Shown here piece by piece: positions 1-64,000 of a stretch of DNA of 64,000 bases. Within the stretch, counting starts at the first letter, position 1. Each line of letters begins with the position of its first letter. Origin of the DNA: Bryoerythrophyllum caledonicum (Eukaryota; Streptophyta; Bryopsida; Pottiales; Pottiaceae). The position numbers were made by a program, and so were the translations under genes. The notes under the pieces were generated by a model. It searched no databases. It saw nothing but the letters and a program-made list of their open reading frames with translations, and had not been told where the DNA came from. The DNA is taken from NCBI GenBank assembly GCA_963971425.1, contig OZ020517.1:8062501-8126500 (forward strand). Direction: 5' to 3'.

Positions 1-518
1 AGCGGTCGTCATCGATAGCTGCGATATATTGTAGTATGTGAGCCTTTGCCAATAGAAGAATGCGAATCTTGCTTTCAACCTGCACTCCAAATACATTGCA
101 CTTTCTCCACCCGCTGGCCACGGACATGGTTCTTTCCGGTGTGTCTATCCATGAAAAAATGCATGCATCTTTTCCTACCCAACTATCGCTCTCCCCAGAT
201 GGCTCCCAAAATGAATCCATGCAATTTGCATATCGTTGTGCAGAAGACCCATGTCCATCAACAACCCCCCTTTAGATGATGGACCAATACCAACAAACCT
301 GTATCTTAAATCTCCATCGGTTTTTTCCTTCCTCAATCACTTTCCCTACATAGAATGGTACACCCGGCACCGCCTTCTATTTCTGCTCGATCAACACTCA
401 AGGCTATAAATTGTCCACAACGGATATCAGATTGTGGATTAAATGGTGGAAATGAGTCGTGATTACCTTTATACATTGCTCCTTATTTGGCGCATTCCTC
501 AACATAGTTGCGCTCTGT
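1..518. other. Flank with no supportable gene
   Basis: No ORF here has recognisable domains. The short plus-strand ORFs around 46-280 have no family resemblance. The stretch from about 404 to 592 on the minus strand may be decayed 3' sequence of the transposase-like gene that begins upstream at higher coordinates, in a shifted frame. Confidence 0.4.
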
Positions 519-2598
519 TCATTGTGCCCTACGCACAACTTGAATAGAGGGTCTTCCTCTACGAGGACCAAAGTATCCTCGAGCATCAGCATTTGGAAGC
601 ATGGCCACTACCCGCTCTACGACATTTATCTCGCGATTTTCTTCACTTGCACCATCTATTACATCCAAAGATGCACTTTCTGTAGGTCCGGTCTTGGAGA
701 ACTCTGAAGGCCAAAACGGTGAGGAACGATGCTCATTGCTACGGTCTTTGTGTGGAAATTCAGCTAAATATAGTTTCAATCTTTCAGCCTCTACTTTTGC
801 CTCACGATTCTTATCTTCATACGGCAACCTTTGAATGCATCTTTGTCTATAAACAATGAAGTCATCCAACGCCTTCAACTCCCGTTCGTCTGCTATAAAT
901 ACATGCGCAAACGATGGTCGTTCATCCTTACTTGGCAACGACCTCAAAGTTTTCGTCCCTGCCTCCGGTCCCCATGGATCTTTGCAATAATGCATGTGTT
1001 GTACTCAAACCTCACGAGTCCCATCTCGATTGTCCACATAGAATCGCATGTGGTACGGAAATGTTATGCCCACTAATGAATCATGACCTGTCAGGAAGTG
1101 AGAAGTTATGAACAATTTCCAATCCCGTACATTCTCTAGCAACCGGACGCTAACAAGTGCCTCCATAAGAGATGTTCCTCGTTCTATAAGACTAATCATT
1201 TCCTTCAACGAGTCCACGTCCGACCTCTTCAACATATTTGATATACAACTGATCAACGTATTGATCAACGTATTTGATATACAACTGAAGCGTTGATCAA
1301 TATCTTCGTCTGTATGGCCCACTGTAAGAAAAGATAGTTCCACCTCCTGAAAAAACCCCAATCCCACCAATGTAGCACATAGAGCAAACATATCAATATT
1401 TTTGTTCTCACTTGTGTAGTTGTCCGCCTGAATTCGCAATGTTGGTGGCAAAAAATCCCTCCTCCGCAACATATCTCCTATCACGTACAACAATGTACTC
1501 ACGACTTGGTTGCTATCGTATTTGTGATGAACCCCAAACCACACGTCGCAATATAAACCAATCCCATGTACAAGAGCACCACACAGATGGATCTTCACAA
1601 ATCGGTGTTCAATGTTCTTCACAGTCTGACCCAACCTAGGTACCATGGTCGTGTTTTGGTCCATGCCATCCACTATGATGTACATGTACAACTCAGGGCT
1701 AATATAACACGACCTCTTGAATATCCAATAATGCCTACGTTCTTCCATGTGGTTGCGCAGATGCAACATAAACAACTCCTTTATCTTTATCCTTGCATCC
1801 GCATTGGTGGTTCCCTCCATTGCACATTTATACTCCCAACAATGATAACACTTTGAGAATCTCGAGAATGGAGGTACTTGAAAGTGGGAATACTTGATGC
1901 GCCACATCCTCTGGAACGAACTCGTAGAAATGGTTTCTCCAATACAAATTCTCTTGACGTCCTCGTTCACGTAATTGAATACATAAAAATTGGCTGTATT
2001 CATAGGAAGGAGAATGAGAGGCACCACTTTGTTGTCACTCTTACGGCAAATACAATGATGAGGTTGAGGACAACCAACTTCATCGACAAACGATTTAAAG
2101 TAAGCGTCTGCCGCAGACATTCTGGTGCTCTCTCTGATCGGATCTGAAAGGGTATTGTCGGGAATCGATGTCACTCTTCCATATATGAGATATTTCTTTT
2201 TCAATTGCTTAAAGCGCCTCTGTGAATATCACACCAAGAGCGTAGCAAACATTGCAAACTTGTTTCCCATCTAACTTTGTTACAAACTTGTCTCGACAAG
2301 TTCCTTCCGTCCTTGTGTAAAAAGAAACCAGCATCTGTCTCATCCACATACTTCGTACTGAAAACTCATTAGTCCATGCATTGTATCGAATGTCTAATAG
2401 ATACCTTGCTGGAACGTCCCTCAAACAATTGCGTTTGCATCCTCCTTGTGCCATTGCAATTTGCACACTTCTAAGCGATACCTTAGATGGTGTAGCTTCT
2501 GTCAATGATGGCTCCCTTGAATCTCTCCTTCTCCTATTTTCCATAGAATATGAACGACGTGCTGGTCTAACATAAGAAAATCCATCTACATGGGACAA
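519..2598 (-). pseudogene. Transposase-like protein (DUF7869-like, RNase H-fold), broken
   Basis: Read on the minus strand. A first block (2598-2209) carries CxxxF and VCxxCY cysteine motifs and ends in ALGV. It continues after a one-base frame change near 2205 into a long block (2204-1008) with VDGMDQ, then QADNYTSENKN, then VGHTDEDIDQRF. An in-frame TGA at 1005-1007 interrupts it, and the same frame stays open to 519. The order of motifs (DGMDQ, DN...ENKN, GHT..DIDQRF) matches, from memory, plant/protist proteins annotated DUF7869 that are thought to be transposon-derived with DDE-type residues. The frameshift plus the stop argue for a decayed gene. An intron at the frame change is possible but no good GT-AG pair was seen. 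Function as a transposase is inference. Confidence 0.55.
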
Positions 2599-2739
2599 AT
2601 CTTGGATGTTTGAGGAAGTAGATTGGAAAAACGACGAATTTTCATCTATGGGGTTTGAAGCATGACTACTGCGTCGAGACCTCTCGGTGGATCATGGTGT
2701 GTTGATGAACTGAGGAAAATCAAATTTTGGAGCCATCAC

Positions 2740-3135
2740 TTATGTAGGCGCTATCTGTGATCCAATGTCACCATGGACACCTGTGATATCAGGTTCTACA
2801 GCCACTACACGTAGCAAAGACTGATGCCATCGAATGATCAAGCCCACACACATGCCAAGGCGTTCTCCTACAATCTCTTCAGTCCAATGCAATGCATCAT
2901 CTACCCTAATGATACGCACTGCCACCTCGAATGGGAACAACTTTGATCCATTCAATTCCATGCCACTTTTGAATGCGTACTCCCTGGTTGCTAAGCCCAC
3001 CACATCTTCTCTCTCAGAAAGCAATTCTACTGCAGTTTTTGATTCAGATGTCATGATCCCAACAGATCTCTGTTGAATTTGCCTTGTACGTGCTGCTTGT
3101 ACTAATCGGCCCCCCACAGAGCTATTGGAATGCAT
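2740..3135 (-). CDS. Hypothetical upstream part of the transposase-like gene
   Basis: An ORF of 131 codons on the minus strand lies 5' of the DUF7869-like block and in the same orientation. It has no domain I recognise. A central hydrophobic segment (EIVGERLGMCVGLIIRW) and charged flanks suggest a real protein segment. It is separated from the next block by about 140 bp with stops. It may be an upstream exon or N-terminal module of the same mobile gene, or a chance ORF. Confidence 0.3.
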   Translation of the reverse strand: MHSNSSVGGRLVQAARTRQIQQRSVGIMTSESKTAVELLSEREDVVGLATREYAFKSGMELNGSKLFPFEVAVRIIRVDDALHWTEEIVGERLGMCVGLIIRWHQSLLRVVAVEPDITGVHGDIGSQIAPT

Positions 3136-3259
3136 ATTATTCCTTTGGATGTGTGGCCGTATCGAAGGAGTCTAAATTGTGCGGCTCTCCATTATCACTA
3201 TTGAAAAAATAGGAATATTATGGCTGCACATTAATCAAAATACATGTACTAATTATTAA

Positions 3260-4142
3260 CCTACAAAGCACCATTCATCTGATAAAAAATATGTTTCTAA
3301 ACACATATTTACTTTTATTTCTAGCTTTGACCGTAGGATCTCAATTAAGACTTATTAAGTAATATATAAACAAAATTTCATAAACTTTGACCGCACGGAT
3401 TGAAAGATTATAGTGTTTGAAGTGAAGTATATGGTTCATTATCTTCCCTGCGTGCAGTGGATCAGCAGACTTTGACTTCACTTGGTGTCAATATTTTGCA
3501 CTACACAAGGTCTAAATCCATAATCATCTTGTTAAACATGATGTTAGTTCCTTGTACACCAATTTTTAGAGGTAGAAAACGGGTGTAGCATATTCAAAAC
3601 AACTGTGCAAGGAGTGGAAGTTTTTGTGAACTTAATATGTTTTAGATTGGTAATCCAAATGGTCAATAAGAAGGTTTACACCACATATTGTTGTGGAAAA
3701 ACTAAAAAGTGAAAAATAAAAAGATATCTAGGGTTTAATTGGAAACAAGAAGTTTTTTTTGGTACCTTGCCCAACACTGACTGATAATGTGTGAAAATGT
3801 TTGACCTGGGTTGGTATGCTATGTTTCACTAAAGACAAGAACTTATTTTGACAACATCAAGGAAAATAATATTACTTGCAAGTACTGAAAATCTCACATT
3901 CAACAGAGTGTCCTAGCAAAAGTTTTTGGACGTGCCCGACTTGCCTCCTCTCCCCATTTGAAATTCAAAACCCTAATTTTTTTTCATCAAATGTCCAATT
4001 TAGGTAAAAAAAAATTTCCCACTAAAGTCTTTGTAATGCCTTTCTATAGAAAAAAATTCAAAGAGAAATGGTGGAAATTGACACCATAGGAACCTGACCG
4101 AACTTTCAAAAAGCCCATTTTTGACACTTGATCCTTTAGGGG
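3260..4142. mobile_element. piggyBac-like non-autonomous element (TTAA family), copy 1
   Basis: The right end reads CTTGATCCTTTAGGGG followed by TTAA (4143-4146). The left end is a degenerate CCTACAAAGCACCA preceded by TTAA (3256-3259). The interior (for example the TTTGACCGCACGGATTG stretch) is shared, in opposite orientation, with the better copy at 30838-31782. It has no coding capacity. TTAA duplications with TIRs beginning CCCC/CCCT are the hallmark of piggyBac-type elements; the family assignment is inference. Confidence 0.55.
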
Positions 4143-4146
4143 TTAA

Positions 4147-4539
4147 ATATGCTAACCTCTTCTGCATTCCTAAAAATTGGTGTAAATGGAACTTATATCA
4201 ATTCAGACATGATGATAATGAATCTAAATCATGTGTGATGCGATCTTTTGAATCCAAGTGAACTGAAACGAAGGGAATCCACCGAACCTAGGGAAGAAAA
4301 TGAACCATGTTGTCTACTTGCTATTACCGACACCATTGGAACTTATTACAATCGCTAATGAAAAAAAAGATTTGTACATCCACATATAGGTTATTCTACA
4401 AACAACATAGTATAGAAGATCAATCAAACAATCAAATCTTAAACTTGTATAAAAATAAAAATGTTTACCTCAAGGATACGGTGTTAGCGGTATATGCACT
4501 GATGCTTGATGGCGTTCAACATTAAATCACCATTCCGTT
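4147..4539. other. AT-rich non-coding stretch
   Basis: No coding or recognisable repeat signal was seen between the TTAA element and the assembly gap. The 72-codon ORF here is AT-rich and featureless. Confidence 0.4.
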
Positions 4540-4739
4540 NNNNNNNNNNNNNNNNNNNNNNNNNNNNNNNNNNNNNNNNNNNNNNNNNNNNNNNNNNNNN
4601 NNNNNNNNNNNNNNNNNNNNNNNNNNNNNNNNNNNNNNNNNNNNNNNNNNNNNNNNNNNNNNNNNNNNNNNNNNNNNNNNNNNNNNNNNNNNNNNNNNNN
4701 NNNNNNNNNNNNNNNNNNNNNNNNNNNNNNNNNNNNNNN
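4540..4739. other. Assembly gap (200 N)
   Basis: Exactly 200 undetermined bases, the size of a conventional placeholder gap. ORFs that appear to run across it are meaningless. Confidence 0.99.
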
Positions 4740-4830
4740 GGCTGGGGCGGGTGGGGGGGAACCGGGCTGGGCTGGGCGGGTCCGAGAAGGAGGGTCGGGC
4801 CCGAAGGCAACCACCCTGACGAGGCTGCGG
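4740..4830 (+). repeat. G-rich tract at gap edge
   Basis: Immediately right of the gap the plus strand is runs of G separated by C, A or T (GGGGCGGGTGGGGGGG and several GGGCTGGGC units). This is compatible with G-quadruplex formation, and probably explains why the assembly broke here. Confidence 0.6.
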
Positions 4831-5504
4831 CATGGGCCAACGCTCGTCGGGGTGAATTAGCCAGATCCCAAAGAAAGTGTGTATCGACTTCAACTTTGCA
4901 GACAATGCAACCGACCATCACATCAAACCAATTAAGGCAAGCCCCCCCTAAAACCGACAAGTTAAGAAATGTGCATATATTTAGAGAGGAGATAATTATT
5001 CTATTATTTTTCAGCAATAGGCAATAGAACGACAATTCCAACCTAAGTGGTTTCATATTTTTTAGATGAAAACTAAATTAGTTATGAATTTTCAAACTGT
5101 GCAATCACGTTTAGTGGGTGGCGAGCAATAGGTACCCCCATATCCAACGACCAAAAGTATGGATCTTGACTAATTCAAACCTCCATTTGGAGCTGAGTTG
5201 GTGGTAATGGGATGGAAGAGGGTTGGATATACCCCAATTTTATAGGCGTTGGCTATGGGTTTTTGTTGGTTTAGGGGAGGCTTACCTTATATGGATGCTA
5301 CAGATGGCATGAAATTGCATAAAAGGAGACGCAACAAAGGTCTTCACAACTGTGCAGTAAAGCAAACAATGGGCCGCTTCAGACTTAGAGGTTGGGCCAA
5401 TTCGTTGTGTAAGAGGCGTGGATGATACCCACTGTGTCCAAATCACTCTGTCAAAGAAAGATAATTATTTTGAGGTAGAGGTGTTGAAAGCGACCACTAG
5501 GTAT

Positions 5505-6020
5505 GATACTCAATGCACTAGAGTAAGAGGTTTTGAAGTGGTTTTGGTGTGAAATATTAGGGATTTTTAGGGGTTGATACACTTAGTTACACTTATCAGT
5601 ACGCTATGTATATTGCACTATTGTTTGTTACCCCCCTCCTAAGATTAAAAAAATGGAATCCTAACAAATATAAGGTAGAGGCACCCAATTCCGATCACAT
5701 AAGCCAGTTGGGGACTCAAATGACATTGTATGTCAAAAACATTTATGTAAAAAGATGTCGAATTAGGAATGAAACCCAACAAATATTTTGCCAAATTTAA
5801 TCTCAAAGATTTGCAATTGATATAGAATTTAAAAGCCCAAAAACCACCGGAGCCCATAATCGAACTCTAGAGTAGGTGAGATTTGGTGCCCTCCTTTGCC
5901 CAATGCCAAGAGTTGAGAGTGAGTAAAAGAGAGAAGACATGCCATGGATAACCAACTCATGGAGGGTACCTAATGCCAATCGGCCTTGTTCGACTATCAA
6001 GGCAAGGCCACCAATGAGAG
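5505..6020. repeat. Dispersed repeat, copy paired with 46302-46830
   Basis: Starts around CAATGCACTAGAGTAAGAGG and runs through ACACTTATCAGTACGCTATG to the GGCCACCAATGAGAGCTC region. Nearly the same sequence recurs in the same order and orientation at 46302-46830. There is no coding potential. The two copies abut different sequences, so this looks like a mobile or duplicated repeat, class unknown. Confidence 0.7.
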
Positions 6021-6869
6021 CTCAATTGTGGTAGAGCAACCCAAAATTGCACACATCATGACCAATGCCGATAATGACCGGAGTTTTCAGATTTTGAGTT
6101 ATCGGTTTGGGTCGCTTCATGCACCATTTGAAGCATTTGCCATTTTCATGCACTATTCCATGCATACTCTATTGATCAGAATTGGATGGCCGATCGGAGC
6201 TGGGTGCCTCTACCTTAATTTGTCACGAGCCATTCATAACAAACTGAACACTTTCAAAGTAACTAGGTTCTACACTAACTATGCTATTAGGTGTGGCTTT
6301 TTATTCATGTAGTTTATTCTTTCCAAAAATTACTATAGTTGACAAATAGGGTTAGATTACATATTGTATTAGCCATATTTAAGCCTTTAATGACATTGGT
6401 GTTTTTGTCATTGGAAGGAGGAAGTGGAGACCCGATCCGCCCACCTCTCCTTTAACCGTATATGGTCAAATCTGGTCGCTGGTCACAACCAGGGTTGTAG
6501 ATTTGGTCAATATAATCTATTACCCTCGTAGATACATGCAGCGACCATATTCAACCATCGTCCTTAAAATTGGTCATTTAGGATTGAAATTAAACCCACC
6601 TTTAGTTTTTTTTTATATCTCAAACCAACTAAAAAGCGTTTAGAATTAAAATTATAACTGTCTCTAAAAATGTTTTGATATCTCAAATCAGCTCAAAGGA
6701 AAGAAAGACCTGTAATATTTTTGGTATCTTGTTCTCACACAGCGTGAACTTAATGTGACTTGCATTCAGAGACCACCAAGCTCTTCCATTGACTTGATTT
6801 CAAGACCACCAAACTAGTGAGGAACAAAGAGTGAGGAACGAATAGTAGTATAATAAATCAAAAGAGGGG
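6021..6869. other. AT-rich non-coding stretch
   Basis: No gene supported. It contains short ORFs only and general AT-rich repeat-like DNA. Confidence 0.4.
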
Positions 6870-7164
6870 GTATCTTATTGAAACTTTGGATTTGGGCCGC
6901 TTTACACTAAGAAGCCGAGCCAATTCATCTCCAAGTTGATTGCACAAAATTTCAGCCTTTTTTGGGCTGGAGGCCGACCTCAAGTAGTCATAGAATAAGA
7001 TTATAATCGGAGCCAATTCTTCCGTATGGAAAGTCCTTGGGGCCAAGAAGCCAGGCTGACTCAATAAATCTAGAGAAATTTAGCCCTTTTCTCTCTTTAT
7101 ATTTTATATTTCATTCTAAAAATTTATAAATTATATTTTGTTTAAAAAGTTTTTTTATATTGAA
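6870..7164. mobile_element. Left half of a MITE interrupted by the retroelement
   Basis: The motif TTTGGGCCGCTTTACACTAA with GAAGCCGAGCCAATT nearby reappears as an inverted, diverged copy on the far side of the retroelement (around 17220-17285). Together the two sides look like the arms of one palindromic element split by the insertion. The retroelement's target duplication TGAA sits at 7161-7164. Confidence 0.35.
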
Positions 7165-7211
7165 TGTCACGGGACGTGGCGTCGAGGGTCTCTCCGTATT
7201 GTAGATTTTAG

Positions 7212-7238
7212 CGTAGATTAGTTTGTTACTAATCTACG
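7212..7238 (+). promoter_or_regulatory. Inverted repeat 1 in block A
   Basis: CGTAGATTAGT, 5-nt loop, ACTAATCTACG: 11-bp perfect arms. It is conserved in A2 (16702-16728). It could form a hairpin in RNA or serve as a dyad protein-binding site. Confidence 0.7.
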
Positions 7239-7276
7239 TGTGTTTAGGGACGAACGGCGGCGCACCGCATTCATCC

Positions 7277-7295
7277 GTGGATGATTTTCATCCAC
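7277..7295 (+). promoter_or_regulatory. Inverted repeat 2 in block A
   Basis: GTGGATGA, 3-nt loop, TCATCCAC: 8-bp perfect arms. Also present in A2. Confidence 0.6.
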
Positions 7296-7334
7296 TTAGA
7301 GTTGTTTGCGTGTGTGTATAGCGCCGCACACGTC

Positions 7335-7362
7335 CTTGACTTGACGTCTTTGTCAAGTCAAG
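7335..7362 (+). promoter_or_regulatory. Inverted repeat 3 in block A, containing the putative primer arm
   Basis: CTTGACTTGAC, 6-nt loop GTCTTT, GTCAAGTCAAG: 11-bp perfect arms. The loop plus right arm (GTCTTTGTCAAGT, 7346-7358) is perfectly complementary to 7523-7535. In copy 2 the left arm has decayed but the 17 nt GTCTTTGTCAAGTCAAG is intact, as expected if that strand has a priming role. Confidence 0.7.
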
Positions 7363-7522
7363 CTTTGTGAGTAAGGTTAGAGAGTGATTAGTGAGTTCTT
7401 TGCTTGTAAGTGATGGTTTATCATTAGTGAAAGCTCCGCATTCTCTACTTTAGTTGCACTCGTTGATTCTCCCCTTGTGGAGTGCGTGTCGCTTGACTTC
7501 TTGTGGAAAACACATGTGATTC

Positions 7523-7535
7523 ACTTGACAAAGAC
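7523..7535 (+). promoter_or_regulatory. Putative primer-binding site, self-priming type
   Basis: ACTTGACAAAGAC begins at the first base after block A1, exactly where a primer-binding site should lie. It does not start with TGG, so a standard tRNA 3' CCA match is not evident. It is instead the exact reverse complement of 7346-7358 inside A1. The fission yeast Tf1 element uses a self-primer of this kind (the mRNA 5' end anneals to its own PBS). Use here is inference. Confidence 0.6.
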
Positions 7536-9047
7536 CTCCCATTTTTACCCTAGTTTCTTCCCGCTTTCACATTTGAAAGTGTTTGTGAAAGAGTAGGAAT
7601 GATGGGTTAGTAAATGGGTTACAATTATTCTAGTGTACTATGCTACAGCCGCGTGCGATTTTGCTGAATTTTTAGTCTTAGAGGAGGAGGATATGCTCAT
7701 GCTTATGTTCTGGAGGTGCTGCGGAGCTTGATCTATGGACTCTGCAGGAGTTTAGCTCGATTTTACATCCACAGTCGTAGTGGCGGATTTCATTCAAAAA
7801 GAGCGGGTTCTCATTCATCGGCGAGATCATTCCAGAACACGGTCAAGGGCTCACTGGGGTGGCGTGCTAGGAGCGACTCCGGGTACCAGACATGATCGGG
7901 ACAGCTGGAGGGTGGGAATAAACCCATCGGGCGATTTAGGGAGGCGCGTACTTAGACATCAGCAGTCAACGGGTCAGCTCCACCGAAATTTAGGGGCTGG
8001 GGATTGCGCGTACTGTACTTGGCTACAGCTCGTCGGGCTACGGGACAAGGAGAATAACTACGTGGGTCCCATACGGCGTGGCGTGAGTGACGTGGGCGCG
8101 CAAGTCAGCAGGAGCCCATTTGCGGCAGGCTCCTTATTCCAAAGGTACCCATTCTTGTGCCGTAGCACCTAAAGGCGTGCGTTTTGTGTGCAAATTTCAG
8201 GGAGTCCCTGGAATGAATACTTAAATTTTCAACTTTTGCGATTTAAGTGATCTTGCAATTCTGATCACGGATTTGAGTTCGTAGAAGAATTCTAAGGCTA
8301 GTGGTACAAAAAAATTAGTTTTAAAAAAAAAATATATTTTGCTAATTTTTTTGTGAGGGCCGAAAACAATCACATGTTTTGTGATCTAAAAAAAAAAGAA
8401 AAAAAAAAGATAGTGCTAAACTTTGGGAGTAGATTTCAAAGGCAGTGTTACTCGGATGTGAGTTACATTTATGCTTATAGTTAGGATTTTCGCCATTTGA
8501 CCTAATTTTAGCATTAGTTTGGCGTTTATCGTGATTATCCACCAATGTATGTGATTTCATTGGATGAATAGTGTTTTAAAACACCACGGTCAATCCCCAC
8601 TACTCCCTTAGTTTTAGACGTTAGGGGGGAACACTTTTAGTGTTTCTCTTTGATTTGCAGGTTTTGCGACTTTGAGGCATCCACTGCAGGCGTGTGCCAG
8701 TGGCGCTGTCTCTTTCATTTTCCTGCTTTTATGTTGTTGGGGGAGAGGATCCAGTTTTGATTTCTGGATTCTTGTGCGGTACCTCCCCCGTGTTGCGGGC
8801 TTGTTGCCGGTATTTCCCGGTGGCCCCATTTCTTGTTGTTCCAGTTTGTGATAGGTACCGTAGGGGTGAAGTCGGATATATGGCCGGCAAGACCTTTCTA
8901 TGTGGGGGGATGTGGTTGGACCTGTGGTAGCCGGGGGTGATGACCGGTGATCCACACAGCTTGGTGATTTTGCAGGTGCAGGTTGCCCGTTCGTATCCTT
9001 ACCCTTTAGATAGTACCCGTAGATAGATTCCGAGGTGGTTTTTGTTT
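7536..9047 (+). other. Long untranslated leader of the retroelement
   Basis: About 1.5 kb between the primer site and the gag ATG. A 130-codon ORF (7780-8172) is Arg-rich with no domain and is not claimed as a gene. The A-rich stretch near 8310-8410 and the T-rich or GC-rich parts suggest leader RNA, possibly with packaging or translation-control roles, but nothing specific is recognisable. Confidence 0.5.
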
Positions 9048-12000
9048 ATGGTGAGTACCCGGAGTCGGTATTACCGCTCTCCCTCACCAAACCACTCGGA
9101 GAGTGCTTCCACCACAGACTTTGGGCCAGGGTCGGATACCGACGAGGCTTTTGAGCCTGTTTCGGCGTTGCATACCGACCGTAGGCTTCGGGTCTGGAGT
9201 GTGGGCACGTTTGACGACATGGAGGACGATCACCGTGATGTCGTGCGAGATAGGTTCTCGGGACGGGCTGGGGGCATCTCCCTACCCGATTGGCGTCTCC
9301 GATTCCAAACTTGGATGAAGGAGAAGCGTCAGCGGACGCCGTCATTCAACGATTGGTACGCGTTCGAGCTTTTGCCCCAGCATTTGGAGCTGGAGGCACT
9401 TCAGACATATGGGAGGTGGACTACGCAGCACGAGGCAGAGTTGCGCCCGGTTGAGGAGTATTGGCGCCAGCGTGTGGAGTTGGTTACTGCACTCAAGGAG
9501 AGTGCGGTTGCCCAACTCTCGACTTCCACCGAGGAACCCAATGAAGAGGAGAGTTTCCTCGGTGAGGACTCCAAGGGCAAGGGTGTTGCCATTGTGGGCG
9601 AACGAGTTGGCATGAGGGCCATGTCTCGTTTGGCCGTAGCCACACGTGCGGCATTGGTGGCGGTTGGCAACCCGCCAGCCTTCGATCCTCTGGCGCAGTT
9701 CATGGCGCATTTGGAGGTGGACTACGGGAGGTTTCGGCGCGATCAGATGCACCGCATTCAGGACTTCCGCCGTGAGAAGGAAGACACGCCACGCACCATG
9801 TACACACGGTTGGCGCGGTTGGCGGCGGAGGCTGGTGATGTCTTCACGGAGCGCCAACTTGTGAAGATTTTTATCTCCAAGCTCGACAAGCGGATGGTAG
9901 AGTTGATCGGTCCGCATTTGCTCTTCCGGTACCACGGCAACGCGACCTTGGCTCAGGCGTTCGCCGAGGTGGAAGCGCTTGACCGGGCGTTGGGTGTGAG
10001 CGAGGCCACAGACTTGGTCACGTCGCTCATGGACACTCCGAAGTCCAAGAAGCTTGCTACGGCGACTAGTAGCTTGGCAGAAGCACAACCTGAAAAGGTT
10101 GTGCATTGTTGGGCTTGTGGAGAGGCCGGTCACACTAAGGGGGACCCCAATTGTCCGAAGAAGAAGGAGGCAGTGGCGAGGAAGGCCAAGCCCAAGACCG
10201 AGGCGGCCAAGCTTACGGAGAAGACTGGGGGCAAGGGAAAGAAGCTTGTGACATGCTCTCACTGTGGCAAGCCTGGCCACTGTGATGAGAACTGCTTTTC
10301 TCTTCACCCGGAGAAGTGCCCAGGATCTTCGGCTGTTGGATCGGATGCCGTGAAGTCACTTCAATCCGAATTGGCGGAGCTGAAGAAGCAGATGAGCGCG
10401 ATGGCTTCTTTGGGGCAAGTGGTAGACACACGGCCTGTGGTGACGGGTCAGGGCTCATCTTCAGCCTTAGATCGCTACTTGTATGGCGCTTCGGGGGAGG
10501 TGGTGGCAGCGGTTGCCACTCGTGCTCAGACCATTACACAGGCGGTGGCACTCTCTTCCACTATGCCGGGTAGTAGCGGTCGTTCACGCCATGCGGGTTT
10601 GCCGGACCACATTGGTCAGTCCCGGCTACCTCTTTCGTTCAGCATCGCGGATGCGGCTACTTCTACTGCCGCTCCCACTTCGATTTCGGTCCCACCGGTT
10701 TCTTCCAGTCCTGGAGATGTTGCACACACCTTGGCGTATAAGGTGTTGCAATTGCCGGTGTTTGCTGGTGTGGACTTTCTCACATCGGATTTTCAACCAT
10801 CCGGTGTATTCCACTTGGCGGGTAGTATGTTGGAAGGCAAGGTGCCCATTCCGTCATTGGAGGTGTCACAGGCAGTGACCGCTCCACCCACTGAGGAGGA
10901 TTTGGTGGCAATGCGGGCCAAGTTGGCGGCGGAGGCTATTTCCGCGTTTGAGGCCAATGCCACTTCCACACCTATCGAGCAGTCGTCCGGGGATCGGGCC
11001 TTGATCTCTGGAGTGGCTTATTTGTCTGACGTTGCAGCCCGATCGGCACGAGAGCGACGTAGTGTGCGTCCAGGGGTGGTACGGTTGGTGAATGACGATG
11101 GAGTCATGGTGGTAGGTCGTACGGATGGCAACTCCACTCGAGCTACCCCCCTACGCGTTATGTTGGATTCCGGGGCTCAGCCAGTGATGATTGGCAAGCA
11201 GCTAGCCCAGGATTTGGGCCTAGGTGCTTTGGACCTCGAGCCTTATCCATTCACGATTGTTACATCGGTTGGGGGCACGGAGAAGGCCATGGGCTACACC
11301 CGACATCCGTTGCAGTTGATGTTTGGCGTGGGATCTGGTCCATTGTTCTCCCATGTCTCCCTTCAGTGCGCTGTTACTGGCGCCACCAACTACGATATTT
11401 TGGTGGGCCAGCAGGCACTATATCTACTTGGATTTGGGGTGGATAACTGGACGGAGGAGGCCTGGATTAGGCCAGGGTGGTCTGCCGGTGATGGCAGGAA
11501 GGAGCTCATCCCCGTAGTCTTCGCAGCTAGCGCGGTGACTTCGACGACAGACGCTATGTTTGGGTGTAGTGCTCTGGCATCAGACTTGCCGTCTGCTTCT
11601 TCACTTTTGGAGGAGACATATGCATTTATGTCTGTGGTGGAGGATTCACGCGAGCACCCACCATTGGCGATCCCTGCCCGTCATTGCAAGGATCCGCTTC
11701 CGCCGTGGGGGACACCGTTGGAGCTCGCTTGTCGTAGTGGAGAGATCGTGGATGCTCTTGATGCTCCACTGCCTTCAGTGGACTCTTCCACTCTGTTGTT
11801 GGCTCGTACTATTCAGTGGCGACCACCGGATGAGGGTATTACCCTTGTGGAGTTATTTGCCGGTATCGGTACGGGGCTCGCGGCTGTGTTGGAGGCCGGG
11901 CTCAAGGTACGACGGTATATCCACGTGGATAGTGGCTTTGCAGCCAACCGTGCCGCTCACCATCACATTCAGCGTCTTCTGGCGTTGTATCCAGAGCAGT

Positions 12001-12926
12001 TACCATCTTCTGCGATTCGAGGGTGTTTTGGCAAGTTACCACGTGATGTGACGTTGATCAGTGAGGATGATCTTCGCCGGTTAGGTCACGTGGACTTGGT
12101 GATTGCCGGATGGCCTTGCCAAGGCCATTCACGGGCGGGAAGTGGACGTGGCTTGGACGATCCACGGTCGGGTCTCTTTGCGGATTTGCTCAGACTCGTC
12201 CAGTGGTGGATTACCCACCAATCGACACCACCGGGGTACATTTTTGAGAATGTACCCCCATTGGGGGATACACGGACGAAAGTGCGTGAGGATGGGGCGT
12301 ACATCCATCACCTTCTTGGTCCCCCTACGTTTGTTGATGCCGCAGCGTTGGGATCTTACGCCCATCGGCCACGTTGGATTTGGACCAACATGGCATCATC
12401 CACGACGCTCACTTCTGCACTTGCTCAAGTGCAACGGCCCGTGCGCCGTGAGGTCGATGACATTTTAGACGACCACCGTGTTTCCACGGAGGTTACGAAG
12501 GATGATGAGCCACCATTGGCGGTGGTCAACCGCGTTGGTTTCACTCGGGGGGCATTTCCCACTTTGATGTGCTATCTAGGTTCTTTTGCCTTCAGGTCAC
12601 GCGGTTCGGGCATGGTTTGGGATTCTTCTTCCCAAACTTTCGAGGAGTCTTCTGCCGATGAGAGGGAGCGGGCGATGGGCTTTTTGACAGGCACCACCGC
12701 TGCACCGGATATCTCTGAGGGCCAACGCCGTTATTTGTTGGGTCAAGCCATTGATCTCAACACCCTTGTTTGGATATGTGGCCTCTGTTTCGCCGCTCAA
12801 CGCCGTTCGAGTGACCATCCACGCGTGCTGGGGGGCAGACTCTCATGGTCAGGGGGCAGCGGTGCCACATCTCACAGAGATCGAAGAAGCGGAGTTGCTT
12901 TTTCGATTGAAGAGACATGCAGCTGA
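9048..12926 (+). CDS. Gag - aspartic protease - C5 cytosine DNA methyltransferase polyprotein
   Basis: The first ATG of the frame is at 9048. Residues ~60-330 are gag-like, with a capsid-type helical region around PPAFDPLAQFMAHLE. Two zinc knuckles follow: C354/C357/H362/C369 (spacing CX2CX4HX6C) and C403/C406/H411/C416 (classic CX2CX4HX4C). A retroviral-type protease has D707-S-G-A and a later NYDILVGQ strand. Residues ~930-1245 are a complete cytosine-5 methyltransferase: motif I LFAGIGTG (936-943), motif IV PCQ with catalytic C1024, motif VI ENV (1067-1069), motif VIII HRPRW (1106-1110), motif X LLGQ (1230-1233). The ERERAMGF...RRYLLGQ C-terminus recalls Dnmt3/DRM-type enzymes. No catalytic residue is missing. 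The reading frame ends early at 12926 because of a 22-bp insertion near 12835 relative to copy 2; the ancestral frame continued to the TAG at 13087. Confidence 0.92.
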   Translation: MVSTRSRYYRSPSPNHSESASTTDFGPGSDTDEAFEPVSALHTDRRLRVWSVGTFDDMEDDHRDVVRDRFSGRAGGISLPDWRLRFQTWMKEKRQRTPSFNDWYAFELLPQHLELEALQTYGRWTTQHEAELRPVEEYWRQRVELVTALKESAVAQLSTSTEEPNEEESFLGEDSKGKGVAIVGERVGMRAMSRLAVATRAALVAVGNPPAFDPLAQFMAHLEVDYGRFRRDQMHRIQDFRREKEDTPRTMYTRLARLAAEAGDVFTERQLVKIFISKLDKRMVELIGPHLLFRYHGNATLAQAFAEVEALDRALGVSEATDLVTSLMDTPKSKKLATATSSLAEAQPEKVVHCWACGEAGHTKGDPNCPKKKEAVARKAKPKTEAAKLTEKTGGKGKKLVTCSHCGKPGHCDENCFSLHPEKCPGSSAVGSDAVKSLQSELAELKKQMSAMASLGQVVDTRPVVTGQGSSSALDRYLYGASGEVVAAVATRAQTITQAVALSSTMPGSSGRSRHAGLPDHIGQSRLPLSFSIADAATSTAAPTSISVPPVSSSPGDVAHTLAYKVLQLPVFAGVDFLTSDFQPSGVFHLAGSMLEGKVPIPSLEVSQAVTAPPTEEDLVAMRAKLAAEAISAFEANATSTPIEQSSGDRALISGVAYLSDVAARSARERRSVRPGVVRLVNDDGVMVVGRTDGNSTRATPLRVMLDSGAQPVMIGKQLAQDLGLGALDLEPYPFTIVTSVGGTEKAMGYTRHPLQLMFGVGSGPLFSHVSLQCAVTGATNYDILVGQQALYLLGFGVDNWTEEAWIRPGWSAGDGRKELIPVVFAASAVTSTTDAMFGCSALASDLPSASSLLEETYAFMSVVEDSREHPPLAIPARHCKDPLPPWGTPLELACRSGEIVDALDAPLPSVDSSTLLLARTIQWRPPDEGITLVELFAGIGTGLAAVLEAGLKVRRYIHVDSGFAANRAAHHHIQRLLALYPEQLPSSAIRGCFGKLPRDVTLISEDDLRRLGHVDLVIAGWPCQGHSRAGSGRGLDDPRSGLFADLLRLVQWWITHQSTPPGYIFENVPPLGDTRTKVREDGAYIHHLLGPPTFVDAAALGSYAHRPRWIWTNMASSTTLTSALAQVQRPVRREVDDILDDHRVSTEVTKDDEPPLAVVNRVGFTRGAFPTLMCYLGSFAFRSRGSGMVWDSSSQTFEESSADERERAMGFLTGTTAAPDISEGQRRYLLGQAIDLNTLVWICGLCFAAQRRSSDHPRVLGGRLSWSGGSGATSHRDRRSGVAFSIEETCS

Positions 12927-13089
12927 GGAGCTTCGTGCTCAGCGTGTCTTTGCAGCCTTGGCAGAGGACTTTGGCCATGAGGATGCTCGAGATATCTTTT
13001 CCCAGTTTTATCATCATGACACGGGATTTTCTGTAGATTCTGTGAGTGAGGGGTCTGGGGGCATTAATGCCCTCTCTGCTACCAAGTAG
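12840..13089 (+). CDS. C-terminal linker of the Gag-Pro-methyltransferase ORF, frame-displaced
   Basis: In a second frame (+1 relative to the methyltransferase) the stretch beginning AAVPHLTEIEEAEL runs to a TAG at 13087-13089. Copy 2 keeps recognisable parts of this segment (ELRAQRVIAALAEDF..., HHDTGF...). There it belongs to the same frame as the methyltransferase until its own insertion. It is acidic and Glu/Ala-rich, with no domain I recognise, and probably links methyltransferase to RT after readthrough. Confidence 0.65.
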
Positions 13090-13095
13090 CAATCA
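13087..13095 (+). promoter_or_regulatory. Stop-codon readthrough site TAG-CAA-TCA
   Basis: The stop separating the Gag-side ORF from RT is followed by CAA TCA, which fits the tobamovirus-type readthrough consensus UAG-CAR-YYA. RT continues in the same frame. Copy 2 has the same AAG-TAG-CAA-TCA at the equivalent place (minus strand, near 62300) although much around it has decayed. Efficiency is unknown. Confidence 0.7.
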
Positions 13096-16071
13096 CTGGC
13101 CGTGCCGGTACGCGGTGAGTCTTCTACGGTGGAGAAAGAGACCACGGAGTTTGATGATTGGCCTTTGGATTTGGGGCCACATCTTACCGGTGCCGAGGCA
13201 CGAAGGGTACGAGCGTTTATACATTCGTATCGTGGTTGTTTTGCCTTTAGTCTCCATGATTTGGAGGGCTATAGAGGCAAACCGATTCACATTCAATTGG
13301 AGGACGACCACCCGATCTTTCGACGACCTTACAAGCTCAGTCTCTCTGAGAAAGTTGGGGTTCAAACTCGTTGTCAGGAGTTGTTGGACGCCAGCTTGAT
13401 TGAGCTCTCCAACGGCGAGTACGCTTGTGCCACGGTGATGCCATCGAAGAAGGACATCTTTGGCAACTGGACGGAGAAGCGGATGTGTGGGGATTATAGG
13501 CCGGTCAATCGTAAGACCAAGTCGGATCGGTATCCCATGCCCACGCCAGAGGAGTTGTTTGATGCGGTGGGACACGCCAGAGTATTTAGTACTCTGGATT
13601 TACGGTCCGGTTACCACCAGTTACCATTGATGGTGGAAGACCGGGTGAAGACCGCGTTCTAGGGAGTTGATCTGCATGGGAGAGATCAGCTCTACCATTG
13701 GAAGTTTCTTCCATTTGGCCTCAAGAACGCACCCGCTGAGTTTCAGAGGGTGATGGACTGGGTGTTGACCGGTTTACCGTTTGCCCGATGCTATATTGAT
13801 GATGTTATCATTTTTAGTAGCAGCCCACAGGAGCATGTGAGGCATCTTCAGGCGGTGTTTGAGAGGTTACGGCAGTGGGGATTGCGCTTGCACCATGGTA
13901 AGTGCAAGTTCTTCCACGATCGGTTGCCATATTTGAGACATATGATTGTTCCAGGAGGTCTTGGCGTGCAGCAGGCGAAGGTTGACGCGCTGCAGAAGAT
14001 CCCAGCCCCAATCGACGTGTCACGGCTCAGAGCTTTTTTTGGCCTTGCAAATTACTATCGCCGGTTTGTCAAGAACTTCAGCTTGATTGCCAAGCCGTTG
14101 ACTATTCTCACGGGGAAGGATCAGCCATGGACTTGGGGACGGGAGCAGCAGCAGGCGTTTGCTACTTTGAAGCTGAAGCTCGGTTCAGCGCCTGTACTGC
14201 GGCGTCCAGATGCTACACGGCCTTTCCACTTGCACACAGATTGGAGTGCAGTAGGATTGGGAGCCGTGTTGACTCAAAAGGATGATGAGGGACGGGAGTA
14301 CGTTGTGGCGTTTGCTTCTAGGAGCAACAACAACGCGGAGTCCAACTATTCGTCCTATGAGGGGGAAGCCTTGGCCGCGGTTTGGGCCATAGCTCATTTT
14401 AGGCCCTACTTGTATGGGCAGCGTTTTACCTTAGTGACCGACCACCAGCCTTTGAAGTGGCTCATGGAGTCTGACAAGCTTACTGGCAAGTTCGCCAGGT
14501 GGGCTCTGTTGCTCCAGGAGTATGATTTTGAGGTGGTACACCGGGCGGGCATCACGAACTTGGATGCGGATGGTCTATCTCGCAATCCAAGTCCATCGGA
14601 GGAGGATTTGACTGGTGCCAGGTGGCATGGGGACTGTGACAGAGAGTCAGTCCCGGGGTGGCATGCAACAGCCTACCTCACATTGATGTCTGGATCCACA
14701 TCGACGTTGCCTGACATGGCAGCGGATGAGGAACCGGACAAGGCCCAGGTTGTTAGCGACGTGTGGGAAGACGTTCCAGTCTTGCACAAGCTGCAACATG
14801 GCACACTTCCGCCCGCTCTTTCGGCCATGGAGCGCGATCGAGTTGGACACCGGACTGTGAGGTTCCGTTGGGAGAACGGCCTTCTATTTCGGTTGTGGCC
14901 GGATGGAACTAGGCACATAGTTCCTAGACCGGATCAGAGGGCTTCGTTGGTACGGCAGGTACACGAAGACCTTGGTCATTTTGGCGTCCGGCGGACTCAT
15001 TCGATGTTGCGCAGTCAATATTGGTGGACCGGCATGTATCAGCACGTTGCCACGTACGTTTCACGGTGTGAAGTCTGTGATCGGGTCAGATCCAGCTTCA
15101 ACACCTTGTCACCACAGTTGCAGCCTTTGCCCATCATGGGTTTGGGCTACCGTTGGTCTCTGGATTTTGCCGGGCCACTTGTTGTCACCCCACGTGGAGC
15201 CAAGTACGTGTTGGTGATGGTGGAGCACTTCAGCAAGTGGATTGAGCTTGTGGCACTACCACAGAACTCCTCGGAGTTGGCGGCCATGGCATTCCTTGAC
15301 CGGGTGCTCGCTCGTTTTGGAGCCCCAACTAAGGTGTTGACTGACCAAGGGCGTGAGTTCCTTGGTGCTTTCAAGGCTTTGTGCACCAAGGCTTTGATTG
15401 ACCACCGTACCACTTCTCGGGATCATCCGGAAGCAGACGGTTTGGCGGAGCGTGTGGTTCAGACCGTCAAGCGTGGACTACGGAAGTATGGATTACTTCA
15501 GGGTGGCCACTGTGATTGGAATCTGATGATACCATGGATCGCCATGGAATACCGGTTTAGCCGGCAGGCCTCTTTGGCCGCTTTCAGTCCGTATCAGTTG
15601 TTGTACGGACGGGAGCCGATTCTACCCAGTTCTGTACGGGAAAAGTTGGCCCCAGTTGTGGACTTGGATGATCTAGAGGTCTGGATCCAGTGTCTGCGTG
15701 ACCGAGTGGAGTTCTTCAAGCGGGCCATGCCAATGGCCATGGAGAATTTATCCATCGCTCAGCACCGCGACACATTACGGTACGCTCGCATTCGTAGTGG
15801 CGCTTATCGATCTCAGTTGCGGCGTTTCTCCACTGGAGATTACGTTTATTTGCAACGTGAGGCGCCTACGACGTTAGACGTCAAGGCCGGGCGCACCATT
15901 CTTCGTGTGAAGGATGTGTTGCCCAGTGGCATCTTGTTGCTGGAAGGCAAAAATGGCCGGGAGTGTCGGGAGCACTCCAAAAACTGCGCGCCCTGCCATT
16001 TGCCCATTGATGGCTCCGTGCATCCTGAGTTGGCCGTTGTGCCACAGGGTCTTCCGTGTTATGTGTGGTGA
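13090..16071 (+). pseudogene. Pol: reverse transcriptase, RNase H, integrase (one nonsense mutation)
   Basis: The frame is open from 13090 to 16071 except for a TAG at 13660-13662 that replaces a Trp expected in the conserved KTAFWG-type RT motif. RT carries LDLRSGYHQ, FGLKNAPAEFQ and YIDD. The connection FFGLANYYRRFV and RNase H (HTDWS, YEGEALA, VTDHQPLKWL) follow. The integrase has an HHCC zinc motif (HEDLGHFG...CEVC), then D, D and E in LDFAGP, LTDQGREF and HPEADGLAE. The C-terminal part lacks a chromodomain and runs into a Cys-rich PHD region. The frame terminates at TGA 16069-16071 because 2 bp were lost relative to copy 2. Confidence 0.9.
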
Positions 16072-16231
16072 GAAGAAGGGTGCGGCTACTATGTTGCTTT
16101 GTGACCATTGCCAGCGTGGTTGGCATATGGCTTGCTTGACGCCGCCTCTTTCTACTCTACCGTCTGGGGATTGGACTTGCCCTCGTTGTTGGAGGTCTTC
16201 GAGTCACGTTTCACCCGATGAAACGGCTTGA
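16057..16231 (+). CDS. PHD zinc finger at the C-terminus of Pol (frame-displaced)
   Basis: The Cys codon at 16057 lies in the integrase frame; the rest is read one frame over. Together they give a C4-H-C3 set: CxxC, then CDHC, WHxxC (GWHMAC), and a final CPRC with the usual Trp two residues before it (DWTCPRC). In copy 2 the finger follows the integrase tail in one uninterrupted frame (60129-60000, minus), showing that the 2-bp loss in copy 1 is secondary. PHD fingers typically read histone H3 tails. Here it occupies the position where chromoviruses carry a chromodomain. The target histone mark cannot be predicted. Confidence 0.82.
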
Positions 16232-16535
16232 ATTCCTCATAGCCTTGTCATTGTGTGGTGCGTTGCCATCCAGTTGGAGTTCCTGGTTTCGGTTCAGGGA
16301 TAGGCAACGTGGAGATTGACCAAGGGATTGGCAACAAAATTGCCGAAGGCGATTAAAGATGGGGCTCACATTGCACCCGACCTACCATCTCTTTGTTACT
16401 TCTTCATATGCTTATTGATTCGACGACGGCGACATCTTTGGCTGGATGCGTACAGTTGTTGCAGCGACATCACCGTAGCGTTTAGTCTTATCAGTGTTGT
16501 TTGGTCCTAGCTGGATAGAGGGTCTCTTTATCCGC
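16232..16535 (+). other. 3' untranslated region of the retroelement
   Basis: About 300 bp between the PHD stop and the polypurine tract. No ORF or motif recognised. Confidence 0.5.
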
Positions 16536-16546
16536 TAGGGGGGGCA
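16536..16546 (+). promoter_or_regulatory. Polypurine tract
   Basis: TAGGGGGGGCA directly precedes block B1, the expected place for the plus-strand primer next to the 3' repeat. In copy 2 the same place reads a weaker CTTGGGGCA. Confidence 0.6.
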
Positions 16547-16652
16547 CTTGAGGGTGTATTACGTATACTTGTTTTAGTGTATGTTTTTCGTTTATTTGAT
16601 GTTGGTTAGGACTCTCGATCTGTTGTGGTTATCGATCTTTCTTTACACGACA
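16547..16652 (+). repeat. Terminal block B1
   Basis: 106 bp from CTTGAGGGTG to ACACGACA, followed by the 2-nt spacer GC and then A2. It is repeated as B2 (17013-17118). The two copies differ at two sites, both CpG in B1 and TpG/CpA in B2. Confidence 0.88.
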
Positions 16653-16654
16653 GC

Positions 16655-17012
16655 TGTCACGGGACGTGGCATCGAGGGTCTCTCCGTATCGTAGATTTTA
16701 GCGTAGATTAGTTTGTTACTAATCTACGTGTGTTTAGGAACGAACGGCGGCGCACCGCTTTCATCCGTGGATGATTTTCATCCACTTAGGGTTGTATGCG
16801 TGTGCGTATAGCGCCGCACACGTCCTTGACTTGACGTCTTTGTCAAGTCAAGCTTTGTGAGTAAGGTTAGAGAGTGATTAGTGAGTTCTTTGCTTGTAAG
16901 TGATGGTTTATCATTAGTGAAAGCTCCGCATTCTCTACTTTAGTTGCACTCGTTGATTCTCCCCTTGTGGAGTGCGTGTCGCTTGACTTCTTGTGGAAAA
17001 CACATGTGATTC
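16655..17012 (+). repeat. Terminal block A2
   Basis: 358 bp, about 98% like A1. It is preceded by B1 plus GC and followed directly by B2. The junction reads GACA-GC-TGTC, a perfect palindrome. Confidence 0.9.
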
Positions 17013-17118
17013 CTTGAGGGTGTATTACATATACTTGTTTTAGTGTATGTTTTTCGTTTATTTGATGTTGGTTAGGACTCTCGATCTGTTGTGGTTATCG
17101 ATCTTTCTTTACATGACA
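17013..17118 (+). repeat. Terminal block B2 (3' end of element)
   Basis: 106 bp ending ACATGACA, directly followed by the TGAA target duplication. Block A1 at the 5' end has no B in front of it, so B2 is an extra copy relative to a normal LTR layout. Confidence 0.88.
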
Positions 17119-17290
17119 TGAAATCTAAATTGGGCCAAGAATTGGGCCTCCATTCTCGGTGCACCCAATTTAGCAAAGCTTGGGCCATGTTAAATCATGT
17201 TTTTCTGGAATAAATTTTTTTGACTACCAAATTGGCGCAGCCTCTTGGTGTAAAGAAGTTGGGGCCAACTTAAGCCTTCCGGCTAGTCAT
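17119..17290. mobile_element. Right half of the MITE interrupted by the retroelement
   Basis: Contains TTGGCGCAGCCTCTTGGTGT and AAAGAAGTTGGGGCCAACTT, an inverted, diverged counterpart of 6875-6915. Confidence 0.35.
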
Positions 17291-17369
17291 AAGTGATGAT
17301 TGGATGATAATTGCAGTCAAAGTAAAAAAAATTGTCCCTCAAGGGGACACTTGGTCTTTTAGGGGTTAA

Positions 17370-17603
17370 TCGCTAAAGGACCAAACGTACCTACGCGGTA
17401 CAAGTCATTCCACTTTGACTACAATTATGTTTCTATATGTACGGTCGAGTTTCACAAAAAACTTACCACATCATTTCATATAAGCTTAGAAGAGGATCCT
17501 ATGGTTGCATTCTCAAAAGGATCCTATGGTTGCATCATTTCATGTTGGTAGTTTTAAATCAATGGAGTAGAGATTCCTCTAAAATCCCTTGGCCATATAG
17601 GGG
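17370..17603. mobile_element. Short TTAA-flanked MITE
   Basis: 234 bp between TTAA at 17366-17369 and 17604-17607. Ends read TCGCTAAAGGACCAA and TTGGCCATATAGGGG. On both sides it abuts further family ends (CTTGGTCTTTTAGGGG to the left, TCCCTAAAGGACTTGG to the right), so several TTAA elements sit back to back. Confidence 0.5.
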
Positions 17604-17607
17604 TTAA

Positions 17608-18280
17608 TCCCTAAAGGACTTGGTCTTGTGCTTCATCAAAACCACCCAAAACTACCACTTTGAGAGGAGGTATTATTAGACTCATTCAAACTCCTTTTTG
17701 CTATTTTCAACCATTGAATCTTCAAGCAAACTACTACAAGAAGACATCCAAAGAATTTTGTTACCTCTAACAGTGCGGATCGAAAGATAAATGTATTTGA
17801 AGAGTGCAAAATTGTTTTTTTCCTACTGTTCTTGGACTGGCTTGACGTACCTTGACTCAAGATAATGGCATTTATTTCATTACTCATTGCGTAAGCTCGA
17901 TGGACCTATGTTCTACCTTGTGTTAAGTCATTGCACGCCAAAAATCACAAGTAATGGAGGTGTTTACAATAAGAAAAATAGACCAACAACATCTAGGGGT
18001 ACTATAAAAAGTGACCCTTTACTTAGAAAATAAATTTTATTTCTTAAATAGATAAAGAATTGTTGGATCTGATACCCTAAATGGTGAATAGAATCATTCT
18101 GTTGTGTTTTAACAATAGAAAAAAATTAATTTTCAAAGAAAGTAAAATCCTCAATTTTTGTGCGTTTTAAAGTGAAAACAATGAAGGCTGCCAAGAACTT
18201 CCCTTCACTACTACCCGCCCAAAAAAGTACAATTGTCAACTCTACATTCGCACTATTCATCTCTATAGTACCCTGCCCAG
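17608..18280. other. AT-rich intergenic stretch with TTAA-element remnants
   Basis: Begins with a further TTAA-family end. No gene supported. Confidence 0.4.
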
Positions 18281-18614
18281 CTGCCAAAGGAGTCGAGCTG
18301 CTTCTGTTTGAAGCACCACACCCTTTTTCCTTTACCAGTTAAGACAAGATTAGTAAAAAAAACTCCCCCCCTCGCCCCTCGCACCAGGCCACTTGCGGCG
18401 TCGTGCACTGTGGCGTTCGCGGTGGGGCCAGGCTGCCAGCCCGATGCCCATCACAGGCATGTTTGCGCGCGTCGTCACTGGTCACACTGCGTACTAAACT
18501 CTGATCCCACTTGTACATGAAACATCTCACGGGTGCAGGTGACGATCATCTTATTAGTAAATCACCATCTTACATGAAACAGTGGAGGCCACGAGAGTCA
18601 AAGCAAACATCTTC

Positions 18615-18827
18615 CACGTGTGGAATCGTTAGGGGATTGTATATTTAGCAGCCGGACATGAACTTATTACAACCCCGTTGACAATAACGCCATGACAATC
18701 ACTCCATGTGGGGTTAAAATTAACTAGGAGACGATCTTCGTCGCCATGATTCAGGGCCTGCTGCGGGCAAATCTATCGGCGTTCTGGAGCGCAGCTACAG
18801 TCTTCCTTAAGGTTGACACATATAAAA
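18615..18827 (+). promoter_or_regulatory. Promoter of lectin/PAN gene 1: G-box and TATA box
   Basis: A palindromic CCACGTGTGG containing the G-box CACGTG (18615-18620) lies about 200 bp upstream of TATAAAA (18821-18827). Both are kept in the paralogue (48821-48826 and 49028-49034). The start codon is about 320 bp downstream. Confidence 0.55.
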
Positions 18828-19149
18828 AGACCATGCAAAGTTGCACATTCTCGTACCACGCTCAGAGATCAGTCGAGCTGTGAGATATCAACAGTGAGTG
18901 ATCGTCCCATTTTTTTGTGTTTTGCAGTCGTACAGTGTTGCATGTTACGGTTGGACGTCGTGATTGTGATACGTTGCTTAAGTTTGGATCGTGTAAGTTG
19001 GTCGGTGTCAGTTACCTTTCTTCGTTAAGTTATATTCCTGTGTGTGAAATCGGCGGTTGACCCTCAGGGTGCGGTCTAGATGATCTCCGAGTCTGCGACA
19101 TTGCCGAAAGCAAGTGAGATTGCGTTTTGATTTGGAGATCTGTGTGTAG

Positions 19150-21044
19150 ATGGTGGCTGCAATGTGGTTCGGTGGTAGGACGGTGGTGGTGGCCATCGTC
19201 GTTCTCGCAATGGCAGGGCAACTGGTGCAGGGACAAGTTCCCTCGTGGCGCCAGACGGGGTACAGCGCCAGCGTCGACTTGACGCGGCCAGTGGGCTCGG
19301 CGGGGCGCGGCGTGGCGGTGCTGGAGTCGAACATGTTCCAGGTGTGGCTGGAGGGCGACGACCGGAACAAGTGCTCGCTGAGCGTGCGGGAGAAGTACAC
19401 GGGGCGCGGTCCGCCGTCGGAGCGCCCGCTCGACCACGGCTACCTGCTGTGGTCCGCAAACTACTACTCGCGCACCCCGGTAGGCGCCGACAAGTGCACG
19501 TTCAAGTTCACCGCGCAGGGCGACCTCCAGCTCTGGATCCTGTACCGCGGCGCAACCTCCCTCATCTGGAGCAGCAAAACCAGCGGCCAGGGTGTCACCC
19601 GGATGGCCCTCCAAACCGCCCCAGACGACGACGGGAACTTCGTACTCCTCACGGCCAGCAACAAAGCTGTCTTCCAGAGCTTCAACGTCAAGGAATGGCT
19701 CGTCCTCTCTGGTCAAAAGTTCTGGTAAACCTCCACTAAACTCTAGCACAGTCGGATATCCTTGTTGTCTTCCACCAAATCTGATTTCCCGGAGCATTTT
19801 CAGGTCCGGAGAACTTCTCAAGAGCCCCGATCAAGTCAACGTATCCGAACCGTATCCGCGCGTACTCGCCAACAGCGGCAAATACATCATGGCCATCAGG
19901 GGCGGGGACCTGCAGCTCCTCATTAACGGACCCAAACCGCAGCTTTATTGGAGCCTAAAGAGAGAAGTCGGCTTTAAGGGCGACCTCAGCAAGGTTCGAT
20001 ATGCAGGTTAGTACTGTTTTACCAAGTTGATTGGGGAGAACGGCGTACAAAACAAGTAGTTACAGAAAAAATGCATAGGATTACTACCGGTTGTCTAGAA
20101 AAACTCCCTATACAGTGGTTGGGCTAGTACATTGTGTTGGTAAAGCACAAGGAATCCAACTTATATCAGATCACATTCAACCGTCACCTGTAGATTTCTC
20201 GTGTCTTTGTTTACCCGGTTGATACTGAGGAGCTCACGTCGTAAAAGCACAACAAAAGCACGTCCCAAACATGTGAAGGCTGCCCTGTTGATCCACACGA
20301 TTGACGTTTGTGCGAGTTGGTGGACGATTGCAGAGATAGTGAAGGACAACGAGCAAGGGATCGGGCTCTTCACCGTAAGCGGCAGGCTCGTATACCGCAT
20401 AGCGGTGCCGCCGTGGGTGGTGGCGTACGGCGCCGACAAGCACTTCGGGCTGAACTTCTTCGGCAACCTCCAGTACTCCGACATGTACAAGGGCATGGCG
20501 TGGGGCGCCGTGTGGTCGGCCATCCCGAACCCGTGCAACCTGCCACTCTTATGCGGCCAGTACGGCGTGTGCACCTCGTCCATCGACAAGTTCGGCAACT
20601 CCGCCCAACGCTGCACCTGCCCCTGGGGCTTCAAGCGAGCGAGGGTTGTGGCCTCCGGCGGGTGTGTGCGTAACACGCCTGTACTGAATAAGTGTAATCA
20701 CACCAAGTACCTGGAGCTCACGGGGTACAAGAGTGCGTATCTCAGGTATGTGCATCTTCGGTGTGTGTTGTTGGTGTTCGATATCATTGAACTCGTCTCG
20801 CTAGCTGGATCCTACTGATATCATTCTCCCGGATTATTCTAACGCCTGCTATCTCACTAGGTATGTGTCGCCGACGACTGTGCGGTCTGTGGACGAGTGT
20901 AAGGCCAGCTGCTCCAAGGATTGTAACTGCGATGGAGTGTTTTACAAGGTCAAGTCGAAGAGCTGCTACAAGGTGACTCAGATCCTAACGTTGAAGAAGA
21001 CAAGTAGCAAATCCGGCATCTCAGCTTTCATCAAAGTGAAGTAG
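19150..21044 (+). CDS. Secreted bulb-lectin / EGF / PAN domain protein, gene 1
   Basis: Four exons join in frame: 19150-19724, 19804-20006, 20334-20745, 20861-21044 (457 residues); all introns are GT-AG. The N-terminus is a signal peptide (hydrophobic VVVAIVVLAMAG then VQGQVP). Residues ~30-250 resemble a B-type (mannose-binding) lectin fold with internal repeats (GNFVLLTASNKAVFQSF, GGDLQLLINGPKPQLYW). An EGF-like Cys cluster (CNLPLLCGQYGVC...CTCPWGF) follows, then a C-terminal PAN/apple-like domain (DECKASCSKDCNCDGVFY...SCYK). This is the ectodomain order of S-locus glycoproteins and G-type lectin receptors, but with no transmembrane segment or kinase. It is therefore likely an apoplastic carbohydrate-binding protein like EP1-type glycoproteins. 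The gene is far more GC-rich than its surroundings. Confidence 0.85.
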
Positions 21045-22300
21045 ACGGACCACTAATCTTCCTCATCGAAGTCAGTGTCTTTGTTAGTGGTCATAGGTCG
21101 GGGACAACGGAGAAGAAGCTTTACCCGCTCGTGGTCATGGGTCTTGGGATAGAGAGCATAGAAGGTATTTCCCTTCATATTGTGATTAATTTTTAATAGT
21201 GTCGCATGTGACACTGTCTTCCCAAAACATTCTCTATTTTACAGAACCTTTAACTGGCTGGAGCTTAAGTTTTTTTAATTAAGAGTTACTAATTTAAAAT
21301 GGATGGTTGTAACTTGTAGAGACATATTTGAGTTTTCCTGAAAGACACCAAAATACACTGGATAGGTACCCCGAATCTTAGGGTCTTATGTTAGTAACCG
21401 GGACCACATGCACATGGTGTCTTGTCTTGGGAAAAGTTTGGGAAACTATTGGTCAACCCTGTGAGAACTTAGCGTACTATGGGGGAGCTTTAGCTTGCAT
21501 AGGGTAGGGCCTAAGAACATTGTTTGCAAAGCATTTCATTGGTGTAGAAAAAGGCGATATGAAATTTCCTCACTCTTTTTTTTCCGTTTATACATCTCAT
21601 ACTACCACCATATTCCTCCACACTTGGCCATTCGGGAAGTATTTTCAGGAAAACTCTATTCTTGGCGGACGAAGTTCCTAGCTTAGCCAATTGGAATGTA
21701 GTGACATGGACTGGTCATGTGTTTAAGTCCTACTTTCGGATGTGGACTTTGCAATATAAGGTAAGCTTCCCCAAAACCAACAAAAATCCAAAGCCAACAC
21801 CTATAAAATTAGGGTTTCAACCCTCTTCCATCCCATCTCCACCTACTCAGCTCCAAATGGAGGTTTGCTATTAGTGAAGACCCTTACTTTTGGTCGTTGG
21901 TTATGGGGGTACCTACTACTAGCCACCTACTAAATATGGTTGCAAGGTTTGTTAATTCATAACTAATTCAGTTTTCATCGAAAAAATATTATATCACTTG
22001 GGTTGGAATTTTTATAATAGTATGAATATCTCCACTCTCCACATGCACATTCCTTAACTTGTCGGTTTCAGGGGCGCTTTCCTTAGTCTCCATTGACCGT
22101 GAGCTGAGGCAGTTGTTGAAGTTAAAGTTTTTTGTGTGTGCTTGTGTATCTGTCAGTCGCTAGTGAAAAGCAAGTTCTTGGTCTTACAATGCAACACTAA
22201 ATACAACGGTCCCTAACACTACGTATTCTGTGTGTGACTAAATACCAATTTTAATAGTATATTCAACTTTTGGAAATTATGGACAATGAAAATTTTACTT
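21045..22300. other. 3' flank of lectin gene 1
   Basis: Non-coding. The first ~430 bp match the flank of lectin gene 2. The block at about 21860-21960 (AATGGAGGTTTGC, GGGGGTACCTACTA) is a dispersed repeat seen inverted near 5100-5210 and related to 29520-29700. Confidence 0.5.
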
Positions 22301-22317
22301 GTTAATATTTAGTGTAG

Positions 22318-22395
22318 ATAATTGATTGTAGTATATGTTTGATAATTGATTGTAGTATATGTTTGATAATTGATTGTAGTATATTGTATGTTGAT
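22318..22395 (+). repeat. Tandem repeat, ~23-bp unit
   Basis: Unit ATTGATTGTAGTATATGTTT plus GATA, repeated about three times, followed by degenerate TATA-rich sequence to about 22700. Confidence 0.75.
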
Positions 22396-22733
22396 TGATA
22401 ATTGATTATTGTAATTGTATTATGGAATATGTTGAGTACATGTACTCTTTGATTATATTTATAATGTATTGTATATTCTTGTATTGAATGTATACATGCA
22501 AATATTGTAGTATATACTATATATGGTACAAAATATATGATATTTATAGTTTGTGCAAAATAAACACGGATTGAATACACACTGAAGTGTTGTATGCATA
22601 TTATTTATAGAGTTATAGTAGCATACTATAAATAAATACTACGGCATAGATTACTCTAGGTAGTACTACATAGTGTTATATATAGTAGATATTTTTGAAT
22701 GAATATAGTATATATTTTGTATTGCATTTGTAG

Positions 22734-24010
22734 ACATTAGAGGTTCCTTGAAAGTAAAGGGAGGTGAACACACATGTTATACCAAATCTTATAAACTTAT
22801 GATAATAACTGGGATCACATGCACATGGTGACTTGGCTTGGGAAAGGTACGGAGGAATCACTGGTCAACTTCTTGGGAACTTGGGGTACTATGAGGGAGC
22901 TTTAGCTTGCATGGGATAGGCCACAAGAGCATTGTTTGCCATTACTATTCATGCATTTCATTAGTGTAGAAATTGGGAGTATGAGCTATTTAACAAATTT
23001 CTATTTGGGTGCACAAAAAAATTTCACCATATGTGGCTCATCTGATATCCTCTCTTTCCTCTTTGGAAAGCACTTTCACAAAAGCTCTATTGGAAGTGGC
23101 AATTGAGAGGACTAATAGTAATTGTCAACCTCTTCACATGAAATTGTATTAAGGTAACACAACTATTTGTAACACAACTCTAAACATCAAATTTATTGTA
23201 CTTCATATGAGCAAACACATGTCACCTAAGAGCATTTGGCCTCCAAATTGCATGTCTCATATGACACCAATTTACATTGATCCTAAAGTTTGTTGATTAT
23301 ACACCAAAAACACTTTGAAGTTGATGATCCTAGTGTAAAGAGTGTAGAAAGGGAACATGGATTTTTATTTCCATTTTTTTAATCATTGGATCCTAAAATC
23401 ACATGATTTCAAAAATTCATAAACTTTGACCGCACAGTAGGAAGATTATAGTGGTAAAAAGGAATAAAATGTTTTTTTTCCAGCATCAAACTTTGATTTC
23501 ACTTGGTGTCACGTTCTGACGCTACAAAATGTCTAAATTTTATACCATCACGTTGAAGTTGATATGATCTTTTTGTGCATCAAATTTTTAGAGGTAGAGA
23601 ATGGGCATGACATATTCACAAATATTGTGCAACGAGTAAAGGTTCAAAATTACCAATACAATTTTTTTGTGAAGATAATAATTATGATTCAAAATGAGAA
23701 TTTGAATGGCCAATCAGAAGGGTCAAATTGAAGCTTGTAGTAGAAATATTTTAGAAAAATGTATTAAGATCTTTGAGTTTTTCGTAGTAAAAAAGAAGTT
23801 TCTTTAGTACCTTGCCTAACAATGTGTGATAATGTTTGACTTGGATTAAAAAAAAAATCTAGGCTAATGACATCAATTCACATGAGTATGTCTACTACAA
23901 TTAAGGTATGTGTGTGGTAGTATTTGCAGCAACAAGATTCAAGTGATCTAAAACGACAAATCTACAAACCTATCAGCTTCTTCAGAGCTTTTTTTCAAAA
24001 TCTACTTCAC
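22734..24010. repeat. Non-coding repeat shared with 53886-55185
   Basis: Part of the segmental duplication. No ORF of interest. Confidence 0.6.
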
Positions 24011-24013
24011 TGA

Positions 24014-24603
24014 GGGGCGGTTTACACTATAGACCAAGAGCCGTGACCAAGGAAAATGAATTAATTCCATGGTCACAATTCATGGTCACACTTCAGAAAA
24101 ATGTAATTTTTAAAGCCCTTGGGCCTCTCACTAAGTGTAAACCGAATTTGGACCGGGAGGAATGACCATGCACTAAAAAGTGGGCGTGCTTATTTTTTTA
24201 ATGAATGCCTAAAAGGGCAGTATTACCTAAAATTACAAAGAAAATAAAACAAGACAAAAAGGGTGACCGCCATTGTATTTAGAGTAACGTTGGGCCCCTC
24301 TAAAAACCAACCAAAAAAAAAAAAATCAATTAAAAAATAATAAAACGGCATTTTAGGCCCATGGTCTCCTCATTTTAGCAATGAGAGAACCCTTTTTGCC
24401 TCTCTCACCGCAAAATCCGGGGGACCCTTCAACATTATCCATTAGGCCTATTTCTAGGCCTTTTGAGGACCTCAACTCCTTTGGTCACTTTTCTTTTTTC
24501 CTTATAGTGAAAACCCAGGTCATCCCGGGACAAGTTGATGGAGCCAATCACAGATTTTAGAGGGTCATGGGACGAGTTCTTGGTCCATAGTGTAAACCGC
24601 CCC
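24014..24603. mobile_element. MITE with GGGGCGGTTTACACTA terminal inverted repeats
   Basis: 590 bp with TIRs GGGGCGGTTTACACTATAGA and the complement at the right end (CCATAGTGTAAACCGCCCC), flanked by TGA (24011-24013, 24604-24606). The paralogous segment has the uninterrupted site TTACTGAGACC near 55183, confirming the boundaries. A 3-bp duplication and G-rich TIR suggest a PIF/Harbinger-type MITE; this is inference. Confidence 0.8.
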
Positions 24604-24749
24604 TGAGACCTTTCCAATATGCTCTAATGTTGTAATCTGTAGGTATGATGTAGAGAGGGACTCTAAACAAGGCCAACTCTCACTTGCTACCATATACCCA
24701 CTTTGTCAGGTGGTCAATTTCCGGGAGGCCCCCTCAAACAATATTCCCT

Positions 24750-27071
24750 ACAGAAGAAGTAGAAGAACGCCCGTCCCCGTAGGGGGCCAGCGTGAGTAAA
24801 GTGTCCGTTCATTCCACCACTAAGTCCATGCCCACCGGGCATGGGTTAGTAGTATGGAACTACTTCCCCCTTTCGAGGGTAGACACTATGTACCTAGTAA
24901 CAAGTAACCAATATCAAAGGACCCTAGGTCCCAAAAAGTCCCAAAAGAGGGAGGGCAAGTACGGTGAAATGCAAGTGTAAGTGTAGATCTATGGAGGGGG
25001 TTGGAAGCGTCAGGAAAGAGTTGGTTGTTTTCAAGTTTACGTTTGTGTAGGAGTATCGACATAGCATGTTGAATTGCAATAATGTTAATATTTGAAAAAG
25101 TGGTTTTGATTGAGGTGATGGGGATTTTAAATGTTTCTTCAAGGGTTGTCATTGAGGGAATGAAGGTGGTGGCTCTAGCACGTGCGGTGATGACAATGAG
25201 GGGGTCTACTTTCCATCCTAGTGCTTGAATATCGTCAAGTAGTGGTTGGTATTTATTTGTTTTGTTTGCAATAGTATCCGGAGAGAATCTATCATTGCAA
25301 TATGTGAATTCAATAAATTGGATGGTGAGACTCGGGTCTATGTGGTTTGATGGGGGGTCTTTGTATGAAAGTCCTCTAATACATAGTAGGTCCGGTTTGA
25401 ATCTTGCATTACAGTGGCATCTTTGAGTATGGCAGATGCATGGTAATAGCCAAAGAGCGACCGTATTTTCTTGTGGGTTGTCATTAAAGGTTCCGGCATT
25501 CATGAGAATGAAACACCGGGATTTGGTTGATGATATAAGTAGTTTACGAATAGCCCATACGGCTTTGTTATGTCTTTTGACAATTAGTGAGTGTATATGG
25601 GGGTTTTGGCACTTGAGTAAGACATGTAGCCATGTGTCTGGGTCCGTGGTGTTGCAAATTGGACATGTAATTGTAGGAAATCTTTCTATTCCAAAGAAGA
25701 GTTGTTTGCGGGCATTACCCATGTATTGTCCGGTGCGGAATTTGATTAGGCATGTGATTTGTGGATCCATTATAATGGGGTTTTTCCAAAAATTGTTGGA
25801 CAATACGTTATGAATGTTTGGGCTGCCAATCCATTTATCAATATTGGGGAAGTTTTCTGTAATTTTTTCTAGGTTATTTACAAGATCATGTTTTTTGAGG
25901 TATTTGTCCAAGAATCGTATGGGGCCTTTATCGGGAGTTTCACCCATAGAGGGCCATTCATATCTATGAAAGTAATATGGGGTGGCATGGGCGTGTTCGT
26001 ATGGGTGTTTGGCATTCTTGTGGGTTTTTTCTCTTCCTTCCTTTGCTAGTTTGTCGGCTTGTTCATGGCCGTCGATATTAGCATGAGCTCGGACTTTGTG
26101 GAGTATAGTAATCTGTGTATGGTTTTGGAGCATTGCAACCATAGATGTAAGGATAGTTTTATCCGGGTGACTGTTGTGTAAAGTAGGGTGTTTAATGTGT
26201 GTATTATGGAGATATAATACATTTATGCAATCTGTAAAAATGTGAGCCGGTTCGTTTGGGTATTGAGTGGTGATTATTTTGAGGGTTTTGTGTATAGCCA
26301 TCATTTCGGCTCTTAGAATATTTTGGAGTCCATGTAGTCTTTTGCCTAATTTAATTTGTTTGGTTGAATTGTATATCCCATAACCGGCTTTTTCTCGGTG
26401 CCAATGTCCCGGGCTTACTTCAGTTGGTTCTTTAAAGGAGCCGTCAGTGTAGTAGCTAAAGTTGGGGTCAAATTTAAGGTCTGTATTAATTTGGTAGTAG
26501 GAGAGGGGGAGGCTTAATTCGGTAATTGGTGATGTGGAGATGTTTGTGCGAGGGATTTTAGACCATTTTTTGTTGCGGTTTACACGGGTTGAAATGAGTG
26601 TGGGAGAGGCAATTGCAGTGTATACCTTGTTAATGTTTAGATTTTTTGCTATCAAAGTGAGATGAGTGAGGTTTTCTAGAGTACTACCTATTTCTCGAGT
26701 TTGTTGATGTATACATAGGATACTCAAGGCGGGGTGTTTGTATTTGCGGTGGTATAGTGGGTTCTTTGTAGGTCATAGAGTCCGCTTCAAATAGTACTAT
26801 GATGTGAGAGTCCGGGAATGGGCCTGAGTGTGGGTTAGGGTTGTGGTACCAATGAGTGTCGGGAGTGATGATAATGGTGATGTTGTGGTTGGGATTATTA
26901 TTTGCCGCTAGGCGTGCCCAATGTGTTGCTTGTTGTGTTTCTTCTTCGTTGTGAGGGTGTGCAAGGCCTATTCCGCTCCACTTATAATCAAAAGCCTTTC
27001 CAAGAGAACCAAAAATCTTATCGCGTTTGAATGGAGAGTAAAATTTTGAGATTTTTGTGGAGCATGTAACG
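24750..27071 (-). mobile_element. 5'-truncated LINE (RNase H - zinc motif - PD-(D/E)xK nuclease)
   Basis: The insertion is flanked by imperfect 15-bp repeats AACAATATTCCCTAC and AACGATACTTCCTAC. The paralogous segment shows the empty site near 55575-55595. The 3' untranslated end (minus sense) shares ACATAGTGTCTACCCTCGAA, a GCCCGGTGGGCATGG hairpin and a TTCTTCT-rich tail with the LINE ending near 46285. The RT domain is absent, consistent with 5' truncation during target-primed reverse transcription. Confidence 0.82.
24886..26727 (-). pseudogene. LINE C-terminal polyprotein: RNase H, zinc motif, nuclease-like domain
   Basis: The 613-codon frame starts with RNase H: D in YYTDGSF, E in RAEMMAIHK, D in FTDCINVLY and D in GHEQADKLAKEG are all present. 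It continues to a CPIC...WLHVLLKC zinc motif (CxxC-H-C). A terminal domain has KPDLLC, then IQFIEFTYCNDRF, then KTNKYQPLL and VDPLIVI. That spacing matches the PD-(D/E)xK restriction-like endonucleases at the C-terminus of R2-type LINEs. Upstream (27094-26684), a second frame carries the preceding segment (KRDKIFGSLGKAFDYKW...), so there is one frameshift near 26725. LINEs with both RNase H and a restriction-like nuclease are uncommon; the Dualen/RandI group of green algae is the known precedent. Confidence 0.75.
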
Positions 27072-27473
27072 ATACTTCCTACACATATCTGCACCTTTAA
27101 GAAATTATAATCTTGAGAACAATTTCAGCTTCCCGACTGATAAGAATCAAGGAATTCTCAGCTTGATGATTAACAAACCCCAAATGTGATCAACTTTGAA
27201 CACTTAAACTTTTGCTTCCAGAACCAGATTACCACATCGAGTGGGAGAATCACCATATCCACACCTTGCCATCCCATCTTTTGAAGCTTCTAATCTTGAG
27301 TGCCAATGGGGCTGCATAGGGCCTCAACAATTGGTGGTGGGCCCCACTAAACATAAATTAAATTTGGATGTAATTTTCAAAAGTGGAAATTGCCTGTCAC
27401 TAGGAATGCAAAGAGAGCACACACGAAACGCATGGAGAACCTATAGAGAACACACAAAGAATGCAAGGGGCAC
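27072..27473. other. Duplicated flank between LINE and retroelement fragment
   Basis: Matches 55590-55884 of the second segmental copy. No gene supported; the 80-codon ORF at 27241 is not conserved in the paralogous copy. Confidence 0.5.
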
Positions 27474-27732
27474 TGTTGTGTAATGAAAGATCGATAAACA
27501 GAGTAGATCGAGAGTCCTAACCATTATCAAATGAACAAAAAACATACACTAAAATAAGTATACGTAGTATACAAGTGTAGTGCATAACTAATAAATCACA
27601 AGAGTAGTCAAGCGTCTCACACTCTACAAAGGAAGATTCAACGAGTGCAAGTAGTATAAGAATGCGGAGCCTTTACTAATGATAAACAATCACTTACAAG
27701 CAAAGGTAATCACTAAATACTCTCTAACTCAC
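27474..27732 (-). mobile_element. Retroelement end fragment (B2 plus part of A2)
   Basis: Reading minus: part of block A, then block B ending in ACACAACA. It is paralogous to the end of retroelement copy 2 at 55885-56152, including the neighbouring host sequence. It is therefore the duplicated, truncated remnant of the same insertion rather than an independent one. Confidence 0.8.
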
Positions 27733-27782
27733 ACCATACGTGTAGAATACTGTGGTCACTAGTGACACCTTTTGACGTTTAA

Positions 27783-28586
27783 TCCCTAAAGGCCCAATGT
27801 CCCCTCATGGAACATTTTGAGTTCCAGGAAGGTACCATGTTCTCAAATTTAGGCATGATTTTCTAAGATTTTTTCATTGAATGGCAACTTTTTATTAGCT
27901 TCTTGTAGACATATTTTTTGGAGAAATCCAACTTACAATTCAAAAGTTACAAACATTTTTAGGTAACATATACAAATAGTGTAGCGGTTTAGTGTGACCT
28001 ATAACAAATAGTGTAGCAAAACTTTAATTATCTCTAAATTCAATAGGAATTTGAGTTTTTTTTCCATTAAAAAAAAATCCTCTTGGAAAGCAAGTGGAAA
28101 TCATTGCATTTATTGTACGGATTTTTGAATTTCAAAAATAAGAGAAAGATATGATATATGCAAAACTTGCTAGTGTATTGTTAATTCTCAGCACATAGTT
28201 GCATTGCAAAATTTGTAAGGACATCTTCTATCCCTCTTCTACTTCTAAAATTTTGATGCACATGTGCATAACATGATCCTTTTTAAGTTAAAATTAGAAA
28301 ATCATAGATTGTAGTGGAAGAAGTTGCTATAGAAGGTGGTCGAAATTTCTTGAAGGTGTTTAGTATGATCTCAAGAAGAGTTTATGTCTCGCTTCAAAGG
28401 CTGATGTCTTTTAATCCATGTGGTCAAATTGAACAAAAGTCTTACCACATACATTTGTACAATCCTAGAACAAGATCCTTGAATTAGATATGTAAAAGTT
28501 GTGGTTATTTGCATTTTGGGTTGAATTCATTGAAAGTGACAGTTTTCAATGAGTTTTGGTGCTAAAATTTTGCGGTCATTTAGGGG
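27783..28586. mobile_element. Probable TTAA-family element, degenerate
   Basis: Left TTAA (27779-27782) then TCCCTAAAGGCCCAATG. The right end reads GTCATTTAGGGG followed by TTGA (decayed TTAA). No coding capacity. Confidence 0.45.
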
Positions 28587-28589
28587 TTG

Positions 28590-30060
28590 AGGGTTAAGTG
28601 TTAAAAAAAAGTTAGGCGAGAAAGTTATAAGTTTTTGATGCTTGAACACCATCAAGGCTTGTGGGAGTTGATTAGAGGTTGTTGAAAACCTTGAGGCCAA
28701 TTAGGATCGAGAAGAAATAGTTTTTGGATGGATTACCGAGACAACTAGTTCAAAGTTGCCTATGAAAATCCTTGGATGAGAAGCGCTTCAATACATCACA
28801 CGGAAAGAGGGTGCCCACTAATCTTGTAAACACTATATAACTATTATTCATTAGCGTGTTGAGAACCATACTAAAAAGTAACGTGGATCGATTATTAAAC
28901 AAGTAACTTAGTAATAATTCAATGAACCGCTCAACATGAGCTGATGGTTCTTCTTTCCTAATTTCTTTCCTAATGGGCCATTTTTCATAGACACAAGTTT
29001 ATTTACATATTTTCTTTGATGGCGATTTGGCCATTTTCAATAGTATATTCAAATTTGATTCTAAGTTCATTTAGGAATAACCCTCAAATCTAAGGCTATC
29101 CTAGCACTTGTTCAAAATCATTATCAGTAACCAATGGACAACACAACATAACATTCATTAGTTGGATGAACCTTCTTCTTTGTGATGGTGGGTAATCTAA
29201 GGCATACTTGAATTATTTTCTAAATTCAATTCTACTCTTAGTCATCTTTGGCTAAAATTGAACAAGACCATTCTATCTCTTCTCCCTTTTCTAATTTACT
29301 TCACCACCACAGTAAAATCAATGTTTAGTACAATAGTACTATATAATTTGAAAATGCTATAGAATTCTTTTCCCTTGATTAAGATTTTTACTAAGACCAC
29401 AAATATCTATACAACCGGTACTCAAATGTTGCTCGTAAAACATCTAGGGTGAACATCGTGAACATTGTTGGTAAAATCAATTCATCAAGAGTAAAAAATT
29501 AAAACATTTATGAAATCATACACGGGAACCCCCTTTGTAACCAACCTAAACCCATAACCAACAACTATAAAATTGGGGAATATTAAATTGACTTCCATGC
29601 CATTACCATCCATCCAAACAGAGATTCACGATTAGTCAAGACCTCGGCGCTTCTAGGGTACCTATTGCCATCCACCGGCTAAACACGCCAAGACACTTTG
29701 AAAATTCACATTTCATAAAAAATGATTAAACCACTTAGGTTGAAATTCTAATTCTACAGGCTATCACTGAAAAATAAATGTATTACTATTAGTTTTGTCC
29801 ATCAATATGCACATTGCTTAACCGTTAAACGTCACTAGGTGCCGCTGGTGGCCACAATATCCTTTACGTAGAATGTCGTATTTGAACATGATAAGGTTGG
29901 GATATTGAAATGACCTCCTAATGAAAGATGTTGGATGAAGAATCTTCATTTGGTGGTATCCGAAGGTGTAAGTCTTACTAAACTTTAGTACTTTTTTGGC
30001 ATTCTACGAAGTAAAATATACCCATGTATATATGGTTCTAGATTGACGTTTAAGGGTTAA
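28590..30060. other. Non-coding repeat-rich stretch
   Basis: No ORF of note. The part at 29520-29700 resembles the dispersed repeat at 21760-21930 (GGGGAATATTAAATTGACTT...GGTACCTATTGCC). Confidence 0.4.
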
Positions 30061-30299
30061 CTTGTCGGAACGGGGGGATTTACACTATACATAAGTTTCA
30101 GTGTACCGAATAGTGTATTGGACCGGGTACACAGCTAATAAGCAGACGCACATGACGACCATATGGGGCTTCATCTCCAAGATATGGTCCCTAAAAGTCC
30201 GATTTGGGCTCCTCATGCCCACACCAATTTCATGGTAAAATCTGATATGGTTCCTAACCCAACCACTTGGTTACCCTCTTCTCATTTATCTTTTTAACC

Positions 30300-30440
30300 A
30301 TGTTATTACCACAACGTTTCCATTGCATTCCCATGTTGTTTCCCAGATTTCCCATCGTGTTTCCAAAGTGCTCCCCAACGTTCCCCCGTTCCCAAGGCGT
30401 TCCCCGTGTTCCCAAAGAATTCCCAATGCGTTTACACTAG
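30300..30440. repeat. Degenerate minisatellite of TTCCCA-type units
   Basis: Many copies of CGTTCCC / TTTCCCA / GTTCCCAA spaced about 10-17 bp apart. An inverted counterpart (TTGGGAAC / TGGAAAC units) is at 51725-51850, within a repeat shared by both places. Confidence 0.55.
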
Positions 30441-30524
30441 GAACCAATTTATACTTTTAAAATTTTATCCAAATTTACCTTAAGTATAGTAGGGCCCACC
30501 ACCAATCGGTGGGGCCCCAAAGCA

Positions 30525-30830
30525 GCCTCGGGCGAATTGGACCCCTCATTGGGAGTTACCCAAGGTGGCCCCATCTTAATTGCATGGGGTCATTTTCTGG
30601 CCCTCTTATTTTGGGGGGTCCATAGGCTTTTTTGAAGTTTTTGGACAAATTTGGGGCCTGTGGTCATTGTTTACCCTAGAGAACCCTCCCTTGCTGTAAT
30701 TAGGCCCCATCCAAAAACAAAATAGGGGCCAGGTTTGGCCCCACCACCTCGCGGCCCCTCGGGTAACTTCCACCAAGGGGGTCAATGTACCCTGGCCCCC
30801 AACGCAGGCCCATCCGGACACATCTCCGTG
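30525..30830. mobile_element. MITE family (GAATTG..CCCCTC...GAGGGGGTCAATTC), copy 1
   Basis: Begins GCGAATTGGACCCCTCATTG and ends near ACTTCCACCAAGGGGGTCAA. The interior (TTTTTGGGGCCATC-like, AAAATAGGGGCCAGGTTTGG) matches the better copy at 55275-55540 and a fragment at 46851-46960. Confidence 0.6.
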
Positions 30831-30837
30831 AGCTTAA

Positions 30838-31782
30838 CCCCTAAAGGACCAAGTGTTCAAAATGGGCTTTTTGAAAATTCGGTCAGGTTCCTATGCTGTC
30901 AATTTCAAATATTCATCTTTGAAATTCTTACCATTGAAGGGCATTACCAAGACCTTAGTGGGAAAACAATTTTTTCCTAAATTGGACATTTGATGAAAAA
31001 GTTATAGGGTTTTTAATTTCAAATGGGGAGGGTGGGCACCTCGAGCACCTCCAAAAACTTTTGATAGGACACTCCAATGAAAGTGAGATTTTCAGTACTC
31101 GCAAGTAATATTATTTCCCTTCATGTTGTCAAAAAAAAGTTCTTGTCTTTAGTGAAAAATAGCATACCAACCCAAGTCAAACATTTTCACACATTGTCAC
31201 TCATTGTCGGGCAAGGTACCAAAAAAACTTCTTCTTTTCCACATAAAACCTAGAGATCTTCATATTTTTCACTTTTTATTTTTTCCACAACAATATGTAA
31301 TATAAACCTTCATATTAACCATTCGGATTATCAATCAAAAACATATTAAGTTCAAAAAAAATTAAAGTGTGAACTAACAAATTTTGAGCCTCCACTCCTT
31401 GCACACTTGTTTTGAATATGCTACACCCTGTCTCTACCTCTAAAAATTGGTGTGTAAGGAGCTAACATCATGCTTAACAAGATGGTAATAGATTTAGACC
31501 TTTTGTAGTTAAATTTTTTGACACCAACTGAAGTCAAAGTCTGTTGATCCACTAAACGCAGGGAAGAAAATGAACCATTTGCTTGACTTCAAACACTATA
31601 ATCTTTCAATCCGTGCGATCAAAGTTTATGAAATTTTGTACATGTATTACTTAATAAGCCTTTATTGAGATCCTACAGTCAGAACTAAAAATCAAATTTT
31701 TTGTTACCTTCTTTATTCATTGCACTAGAATCCATTAATTTTGAAGTGTTTTTGGTGTAAAACTGCCTTGGTACCTTAGGGG
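30838..31782. mobile_element. piggyBac-like non-autonomous element, best copy
   Basis: 945 bp between TTAA at 30834-30837 and 31783-31786. TIRs are CCCCTAAAGGACCAAG and, at the right, CTTGGTACCTTAGGGG (14 of 16 pairs match). The interior is the reverse orientation of 3260-4142 and related to 52209-53499. No ORF. Confidence 0.75.
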
Positions 31783-31786
31783 TTAA

Positions 31787-32629
31787 TGAAAGTTGTGAAC
31801 AGTAAGAAGGACTCAAAAGTCAGCCCAGCCTGGGCAACTGTTATTCGGAGGCAGCACCGGATCGGTAGCATCCCACTATTTTTATAATCATATTTTGGCA
31901 CATCGCAAAGTTGAATCCGGGCAATATCAAGTTCGACGCGGTTGACCATTCATATCAACCAATATTCAAACCAAGTTCTCGGCACAACATCCGCAAAGTC
32001 TGCCCTTGACGTTGAAATGCCGACTGCACACGATACCATATCTTTGCTAGCTTTCTCTCAAGGCCACGTTCACAGACGACTTCAAGGTTCTAGAAGCTAG
32101 CAAAGGCTGATTCTCTGGCTGCTAGTGAGTAGTGAGCTGAGACAGATACCGATAGTACTGGTTGACAAGCCTTTTCTGCTCTAGGGACGCACCTTGGAGA
32201 TTGTCGGCGGCAGTGGATGTCTTCACGTTGAGAGCACTGGTCAGGTTGAGCCCTAGTTTGAGTCGGGGCAGTGATTTTAGTTGGACGGAAGGCGGCTCCG
32301 GGCAGAATCTGGTACGTCGAAGAAGTTGGCTCACTGTTTTGCTAAGGTTTTTGCCAGTGTTGCATAAGTGATGTGCAAGCAGTCTTGGTTGTGAGAGGTA
32401 ACCAGGTTGTCCAGCCCTTGATTTGTGGGGGATAGCCTTGTTCTTCCTTGGTTATGCTACGGGCAACACCATGGTTGTCTCAGTTTTGAATTTGGTATGA
32501 AGCATGATGAGTGGGCGTGCCTCAAGGTGGGCTTTTCGCATGCGTTGTGATGTGGGAGTTGAGTGATTGCGGTTGCAGAGCCAAGTATGACTTCAAGGGC
32601 CAGACGTGTTGTACGAGGGTTGGTCAGTC
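31787..32629 (+). other. 5' region of the kinase/ARM gene
   Basis: Upstream and probable 5' UTR sequence, becoming GC-richer from about 32100. There is a further in-frame start possibility only after 32600. No clear TATA box was seen. Confidence 0.35.
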
Positions 32630-35600
32630 ATGGAGCAGCGGCGCCTGCGGCCTAACTTTCAGGCGATCGAAGAAGCCGAAGAATCCAGCACGGTCGAACT
32701 CGCAACCCAGGTTGACTTCCTGCAACTCTCTCTCCTCACGGTGCGCCAAGTCCACGAGCTGCTGCGGTCCCAGAAGCACATCCTGAACGAGGTCCAATGC
32801 TGGGACCTCTCCTCAAAGCTGTCACGCGCGGCGTTCAACATCGAGCACCAGGTGCACTTCTCAGACAGCCTCGAGTGCGCCACGCCCCTTCAGAGCTTCT
32901 TCCGCATCGCGGAGAACGCGAAGCAACTCGTCCAGAGCTGCTGCAGCGCGGACTGGTGCCACGCCGCGGCCCTGCAGATCCACAACGAGGAAGCCTTCCG
33001 TGAAATTCTCGCTCAAACCGGGCTATGCTACGACGAGATCTACGAGCAAGCGAGGGAGAACGTCGAGATCGAGGATCTGCGTCAGAGCTCGGCCTTCTCG
33101 CCTCCCACCGCGGCTGAGATTCACAAGGACCAGGAGACGCTCTACGCGCGCCTCAGGGAGCTCGTGGTGGCGCAGCCCCGTCACTGGAGCAAGGAGCTCG
33201 TCCAGAGACGCCGCCTCGCGCTGCAGCTGCTGGAGAAGCTGCACGCCACTCTGTACAGAGGGAGCCTGGGGATTAAGTGGGATGACTTTCTTCTAGGTTT
33301 TTGGGATGAGTGTCATCCCATCCGAGAGAGCGTCTTCCGCACCACATGGCTGGGCATGTCGTGTGCCAAGAAGGTGGCGGATATGAACGCCACCGCCGCG
33401 GTTCTGCCTGGCACGTTGAACCACCCCAACCTCGTCAAACTGTTCCACTGGGAGGACGACTGCCTGGCGATGGAGCTCATGGAGATGAGCCTCCACGACG
33501 CCATTCGAGAGAGGAGGGCTCCGTTCCCGCTCCCTGTTGCAGTTGATATCTTGATCCAGATTGCTACTGGGCTGTGTTACCTTCATGACCACGACATTGC
33601 GCACCGGGACCTCAAGCCGTCTAATATCCTTGTGAACAGACAGAGCTCACCATATCTTCATGGCTACTTGCAGGTAACGATTATATTTGCCAATCCTTCT
33701 TATTTTGGCCACTGGATATAAACTGACTCGTTCCTTCTTTCCATGCCTTATAGCCTTAGCATCCAACTCCTTGATTAACCAGGGTTGCGTTTCAGGTGAA
33801 GTTGGCTGAATTTGGCCTTCTGAAACCGGCTGCGAGATCGTCACTTTACAGAGCACCGGAGGCGTTCTCCCAGAACGGCAGAAGTGCCAAGTTCGCAATC
33901 AAGGGCGACGTGTACAGCTTTGCTGTGATTGCGGCCCACATTCTGACCGGGAGGAGTCCGTTCCAAGCCATCCAGGCTGCCAGCTCGCAGCTGAACGAGG
34001 TGGCGATTCTCAAGCCCCAGCTGCCTTCCGAGTGCCCCGAGATGCTGGCCTCCGTTGTGAGAGAATGCTTGGTGCGGGATTACAGGAAGCGGCCTTCGTT
34101 TGTGGATATCTGCTGCAGGCTCGAGAGTGTGCGGAACCGGTTGGGCGGAGAGGATCACCATCGGCCCACTGTCACTGACTACGCTCACGAAATGTGCAGC
34201 ACGCGGTCTGCCGTCAGGCAACGAAACGCTGTCGTTCACGAGGACAAGGTGAGTCAGCCCACGTCCCTCAAAATGACAAGGCTACATTGGCGGAACTTCT
34301 GACCTTATCAAATCTGTATAACTCGTGCGGCATATCTAACATGTCCAATTTCATCAGAATATAGACCTAGAAAGCTCTGCACAAAAGTGCCGATGGTACT
34401 GAACGAGTTTAATAGGCATTGACCAGGTGGAGAGGCGATAATGTGTACTCCTTTAAAACAAGGTGTTGGTTGAGAATTTACCTAGTGACTGATGGTTTCT
34501 GACAGAATTTGTCGACGATGTCGGAGGTCCATTCAACAAGGTTGATGCCAGCAACAAGTTCGGAGGCCGCTCGGAGCATTTCCGACCTACCGTTCTCTGA
34601 TTCTCACATTGAACGCAAATCCCACTTCGACCAAGTTGAGGAGGTAAGTTCACGCATTTTAGTTCCAGTTTTGAATCATTAATAGTAGATGCTAAAACTC
34701 AGGTCGGTCCGCTGTTAGACAAAATTATGTATAATAAGTTGATGATGTAGTGTTAAAACAATCCCCCCCCTTTCTGGTTCTGAAGAGTTGGATTCTGTTG
34801 TAATTACTGTTTCGCTGGGCAGATTGATGAGAGCTCCGCGCTTGTGAACGAGCTCATCACCAAGTTGTCCAGCCGGAGCACCAAGGTGCATCGGGATGCT
34901 GCGAAGACCATAAGGTTCCTTGCCAAGATAAACAAAGAGAATCGAGTTTGTATTGCGGAGCAGGGAGGCATACCTTTTCTGATCAACCTTCTACGATCGC
35001 CTGATGAGGAGACGCAGGAGCACGCCATCACCGCGTTGATGAACCTGTCCCTGCATGAAAACAACAGAGGGCTCATTATGAGAGCAGGTAAAATGTAGTA
35101 CACACTAGCGTCATTTGTAAATCACCCCAAGTTACTTATAACATACCCCCTATTTAGACTACTCGTTCCTTGCACCAACAGAGCTTGGTAATACTGAAGA
35201 TCTTGGTGGTCTCTAAACTCAAGTCAAACGTGTAGTTCTAGCCGTCATTGAGATTGAGGAAAGTGATTGCATGAGATAGCATGAATATTTGTAAAGTCAC
35301 CTAATGTTTCTAAAAGACGCCTCTCTATCAACTACTCTTTCCTCATTCTAAATATTTGACCAATAGACCAATAGAAGAGCTTTGTGGTCGGGTGGATTTA
35401 CTTGCTAGGAAACTGACGTCGTGTTGTAGCAGGGGCAATAGACGGCATCGTTCACGTAGTGAAGTGGGGCGAGACCACGGACGCGCGCGAGAACGCAGCA
35501 GCAGCAATCCAGTGCCTCTCTTATGACAACGAGAACAAGATCTCCATCGGCAACACGGGTGCAATCCCTGCACTCGTTGAGCTTCTGCGCACCGGAAGTC

Positions 35601-36031
35601 GCCAGGGCAGGAAAGACGCAGCCCACGCGCTCTGCAACCTCGTGAGCTACCTGGACGGCAACAAGAAGCGCGCAGTGGACGCCGGTCTCACTGGCCTCCT
35701 GATGGAGATTCTGCGCGACGACTCCACCAACGAGCTGGACAACATCAGTCTGTCGGTCCTGGCGAATCTGTCGCTGTTCAAGCAGGGGCTCGTTAGCATC
35801 GGGAAGACTGAGCCTGTTGGTACGTTGGTGGACTACATCACCTGCGGGTCTCAGAAAGGGAAGGAGCTCGCCACTTCGCTCCTGTGCAAGCTCTGTCGAG
35901 AAGAGCCCAACTTCATTGAGGCTGCGTATCACTGCGGAGTGACTTGCCCTTTGGCAGCACTGCTTAGAGACGAGAATGCCACAGAACGGTGTAAACGAAA
36001 GGGAGCGCAACTGATGAATCTTTTGAGGTAG
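32630..36031 (+). CDS. Helical-bundle / degenerate kinase / armadillo-repeat protein
   Basis: Five exons join in frame with GT-AG introns: 32630-33673, 33796-34248, 34506-34643, 34823-35087, 35433-36031 (832 residues). Residues ~20-215 are helical and resemble the DUF1221/HeLo-like region of plant MLKL-type proteins. Residues ~225-480 are a kinase fold. The glycine-rich loop is degenerate, a VAIK-type Lys is present (CAKKV), the catalytic loop HRDLKPSN is intact, but DFG is replaced by EFG (353-355) just after the first intron. GDVYSFAV and RKRPSF follow. Residues ~545-832 are armadillo repeats (ELITKLSSRSTKVHRDAAKTI, ARENAAAAIQCLSYDNENK, GRKDAAHALCNL and others). It is probably cytosolic or membrane-associated signalling; weak or no kinase activity is likely. 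The MLKL link is inference. Confidence 0.8.
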
Positions 36032-36959
36032 ATTTTAGGTTAGATTAGGACCCACCTGAAGAAGACGGTGTCGCACTTCGACCTGCTCATATTTCCGTGT
36101 TGATAATTGCAACCTCCACACAAAGGATTCATTTTGTGGTCACGTAAGATGTATAGCAGCAAAATCAAGTCCACAGCTCAAACCAACGGTGAGACGTATG
36201 GTGAGACAGAAGGGCATTATTTGATATTTTGATAAATAAGACATCTAACACTGGAGGTCCGACTGACAAATCTAGTATACAGTGTCGAGGTTTCCAATTC
36301 TGAGGGGTTAATATACAGTTTCCACTGCTCTACTACTAGTTCATGAATATTGGTCTAAAGCGGTCTTACACGATACTAGTATTTCCTGCAACTGTTGATT
36401 CAGATTTCGAAGAGAACTAATGTCATTTCTAGTGCCAGGGAAATAGGACAAAAAATGCCTCAACTGTCCGGTCCAGCTCTCAATAAATTTGAAACAATGC
36501 AAAGGTGGGATGGGTACAAGTTTGCCGAGAGGGTGTTCTTGTTGATCCTCGGTTTTGGAACCAGTGCTTGCAGAGGTCTGCTGTCCAGAAGACGTTCTCG
36601 TTGTGTCTAACTCGCCATCCTTATCTTCAGGTAAAACCTGGGTAGCAAGCGCAGTGAAGGACTGGAAACATAGCTGAAAGATCTGTTGCAGCCCAGCACA
36701 TGGATTAATGAATTTTACCAGTATAAAAGCATAATAAAAAAAATCTTCATGACAAAAACCTCAGTACAAAACCATAAACTGCATTACCATTTTGGAGGCA
36801 GAGACCTTATTCACACTGGATGACTGCCAACTTCTACGGAAGGGGACGTGAATGTGACGGATCAAGCAACGCCAAACTCGAAAACCAAAAACTTTAATGG
36901 TTCAGAAAGAGGTCTAGTAGAAGACGTAGAGGAGTTCCCAAAGCGAAGCACATAGGTCA
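36032..36959. other. 3' flank of kinase/ARM gene
   Basis: Likely 3' UTR then intergenic DNA. A short ORF (36395-36610) has no recognisable domain. Confidence 0.4.
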
Positions 36960-37320
36960 TTACCTGGCAGCGATAAAGGGCACAATATAAAAGCTTAGCA
37001 ATATAAAGTTATAATATGTGTGTTGTAGACATGGAGTAGTTCTTAGTTTTATATTATGTGCCTTTATTTTGGCATTTGTATACGTGTATATAGAGGTATT
37101 TGTAGAGGTATTGTTATTTATGTTGTTATTTGTATTGGTATTTGGGGTAGTATATGTGTTGGTATATTTGCCAATATTTGTATCAATTTTTATATGTATA
37201 AAGATTTTTGTTTGTTTATTTACTTTAGTATTTGTATTATAGTGTGTATCAATATTTTTGTATGTATTTGTGTGCTTTTTTGTACAAGACAATAGGTATT
37301 TGGTATAAATTATGTATTCA
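36960..37320 (+). repeat. Low-complexity GTATTTGT-type tract
   Basis: Irregular repetition of TATTTGTATT / GGTATTTG / TTTGTTTATTT units on a T/G-rich plus strand. Apparent hydrophobic ORFs here are products of this composition. Confidence 0.7.
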
Positions 37321-37458
37321 TTTTTTGTTATAATACAGAATAAGTATAGGATATATGTATTGAGTAAGAATACATTTTCGAATCTTCAGGCCATAATGCA
37401 GGAGCATAGTGAGCATACGCTCCGTCGACATGACCGTGAGCCATCATTCCAGTGACAT

Positions 37459-39352
37459 TCATGGGAAGCTGTCCGAGACGAGATGCGCCTTAGTAGTCCT
37501 CCACATGTGAGGAAGGGCCATCTTCGCCGTGTCCATCTTGTCGTGAATGACACAAAAATAGGTCAGCGGCTTCGCCTTCGACTCCTCTCTCCATGTCGCG
37601 TAAAGCTTCCGGCAAGATTGCTGGTGATTCAAGTGAGCTTGCCTGTTGCTATAGAATAGCTCGTAAGCGGGCGTTGCCTTTGGAGTCGTCAGTAAGAACT
37701 GATTGAATTCATCGCAAGTATTGTATTTTGCGAAGGTGCTTCCAGATGGCTTAACAGCAACATTCCCGAAGAATTCCTTTCTAACTCTACTAATTGTGGA
37801 CTGACTTACAGGAGGAAGACCGTAGGAGTCGTTTGTCTGCAAGATGAAATAATTACCAAGTGAGAAGAGGATTTCAAAAGAACAATCCAACAGACAATGT
37901 GAAGTACAGAGTAAAGCAAATGGTCATTTCATGTCAACGATGACACAGCCGGAGATCTCCGGTTCAGTAACTAGGACTTTGGTCGATTGAAGAAAGAGAG
38001 TTCTAATCCATAGCATTATGCAGGGACTGATAATGTACAGCATTGACGCTCGCTCGAATTTGCTTCTAGTTGTTTTCCGTAGGAAGATACTTGAGAGTGT
38101 CAATCCGACCATTCCCGACACTACGCATTTGGTGAGGCACTTGATCCGCGTTGTCATTAATAATGGACGTCATTGACCCCATCACTTGTATAGTGGCAAG
38201 CCGTAGGCGCTTGATGCCCTTGTTACCGTGGGTTGCATTGATGATTCCTCTACTGAAATGTGCGATGTACGAGTGAAACGTGGACTTCCGAATTCCATGG
38301 ATCGTGTACCATGCAAAGGAGCAGACCTCCGTTCCCAATAGAGTGACGTACTTTCTCTTCCGGTCCCCATCAATGGAGTGAAACTGCCCGCCTACCGAGA
38401 TCGCATACTCCTTTCTGTCTTCAAAGGATTTGTCATAGAATTTCTGTCTAACAGAAAGAGTCTGGGATTGTTGAAAATATTGGCAGCATCGTCTGGGACA
38501 GCACCTTTCCGAGCTGACTTTGCGAATTTTATCATCCATAGTCCTCTTGGTGTACAAGGATTCCTTCTTCTTGAGGTCTTGCTATCGGGAAATGAAGCGA
38601 TAAGGCTCCTTTGCACAACCCCCCAAATAAGCACCAGAATCAGGTTGTAAAAGCAGGGATGCAAAACGATCTATTGTGCTTTTTAAAGACCTCCCGGAAG
38701 GAAAACAACATTCAAAAATGGGCCACGGTTCATGACTCATAATTCTCTCCGTGTCCCCCACAAAAACGTCGAGGACAGTTACACCAATGTTATCTTCTCC
38801 CAAGCATCCACTACGGAAATGATCCGCTAGTAACGAGGCCATGATTCTTCCAGAACAGAGTACTAACATATTCCCGTCCAATCGCTGCACTTCAAGTCCA
38901 ACCCATCGCTCTCGTGGTACGAAAGGGGACTCGTCGGACCGGAGATCTCCTGTTGGAATCTTGACATCCGCCCTTCTCCACAGGACCGTCCGCCGAAGTG
39001 TGTGAACAAGTGAACTGTATCCGCGTTGCAAGGGTATGAGTGGAAATTCTTCCGCCAACGATGTTATGGCCGTTGGTCTAAGTAATACGAACTCACTGGA
39101 ACCAACTGGTATGTCAACTCCAAGCCATTGACCAACTATGTGAACCTCGACAATTGATGCTTCTCCAATTTCGCCTGAACCTGGCCTCAAGAGGTTCACG
39201 GACAATCCTGACCACAAAACCTCCGACCTTCCAGTAGACTCTTCGGATGGATCATCTTCTTCCGTATAATCCGCTCGACCGAAATCGGGGCACTCAGCCG
39301 CGACTATGGCAAGATCGTCCGAGTCACTCTCCCACCAATCAGAGTCAGACAT
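37459..39352 (-). CDS. Second transposase-like gene (HDKMD type), probably one intron, one in-frame stop
   Basis: Minus strand. The block 39352-38582 is a 256-residue acidic N-terminal region (MSDSDWWESDSDDL). A TAG follows, and the same frame continues 38579-38066 with CCPRRCCQYF, FYDKSFEDRKEYAISVGG and WYTIHGIRKSTFHSYIAHF. A likely intron (donor CAA|GTATCT near 38095, acceptor TTGCAG near 37838) leads to GLPPVSQSTISRVRKEFFG...YFCVIHDKMDTAKMALPHMWR and, past the track end, a HGHVDGAYAHYAPALWP segment. The VIHDKMDxxKxxxP stretch has the same D-x-M-D spacing as VDGMDQNTTMVP in the gene at 519-2598. Both may be RNase H-fold transposases of one superfamily. The N-terminal region is unrecognised. 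Whether the internal TAG is decay or a genuine stop is unresolved. Confidence 0.5.
37949..37962. promoter_or_regulatory. 14-bp palindrome CCGGAGATCTCCGG
   Basis: Perfect palindrome inside the likely intron of the transposase-like gene; see the cluster upstream at 39467-39763. Confidence 0.8.
38939..38952. promoter_or_regulatory. 14-bp palindrome, one mismatch
   Basis: CCGGAGATCTCCTG within the N-terminal coding block of the transposase-like gene. Confidence 0.6.
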
Positions 39353-39466
39353 TCTCCCGGCCTCCGTCGGTGGATGTTCGCCTGGTGGCCGATGGCCTTA
39401 GTAAGTGAATAAGTGGACGTGGATTCGAACTGAATAACCAAGGTCAAAATCGTAGGGTGTGTCTAG

Positions 39467-39763
39467 CCGGAGATCTCCGGATGATTGTATTATGATCAAC
39501 AATGACCACTTCTTGTGTAAGTGAGGATGAGAAGGGTGAAGCTAGAAGTTCCATTTGTATCTAACCGGAGATCTCCGGTTCATCCGAACCAGGCTGCCGT
39601 GATATCTTTCAATGGTCATTTCGCACTTGAATAGCCGGAGATATCTGGGAACCCTGGGCTCGTAAAATGGGACAGCCAGATGTTTTTGGAATAGTTGCCG
39701 TGGCCTGCAAGCGAGCATGGCAGAATCCAGACTGTCATGGCTAGAACAGCCGGAGATCTCCGG
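39467..39763. promoter_or_regulatory. Cluster of four 14-bp palindromes upstream of the transposase-like gene
   Basis: CCGGAGATCTCCGG at 39467-39480, 39565-39578 and 39750-39763, with a degenerate CCGGAGATATCTGG at 39635-39648. Several copies are followed by TTC and preceded by CAG, TAG or TAA. Spacing is about 70-115 bp. The clustering next to, and within, one gene suggests a binding site, for example for its own product. Confidence 0.8.
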
Positions 39764-40730
39764 TTCGCTTTCATGTCGTCATCGAAACATCGGCCGTACG
39801 GAATATTCCAGGGTGTGGCAGAAAGATTCAGTCGCCAATCCCTAAGAACTGTTCGGATTCACACCCCAATCAGTCACGTCATCTTACTTCTCGAGTCGAA
39901 ATATATTAGGCGCTCGGGATTTGATTGTACATTCGGAGACGATGTAGTTACTGAATCACTACACGATAGCTCCCGATCGACTCTAAGGGCAGAACGAAAC
40001 ACAATCTGCTCCAATCCTCTCAAATTGAATGCGGATACGGAATTTTACGAGGAACAAACCTAGGTCTCCTGGAATACTGTAAATTGTTTCCCTGCATAAT
40101 TCTAGCACGATGTCGCGCACGCAAACACTCTCACTGACTGGCTCAGCTCCCACAGTATCCCAAACCTCCAGAGCAAAAAAGGATGAGAGCTGAGTTGAAG
40201 GATATTCTTATCAATCTCCTCATCACCTCCTGGTGGGAAAATTCAGGTGCTCAAATTTAAAACGAATCTTGGGCATGCATACTCTATCATAGTAACTGCT
40301 GTACACCATCATGATAGTGCGCATTCTTCGACGTGCCCACGACCGAGGCCACATTCCACTCATGATAAATGAAAGGCTCGTACTCATGGTTTGACCGTAT
40401 TGTAAGGAAACCATCTAGTTCCCAGAGTGCTGCAAATTAGAAAATGGTAGATGAATTATGCCCCATGGTGTATTTTTGTGTTTACTAAGGTTGTATCACG
40501 TCATGGACTAAGCCACAATATAATGTAATCGCATTAAACTTCTTGTACTCACCATTGTAGATGAAATTATACCCTACCCATAGAAAACAGTCGGCCCACT
40601 GCTGCCCACTACACTAAAAGTTTCATTTAGTGTAATGGCATGAATAGTGTACTTTCCTTAGTACACTAATTGCAAACAAGTTGACAAATAGTGTACCAAT
40701 TGCAAACAAGTGTACTTTCTCAAAAGATTA
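39764..40730. other. Non-coding or unrecognised stretch
   Basis: A 122-codon plus-strand ORF (39695-40063) has no recognised domain. The remainder contains TAGTGTACCAATTGCAAACAAG duplications near 40650-40710 and no gene. Confidence 0.4.
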
Positions 40731-40734
40731 TTCG

Positions 40735-40985
40735 ATCAAAATTTACTTAATCAAAGATTACTTTATCGGAGTACACTTTATGGATATTTAATTTTTTTAA
40801 AGCTTACTTTTTCAAGAGATTACTTTTTCAAGTTTTACTTCTTATAAAGTTTACTTTTTCAAAATTTACTTTTTCAAAACCATACTTTTTCAAAACTTTA
40901 CTTTTTCAAAAATTTACTTTCTTCCAAGTTTACTTTGAAAAAGTTCACGTTTTCAAAAGTTCACTTTTTTAAAAGTAAATTTTTC
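40735..40985 (+). repeat. Degenerate tandem repeat TTTACTTTTTCAAAA
   Basis: At least ten irregular ~14-16-bp units (TTTACTTTTTCAAAA, TTCACTTTTTTAAAAG and variants), directly upstream of the LINE at about 41000. Confidence 0.8.
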
Positions 40986-41266
40986 CAAGAATCAAAGGAT
41001 CTTTCTTTTAGTCCTTAGTCCATAATTCACCTCATAGTCCAGAAATAGTTGAATATGGCATCTATACCAAAAGATAATATAGAAAATTTCAACACAAAAT
41101 TCTTTGAAGAAAACTCCATACAAATAGACTCCCTCACAAACACTCTTGAAATAATAATCACCTATCACAAATACAATGGAAAGAAGCATGCCACACCCTA
41201 GACAAACTCATCAATAAAATCTCTAACACATTAGAACAAACCTGTAGAGCCCACCCAATACTCCAA

Positions 41267-42301
41267 ATGACAAATAGAACTTCTCAACAAGGTGGTTTTT
41301 TACCCCGCAAACTTTCCAAAACTTGGAAACAACACCTAACTACATACCATATTATAAGGAAAACCATTAGAATTGTAAATAATAACCCTCAATGGCGTAA
41401 CCACCCCATATGCAATGAACTACTAACTATACAACACATCCAAATCCCTAATCCGCCACCTCCGGACCTACCTCAGGATACATGGATAAAAGATATAGCA
41501 CTAATTGCAAAAAATGCCAACATACAAGCTCGCAAAATTACCTCAAAATACACCAAAGATAGCATTTTAAAAGCCATTTCAAAATATTGAAAGTTATACG
41601 AAATTAGCCCCAAAAAAATTAATAGCAAAGTCTTTAAAAACCTTCAATCCCCACCAATGGATTGTTTCACAGATCAATACAACAATATTCTAACTGCCCC
41701 AGAGGACATTGCGAATGAAATATTCAACCAACAAACAAAAAGTAATAGACCAACAATACCAACATGTAACTACCAACCACAACATCCATCTAAATGTACA
41801 TGTGCAGTACGCCAATATCCATGGCATGACCTCGATGGATTCACCCTTGACAAACGAGGCGAACCAGAAATCTCACTACATAAATACTTTAATTTAGCCA
41901 CATACGACACATGTCTTCGCAATCTTGGTAACAACAAAGCCCTAGGCCCAGACCGCATCCCAAACTCAATACTCATAAACATGCCCCCAAGATTCCATAA
42001 ACTATTATTCCTATTCTTCTCTCACTGTTACAAACAAAAACAAATACCTACGTCATGGAAATCAAGTACAACAATTCTACTATACAAAAAAGGCGATCCA
42101 TCTATCCTACCCAACCATAGGCCAATTGCACTAGCTAACACAATACACAAACTCTTCACTAGTACACTCACCTTTATACTATCCTCATACGGTGAAAAGT
42201 TCAAAATCCTACATGATAGCCAAGAAGGATTTAGAGCAGAAAGAAGTACCGCCCAACATCAATTACCGCAATCAACCGATCCCCAAACTACACCAAAATG
42301 A
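41267..42301 (+). pseudogene. LINE reverse transcriptase, interrupted and lacking the catalytic DD box
   Basis: Typical LINE RT motifs are visible: NKALGPDRIPNSIL, WKSSTTILLYKKGD, NHRPIALANTIHKLF and DSQEGFRAERSTAQHQ. The sequence then jumps to a post-palm segment (YIYLGTNLVPSLKW). The xADD catalytic motif has been deleted, so this RT cannot work. A stop at 41588-41590 separates the upstream segment. Confidence 0.8.
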
Positions 42302-42343
42302 ACCATACATATACTTAGGTACAAATCTTGTTCCCTCACTAAA

Positions 42344-43737
42344 ATGGAAATCCAAATCCACACCACAACGATGAAACTCATCAAACAATGCAATGAAGTA
42401 ACAACATGCCCGACCACCATGAAACAAAAAATAAAAATGATTGATACCGAACTACGCCCAGGTGTGGCATACAGTTTCTACGGTGTACTATACTCTATGC
42501 CTGCTATCAAAGAACTTGATAAAAAAATAACAGCCATACAAAAAACCATATGTGAATTACCAATATGCATGTCAAATGCAATAATCCAACTCCCGCATAA
42601 CCTATTTGGGCTCGAAGCTTTCTCCCTCAAAAACGCATACCTCCGTTGTATAGGTGAACAACTACAAAATGCCTTAAATGATAAAGGTAGACTTGGAAAA
42701 ATATACGATGGACTAACTCATTATGTCCTTGCCCAATACGGTGGCGCCGAAAACATACCTAGAATTAAAGCAAGTGACTGCATAAGATCACCGATAACAA
42801 GAACATTCTTCTTATTAAAACATATAGCTAAAATCCACCTCAAAAGTACGCTCCCAAACTTCCTCATTAATCCTACACCACTAGAAATGCTATGGCGCCA
42901 AGAAACACTAAATCACAACACACTCAATACCCATCTCTCCCAAAAACTTCTACAAAACTCCTCTCAAAAAATATCTTTGAACTAAACCAAATTACTTTAC
43001 CTAATGGCACACACATCATGAACAATGAGGATTTCAAAGCCCACCACTTCACCCCATCTAAACTAGTAAAGAGTGCTCTAAACATTGCTAAACAACTTTT
43101 TTGCCACCCAACATGCCCCACCACATGTCAGACCCCTTGTAACATACACCCATACTCCTATATACTTCAAGATTCATACATCACCATCAACAACAACATC
43201 ACTCCAAAAAATATCCCCCTATCAATCTACCCACCTAACCCCCCACATCCATACCTCCCCCGTCCCCCAACATACATCTCCAAAAGCCCTACCACATATC
43301 CCACTAATAACATCATACACCATAAACATATCCAACACACAGACACAAATAATACACAAAATACCTACACAAAATATCTATGCCAATGGCAACACAATGA
43401 TAATACATACAACAAATGGCTTCCCCAAAGAGCCCTTTCCCCACGACACGACACCAATACCTCCACACACAACATCGAAAAACTAAAACAATACTACCAA
43501 AAAACTCAAAACAAAATTTACTTGGACATCATCTTAGCCCACCACCCCCAAGAACAATTCCTAGACTCAAGATCCGTAACACCACCCATAATTACCCCAC
43601 TCCTAAAAATCCATACATCAGAATGTAACCCTGAAAATGATATCCTTACATTCTCAAACACAATTAAAATGGATAACAATCAAGCACATCTATATGAAGA
43701 AAATGGTCGACACTTATACACTATCCCCGTTACTTGA
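42344..43737 (+). pseudogene. LINE post-RT region, two overlapping frames
   Basis: The first frame (42344-42985) has TKQKIKMIDTELRPGVAYSFYG-like thumb sequence; the frame shifts near 42960 into an Asn/Pro/Thr/His-rich segment to 43737. The extreme A/C composition makes many frames open, so exact boundaries are uncertain. Confidence 0.55.
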
Positions 43738-43879
43738 CTCCAATGGCTATGGAACCAATACAATACAAAACTACAAACTCCTACAAGCATTGAAGCAACG
43801 ACCCAATCCTTTGAAACCGATCTAATCTGGCTCTACCAAAGGTATAAATACCGAATATCTAAAAAGGACCCCCTCAAAA

Positions 43880-45255
43880 ATGCACAATACACAATACCCA
43901 CACCCACTTTTAGACTCACTAATATCATCCTTCAACATAGAACAATCGTACTTTTCTTCCCCGGTCACATGTTCTACCAAACTAAAAAAAATTTACTCAC
44001 CTTATGAGAGAGACAAAATATTCGGATCCTTGGGAAAGGCCTTTGACCACAAATGGAACGGCAAAGGAATAGCTCACCTCCACAACGAGAAGGAAATGGA
44101 ACAAGCAATACATTGGGCTCGACTTGCCGCCAAACATGACCCGCATAACACAAGTACAATCATCATCACACCAAACAACAATTGGTACCAAAACAACAAC
44201 CAACACCTAGACCCATTTCCAGATTCCCATATCATTGCAATATTTGAGGCAGACTCAATACCATACGAAGAACCTACGATCCCACCCGACCTAAAAAAAC
44301 CCCGAATCGAGCCATCTACATTACAAATACTATGTGTCCACCATCAGAACCAAACCATTGGCACCCTAGAGCAACTTGCTGAACTTACCTCCATATCGGA
44401 CAATTTAAACATACACAGATTATACACAAAACGAGCCCAACCGACACCTATACAAACCCCCGTAAACCAAAGTAAAAACTGGTCAAAACTAAACTATGTC
44501 AACAATACACTAAACTACTTTATCACACTCTCCCCTCTTCCAAATTACCCAAATCATACCACACCAAAATTTAACCCCGCACATAGTTATTACACCGACG
44601 GCTCCTTTAAACCACCAGAACAAATTAGCCCAGGATCTTGGCGTAGAGAAAAAGCTAGCTATGGCATTTATAACTCTATCAAGGAAATTAAGCTAGCCAA
44701 AAGACTCCATGGACTACAAAATATATTTAGAGCAGAACTCATGGCCATTCACAAAACACTACAAATCATCACAACAAAATACAATAATGAACCCGCACAT
44801 ATAGTCACCGATTGTATAAATGCATTGTACCTACTAAACACTCAAATAACACACCCTACTCTTCACAATAGCCCCCCGACCAAACCATATTAATGTCAAT
44901 GGTCCAAATGTTACAAAACCGAACACAAACCACAACCCTCCACAAAGTGAGAGCCCATGCCAATATTGATGGCAACGAACAAGCAGACAAACTAGCAAAA
45001 GAAGGCCGAGAAAAAGCACAAAAAAATACCAAAGACCCACATGACCATGCCCATGCCACCCCATACTACTTTCAAAAAGAAGATTGGCCTTCCAAAGAAG
45101 ATACCCCCGACAAAGGCCCGATTAGATTTCTAGGTAAATATCTCAAAAAACAAGACCTCTACAACAACCTTGACACAATCGCAAAAAACATTCCTAACAT
45201 AGAAAAATGGACTAACAATAACAATATAGACAATGAACTCTCTACAAATTTCTAG
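43880..45255 (+). pseudogene. LINE RNase H region, one frame break
   Basis: Closely parallels the minus-strand copy: YERDKIFGSLGKAFDHKW, YYTDGSFKPP, FRAELMAIHK, VTDCINALYL, then after a break at 44891 HANIDGNEQADKLAKEG. RNase H acidic residues are present across the two frames. It ends at TAG 45253-45255 within a conserved stretch. Confidence 0.75.
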
Positions 45256-45303
45256 AAAAATCCCATCATTTCAGACTCACATGGGAAACGCACCGGTCAA
45301 TAC

Positions 45304-46035
45304 ATGGGAAACGCCCACAAACAACTCTTCTTTGGAATAGAAAGATTCCCATCCATAACATGCCCCATATGCCCCTCAACGGACTCCGACACATGGCTTC
45401 ATGTTCTACTCAAATGCCAAAACCACCACATACACTCTCTTATTGTTAAAAGACATAATAAAGCAGTACGGGAGGTCCGAAAACTAATCACTTTCTACAA
45501 CAAATCAAGATGTTTTATATTAATGAACGCCGGCACCTTCAATAATAAACCACAAGAAAATACGGTTCCCCCTTGGCTACTCCCATACTCATGTGAGACT
45601 CAACGGTGTCATTGCAATGCTAAGCTCAAACCGGACATCCTTTGTGTTAGAGGTTTACCATATGATGATCCACCACCCGATCACATCAACCAAGTCTACA
45701 CCATTCAATTCATTGAATTCACATATTGCAACAATAGATTTTCTCCGGAAACAATTCAAAACAAAATAGATAAATACCAAACCCTCATTAATGACATTAT
45801 TGCCCTTAGATGGAAGGTGGACCCCCTTATTATTATCACATCTAGTGCCCGTGCCACCACCTTTATCCCATCTATGAAAACTATTGAGGATACCTTCAAG
45901 ATAGCCATTGAAACAATTAAAACCACCTTTAAAAACATTAACACCATGGCCATTCAACATGCCATGTCCATTTTACTACGTAAACGCAAAATAAAAAACA
46001 ACCAAGCCCTCCTTGATACACAAGACCCCCCTTAA
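45304..46035 (+). pseudogene. LINE zinc motif and PD-(D/E)xK-like nuclease domain
   Basis: CPICPSTDSDTWLHVLLKC (zinc motif), then KPDILCVRG, IQFIEFTYCNNRFS, KIDKYQTLINDI and VDPLIII. These match the second copy residue for residue at the putative catalytic positions (P-D, E, K). Confidence 0.75.
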
Positions 46036-46301
46036 ATTCCTCACCGCCTTTGCTCTTCCTGATTGGTTGTCTGTGTGGTTTTTGCTCTTGTTTGGTTTGA
46101 TTGGTTAGTTCGTGACTTGTTGTTTGTTTGGTTGGTTCCTGGCTACGCGTTACATAGTGTCTACCCTCGAAAGGGGGAAGTAGTTCTAGCTAACTAATTC
46201 CCTGTCCGGTGGGCATGGTCTTGGTAGTGGTACGAACATACACTTTATTCACGCCAATTCCCTTTTTCGGGAACCGGCGTTCTTCTTCTTCTGGTGATCA
46301 C

Positions 46302-46830
46302 CAATGCACTAGAGTAAAAGGTTTTGAAGTGTTTTTGCTGTGAAAATATTAGGGATTTTTAGGGGTTGATACACTCAGTTACACTTATTAGTACGCTATG
46401 TATATTGCACTATTGTTTGTTGCCCCCCCCCTTTAAGATTAAAAAAATGGAATCCCAACAAATAAAAGGTAGAGGCACCCAATTCCAATCACTTAAGCCA
46501 ATTGGGGACTCAAATGACATTGTATGTCAAAAACATTCATGTAGAAAGATGTGGAATTAAGAATGAAACTCAACAAATATTTTTTCATATTTAATCTCAA
46601 AAATTTGCAATTGATATAGAGTTTTAAAGCCCATAAACCACCGGAGCCCATAATCAAATTGTAGAGTAGGTGAGATTTGGTGCCCTCCTTTGCCCAATGC
46701 CAACAAGTGAGAGTGAGTAAAAGAGAGAAGACATGCCATGGATAACCAACTCATGGAGGTACCCAATGCCAATTGCCCTTGTTTGACTTTCTAGGCAAGG
46801 CCACCAATGAGAGCTCAATTGAGGTGGAGC
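46302..46830. repeat. Dispersed repeat paired with 5505-6020
   Basis: Same sequence order as 5505-6020. It directly follows the 3' end of the LINE. Confidence 0.7.
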
Positions 46831-46850
46831 AACCTTTCAAAAACTGTAGA

Positions 46851-46960
46851 TCCCCCTTTGGCTAAATTTAGGCCCCCATTCAAAAACAAAATAGGGGCCA
46901 GGTTTTGGCCCCACCACCTCATCCCCACCCGGTAAGTCCAAGCGTGGGGATGTCCTGTCA
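46851..46960. mobile_element. MITE fragment, same family as 30525 and 55275
   Basis: Contains CAAAAACAAAATAGGGGCCA and a CCGGTAAGTCCAAGCGTGGG end. Confidence 0.5.
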
Positions 46961-47264
46961 AATCGGCTGCCAAAGGAGTCGAGCTTCTTCAGTTTGAAGC
47001 ACCATACCTTTTTTTTCGTTTACCAGTTAAGACAAGATTAGTAAAAAAACTCCCCCCCTCGCCCCTCGCACCAGGCCACTTGCGGCGTCGTGTATTGCGG
47101 CGTTCGCGGTGGGGCCAGGCTGCCAGCCCGATGCCCATCACACGGCATGTGTGTACGCGACCTCACTGGTCACACTGCGTACTAAACTCTGATCCCACTT
47201 GTCAAATACCGTACATGAAACATTGCACCAGTGCAGGTGACGCGCAAAGTCGATCATCTTGTTA

Positions 47265-48757
47265 CAGTCTAACCTTGTTAATATCACACCCTCCGTTTCA
47301 CCCAAAAGTGTGATATTATCAAGGTGTGACAATTTTGATAATATCACATTTGGCAATTTTAGGCAAAATGTGATATTATAAAAAAAAATCCAAAAAAAAT
47401 CCAAAAAAAAATTAGAAAATTAAATAAAACAACAAACTATCATACACTTGGTTTTCCAACTTGAATAAATCACTAATAGATGCCATAACTCACAAAAACC
47501 AAAGAAATGAATCACTTTTAGTTAGTGACATTCATAATAGGACATAACAAGCTAGTAAATTCATTGAGACCTAACATAAATTATTTATCTCACCTCATGT
47601 GAAATAATCATTGAGACATAGCAGGTGACAAGGTGTAACGTAAATAAATTATGTTAGGTCTCAGGTTTAGCACTCGCTCCTCTAGCAAGTCTCAATTATA
47701 AAAATATGGTACACTCTGGAAGGAGCGGCTTCTTCTTCATCTGAATTTTTGTTTGTTAAAACTCTGTAGGAAATTCCGGATTAGAGCCTAAGCCAACAAC
47801 GCATATAATTCTTCATGGTGACCCACCGCTCAAGCCCATTTCTACCTCAAAGGCCTTCATAGCAATCCACAATCACAACCCGAGCTAATCAATCCACCAC
47901 TGCGGTACTGTACCACCCTAAAGATCACACATGATTCCTACACCTAGTAACAATTTGTTAGCAATTTACAAATTCAGGGGCCGTTGTAGTACCAGGAAAA
48001 AATTGCTACTCCCACATGAGCTGAATTGTAAGTCAAGCCGTTGGGGGTGTGCAGCAGGTCGCTGCAGCAAATGGGTCGCTGCTTTGTTTCAGAAAACCAA
48101 CAATCGGTTCGCAGTGATCCAGGGGCTTTACAACAAAGGCACCTCGGAAACCAGACGAAAGAAGGTTCTGGATTCTCTGAAGAAAGACATCTGCAGGTCC
48201 CAGAACGACATTGAGATTTACTCTGATTGCTACGCGTTGCCACAAGCCATGATTGAGATGATGATTCAACCCAACGACTTACGACCTGCGACCCAACCTG
48301 CGGACTTATCACGACCCCACCTTTACAATCCGGCACAGCTTGCAGATATCCTCGGGACAATGCCACCGCAAGGAAACTCTCAGGAAAACGGCCGCTGCAA
48401 GGAAACCCTCATATTCTCTAGAGTCATGCTGGTTCGAGCTCGAAACCCTCGCACTTCCCAGAACTCTCGTCCTCACCAATATCTATGATTTGCCCACATT
48501 TTTCATCCACAAATCACCTTCACTTGTACATACAGTACAACATTCCGACGAGATAGGACATCATCTATGCTTATTCATCCATCCATTTTTGATATTGTCA
48601 CACTTACACTACAGATTTTGAAAAAAAAATGTGATATTATCAAGGGTGATAGTGATATTAACAAGGGAGTTTTACACTAGGAAAATCCGTTTCAAGGTTT
48701 TGGGTGACAATATCAAGGTGTTCTATTAACAAGTGTGATATTATCAAGGTTAGACTG
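47265..48757. mobile_element. pogo/Tigger-like non-autonomous element
   Basis: 1493 bp, TIR CAGTCTAACCTTGTTAATAT at the left and the complement of CAGTCTAACCTTGATAATAT at the right, flanked by TA. It is absent from the paralogous segment (GATCATCTTATTAGTAAATC near 18543). CAG-starting TIRs with TA duplication and an AACCT..ATAA motif recall plant Emigrant/Lemi1 pogo-type elements. Several GTGATATTATCAAG subterminal repeats occur at both ends. The interior ORF (47931-48488) has no transposase motif. Confidence 0.82.
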
Positions 48758-48820
48758 TAGTAATCCACCATCTTATCACATGAAACAGTGGAGGCCACGA
48801 GAGTCAAAGCATACATCTTC

Positions 48821-49034
48821 CACGTGTGGAATCGTTAGGGGATTGTATATTTAGGCAGCCGGACATGAACTTCTAACAACCCCGTTGACAATAACGCCAT
48901 GACAATCACTCCATGTGGGAATATAATTAACTAGGAGACGATCTTCGTCGCCATGATTCATGGCCTGCTGCGGGAAAATCTATCGGCGTTCTGGAGCGCG
49001 GCTACAGTCTTCTTTAAGGTTAGCACATATAAAA
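48821..49034 (+). promoter_or_regulatory. Promoter of lectin/PAN gene 2: G-box and TATA box
   Basis: CACGTG at 48821-48826 and TATAAAA at 49028-49034, conserved with gene 1. The pogo-like insertion lies just upstream (ends 48757). Confidence 0.55.
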
Positions 49035-49341
49035 TGACCATGCAAAGTTGCCCATTCTCGTACCACGCTCAGAGATCAGTCGAGCTGTGAGATATCAACA
49101 GTGAGTGATCGTCCCATTATTTTTTGTGTTCTGCAGTCGTACATTGTTGCATGTTACGGTTGGATGTCATGATTATGATACGTTGCTTAAGTTTGGATCG
49201 TGTCAGTTACCTTTCTTCGTTGAGTCATTTTGTGTGTGGAATCGGCGGTTGACTCTCAGGGTGCGATCTAGATGATCTTCGAGTCTGCGGAGATGCCGAG
49301 ACCGAGTGAGATTGCGTTTTGATTTGGAGATCTGTGTGTAG

Positions 49342-51244
49342 ATGGTGGCTGCAATGTGGTTCGGTGGTAGGACGGTGGTGGTGGCCATCGTCGTTCTCGC
49401 AATGGCAGGGCAACTGGTGCAGGGACAAGTTCCCTCGTCGCGCCACACGGGGTACAGCGCCAGCGTCGACTTGACGCGGCCAGTGGGCTCGGCGGGGCGC
49501 GGCGTGGCGGTGCTGGAGTCAAACATGTTCCAGGTGTGGCTGGAGGGTGACGACCAGAACAAGTGCTCGCTGAGCGTGCGGGAGAAGTACACGGGGCGCG
49601 GTCCGCCGTCGCAGCGCCCGCTCGACCGCGGCTACCTGCTGTGGTCCGCAAACTACTACTCGCGCACCCCGGTAGGCGCCGACAAGTGCACGTTCAAGTT
49701 CACCGCGCAGGGCGAACTCCAGCTCTGGATCCTGTACCGCGGCGCAACCTCCCTCATCTGGAGCAGCAAAACCAGCGGCCAGGGTGTCACCCGGATGGCC
49801 CTCCAAACCGCCCCAGCCGACGACGGGAACTTCGTACTCCTCACGGCCAGCAACAAAGCTGTCTTCCAGAGCTTCAACGTCAAGGAATGGCTCGTCCTCG
49901 CTGGTCAAAAGTTCTGGTAAACCTCCACTAAACTCTAGCACAGTCGGATATCCTTGTTGTCGTCCACCAAATCTGATTTCCAGGAGCATTTTCAGGTCCG
50001 GGGAACTTCTCAAGAGCCCCGATCAAGTCAACGTATCCGACACGCGCGTACTCGCCAACAGCGGCAAATACATCATGGCCATCAGGGGCGGGGACCTGCA
50101 GCTCCTCATTAACGGACCCAAACCCCAGCTCTACTGGAGCCTCAAGAGCGACGTCGGCTTCAAGGGCGACCTCAGCAAGGTTCGATATGCAGGTTAGTAC
50201 TGTTTTACCAAGTTGATTGGGGAGAACGGCGTACAAAACAAGTAGTTACAGAAAAAATGCGTAAGATTTCTACTGGTTGTCTAGAAATACTCCCTATACA
50301 CTGGTTGGGCTAGTAGATTGTGTTGGTAAAGCCCAAGGAATCCAACTTTAATATATCAGTTCACAGTCAGCCTTCACCTGTAGACTTCTCGTGTCTTTGT
50401 TTACCCGGTTGATACTGAGGCGCTCACGTCGTAAAAGCACAATAAAACAACGTTGCAAACATGTGAAGGCTGCCCTGTTGATCCACACGATTGACGTTTG
50501 TGCGTGTTGGTGGACGATTGCAGAGATAGTGAAGGACAACGACCAAGGGATCGGGCTCTTCACCGTAAGCGGCAGGCTCGTATTCCGCATAGCGGTGCCG
50601 CCGTGGGTGGTGGCGTACGGCGCCGACAAGCACTTCGGGCTGAACTTCTTCGGCAACCTCCAGTACTCCATTATGTACAAGGGCATGGCGTGGGGCGACG
50701 TGTGGTCGGCCATCCCGGACCCGTGCAACCTGCCACTCTTATGCGGCCAGTACGGCGTGTGCACCTCGTCCATCGACCAGTTCGGCAACCCCGCCCAAAG
50801 CTGCACCTGCCCCCGGGGCTTCAAGCGAGCGAGGGTTGTGGCCTCCGGCGGGTGTGTGCGGAACACGGCTGTGTCGAATAAGTGTAATCACACCAAGTAC
50901 CTGGAGCTCTCGGGGTACGAGAGTGCGTATCTCAGGTATGTGCATCAGCTTCGGTGTCTGTTGTCGGTGTTCGATATCATTATCCATTTAACTCGCCTTG
51001 CTAGCTGGATCCTATTGATATCGTTCTCCCGGATTATTCTAACGCCTGCTATCTCGACAGGTATGTGACGCCGACGACTGTGCGGTCTGTGGACGAGTGT
51101 AAGGCCAGCTGCTCCAAGGATTGTAACTGCGATGGAGTGTTTTACAAGGTCAAGTCGAAGAGTTGCTACAAGGTGACGCAGATCCTTACGTTGAAGAAGA
51201 CAAGTAGCAAATCCGGCATCTCAGCTTTCATCAAAGTGAAGTAG
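49342..51244 (+). CDS. Secreted bulb-lectin / EGF / PAN domain protein, gene 2
   Basis: Exons 49342-49916, 49996-50192, 50524-50935, 51061-51244 (455 residues), the same structure as gene 1. It is two residues shorter because of a 6-bp difference in exon 2 (after NVS). It has the same signal peptide, lectin-like repeats, EGF-like Cys cluster (CNLPLLCGQYGVC...CTCPRGF) and PAN-like end. Substitutions are scattered and conservative and all splice sites and cysteines are kept, so both copies look functional. It arose by the segmental duplication, not by retroposition, since introns and promoter are shared. Confidence 0.85.
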
Positions 51245-52208
51245 ACGGACCACTAATCTTCATCGAAGTCAGTGTCTTTGTTAGTGGTCATAGGTCGGGG
51301 ACAAAGGAGAAGAAGCTTTACCCGCTCGTGGTCATGGGTCTTGGGATAGAGAGCAAAGGAGGTATTTCCTTTAATATTGTGATTAATTTTTAATAGTGTC
51401 GTATAGTATGTGACACTGCCTTTCCAAAACATCCAGAACCTTTAACTGGCTGGAGCTTAAGTTTTTTACAAGTGTTACTAATTTATAATGGATGATTGTA
51501 GAGATGTATCCCTGGCAGACGAAGTTCCTGGCTAAGCCAATTGGAATGCCGTGACATGCACTGGTCATGTAGCTCAAGTCCTACTTGTGATGTGGACTTT
51601 GCAATATAAAGCAGATGCACATGAGCCTCTGTTAAAGCCCCAACGATTGGTGGTGGGCCCTACTAAGCAAAAGGTATATTTGGATAATATTAAATTTGTA
51701 GATGAGTTCCGAGGTGTAAATGCATTGGAAACACTTTGGGAACATGCAAAATGCATTGGGAACTCTGGAAATGTGTTGGAAACATGGTGGGGAAGTATGG
51801 GTAACATCATGGTAAGTCATTGGAAACGCAATGGGAATGTTGTGGTAATAATATGATTAAAAAGGTAATGAGAAGAGGGGAATCAAATGGTGTGGTTAGT
51901 AACCACATCGAATGTTACCGTGAAATTGGTGTGGGCATGAGGAGCGCAACCTAGACTTATGGGGACAAGCAAGTTCTTGGTCTTACTATGCAACACTAAT
52001 TATGGCCCCAAACACTATGTATTTTGTGTGACGAAATACCAATTTTAATAGTATATTCAACTTTGAGAAATTATGGATAATGAAAATTTTACTTAGTAAT
52101 ATTTAGTGTAGATAATTGGTTGTAAGATATGTCTATGCATAATAAACACGAATTGAATACAATATTTTAATATAATATAGTTCTGCATAATAAACAGGGA
52201 TTGATTAA
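51245..52208. other. 3' flank of lectin gene 2 with repeat insertion
   Basis: About 51640-51960 holds a repeat related in inverse orientation to 30170-30520, including the TTGGGAAC minisatellite units. No gene. Confidence 0.5.
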
Positions 52209-53499
52209 CCCCTAAAGGACCACGACCACTTTCACTCTATAACCAGTCCAAAACTGCCACTGCCAAAAAGAGACATGAAAATCACATTTTAAAGTGAATT
52301 TTGGATTTTCAACCATAATATCTTAAAATAGACTTCCATACAAACATGCCATCAAATTTCGGTTGCAATCCACCGCACGGATTGATAGATTTTAGTGTTT
52401 AAAGTCAAAACAATGGTTCATTTTCATCCCTGCGTTGAGTAGATCAGCTGACTTTGACTTCATTTTGTATCAAATTTTGCATTGTACAAGGTCTAAATCT
52501 TTTACCATTGTCTTAAGCATGATGTTATTTCCCAACACACCAATTTTTAGAGGTAAAAAAGGGGTGTAGCATATTCAAAACAAGTGTGCAAGGAGTGGAC
52601 GTTCAAAATTTGCCATTTCATGTTTTATTTTTTTTGTGAACTACGTATGTATTCAAATGATAATCCAAACGGTCAATAAGAAGGTTTCCACCACATATTG
52701 TTGTTGAAAAAATAAAAAGTGAAAAATATGAAGATCTCTAGGTTTTATGTAGAAAAGATGAATTTTTTTCCCCCGTTGCCCGACAATGTGTGAAAATGTT
52801 TGACTTGGAATAAAATGCCTTTTTACACCAAAGACAAGAATTTTTTTGAAAATTTCCAAAGAAGGAAATATTCTTTATATGTGTGAAAAATCTCAATGTC
52901 CATAGAAACTTTTGTCAAAATTTTTGGAGGTGCCCGGAGTCCCTTTTTTTGGCTTTAAGTGGTACTACCTTTCAAACCACAAATCCAAAAAATAAAATAA
53001 AAATATCTCCACAAAGCTCTTATCAGAGACTATCTTGTGTAAAATTTTCATTTAAAAAGGATTTTTTTTCGAATTGTAGGTACATGCCTAAAATCCAAAA
53101 TGACCCCAGGGGGACGTTTGGTCCTTTAGAGCATCTCCACTTCTGGCGTGGAATTTTCCACGCTAAGATGGAAAATCTTCTCCACACCAAAAGTGATTTA
53201 GGGTTTGGCGTTTGCTTGGCTCCACCCCAAGCTCCAAATTTTTTTGACCCAATTGACGCTTTCACCTTTCACCTCCCGCCACCAATGACACGGCGCCACG
53301 TGTCGCAAGGGTATGGGTGTGTCGCCAACATCAACAAATGGCGCACTCCATCCATCCAAGGAGATTTCTCCGTGCCATGCACCAAAACTTCTAAAATTTT
53401 ATAAAGTTTCCCCGTTTTGAGGTGTCAGGTGCAACTTTTTGTCCTCATAAAACTCCAAATTGGTGGTTCTCTGTCCCCGGGTGGAGATGCTCTTAGGGG
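52209..53499. mobile_element. piggyBac-like element with a MITE nested in its terminal repeat
   Basis: Left TTAA (52205-52208) then CCCCTAAAGGACCACG. The right terminal repeat GGTCCTTTAGGGG is split by a 364-bp MITE (53129-53492) and followed by ATAA, a decayed TTAA. The interior matches 3260-4142. Confidence 0.7.
53129..53492. mobile_element. PIF/Harbinger-type MITE nested in a TTAA-family TIR
   Basis: TIRs GAGCATCTCCAC and GTGGAGATGCTC, flanked by TTA (53126-53128, 53493-53495). GAGCATCTCCA ends with 3-bp TTA/TAA duplications are typical of plant Tourist/Harbinger MITEs. Confidence 0.78.
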
Positions 53500-55270
53500 A
53501 TAAAATATTGTAGTTTATGCATAATAAACACGGGTTGTATATAACATTACAATTATTATGCATAATAAACACGGATTGAATATTACCACAATACAATTAC
53601 ACCAATCAATTATCAATCAATATACTATATACTACAATATTATAATCAATCTGTGTTTATTATGCATAATTATATTATATTACAATCATAATATAATAGT
53701 TTATGCATAATAAACACGGATTGAATACACACTAAAGTGATGTATGCATATTAATTATATATAGAGTTACAGTAGCATACTATAAATACTACGGCATAGC
53801 CTACTATAGGTAGTACTACATAGTATTATATATAGTATATATTTTTAATGTATATAATATATATTTTGTACTGCATATTGTTGACATTAGAGGTTTCTTG
53901 AAAGTAAAGGAAAGTGAACACACATGTTACACCGAATCTTATAGACTTATGTTAGTAACTGGGATCACATGCACATGGTGACTTGGCTTCGGAAGGGTAT
54001 GGAGGAATCACCAGTCAACTTCTTGGGAACTTCGGGTACTATGAGGGAGCTTTAGCTTGCATGGGGTAGGGCCCAAGAGCATTGATTGCCATTACTACTC
54101 ATGCATTTCATTGGTGTAGAAATTGAGAGCATGGGCTTTTTGACAGTTTTTCTATTTTTGTGCATAATTTTTTTTCCATGTGTGGCTCGTCTGATATCCT
54201 CTCTTTCCTCTTTGGGAATCACTTTCACAAAAGCTCTTTTGGAAGTGGCGACTTTGAGGACTAATAGTAATCATCAACATCTTCACATGAAATTGTATTA
54301 GGGTCACACAATTATTTGTATCACAACTCTAAACATCAAAATTAGTGTACTTCATATGAGCAAACACTTGTCACCTACGAGCATTTGACCTCCAAACCGT
54401 ATGTCTCATTTGGCACCAATTTTACATTGATCCTAAAGTTTGTTGATTACACACCAAAAACACTTTGAAGTTGATGATCCTAGTGTAAAGAGTGTAAAAG
54501 GAAACATGGATTTTTATTCCCACTTTTTAATAATTGGATTCTAAAATCACATGCTTTCAAAAAATCATAAACTTTGACCGCACAATTGGAAGATTATAGT
54601 GGTAAAAGGGAATAAAATGTGTTTTTTTTTTCCAACATCAAACTTTGATTTCACTTGGTGTCACATTTTTACGCTACAAAATGTCTAAATTTGATACCAT
54701 CACGTTGAAGTTGATATGATCTTTTTGTGCACCAAATTTTTAGAGGTAGAGAAGGGGCATGACATATTCACAAATATTGTGCAAGGAGTAAAGGTTCAAA
54801 ATTACCAATACAATTTTTTTGTGAAGATAATATTATGATTCAAAATGAGAATTTGAATGGCCAATCAAAAGGGTCAAATTGAAGCTTGTAGTAGAAATAT
54901 TTTAGAAAAATATATTCAGATCTTTGAGTTTTTTTTGTAGTGGAAAAGAAGTTTATTTAGTACCTTACCTAACAATGTGTGATAATGTTTGACCTGGATT
55001 TGAATGTTTTTCTACTCTAATGACATCAATTCACATGAGTATCTCAACTACTACTAGGGTATGTATGTGTGTGTGGTAGTATTTGCAGCAACAAGATTCA
55101 AGTGATCTGCAAATAGTATCTGAAACGACAAATCTACTAACCTATCAGTCTCTTCAGAGCTTTTTTCTTGTAGATCCACTTTACTGAGACCATCCCAATA
55201 TGCTCTAATGGTGTGGAGAGGAACTCTCAACAAGGCCAACTCTCACTTACTGCCATACACCCTCTTTGTG
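53500..55270. repeat. AT-rich repeat shared with segmental copy 1
   Basis: Contains repeated ATGCATAATAAACACGGATTG units (about 53515-53720), then sequence matching 22734-24010. No gene. Confidence 0.6.
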
Positions 55271-55274
55271 TATG

Positions 55275-55540
55275 CGAATTGACCCCCTCGTTGGTACTTA
55301 CCCGAGGTGGGCCCCGTCTTGATTGTATGGGGTCATTTTTCTGGTCCTCTTATTTTGGGGAGTCCAGAGCTTTTTTTCGATTTTTTTGGAGAAAGTTGGG
55401 GCCTATGGCCATTGTTTGTCCTAAAAGGGTCTCCCTTGCTACAAATAGGGCCCCATCCCAAAAAAAATAGGGGCCAAGTTTGGTCCCACCACCTTGTGGC
55501 CTCCTCAGGTAAGTACCAACGAGGGGGTCAATTCGCCGTG
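55275..55540. mobile_element. MITE with GCGAATTGACCCCCTCGTTG terminal repeats, best copy
   Basis: The left TIR GCGAATTGACCCCCTCGTTG and the right TIR CAACGAGGGGGTCAATTCGC are perfectly complementary over 20 bp and beyond. A direct repeat CTTTGT flanks it. The segmental paralogue lacks it (CCCACTTTGTCAGGTGG near 24700). Confidence 0.8.
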
Positions 55541-55884
55541 GGCCTTTGTCAGGTGGTCAATTTCCGGGAGGCCCTTGCAAACGATACTCTCTACACATAT
55601 CTGCACCTTTAGGAAATTATAATCTTGAGAACAATTTTAGCTTCACGTCCGATTAGAATCACGGGATTCTCAGCTTGATGATTAACAAACTCTAAATGTT
55701 ATCAACTTTGAGCACTTCAATTATTATTTCCAGAACTAGAATACCACATCGAGTGGGAGAATCACCATATCCGCACCTTGCCATCCCATCTTTTGAAGCT
55801 TCGGATCAAATTCTAGCTTCTAAAGTCATTCACACTGAACGCATGGAGATCCTACCAAGAACACACAAGGAATGTAAGGAGAAT

Positions 55885-55990
55885 TGTCTTGTAAAGAAAG
55901 ATCGATAACCACAACCGATCGAGAGTCCTAACCAACATCAAATAAACAAAAAACATATACTAAATCAAGTATATGTAGTACACCGTCAAG
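55885..55990 (-). repeat. Block B2 of retroelement copy 2
   Basis: 106 bp, the same length as B1 and B2 of copy 1. Its minus-sense end reads TTTACAAGACA. Confidence 0.8.
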
Positions 55991-56213
55991 TGTAGTGAAT
56001 AACTAGTAAATCACAAGTCTTAGTAGTCAAGCGTCTTGCACTCCACAAAGGAAGAATCAAAGAGTGCAAGTAGTATAAGAGAATGCGGAGCCTTTACTAA
56101 TAATGAACAGTCACTTACAAGCAAAGGTAATCACTAAATACTCTCTAACTCATTCACAAAGCTTGACTTGACAAAGACATCTAGTCAAGGACGTGTGCGG
56201 CGCTATACGCATA

Positions 56214-59200
56214 TGTCATAGTCCAATGGTTCGTAATTTTCAAAGTTAATTGAAATTAACCTTAAGCAAGCCCACCTAACCAGATCGTTTCCAGGGATTT
56301 TAATCGTGTGTCAAATTTTCTAAACATAAGAACAATACATATTAAATACCTCAGCACATACGGAAGGATGGCTTTTCCGGTACCTTGGTGATTGGTAACA
56401 ATTAACCCAAATGTTTAATTCAACTCTGTTGAGCCTCAAAGTAGTTTTTTGGTAAGTTTTTACAGTGCCCGGAAGTCACTGCCCTCCATTCTCGTAGTCT
56501 AGAGGCTACAATCTCCACAACCTAATTCTACACCATAAAAGAGTTAAAAGGTTGCAGCTAGTTCACCAGCCCTCATAATTTATCGGAAACAGTTCCGAAA
56601 ACAACTCGGAAAATAATCCCGTTAAACAATTCACGCAAAGCCGGATTCCAACTACAACCACACCTAATGAATTAAATAAAGAAGATACAAGAATCACAAC
56701 AGTTTAGTGCTAAGTAATTCACATAAACAAGACAGCTTTCCATGGGGATCAAGGGATCTCATCCACTGTAAGGATATACTCCAGACCGGGAATACTCCAG
56801 ACTCAAGCTTAGCCGGGATCTCTCCCGGTGTACCAAGAGGGGGGATGCCACCTCTCCTCCCCACCAATCCAAACACTTCTCACTTAAAGGAGGCTATCAT
56901 AAATACCAATGGACTTCCCGGATACCATCTGATAAGCAACTCTACCCGGTTCAACCGGTCTAGGATTTGAAGTAGATTCCGGATCTTCTTCCACCATTTA
57001 GCCCAGATATCCTACTCTCTCCAGAAGCCTAAGCTTACATTCAACCACATAGCAATCATCAAGCCACAACCTTGCACTTCTTAGCAAAGACCATTAGGAG
57101 GACTCAACTCTCTCCCTCTCTACTCACACAAACTCAACAATAGCTCTAGACACAAGCAATAAAGGCAAGACATAAGAAAAGCAGCAAAGAGAAGAGTACT
57201 CAAAACAAGAGCCTATGGCTTCTAAGTACACAAAGACCACTAGCTACCCTCCAAAAACTAGGTCCATAAAAGGTGGGAAACGACATCTAGATCCTAGAAT
57301 TGAGGGTTTACTAGTCACCATCGGATTACCGGTTAGACCGGTAAATCAGAAGACTTCCGGTCCGAGACCAGTAAAAACATTCTTTAACAACAGTAGATAG
57401 TCGGAGAATTCACTCAAGTGGTAGTGACCGGGTGCACAATGGAGTCCCATCGACATTACTACATCCACCCTAGCGTTAATCTACCGCACCTAACAACATC
57501 CTATCAAGTTATCAACAGATAGGATAAATCCTTAATAACATATAACATAGGCTCATCGGAAAGACCATCCGGAAGAGTGGAATTATCTTCTAGTGGATCC
57601 ATGGGAGGATTGACCGAAAGATTGGGAGTATCCACAGGTATATTGTCAAGTGGATCCAGCGGAAGGTTGGAAATCTCAATTGGGAGATCTACCAGTAGAT
57701 GGGAAGTATCTACCGGTATATTGGAAGTCTCCACCGGATCAACAAGCGTAGCTACCGGAGACATGTTGTGGCTAGTCGCGTTGTAATTCTCTCACGTTGG
57801 TTGGAATGGAAGATTGGGTTTAAAAACTCAACCGGTTATTCATAAACTGTTCACTGTAGTAGCACTCCGATGCGTTGTAGGAGTTTGATAGGTGCTTATC
57901 CAGCAACTCCCGGTTGACGCCGGGCTTGCATCCCTCCTCTTCTGCAAAAGAGTACTTATTACGCCATTATTTTCTGGCCCATGTCAGGGGATTTGCCCGG
58001 TAGACTCCCCAGTGTGTCCCGGAAAGTAGCACAACTAGACGAAACAAAATATCAAATGACCACACAAGCGAAAGAGATGACCCTTATGCTAGGAGAATAA
58101 GAGTTTTGTAGATGGTTTTTTCAGGAGACCAGAGAGACCGGAAAAATGACTAGAAAATTTAGGCAAGACTAGGAAAAGGAGAAGATTAGGGAGAACACAA
58201 AGAATAGTTGCCACAAGGCCGGGACAATGGAAAGGAAGAAAATAAATAATCGGAAGAAGGAAAGACGCATAAGTTATAAGAGTTCAAGACTCTAAGACGC
58301 ACAAAGTTTAAGTAGAGTCTACCGGGAGACTTTCTCCAGACTGGAAAGGAGACGACCGGAATTCATCCCGAGGAAAATGAGAGAAACAAGTGAAAGAAGC
58401 GAACTCACAAACAAGGATATTCTACAAACAAGGAAAACCCATCAATTGGCAAGAAGCACCTTGTTCACACTTCTTGCCACGTGCTTGTTGCATCCGCAAC
58501 CTCCTCGCAATTGTAGTTTAGACTCTGAATCTTCTCGCCGCGGTCTTGAACCTCCTTGCACCGCTTCTATGCCAGGTAATTGCCACCTCCATTGTGCCTA
58601 AACCCCTCCGCCACGATCTTTCACAAACCCTAGTTTGCAACTTCAAATCCTAGTTTGCAACTTTAAACCCTAGGCTTCTTCTACGTGGCTCCAACTCTCC
58701 TTCAAACCTTCTTTCACGCGGTCGCGGTTTTCTCTTCTCTCCTCTTCTTTCCCCTCTTCTCCCTGGTTTTCTACTCCTCTCTTCTCCTCCTCTCTCTCGT
58801 TTAAATTACACTCTTCTTCTTCTTCCCTATTGGTCTCCTCGGGAGCCCAATACCCGGTTGATATCCGATATCCGGTTGATACTTGGATTCTACCAATTAA
58901 TTTATTTTTATTTTTATTTTTATTTTTATTTTTCTCTTTTTAATCTTTTTCTTTCATATAAAATTTAATTCCTATTCTTTCGAATAAGAATTTAAGTTTT
59001 TATCACACAAATAAACTAGAAAGGAAACCTAAACAATTAGACTAGAAGGACAAACTAACAAATAGTCTATCTACCTTATGAAAACTTGACTAGCTAATTT
59101 AGCCCTAAGTGGTGATTTGGACCTTTGTCTCAGAGATTTTCCCGGACACTCTCTTTCAGTTATTCCGGGCATACAAATTGGTTGGTTTAAGACCCGGTTT

Positions 59201-59375
59201 TATCACTGCTATAACACTAATGAACTATTTAAGCATTTTCCTACTTTCACTATTTGCTATGCAATCTAACTCTATGCAACACTAACTACTTTGCCGGTTA
59301 TCTAAACTAAAAATCACAATTTAACTAATTTTTTTGGTAAGGGCAACCAAGTGGGAGTTTCAGACTTCCACAACA
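56214..59375. mobile_element. Nested 3.2-kb insertion, possibly a solo LTR
   Basis: In minus sense it starts TGTTGTGGAAGTCTG and ends GGACTATGACA, so it has TG...CA ends. No clear target duplication was seen, partly because the flank is a CA repeat. It contains CCGGT-rich sequence, a degenerate tandem block at about 57590-57760 (units like TGGATCCAGCGGAAGG / GAAGTATCTACCGG) and a TTTTA microsatellite at about 58900-58935. No RT, integrase or transposase was seen. Confidence 0.45.
57504..57764 (-). repeat. Degenerate tandem repeat encoding a Pro/Asp-rich ORF
   Basis: Irregular 24-30-bp units on the minus strand give PVDTSHL / PIEISNL / PVDTPNL-like peptides. Whether it is translated is unknown. 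Confidence 0.4.
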
Positions 59376-59523
59376 CACACACACAACCCTAAGTGAATGG
59401 AAATCATCCACGGATGAATGCCGTGCACCACGATACGTCTCTGAATCCGTAGATTAGTATCAAACTAATTTGCCCTAAACATTACGATATGGAGAGGCCC
59501 TCGATGCCACTATTTGTGACAGC

Positions 59524-59629
59524 TGCTGTGTAAAGAAAGATCAATAAACACAATAGATCAAAAGTTCTAACTAACATCAAATAAACAAAATACATACACT
59601 AAAACAAGTATACGTAGTACACCCTCAAG
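59524..59629 (-). repeat. Block B1 of retroelement copy 2
   Basis: 106 bp, separated from A2 by GC exactly as in copy 1. Confidence 0.8.
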
Positions 59630-59865
59630 TGCCCCAAGTAGCGGATAAAGAGAACCTCTATTCAACTAGGACCAAACAACACTATCAAGACTAAACGCCA
59701 CGGTGATGTTGTTGCAACTGTACGCATCCAGTTGATGAATCAATAAGTTTATGGAGAAGTAACAAAGAGAAGGTAGGTCAGGTGCAATGTGGGTCCCATC
59801 TTTAATTGTCTTACCCAACTTTGTTGCCAATCCTTTCGTCAATCTTCATTTTGCCTATCCCTAAA

Positions 59866-60527
59866 TCAAAACCAGAAACTCCAACAGGATGGCAATGCCC
59901 CACACAGTGACAAGTCCACGAGGAATATAAGTTGTTTCAGCGGGTGAAACCTGGCTCGAAGACCTCTAACATCGAGGGAAGTCCAATCCCCGGACAACAG
60001 AGTAGAAAGTGGCGGCTTCAAGCAAGCCATGTGCCAACCACCCTGGCAATGGTCACAAAGCAGCATAGTAGTCGCGCCCTTCTTTTCTCCACACAATAAA
60101 TACGGAAGGTTGTCTAGCACAACGGCCAACTCCGGATGAACGGAGCTATTAATGGGTAAATCGCAAGGAGCACAATTCTTAGAGTGCTACCGACACTTCT
60201 AACCATCTTTGCCTTCCAGCAACAAGATGCCACTAGGTAATACATCCTTCACGTGAAGAATAGTGCGCCCTGCCTTGACGTCCAACATCGTGGGCGCCTC
60301 ACGCTGCAAATAAATGTAATCCCTTGAGGAGAAATGTCGCAGCCGAGGTCGGTAGGCACCACTATGACTATGAGCGTATCGTAAGGTGTTATAGTGTTGA
60401 GCAATTGATAAATTTTCCATGGCCATAGGCATGACCCGCTTAAAAAACTCCGCTTGATCTTTAAGACACTAGGCCCACACCTCCTGATTGTCCAAATCCA
60501 CAACCAAAGCCAACTTTTTCCGAACAA
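59866..60527 (-). pseudogene. Copy 2 integrase tail and PHD finger
   Basis: The integrase C-terminal region (AMPMAMENLSIAQH..., YIYLQREAPT) runs past a stop into LCGEKKGATTMLLCDHCQGGWHMACL. The first and last zinc-ligand Cys are lost (Tyr, and CPRC replaced), so this finger is dead. It does show the original in-frame fusion to integrase. Confidence 0.75.
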
Positions 60528-61432
60528 AACTCGGTAACATTGGCTTCCGCTCGTGCAACAATTAATACGGACTGAAAGCAGCTAGTGAAGTCTACCGGTT
60601 AAACTGGTAATCCATGGTGATCCATGGTATCATTAGATTCCAATCACGGTGTCCACCCTAAAGTAATCTATACTTTTGTAGGCCTCGCTTAACGGTCTGA
60701 ACGGCACGCTCCGCCAATCCATCCACTTCCGAGTGATTTCGAGAAATGGTACGGTGGTCAATCAAAGCCTTGGTACACAAAGCTTCAAAAGCTCCAAGTA
60801 ACTCACGCCCCTGTACTGTCAAATCTTCAGCTGGGGCTCGAGCCAACATCTAGTCAAGGAATGCCATGGTCGCCAACTCCAAAGAATTATGCGGAAGAGC
60901 CACAAGCTCAATCCACTTGTTGAAATGCTCCACCATCACCAAAACTTGGCTCCGCGTGGAGTCACGACAAGTGGACCAGGAAAGTCCAAAGACCACCGAT
61001 ATCCTAGCTATAATGAGCAAAGGCTGCAACTACGGTGACAAGGTGTTTAAGCTAGATGGAACCCGACTACATACTTCACACAGAGAAACATATGTGGCGA
61101 CGTGATGATATATGTTGGTCCACCAATACCAGCTGCGTAACATTGAATGAGTCCGTCGCACACCAAAATGTCCTAGGTCTTCGTGTACTTGCTAAAGCAA
61201 CGAAGACCTCTAATTTGGCCTCGGAACTATGCGCCTAGTTCCATCCAGCCACATCCAAAATAGAAGATAGTTCTTCCAACGGAACTTTGCTATTCGGTGC
61301 TCAACTCTATCACACTCAGTAGCACAAAGAGCTGGATCAAGTGTCCCATGTTGTAGCTTGCGCAAGATTGGACCGTCTTCCCACACATCGCTTACAACTT
61401 GGGCCTTATCCGGGTTCTCATCTGTTGCCAAA

Positions 61433-62289
61433 TCAAGGGAAGCCAGACATCACCGTGAGGTAAGCCGCTGCAGCCATCCCGAGAAAATTTACACTTGCCA
61501 TGGTGTAAGCGCAATCTCCACTGCCGTAGCTTCTCAGAATCGCATGAGAATGCCTCACATGCTCCTGTGGGCTGCTACTAAAAATGATAACATCATCAAT
61601 GTAGCATCGGGCAAATGGTAAATTGGTCAAAACCCGGTCCATCACCCTCTGAAATCCAACGGGTGTGTTTTTGAGGCCAAATGGGAGAAACTTCTAATGA
61701 TAGAGTTGATCTCTTCCATCCTGATTACCTCTCTCAAATGTGGTTTTCACCCGCTCATCCACCATTAATGGTAACTAATGATAACCAGACCGCAAATTTA
61801 GAGTACTAAACACTCTAGTGTGGCCCATCACATCGAATAATTCCTCTGACGTGGGCATAAGATATTGGTCTGACTTGGACTTGCGATTAACCGGCCAATA
61901 ATCCCTACACATCCGCTTCTCCATCCAATTGCCAAAGATTTTTTTTATGGCATAATCGGGGCACAAGTATACTCGTCAATAGAGAGTTGAATCAAGCTTG
62001 CGGCCAACAACTCCTGACAACGAATTTGAACCCCAATTTTCTTTGAAAGATTGAGCTTCTTTTGTCATTGGAAGATTGAGTGGTCGTTCTTTAACTGAAT
62101 GTAAATGGGTTTGGCTTTATGATCCTCCAAATCGTGGAGACTAAAGGCAAAAGATCGACAATACGGACGTATGAACGCTTGTACCCTCTGTGCCTCAGCA
62201 CCGGTAAGATGTGGCTCCAAATCCAAAGGCCAATCATCAAACCTTGTGATCTCCTTCTCCACCGTAGAAGACTCACCGCGTACTAGCAT
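61433..62289 (-). pseudogene. Copy 2 reverse transcriptase remnants
   Basis: WPLDLEPHLTGAEAQRVQAF, KRMCRDYWPVNRKSKSDQY, VFSTLNLRSGYH and CYIDDVIIFSSS mark RT. Several frameshifts and stops lie between them. Confidence 0.8.
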
Positions 62290-62416
62290 GGCCGGTGATT
62301 GCTACTTAATAGCAAAGAGGGCATTCATGCCTCCAAATTCTTCACTCACGGGATCCATAGGAAATCCCGTATCGTGATGATAAAATCGATCAAAGATATC
62401 ACGGGCATCCTCTTGA

Positions 62417-62740
62417 CTAAAGTCCTCGGCCAAGGCTGCGATGACACGCTGAGCACGAAGCTCCTGAGGAACGGAGCTGGGGACAGCGGTGCCACATCTC
62501 AGAGAGATCAAGGAAGCGATGCCTCTTCAAACAAAAAAACAACTTTGCTTCCTCGGTCTCTCTGAGATGTGACACCGTTGCCCCCAACTCGCATGGATGG
62601 TCACTCAAACCGTGGCGAACGGCAAAACAGAGGCCACAAATCCAAACGAGGGTGTTGAGGTCAATGGCTTGACCCAACAAATAACGACGCTGGCCCTCAG
62701 AGAGATCCGGTGCGGCCGTGGTTCTTGTCAAAAAACCCAT
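62417..62740 (-). pseudogene. Copy 2 methyltransferase C-terminal motif
   Basis: MGFLTRTTAAPDLSEGQRRY followed by LLGQAIDLNT corresponds to motifs IX-X of the methyltransferase in copy 1. The frame here runs directly into the ...VSHLRETEEAK linker, showing that copy 1 acquired its frameshift by insertion. Confidence 0.8.
62461..62590. repeat. Imperfect inverted duplication in copy 2
   Basis: GGGGACAGCGGTGCCACATC (left) is complementary to GATGTGACACCGTTGCCCCC (right), with arms of about 40 bp and a ~45-bp loop. Copy 1 lacks the extra arm. Confidence 0.75.
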
Positions 62741-62827
62741 TTCTCGCTCCCTCTCATTGGCAGAAGGCTCCTCGTAAGTTTGGGAAGTAGAATCTCAAAC
62801 CATATCCAACCGGGGAATGCTATTTTG

Positions 62828-62885
62828 TGAGCAATGAGCGGTGAGCGGTGAGCAATGAGCAGAAATATCTCCCTTTGTGAGCAGA
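62828..62885. repeat. Short tandem repeat GAGCGGTGAGCAAT
   Basis: Several units of GAGCAAT/GAGCGGT just beyond the truncated 5' end of retroelement copy 2. Confidence 0.65.
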
Positions 62886-62889
62886 AAAA

Positions 62890-63380
62890 AGTGAGTTCAA
62901 AAACAAGTCTGTGTGCTTAAGAAATGTTTTAGCTCACAAGAGGGTCTATGACCGTGGATTATTTTACACTATTATAATGAAAGTGTTGAAAAAATAAATA
63001 TGGAAGGACTTGCTCTAATTTCATAAAATACCCTATGGCCGTGGATGAAAGGCCTCGCATTCTCATTATTATAGAAATCCCAAATTTGGTGTGGTAGCAT
63101 GATGTATTGTGTACATCGACGTTGATTTAGAGACTTGGAATTTTGGATTTAGAGTTTAGGGTTTACATAATCAAGATTTAGAATTTATATCCATAGATTT
63201 TTAGTATTGAAAAAGTCATGTATCTATTTGCTCATTATAAAACAACTCATTTATTTGTTTCGAATGTATTTTTGTATGTACGGTTAACGGTACGAGCAAT
63301 ATAGTGTACATTTTATAATCCTGCCTTGCCTTGTATATGCTACTAAATTCAGAGTCATTACTCAATGACAGACTGGTAGA
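62890..63380. other. AT-rich intergenic stretch
   Basis: No gene or recognisable repeat; probable 3' flank of the gene that follows on the minus strand. Confidence 0.4.
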
Positions 63381-63599
63381 CTAATCAATCTGATAGTTTC
63401 GTACGCTGTTACAAATTGGAATAAGTTTAAAGTTGTGATTCATGTGGTACATTATTCGATGTCTAGATAGCTTATAAGAGGGTAGCAAAATAAAGGGCAT
63501 GTTCCAATTTAAACTTGAATGGGTACAATGAAAATGTTTACAAGAAGAATATCCATTTTGGATTGGCTTAAGTTGGACTGGCAAATAAGATTTTACTGA

Positions 63600-64000
63600 A
63601 TCAGAAATGAAAATGAGTACACAAAACAACTTCTCTGTGTCATCTAAACTACCCTCGCTTCCATTATCAACCTCTGCCTCTACGTCCACATAATAGAGTA
63701 CATCTTTGTGATACCTCTGCCGCTGACGTGTTGGTGGAGGAGATTTCATAGTTGATTGTATCTCTGCAGTTCTCTTAGCCCAGATAGGTAAAGAAAAGGA
63801 AGAATCTGGAGATGACAATAGCGGCAGAGCTCTGCAAATAAACAGAGACACAATCAGGTTTAGAATTGAAATTGATAAAGATTTTGATAACAACAAAGAA
63901 AACAAAAACTTGGGTTGAACTTACGTACAAGAAAGAATACGACTGCTTTTTTGCTTCTTATGTGGTGGTTCTCCTTGAGTACGTCGCAAGTTCTTCCTCT
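63600..64000 (-). CDS. 3' part of an unidentified spliced gene (runs off the window)
   Basis: On the minus strand an exon (64000-63925) ends at donor TTGTAC|GTAAGT. A ~90-bp intron ends TTTATTTGCAG, and the next exon (from 63835) continues in the same frame with ALPLLSSPDSSFSLPIWAKR, a basic stretch TRQRQRYHKD and an acidic end YYVDVEAEVDNGSEGSLDD. The basic PPHKKQKSSR in the upstream exon looks like a nuclear localisation signal. The DVEAEV-acidic stretch faintly recalls the C-terminal part of FANCM-type helicases, but this is too weak to name the gene. The stop is at 63381 unless another intron intervenes. Confidence 0.5.

Follow-up and report, generated by a model that had tools for sequence, protein, structure and literature searches.

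A Ty3/Gypsy-type retrotransposon was found at positions 7165-17118 of the 64,000-nucleotide stretch of DNA analyzed here (the window). It belongs to a multi-copy family in a streptophyte genome and carries a Dnmt3-like cytosine C5 DNA methyltransferase (DNMT). Within the Gag-protease open reading frame (ORF), this enzyme forms the final domain, 5′ of an amber codon, behind which reverse transcriptase (RT), RNase H, integrase and a PHD finger follow in the same frame. As judged from substitution rates, the DNMT is kept by purifying selection, and its function is most likely methylation of the element's own cDNA.

Domain organization and readthrough context

ORF1 (9048-12926, + strand) was delimited using Pfam matches and reading frames and encodes gag, CCHC, an aspartic protease and the DNMT. 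The open frame in the window (9042-12926, +) has 1294 open codons; in intact copies, ORF1 measures 1353-1371 codons from stop to stop. The protease match (11145-11288, +, residues ∼700-747) was obtained with PF13650 at E = 3.5e-4, below the Pfam cut-off. The DNMT domain occupies ∼11820-12815 (+). Residues 933-1077 of the 9048-12926 translation (∼11844-12278) matched PF00145 with E = 1.5e-11 and 44.8 bits, the curated cut-off being 22 bits. In the window copy, motifs I (FAGIG, 11856-11870), IV (PCQG, 12114-12125), VI (ENV, 12246-12254), VIII (HRPR, 12363-12374) and X (LLGQA, 12735-12749) were located on the + strand, together with a IX-like motif. The first-pass annotation, which had described a complete C5 methyltransferase between protease and RT and in one frame with gag, was thereby confirmed.

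The motifs follow the order I-IV-VI-VIII-IX-X. The rearrangement typical of DRM, with X before I, is absent from the element and was found in a DRM exon of the host itself. Profile and fold rankings favor DNMT3 over the other C5 methyltransferase classes, the fold being less sharp against Dnmt2; in a nine-row tree, it falls outside DNMT3A plus DRM, on weak or open forks. Of the Dnmt3/DRM-like origin suggested earlier, the Dnmt3 part is retained by profile and fold, with the small tree not placing the domain inside DNMT3, and the DRM class is ruled out by profile, fold and motif order.

In intact copies, ORF1 and ORF2 are separated by an in-frame amber stop, which in the window lies in AAG TAG CAA TCA (13084-13095, +). 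The type I readthrough consensus is given as UAG_CAR_YYA in PMC3542737, and TAG-CAR-YYA was present at the amber codon in 42 of 43 readable copies. At the level of sequence, the element thus has the arrangement of type I amber readthrough. The second window copy (see below) contains AAGTAGCAATCA at 62307-62296 (−).

ORF2 (13090-16071, +) encodes RT, RNase H and a DDE integrase (PF00078, PF17917, PF17921 and PF00665). The PHD finger at the integrase C-terminus was located in the window copy by tblastn (16061-16228, +) and matched PF00628 with E = 2.1e-10 in copy L030 and 2.3e-9 in copy L014. A Pfam scan of ORF2 of these two copies to E = 0.5 listed the PHD finger and no chromodomain. Together with the window copy, both display the domain order gag-PR-RT-RNaseH-INT, the gag and PR matches being weak. 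The earlier description of the window copy as lightly damaged is accurate: it carries two frameshifts, one between ∼12831 and 12866 in the linker 3′ of the DNMT and the other near 16061-16065, upstream of the PHD finger, and its RT is interrupted by a premature stop at 13660-13662. In the literature searched, no earlier report was found of a DNMT that shares Gag's side of an amber stop lying in frame and in readthrough context, nor of an integrase of this kind that ends in a PHD finger.

Split repeats, candidate primer site and possible integration substrate

The element is flanked by the target site duplication TGAA (7161-7164 and 17119-17122); 4-bp duplications were present in all six copies read end to end. 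Its left end is repeat A1 (7165-7528, +), which begins with TGTCACGG and is 97.8% identical to A2 (16655-17017, +); in the five other copies, A1/A2 identity is 98.6-100%. Repeat B1 (16547-16652, +) is 98% identical to B2 (17013-17118, +), which forms the right end and terminates in ACATGACA. B1 and A2 meet in a GACA-GC-TGTC palindrome (16649-16658, +), and exactly one internal GACAGCTGTC is present per element (6/6). The order A-coding-B-GC-A-B was obtained for each of the six copies, spanning two subfamilies with unrelated repeat sequences. With A at the left end and B-GC-A-B at the right end (6/6), the element is not bounded by two identical LTRs; the original label LTR-type therefore suits the Gypsy-type domain order and fails for the ends, which are split direct repeats. 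These repeats have the order of DIRS elements. In place of the tyrosine recombinase and lack of target duplication of DIRS, ORF2 encodes a DDE integrase (rve) and 4-bp duplications flank all six copies. This repeat order with 4-bp duplications and one internal GACAGCTGTC had no earlier report in the literature searched. Recent insertions exist, as A1 is identical to A2 in two copies of subfamily B.

A candidate polypurine tract, a G-run recognized from sequence, adjoins B1 (16535-16546, +) and has the same place in all six copies. The candidate primer-binding site ACTTGACAAAGAC (7523-7535, +) is complementary to 7346-7358 inside A1. Complementarity is exact over 13 nt in 6/6 copies, against a null maximum of 8-10, and two pairing positions covary between the subfamilies. 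By folding, the 13-mer in A was placed within a hairpin (7335-7362, +), with a 12-bp stem and z = −5.0 in subfamily A (L030 letters folded) and stems of ∼10 bp plus 3 bp with z = −2.9 and −2.5 in two subfamily B copies. As sequence, the primer site is thus complementary to the element's own RNA, as in Tf1-type self-primed elements, and the A segment is a candidate primer. No earlier report of such a 13-nt pairing with A, covarying between subfamilies, was found in the literature searched.

The split repeats, 4-bp duplications and single junction, combined with the covarying primer pairing, are suggestive of self-priming and of a two-LTR circle as the integration substrate. The RNA would itself prime minus-strand DNA, through its A sequence paired with the primer site, and reverse transcription would yield (B-GC-A)-coding-(B-GC-A), which would then be closed into the circle. 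The DDE integrase would cut after CA on both strands of the internal CA-GC-TG palindrome and insert the element. Alternatively, normal linear cDNA may integrate with no circle, the repeat order resulting from unusual template switching or from a 5′ LTR that has lost B. We consider this account possible, on the unlikely side. It draws on the TG...CA ends and 4-bp duplications that a linear substrate normally yields, and on the circle being a candidate deduced from the letters; it sits poorly with the identical repeat order in 6/6 copies of two subfamilies with unrelated repeats and with the DIRS-like order of the published Klebsormidium nitens element (PMC5890265). In addition, since the candidate polypurine tract adjoins B1 and the primer site adjoins A1, the LTRs expected from standard reverse transcription are B-GC-A, with ends unlike the integrated ones. 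Returning to the circle, we tentatively propose, at rather less than even chances, a Gypsy-type class in which the DDE integrase inserts from a two-LTR circle opened at GACA-GC-TGTC and not from linear ends, a Gag-level Dnmt3 methylates that circle, and captured DNMTs go with circle-forming retroelements. The proposed palindromic B-GC-A junction resembles the circle junction of IS3-family insertion sequences.

Genome copies, selection and a probable role of the methyltransferase

A genome-wide profile search returned 1053 candidates with at least 123 scored PF00145 matches, the window's own copy not being among those listed. From the 123, 48 places were examined: eight with given loci, 20 that mostly had long frames, and a further 20 taken mainly from the group matching the profile start or from the bottom of the list. 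In this sample, which over-represents intact copies, 46 of the 48 places were copies of the element's DNMT domain, the domain through which the copies were collected. They lie on many contigs and form two main subfamilies, ∼53% identical. The assembly contains a moss-like plastid; it also holds odd material, namely a bacterial-type Dcm (L001) and two plastids.

The second copy in the window (59374-62812, −; 79-80% nucleotide identity) is 5′-truncated and decayed. Its DNMT is a C-terminal part (62803-62570, −) covering query residues 285-362 of 388 at 77% identity with one stop, so by itself it is weak evidence for the family trait that had been claimed from it; the genome-wide copies supply that evidence.

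For dN/dS and motif counts, 48 sequences were used (the 46 copies and the two in the window), nine of which were dropped as not full length and, from the remaining 39, six were excluded for stops. Catalytic PCQ and ENV were present in all 33 stop-free copies. Between two lineages, dN/dS of the DNMT was 0.05-0.06, compared with 0.29-0.35 in the linkers flanking it, which points to a maintained enzyme. Of the observations that the first-pass annotation had named as refuting its claim, two were looked for and not made: purifying selection is evident, and the domain is no recent host-gene insertion confined to two copies.

Among the roles suggested in the first-pass annotation (silencing competitors, hiding from host sensing, marking cDNA), the anatomy of the element favors a DNMT acting on its own cDNA. 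Termination at the amber codon would provide abundant Gag-PR-DNMT and occasional readthrough Gag-Pol, so that the DNMT would be packaged with the RNA at Gag level. It would methylate the extrachromosomal DNA de novo, before contact with host chromatin; the PHD finger would read histone H3 at the target, and the methylated cDNA may be shielded from defenses that target naked DNA, or be inserted quietly. We put the whole proposal, comprising Gag-level DNMT, self-priming, two-LTR circle, cDNA methylation and PHD-guided insertion, at even chances.

It appears unlikely that the DNMT instead works in trans, whether on the chromatin of the host or on elements that compete with it, so as to silence these rivals or mask the element once inserted. 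The PHD finger could bring Gag-Pol to chromatin, and odd methylomes are possible in host genomes with DNMT retrotransposons (PMC5890265). However, the DNMT lies in the structural precursor on the Gag side of a leaky stop, with the PHD finger on the opposite side, and a benefit shared in trans by all copies would leave weak selection on the domain per lineage, where strong selection was observed. It is less probable still that the domain methylates RNA in the manner of Dnmt2 or binds nucleic acid as a capsid component. Gag-level expression does put it alongside the RNA genome, and RNA methylation has been proposed for a dinoflagellate LINE DNMT (PMC5890265); against these points, the sequence profile and, less sharply, the fold favor DNMT3 over Dnmt2, and mere binding would not require PCQ and ENV. 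That the enzyme is a passenger, whether a gene of host or bacterial origin caught by a handful of copies or a chimera of the assembly, could be argued from the Dcm and the two plastids and has next to no probability given 46 copies on many contigs, in two such divergent subfamilies and at so low a dN/dS.

Significance and known systems compared

A 2019 opinion paper (PMC6338049) states that land plants such as tracheophytes lack transposons with DNA methylases; the present family, multi-copy and under selection in a genome whose plastid is moss-like, would extend the phenomenon to land. Guesses of long standing become testable through the gene order: the DNMT is expected at Gag level, so particles can be screened for it; extrachromosomal DNA can serve to test its substrate; and dosage can be controlled cleanly at the readthrough site. 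Whether an integrase of retroviral type can act on a circle junction, an idea formerly advanced for retroviruses and then abandoned, can be examined on the conserved internal palindrome as a natural test case. If integration does proceed from a circle, captured DNA methyltransferases would accompany retroelements that have split repeats and form circles (DIRS with Dam-like or Dnmt3 enzymes, KnitGypsy-Dnmt3 and the present family), as a long-lived extrachromosomal circle would need methylating.

The precedent for a Gypsy-type element with Dnmt3 is KnitGypsy-Dnmt3 of K. nitens (de Mendoza et al. 2018, PMC5890265), from a study correctly cited in the first-pass annotation, and is compared here by its published description. 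Shared features are the Gypsy-type domains, an intron-less, unrearranged domain of Dnmt3 class (here by profile and fold) with normal motif order inside a polyprotein, the DIRS-like repeat order (PMC5890265, Fig. 4 legend) and purifying selection (Ka/Ks below 0.2 in KnitGypsy). In KnitGypsy, however, the DNMT is described as part of the Pol polyprotein ORF; here it lies in the Gag-PR ORF 5′ of the amber codon. The words PHD, readthrough and self-priming are absent from the main text of PMC5890265. SymbioDIRS-Dnmt3 of Symbiodinium likewise combines a Dnmt3 domain with split repeats A-coding-B-A-B; it is a DIRS with tyrosine recombinase, unlike the present family with its DDE integrase and 4-bp target duplications, and some DIRS carry adenine methyltransferases (PMC5890265). 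DIRS/Ngaro/PAT-type elements in general share the split direct repeats and differ in integrase type and target duplication. A circular intermediate has been proposed for them.

Tf1/Sushi and plant Tcn1 chromoviruses, which have ordinary LTRs, resemble the family in their self-complementary primer site and in a chromatin-reader-type domain at the integrase C-terminus, a chromodomain there and a PHD finger here. In the plant survey PMC6317226, neither the word methyltransferase nor the word PHD appears in the main text. Finally, the UAG-CAR-YYA context is that of tobamovirus type I readthrough, and MuLV has Gag and Pol in one frame with UAG between them; in contrast to both, the upstream product here ends in a methyltransferase.

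Element copies in the window and in the genome

The ORF1 of the window copy of the element (7165-17118) reads for 1294 codons without a stop at 9042-12926. Pfam detected in it a C-5 cytosine methyltransferase (PF00145, E 1.5e-11) and, with a score below cut-off, an aspartic protease; the frames that follow contain RT, RNase H, integrase zinc-binding and rve domains. Motifs I, IV, VI, VIII and X of the methyltransferase domain (DNMT, ~11820-12815) were confirmed as intact, as the first-pass annotation had stated, and its "lightly damaged" element carries one frameshift after the DNMT, one stop within RT and one frameshift ahead of the last domain. The second window copy, credited with the same C-terminal motifs, does retain the C-terminal part of the DNMT, but it is 5′-truncated and the rest of the domain is gone.

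A PF00145 search of the 437-Mb assembly (G000; window on C4) scored 123 places among 1053 candidates, a lower bound with the window's own copy missing from the list; many lay in open frames of at least 1300 codons. Reading covered 48 of the 123 (L001-L008, L012-L031 and L038-L057), biased to high-scoring and long-frame copies. This DNMT was encoded at 46 of the 48 (tblastn, E up to 1e-10), the others being a bacterial-type enzyme (L001) and a DRM gene of the host itself (L039, DRM2 match of 188 bits). This is strong evidence for the family trait proposed, within a count that covers DNMT-carrying relatives, as all copies were located via the DNMT. DNMT identity is 52-54% between the two main subfamilies, of which A comprises the window copy, L029-L031 and others, and B comprises L012-L028 and others; L038, L045 and L056 are further members, more diverged or decayed.

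Plastid contigs with rbcL-trnR(CCG)-accD and the canonical DRM gene (L039) identify the host as a streptophyte. For PsaB, read over 612 residues on contig C894, the best PDB matches were 7ksq, 6l35 and 8htu (1412.6 bits), which we take to be Physcomitrium patens structures, followed by 9lut (1379 bits) and others at 1346 and lower; we conclude that the plastid is moss-like. Two distinct plastid genomes, 90.7% identical around rbcL, were present (contigs C821, C894 and C590; L009-L011), and the sample may hold two plants. Because of the second plastid, it is likely, and no more, that the nuclear contigs come from the same plant as the moss-like one. C572 and the chromosome-scale contigs C14, C4, C6 and C1 carry psaA/psaB matches that are decayed or incomplete, many of them interrupted by stops; these are probably plastid DNA moved to the nucleus. 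L001 (G000:C14:16016358-16017317) is a full-length bacterial-type C5 methyltransferase (218 bits) in 63% GC DNA on a chromosome-scale contig, adjoined by a presumably IS5-like transposase frame; the region represents contamination, mis-scaffolding or gene transfer.

Elsewhere in the window, 40001-46000 showed strong strand asymmetry over ~6 kb (GC skew -0.28 to -0.50, AT skew 0.14 to 0.29), and 43964-46292 has an inverted partner at 24755-27070 (70% similar). A large interrupted direct duplication, 18280-24014 versus 46966-55188 (blocks 78-93% identical), is either a segmental duplication or a pair of long elements. CpG observed/expected was 0.47-0.54 in the ORFs of L014, 0.75-0.82 in those of L012, 0.84-0.87 in subfamily A elements and 0.71 over the remaining window sequence.

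Gene order and selection on the DNMT

In intact copies ORF1 spans 1353-1371 codons (stop to stop) and is closed by a single TAG, after which ORF2 continues in the same frame; of 20 ten-kb loci, 10 have ORF2 at full length (1041-1047 codons). The amber site was alignable in 44 of 49 loci examined (L020 in part only), 43 of them readable, and lies at 13084-13095 in the window copy and at 62307-62296 in the decayed second one. Subfamily A carries AAG TAG CAA TCA at this site and subfamily B carries CAA TAG CAA CCA, apart from single variants. TAG CAR YYA, found at 42 of 43 readable sites, equals the type I readthrough consensus of tobamoviruses, UAG_CAR_YYA, in the accessible text of PMC3542737. 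Since ORF1 ends at a TAG in readthrough context, the DNMT lies on the Gag side. At the remaining site (L026), ORF1 runs through a CAG into the beginning of ORF2 (1710 codons) and the separate Gag-level product is lost. A PHD finger closes ORF2 (PF00628; E 2.1e-10, 2.3e-9), at the position of the chromodomain in chromoviruses; 19 of 20 ten-kb loci have the C-terminal region including PHD.

Of 48 sequences, 39 were full length, 6 of these with stops. The 33 stop-free copies retained PCQG (33/33), ENV (33/33), LLGQA (32/33) and HRPR (28/33). The dN/dS comparison across copies suggested in the first-pass annotation revealed purifying selection: between two subfamily B lineages the DNMT gave 0.054 (L014/L012) and 0.059 (L016/L024) over 360 codons at dS 1.3. 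For the same pairs, in that order, values were 0.075 and 0.076 for gag, 0.093 and 0.108 for protease, 0.020 and 0.020 for RT, 0.009 and 0.023 for RNase H, 0.025 and 0.034 for integrase, 0.039 and 0.059 for its C-terminal part, 0.105 and 0.062 for PHD, and 0.289 and 0.308 versus 0.352 and 0.325 for the linkers before and after the DNMT. By these ratios, constraint on the DNMT is far above that on the adjoining linkers, slightly above gag and protease, and below RT and integrase. Inside clusters of similar copies mean dN/dS was 0.14, 0.15, 0.22, 0.31 and 0.68, with only two pairs contributing to the last value. Between subfamily A clusters it was 0.33-0.73, with the maximum involving the partly frame-shifted L045 and 0.69 also for L029/L049; such raised ratios are expected in comparing young, constraint-free copies. 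Between A and B, synonymous sites were saturated or nearly so.

Element ends and proposed replication route

Six copies, four of them with neighbouring pieces included, were readable from one end to the other: the window copy, L029, L030 and L031 of subfamily A, plus L014 and L012 of subfamily B. All six have the order A-coding-B-GC-A-B, start with TGTCA, end with GACA and are flanked by perfect 4-bp target duplications (TGAA, AGCA, GTGC, TCTA, CCTC and AGGA). GACAGCTGTC occurs exactly once in each, at the B1/A2 junction. Between subfamilies the A repeats showed no significant similarity; the common termini and GC spacer are therefore probably functional. A G-rich tract adjoins B1, and a candidate primer site 3′ of A1 is complementary over 13 nt to mid-A sequence (ACTTGACAAAGAC with GTCTTTGTCAAGT in A; ACTTGAGAAAGAT with ATCTTTCTCAAGT in B), whereas control windows, 200 per copy, reached at most 8 to 10 nt. 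The mid-A sequence lies within a hairpin of 12 bp (A) or ~10 + 3 bp (B), its letters differing by subfamily (z -5.0, -2.9 and -2.5). The 5′ leader of three B loci holds four diverged 61-nt units, 62-75% alike (L012:837-1105, L018:824-1092 and L024:8906-9174).

With the primer site beside A and the purine tract beside B, normal reverse transcription would yield B-GC-A LTRs. Genomic copies would then be a circular permutation of this product, opened within one LTR at CA-GC-TG, and the A2/B2 join would be the expected product of ligating two such LTRs. We infer from the ends that all of these features would be accounted for if the DDE integrase cut a two-LTR circle at the palindrome; as a rival source of the end structure, unusual template switching may have produced a linear cDNA. 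To judge from its sequence, the DNMT looks active and should be made at the Gag level. Its most economical role would be methylating the element's own extrachromosomal DNA, as suggested for DIRS elements by de Mendoza et al. 2018 (PMC5890265, accessible text); alternatively, it would act in trans on the host or methylate RNA.

Comparison with known elements

The cases of captured cytosine or adenine methyltransferases known to us sit in split-repeat elements (DIRS, KnitGypsy and this family) but also in one LINE family, the weak point of a link between methyltransferases and circles.

The precedent cited in the first-pass annotation was located: in its accessible text, de Mendoza et al. 2018 (PMC5890265) report Dnmt3 domains from DIRS elements of Symbiodinium and Gypsy elements of Klebsormidium, with a Ka/Ks below 0.2 and with yeast activity given only for the DIRS enzymes; its main text, as accessible, lacks the words PHD, readthrough and self-priming. 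Self-priming is known in Tcn1 and TAR from a survey of plant LTR retrotransposons (PMC6317226), the accessible main text of which lacks the words methyltransferase and PHD. A 2019 opinion paper (PMC6338049, accessible text) considers methylase transposons absent from land plants such as tracheophytes. In searches of open-licence PMC papers, no published report was found of DNMT-carrying retrotransposons in bryophytes or of the combination of features seen here. In a 2025 paper (PMC12344493, accessible text) the streptophyte and dinoflagellate elements with DNMT3 are called "LTR Copia and DIRS", which differs from the Gypsy assignment. In the Klebsormidium Gypsy elements, which have a DIRS-like repeat order, the Dnmt3 domain lies in the Pol ORF (PMC5890265, accessible text), whereas here it lies on the Gag side of the TAG.
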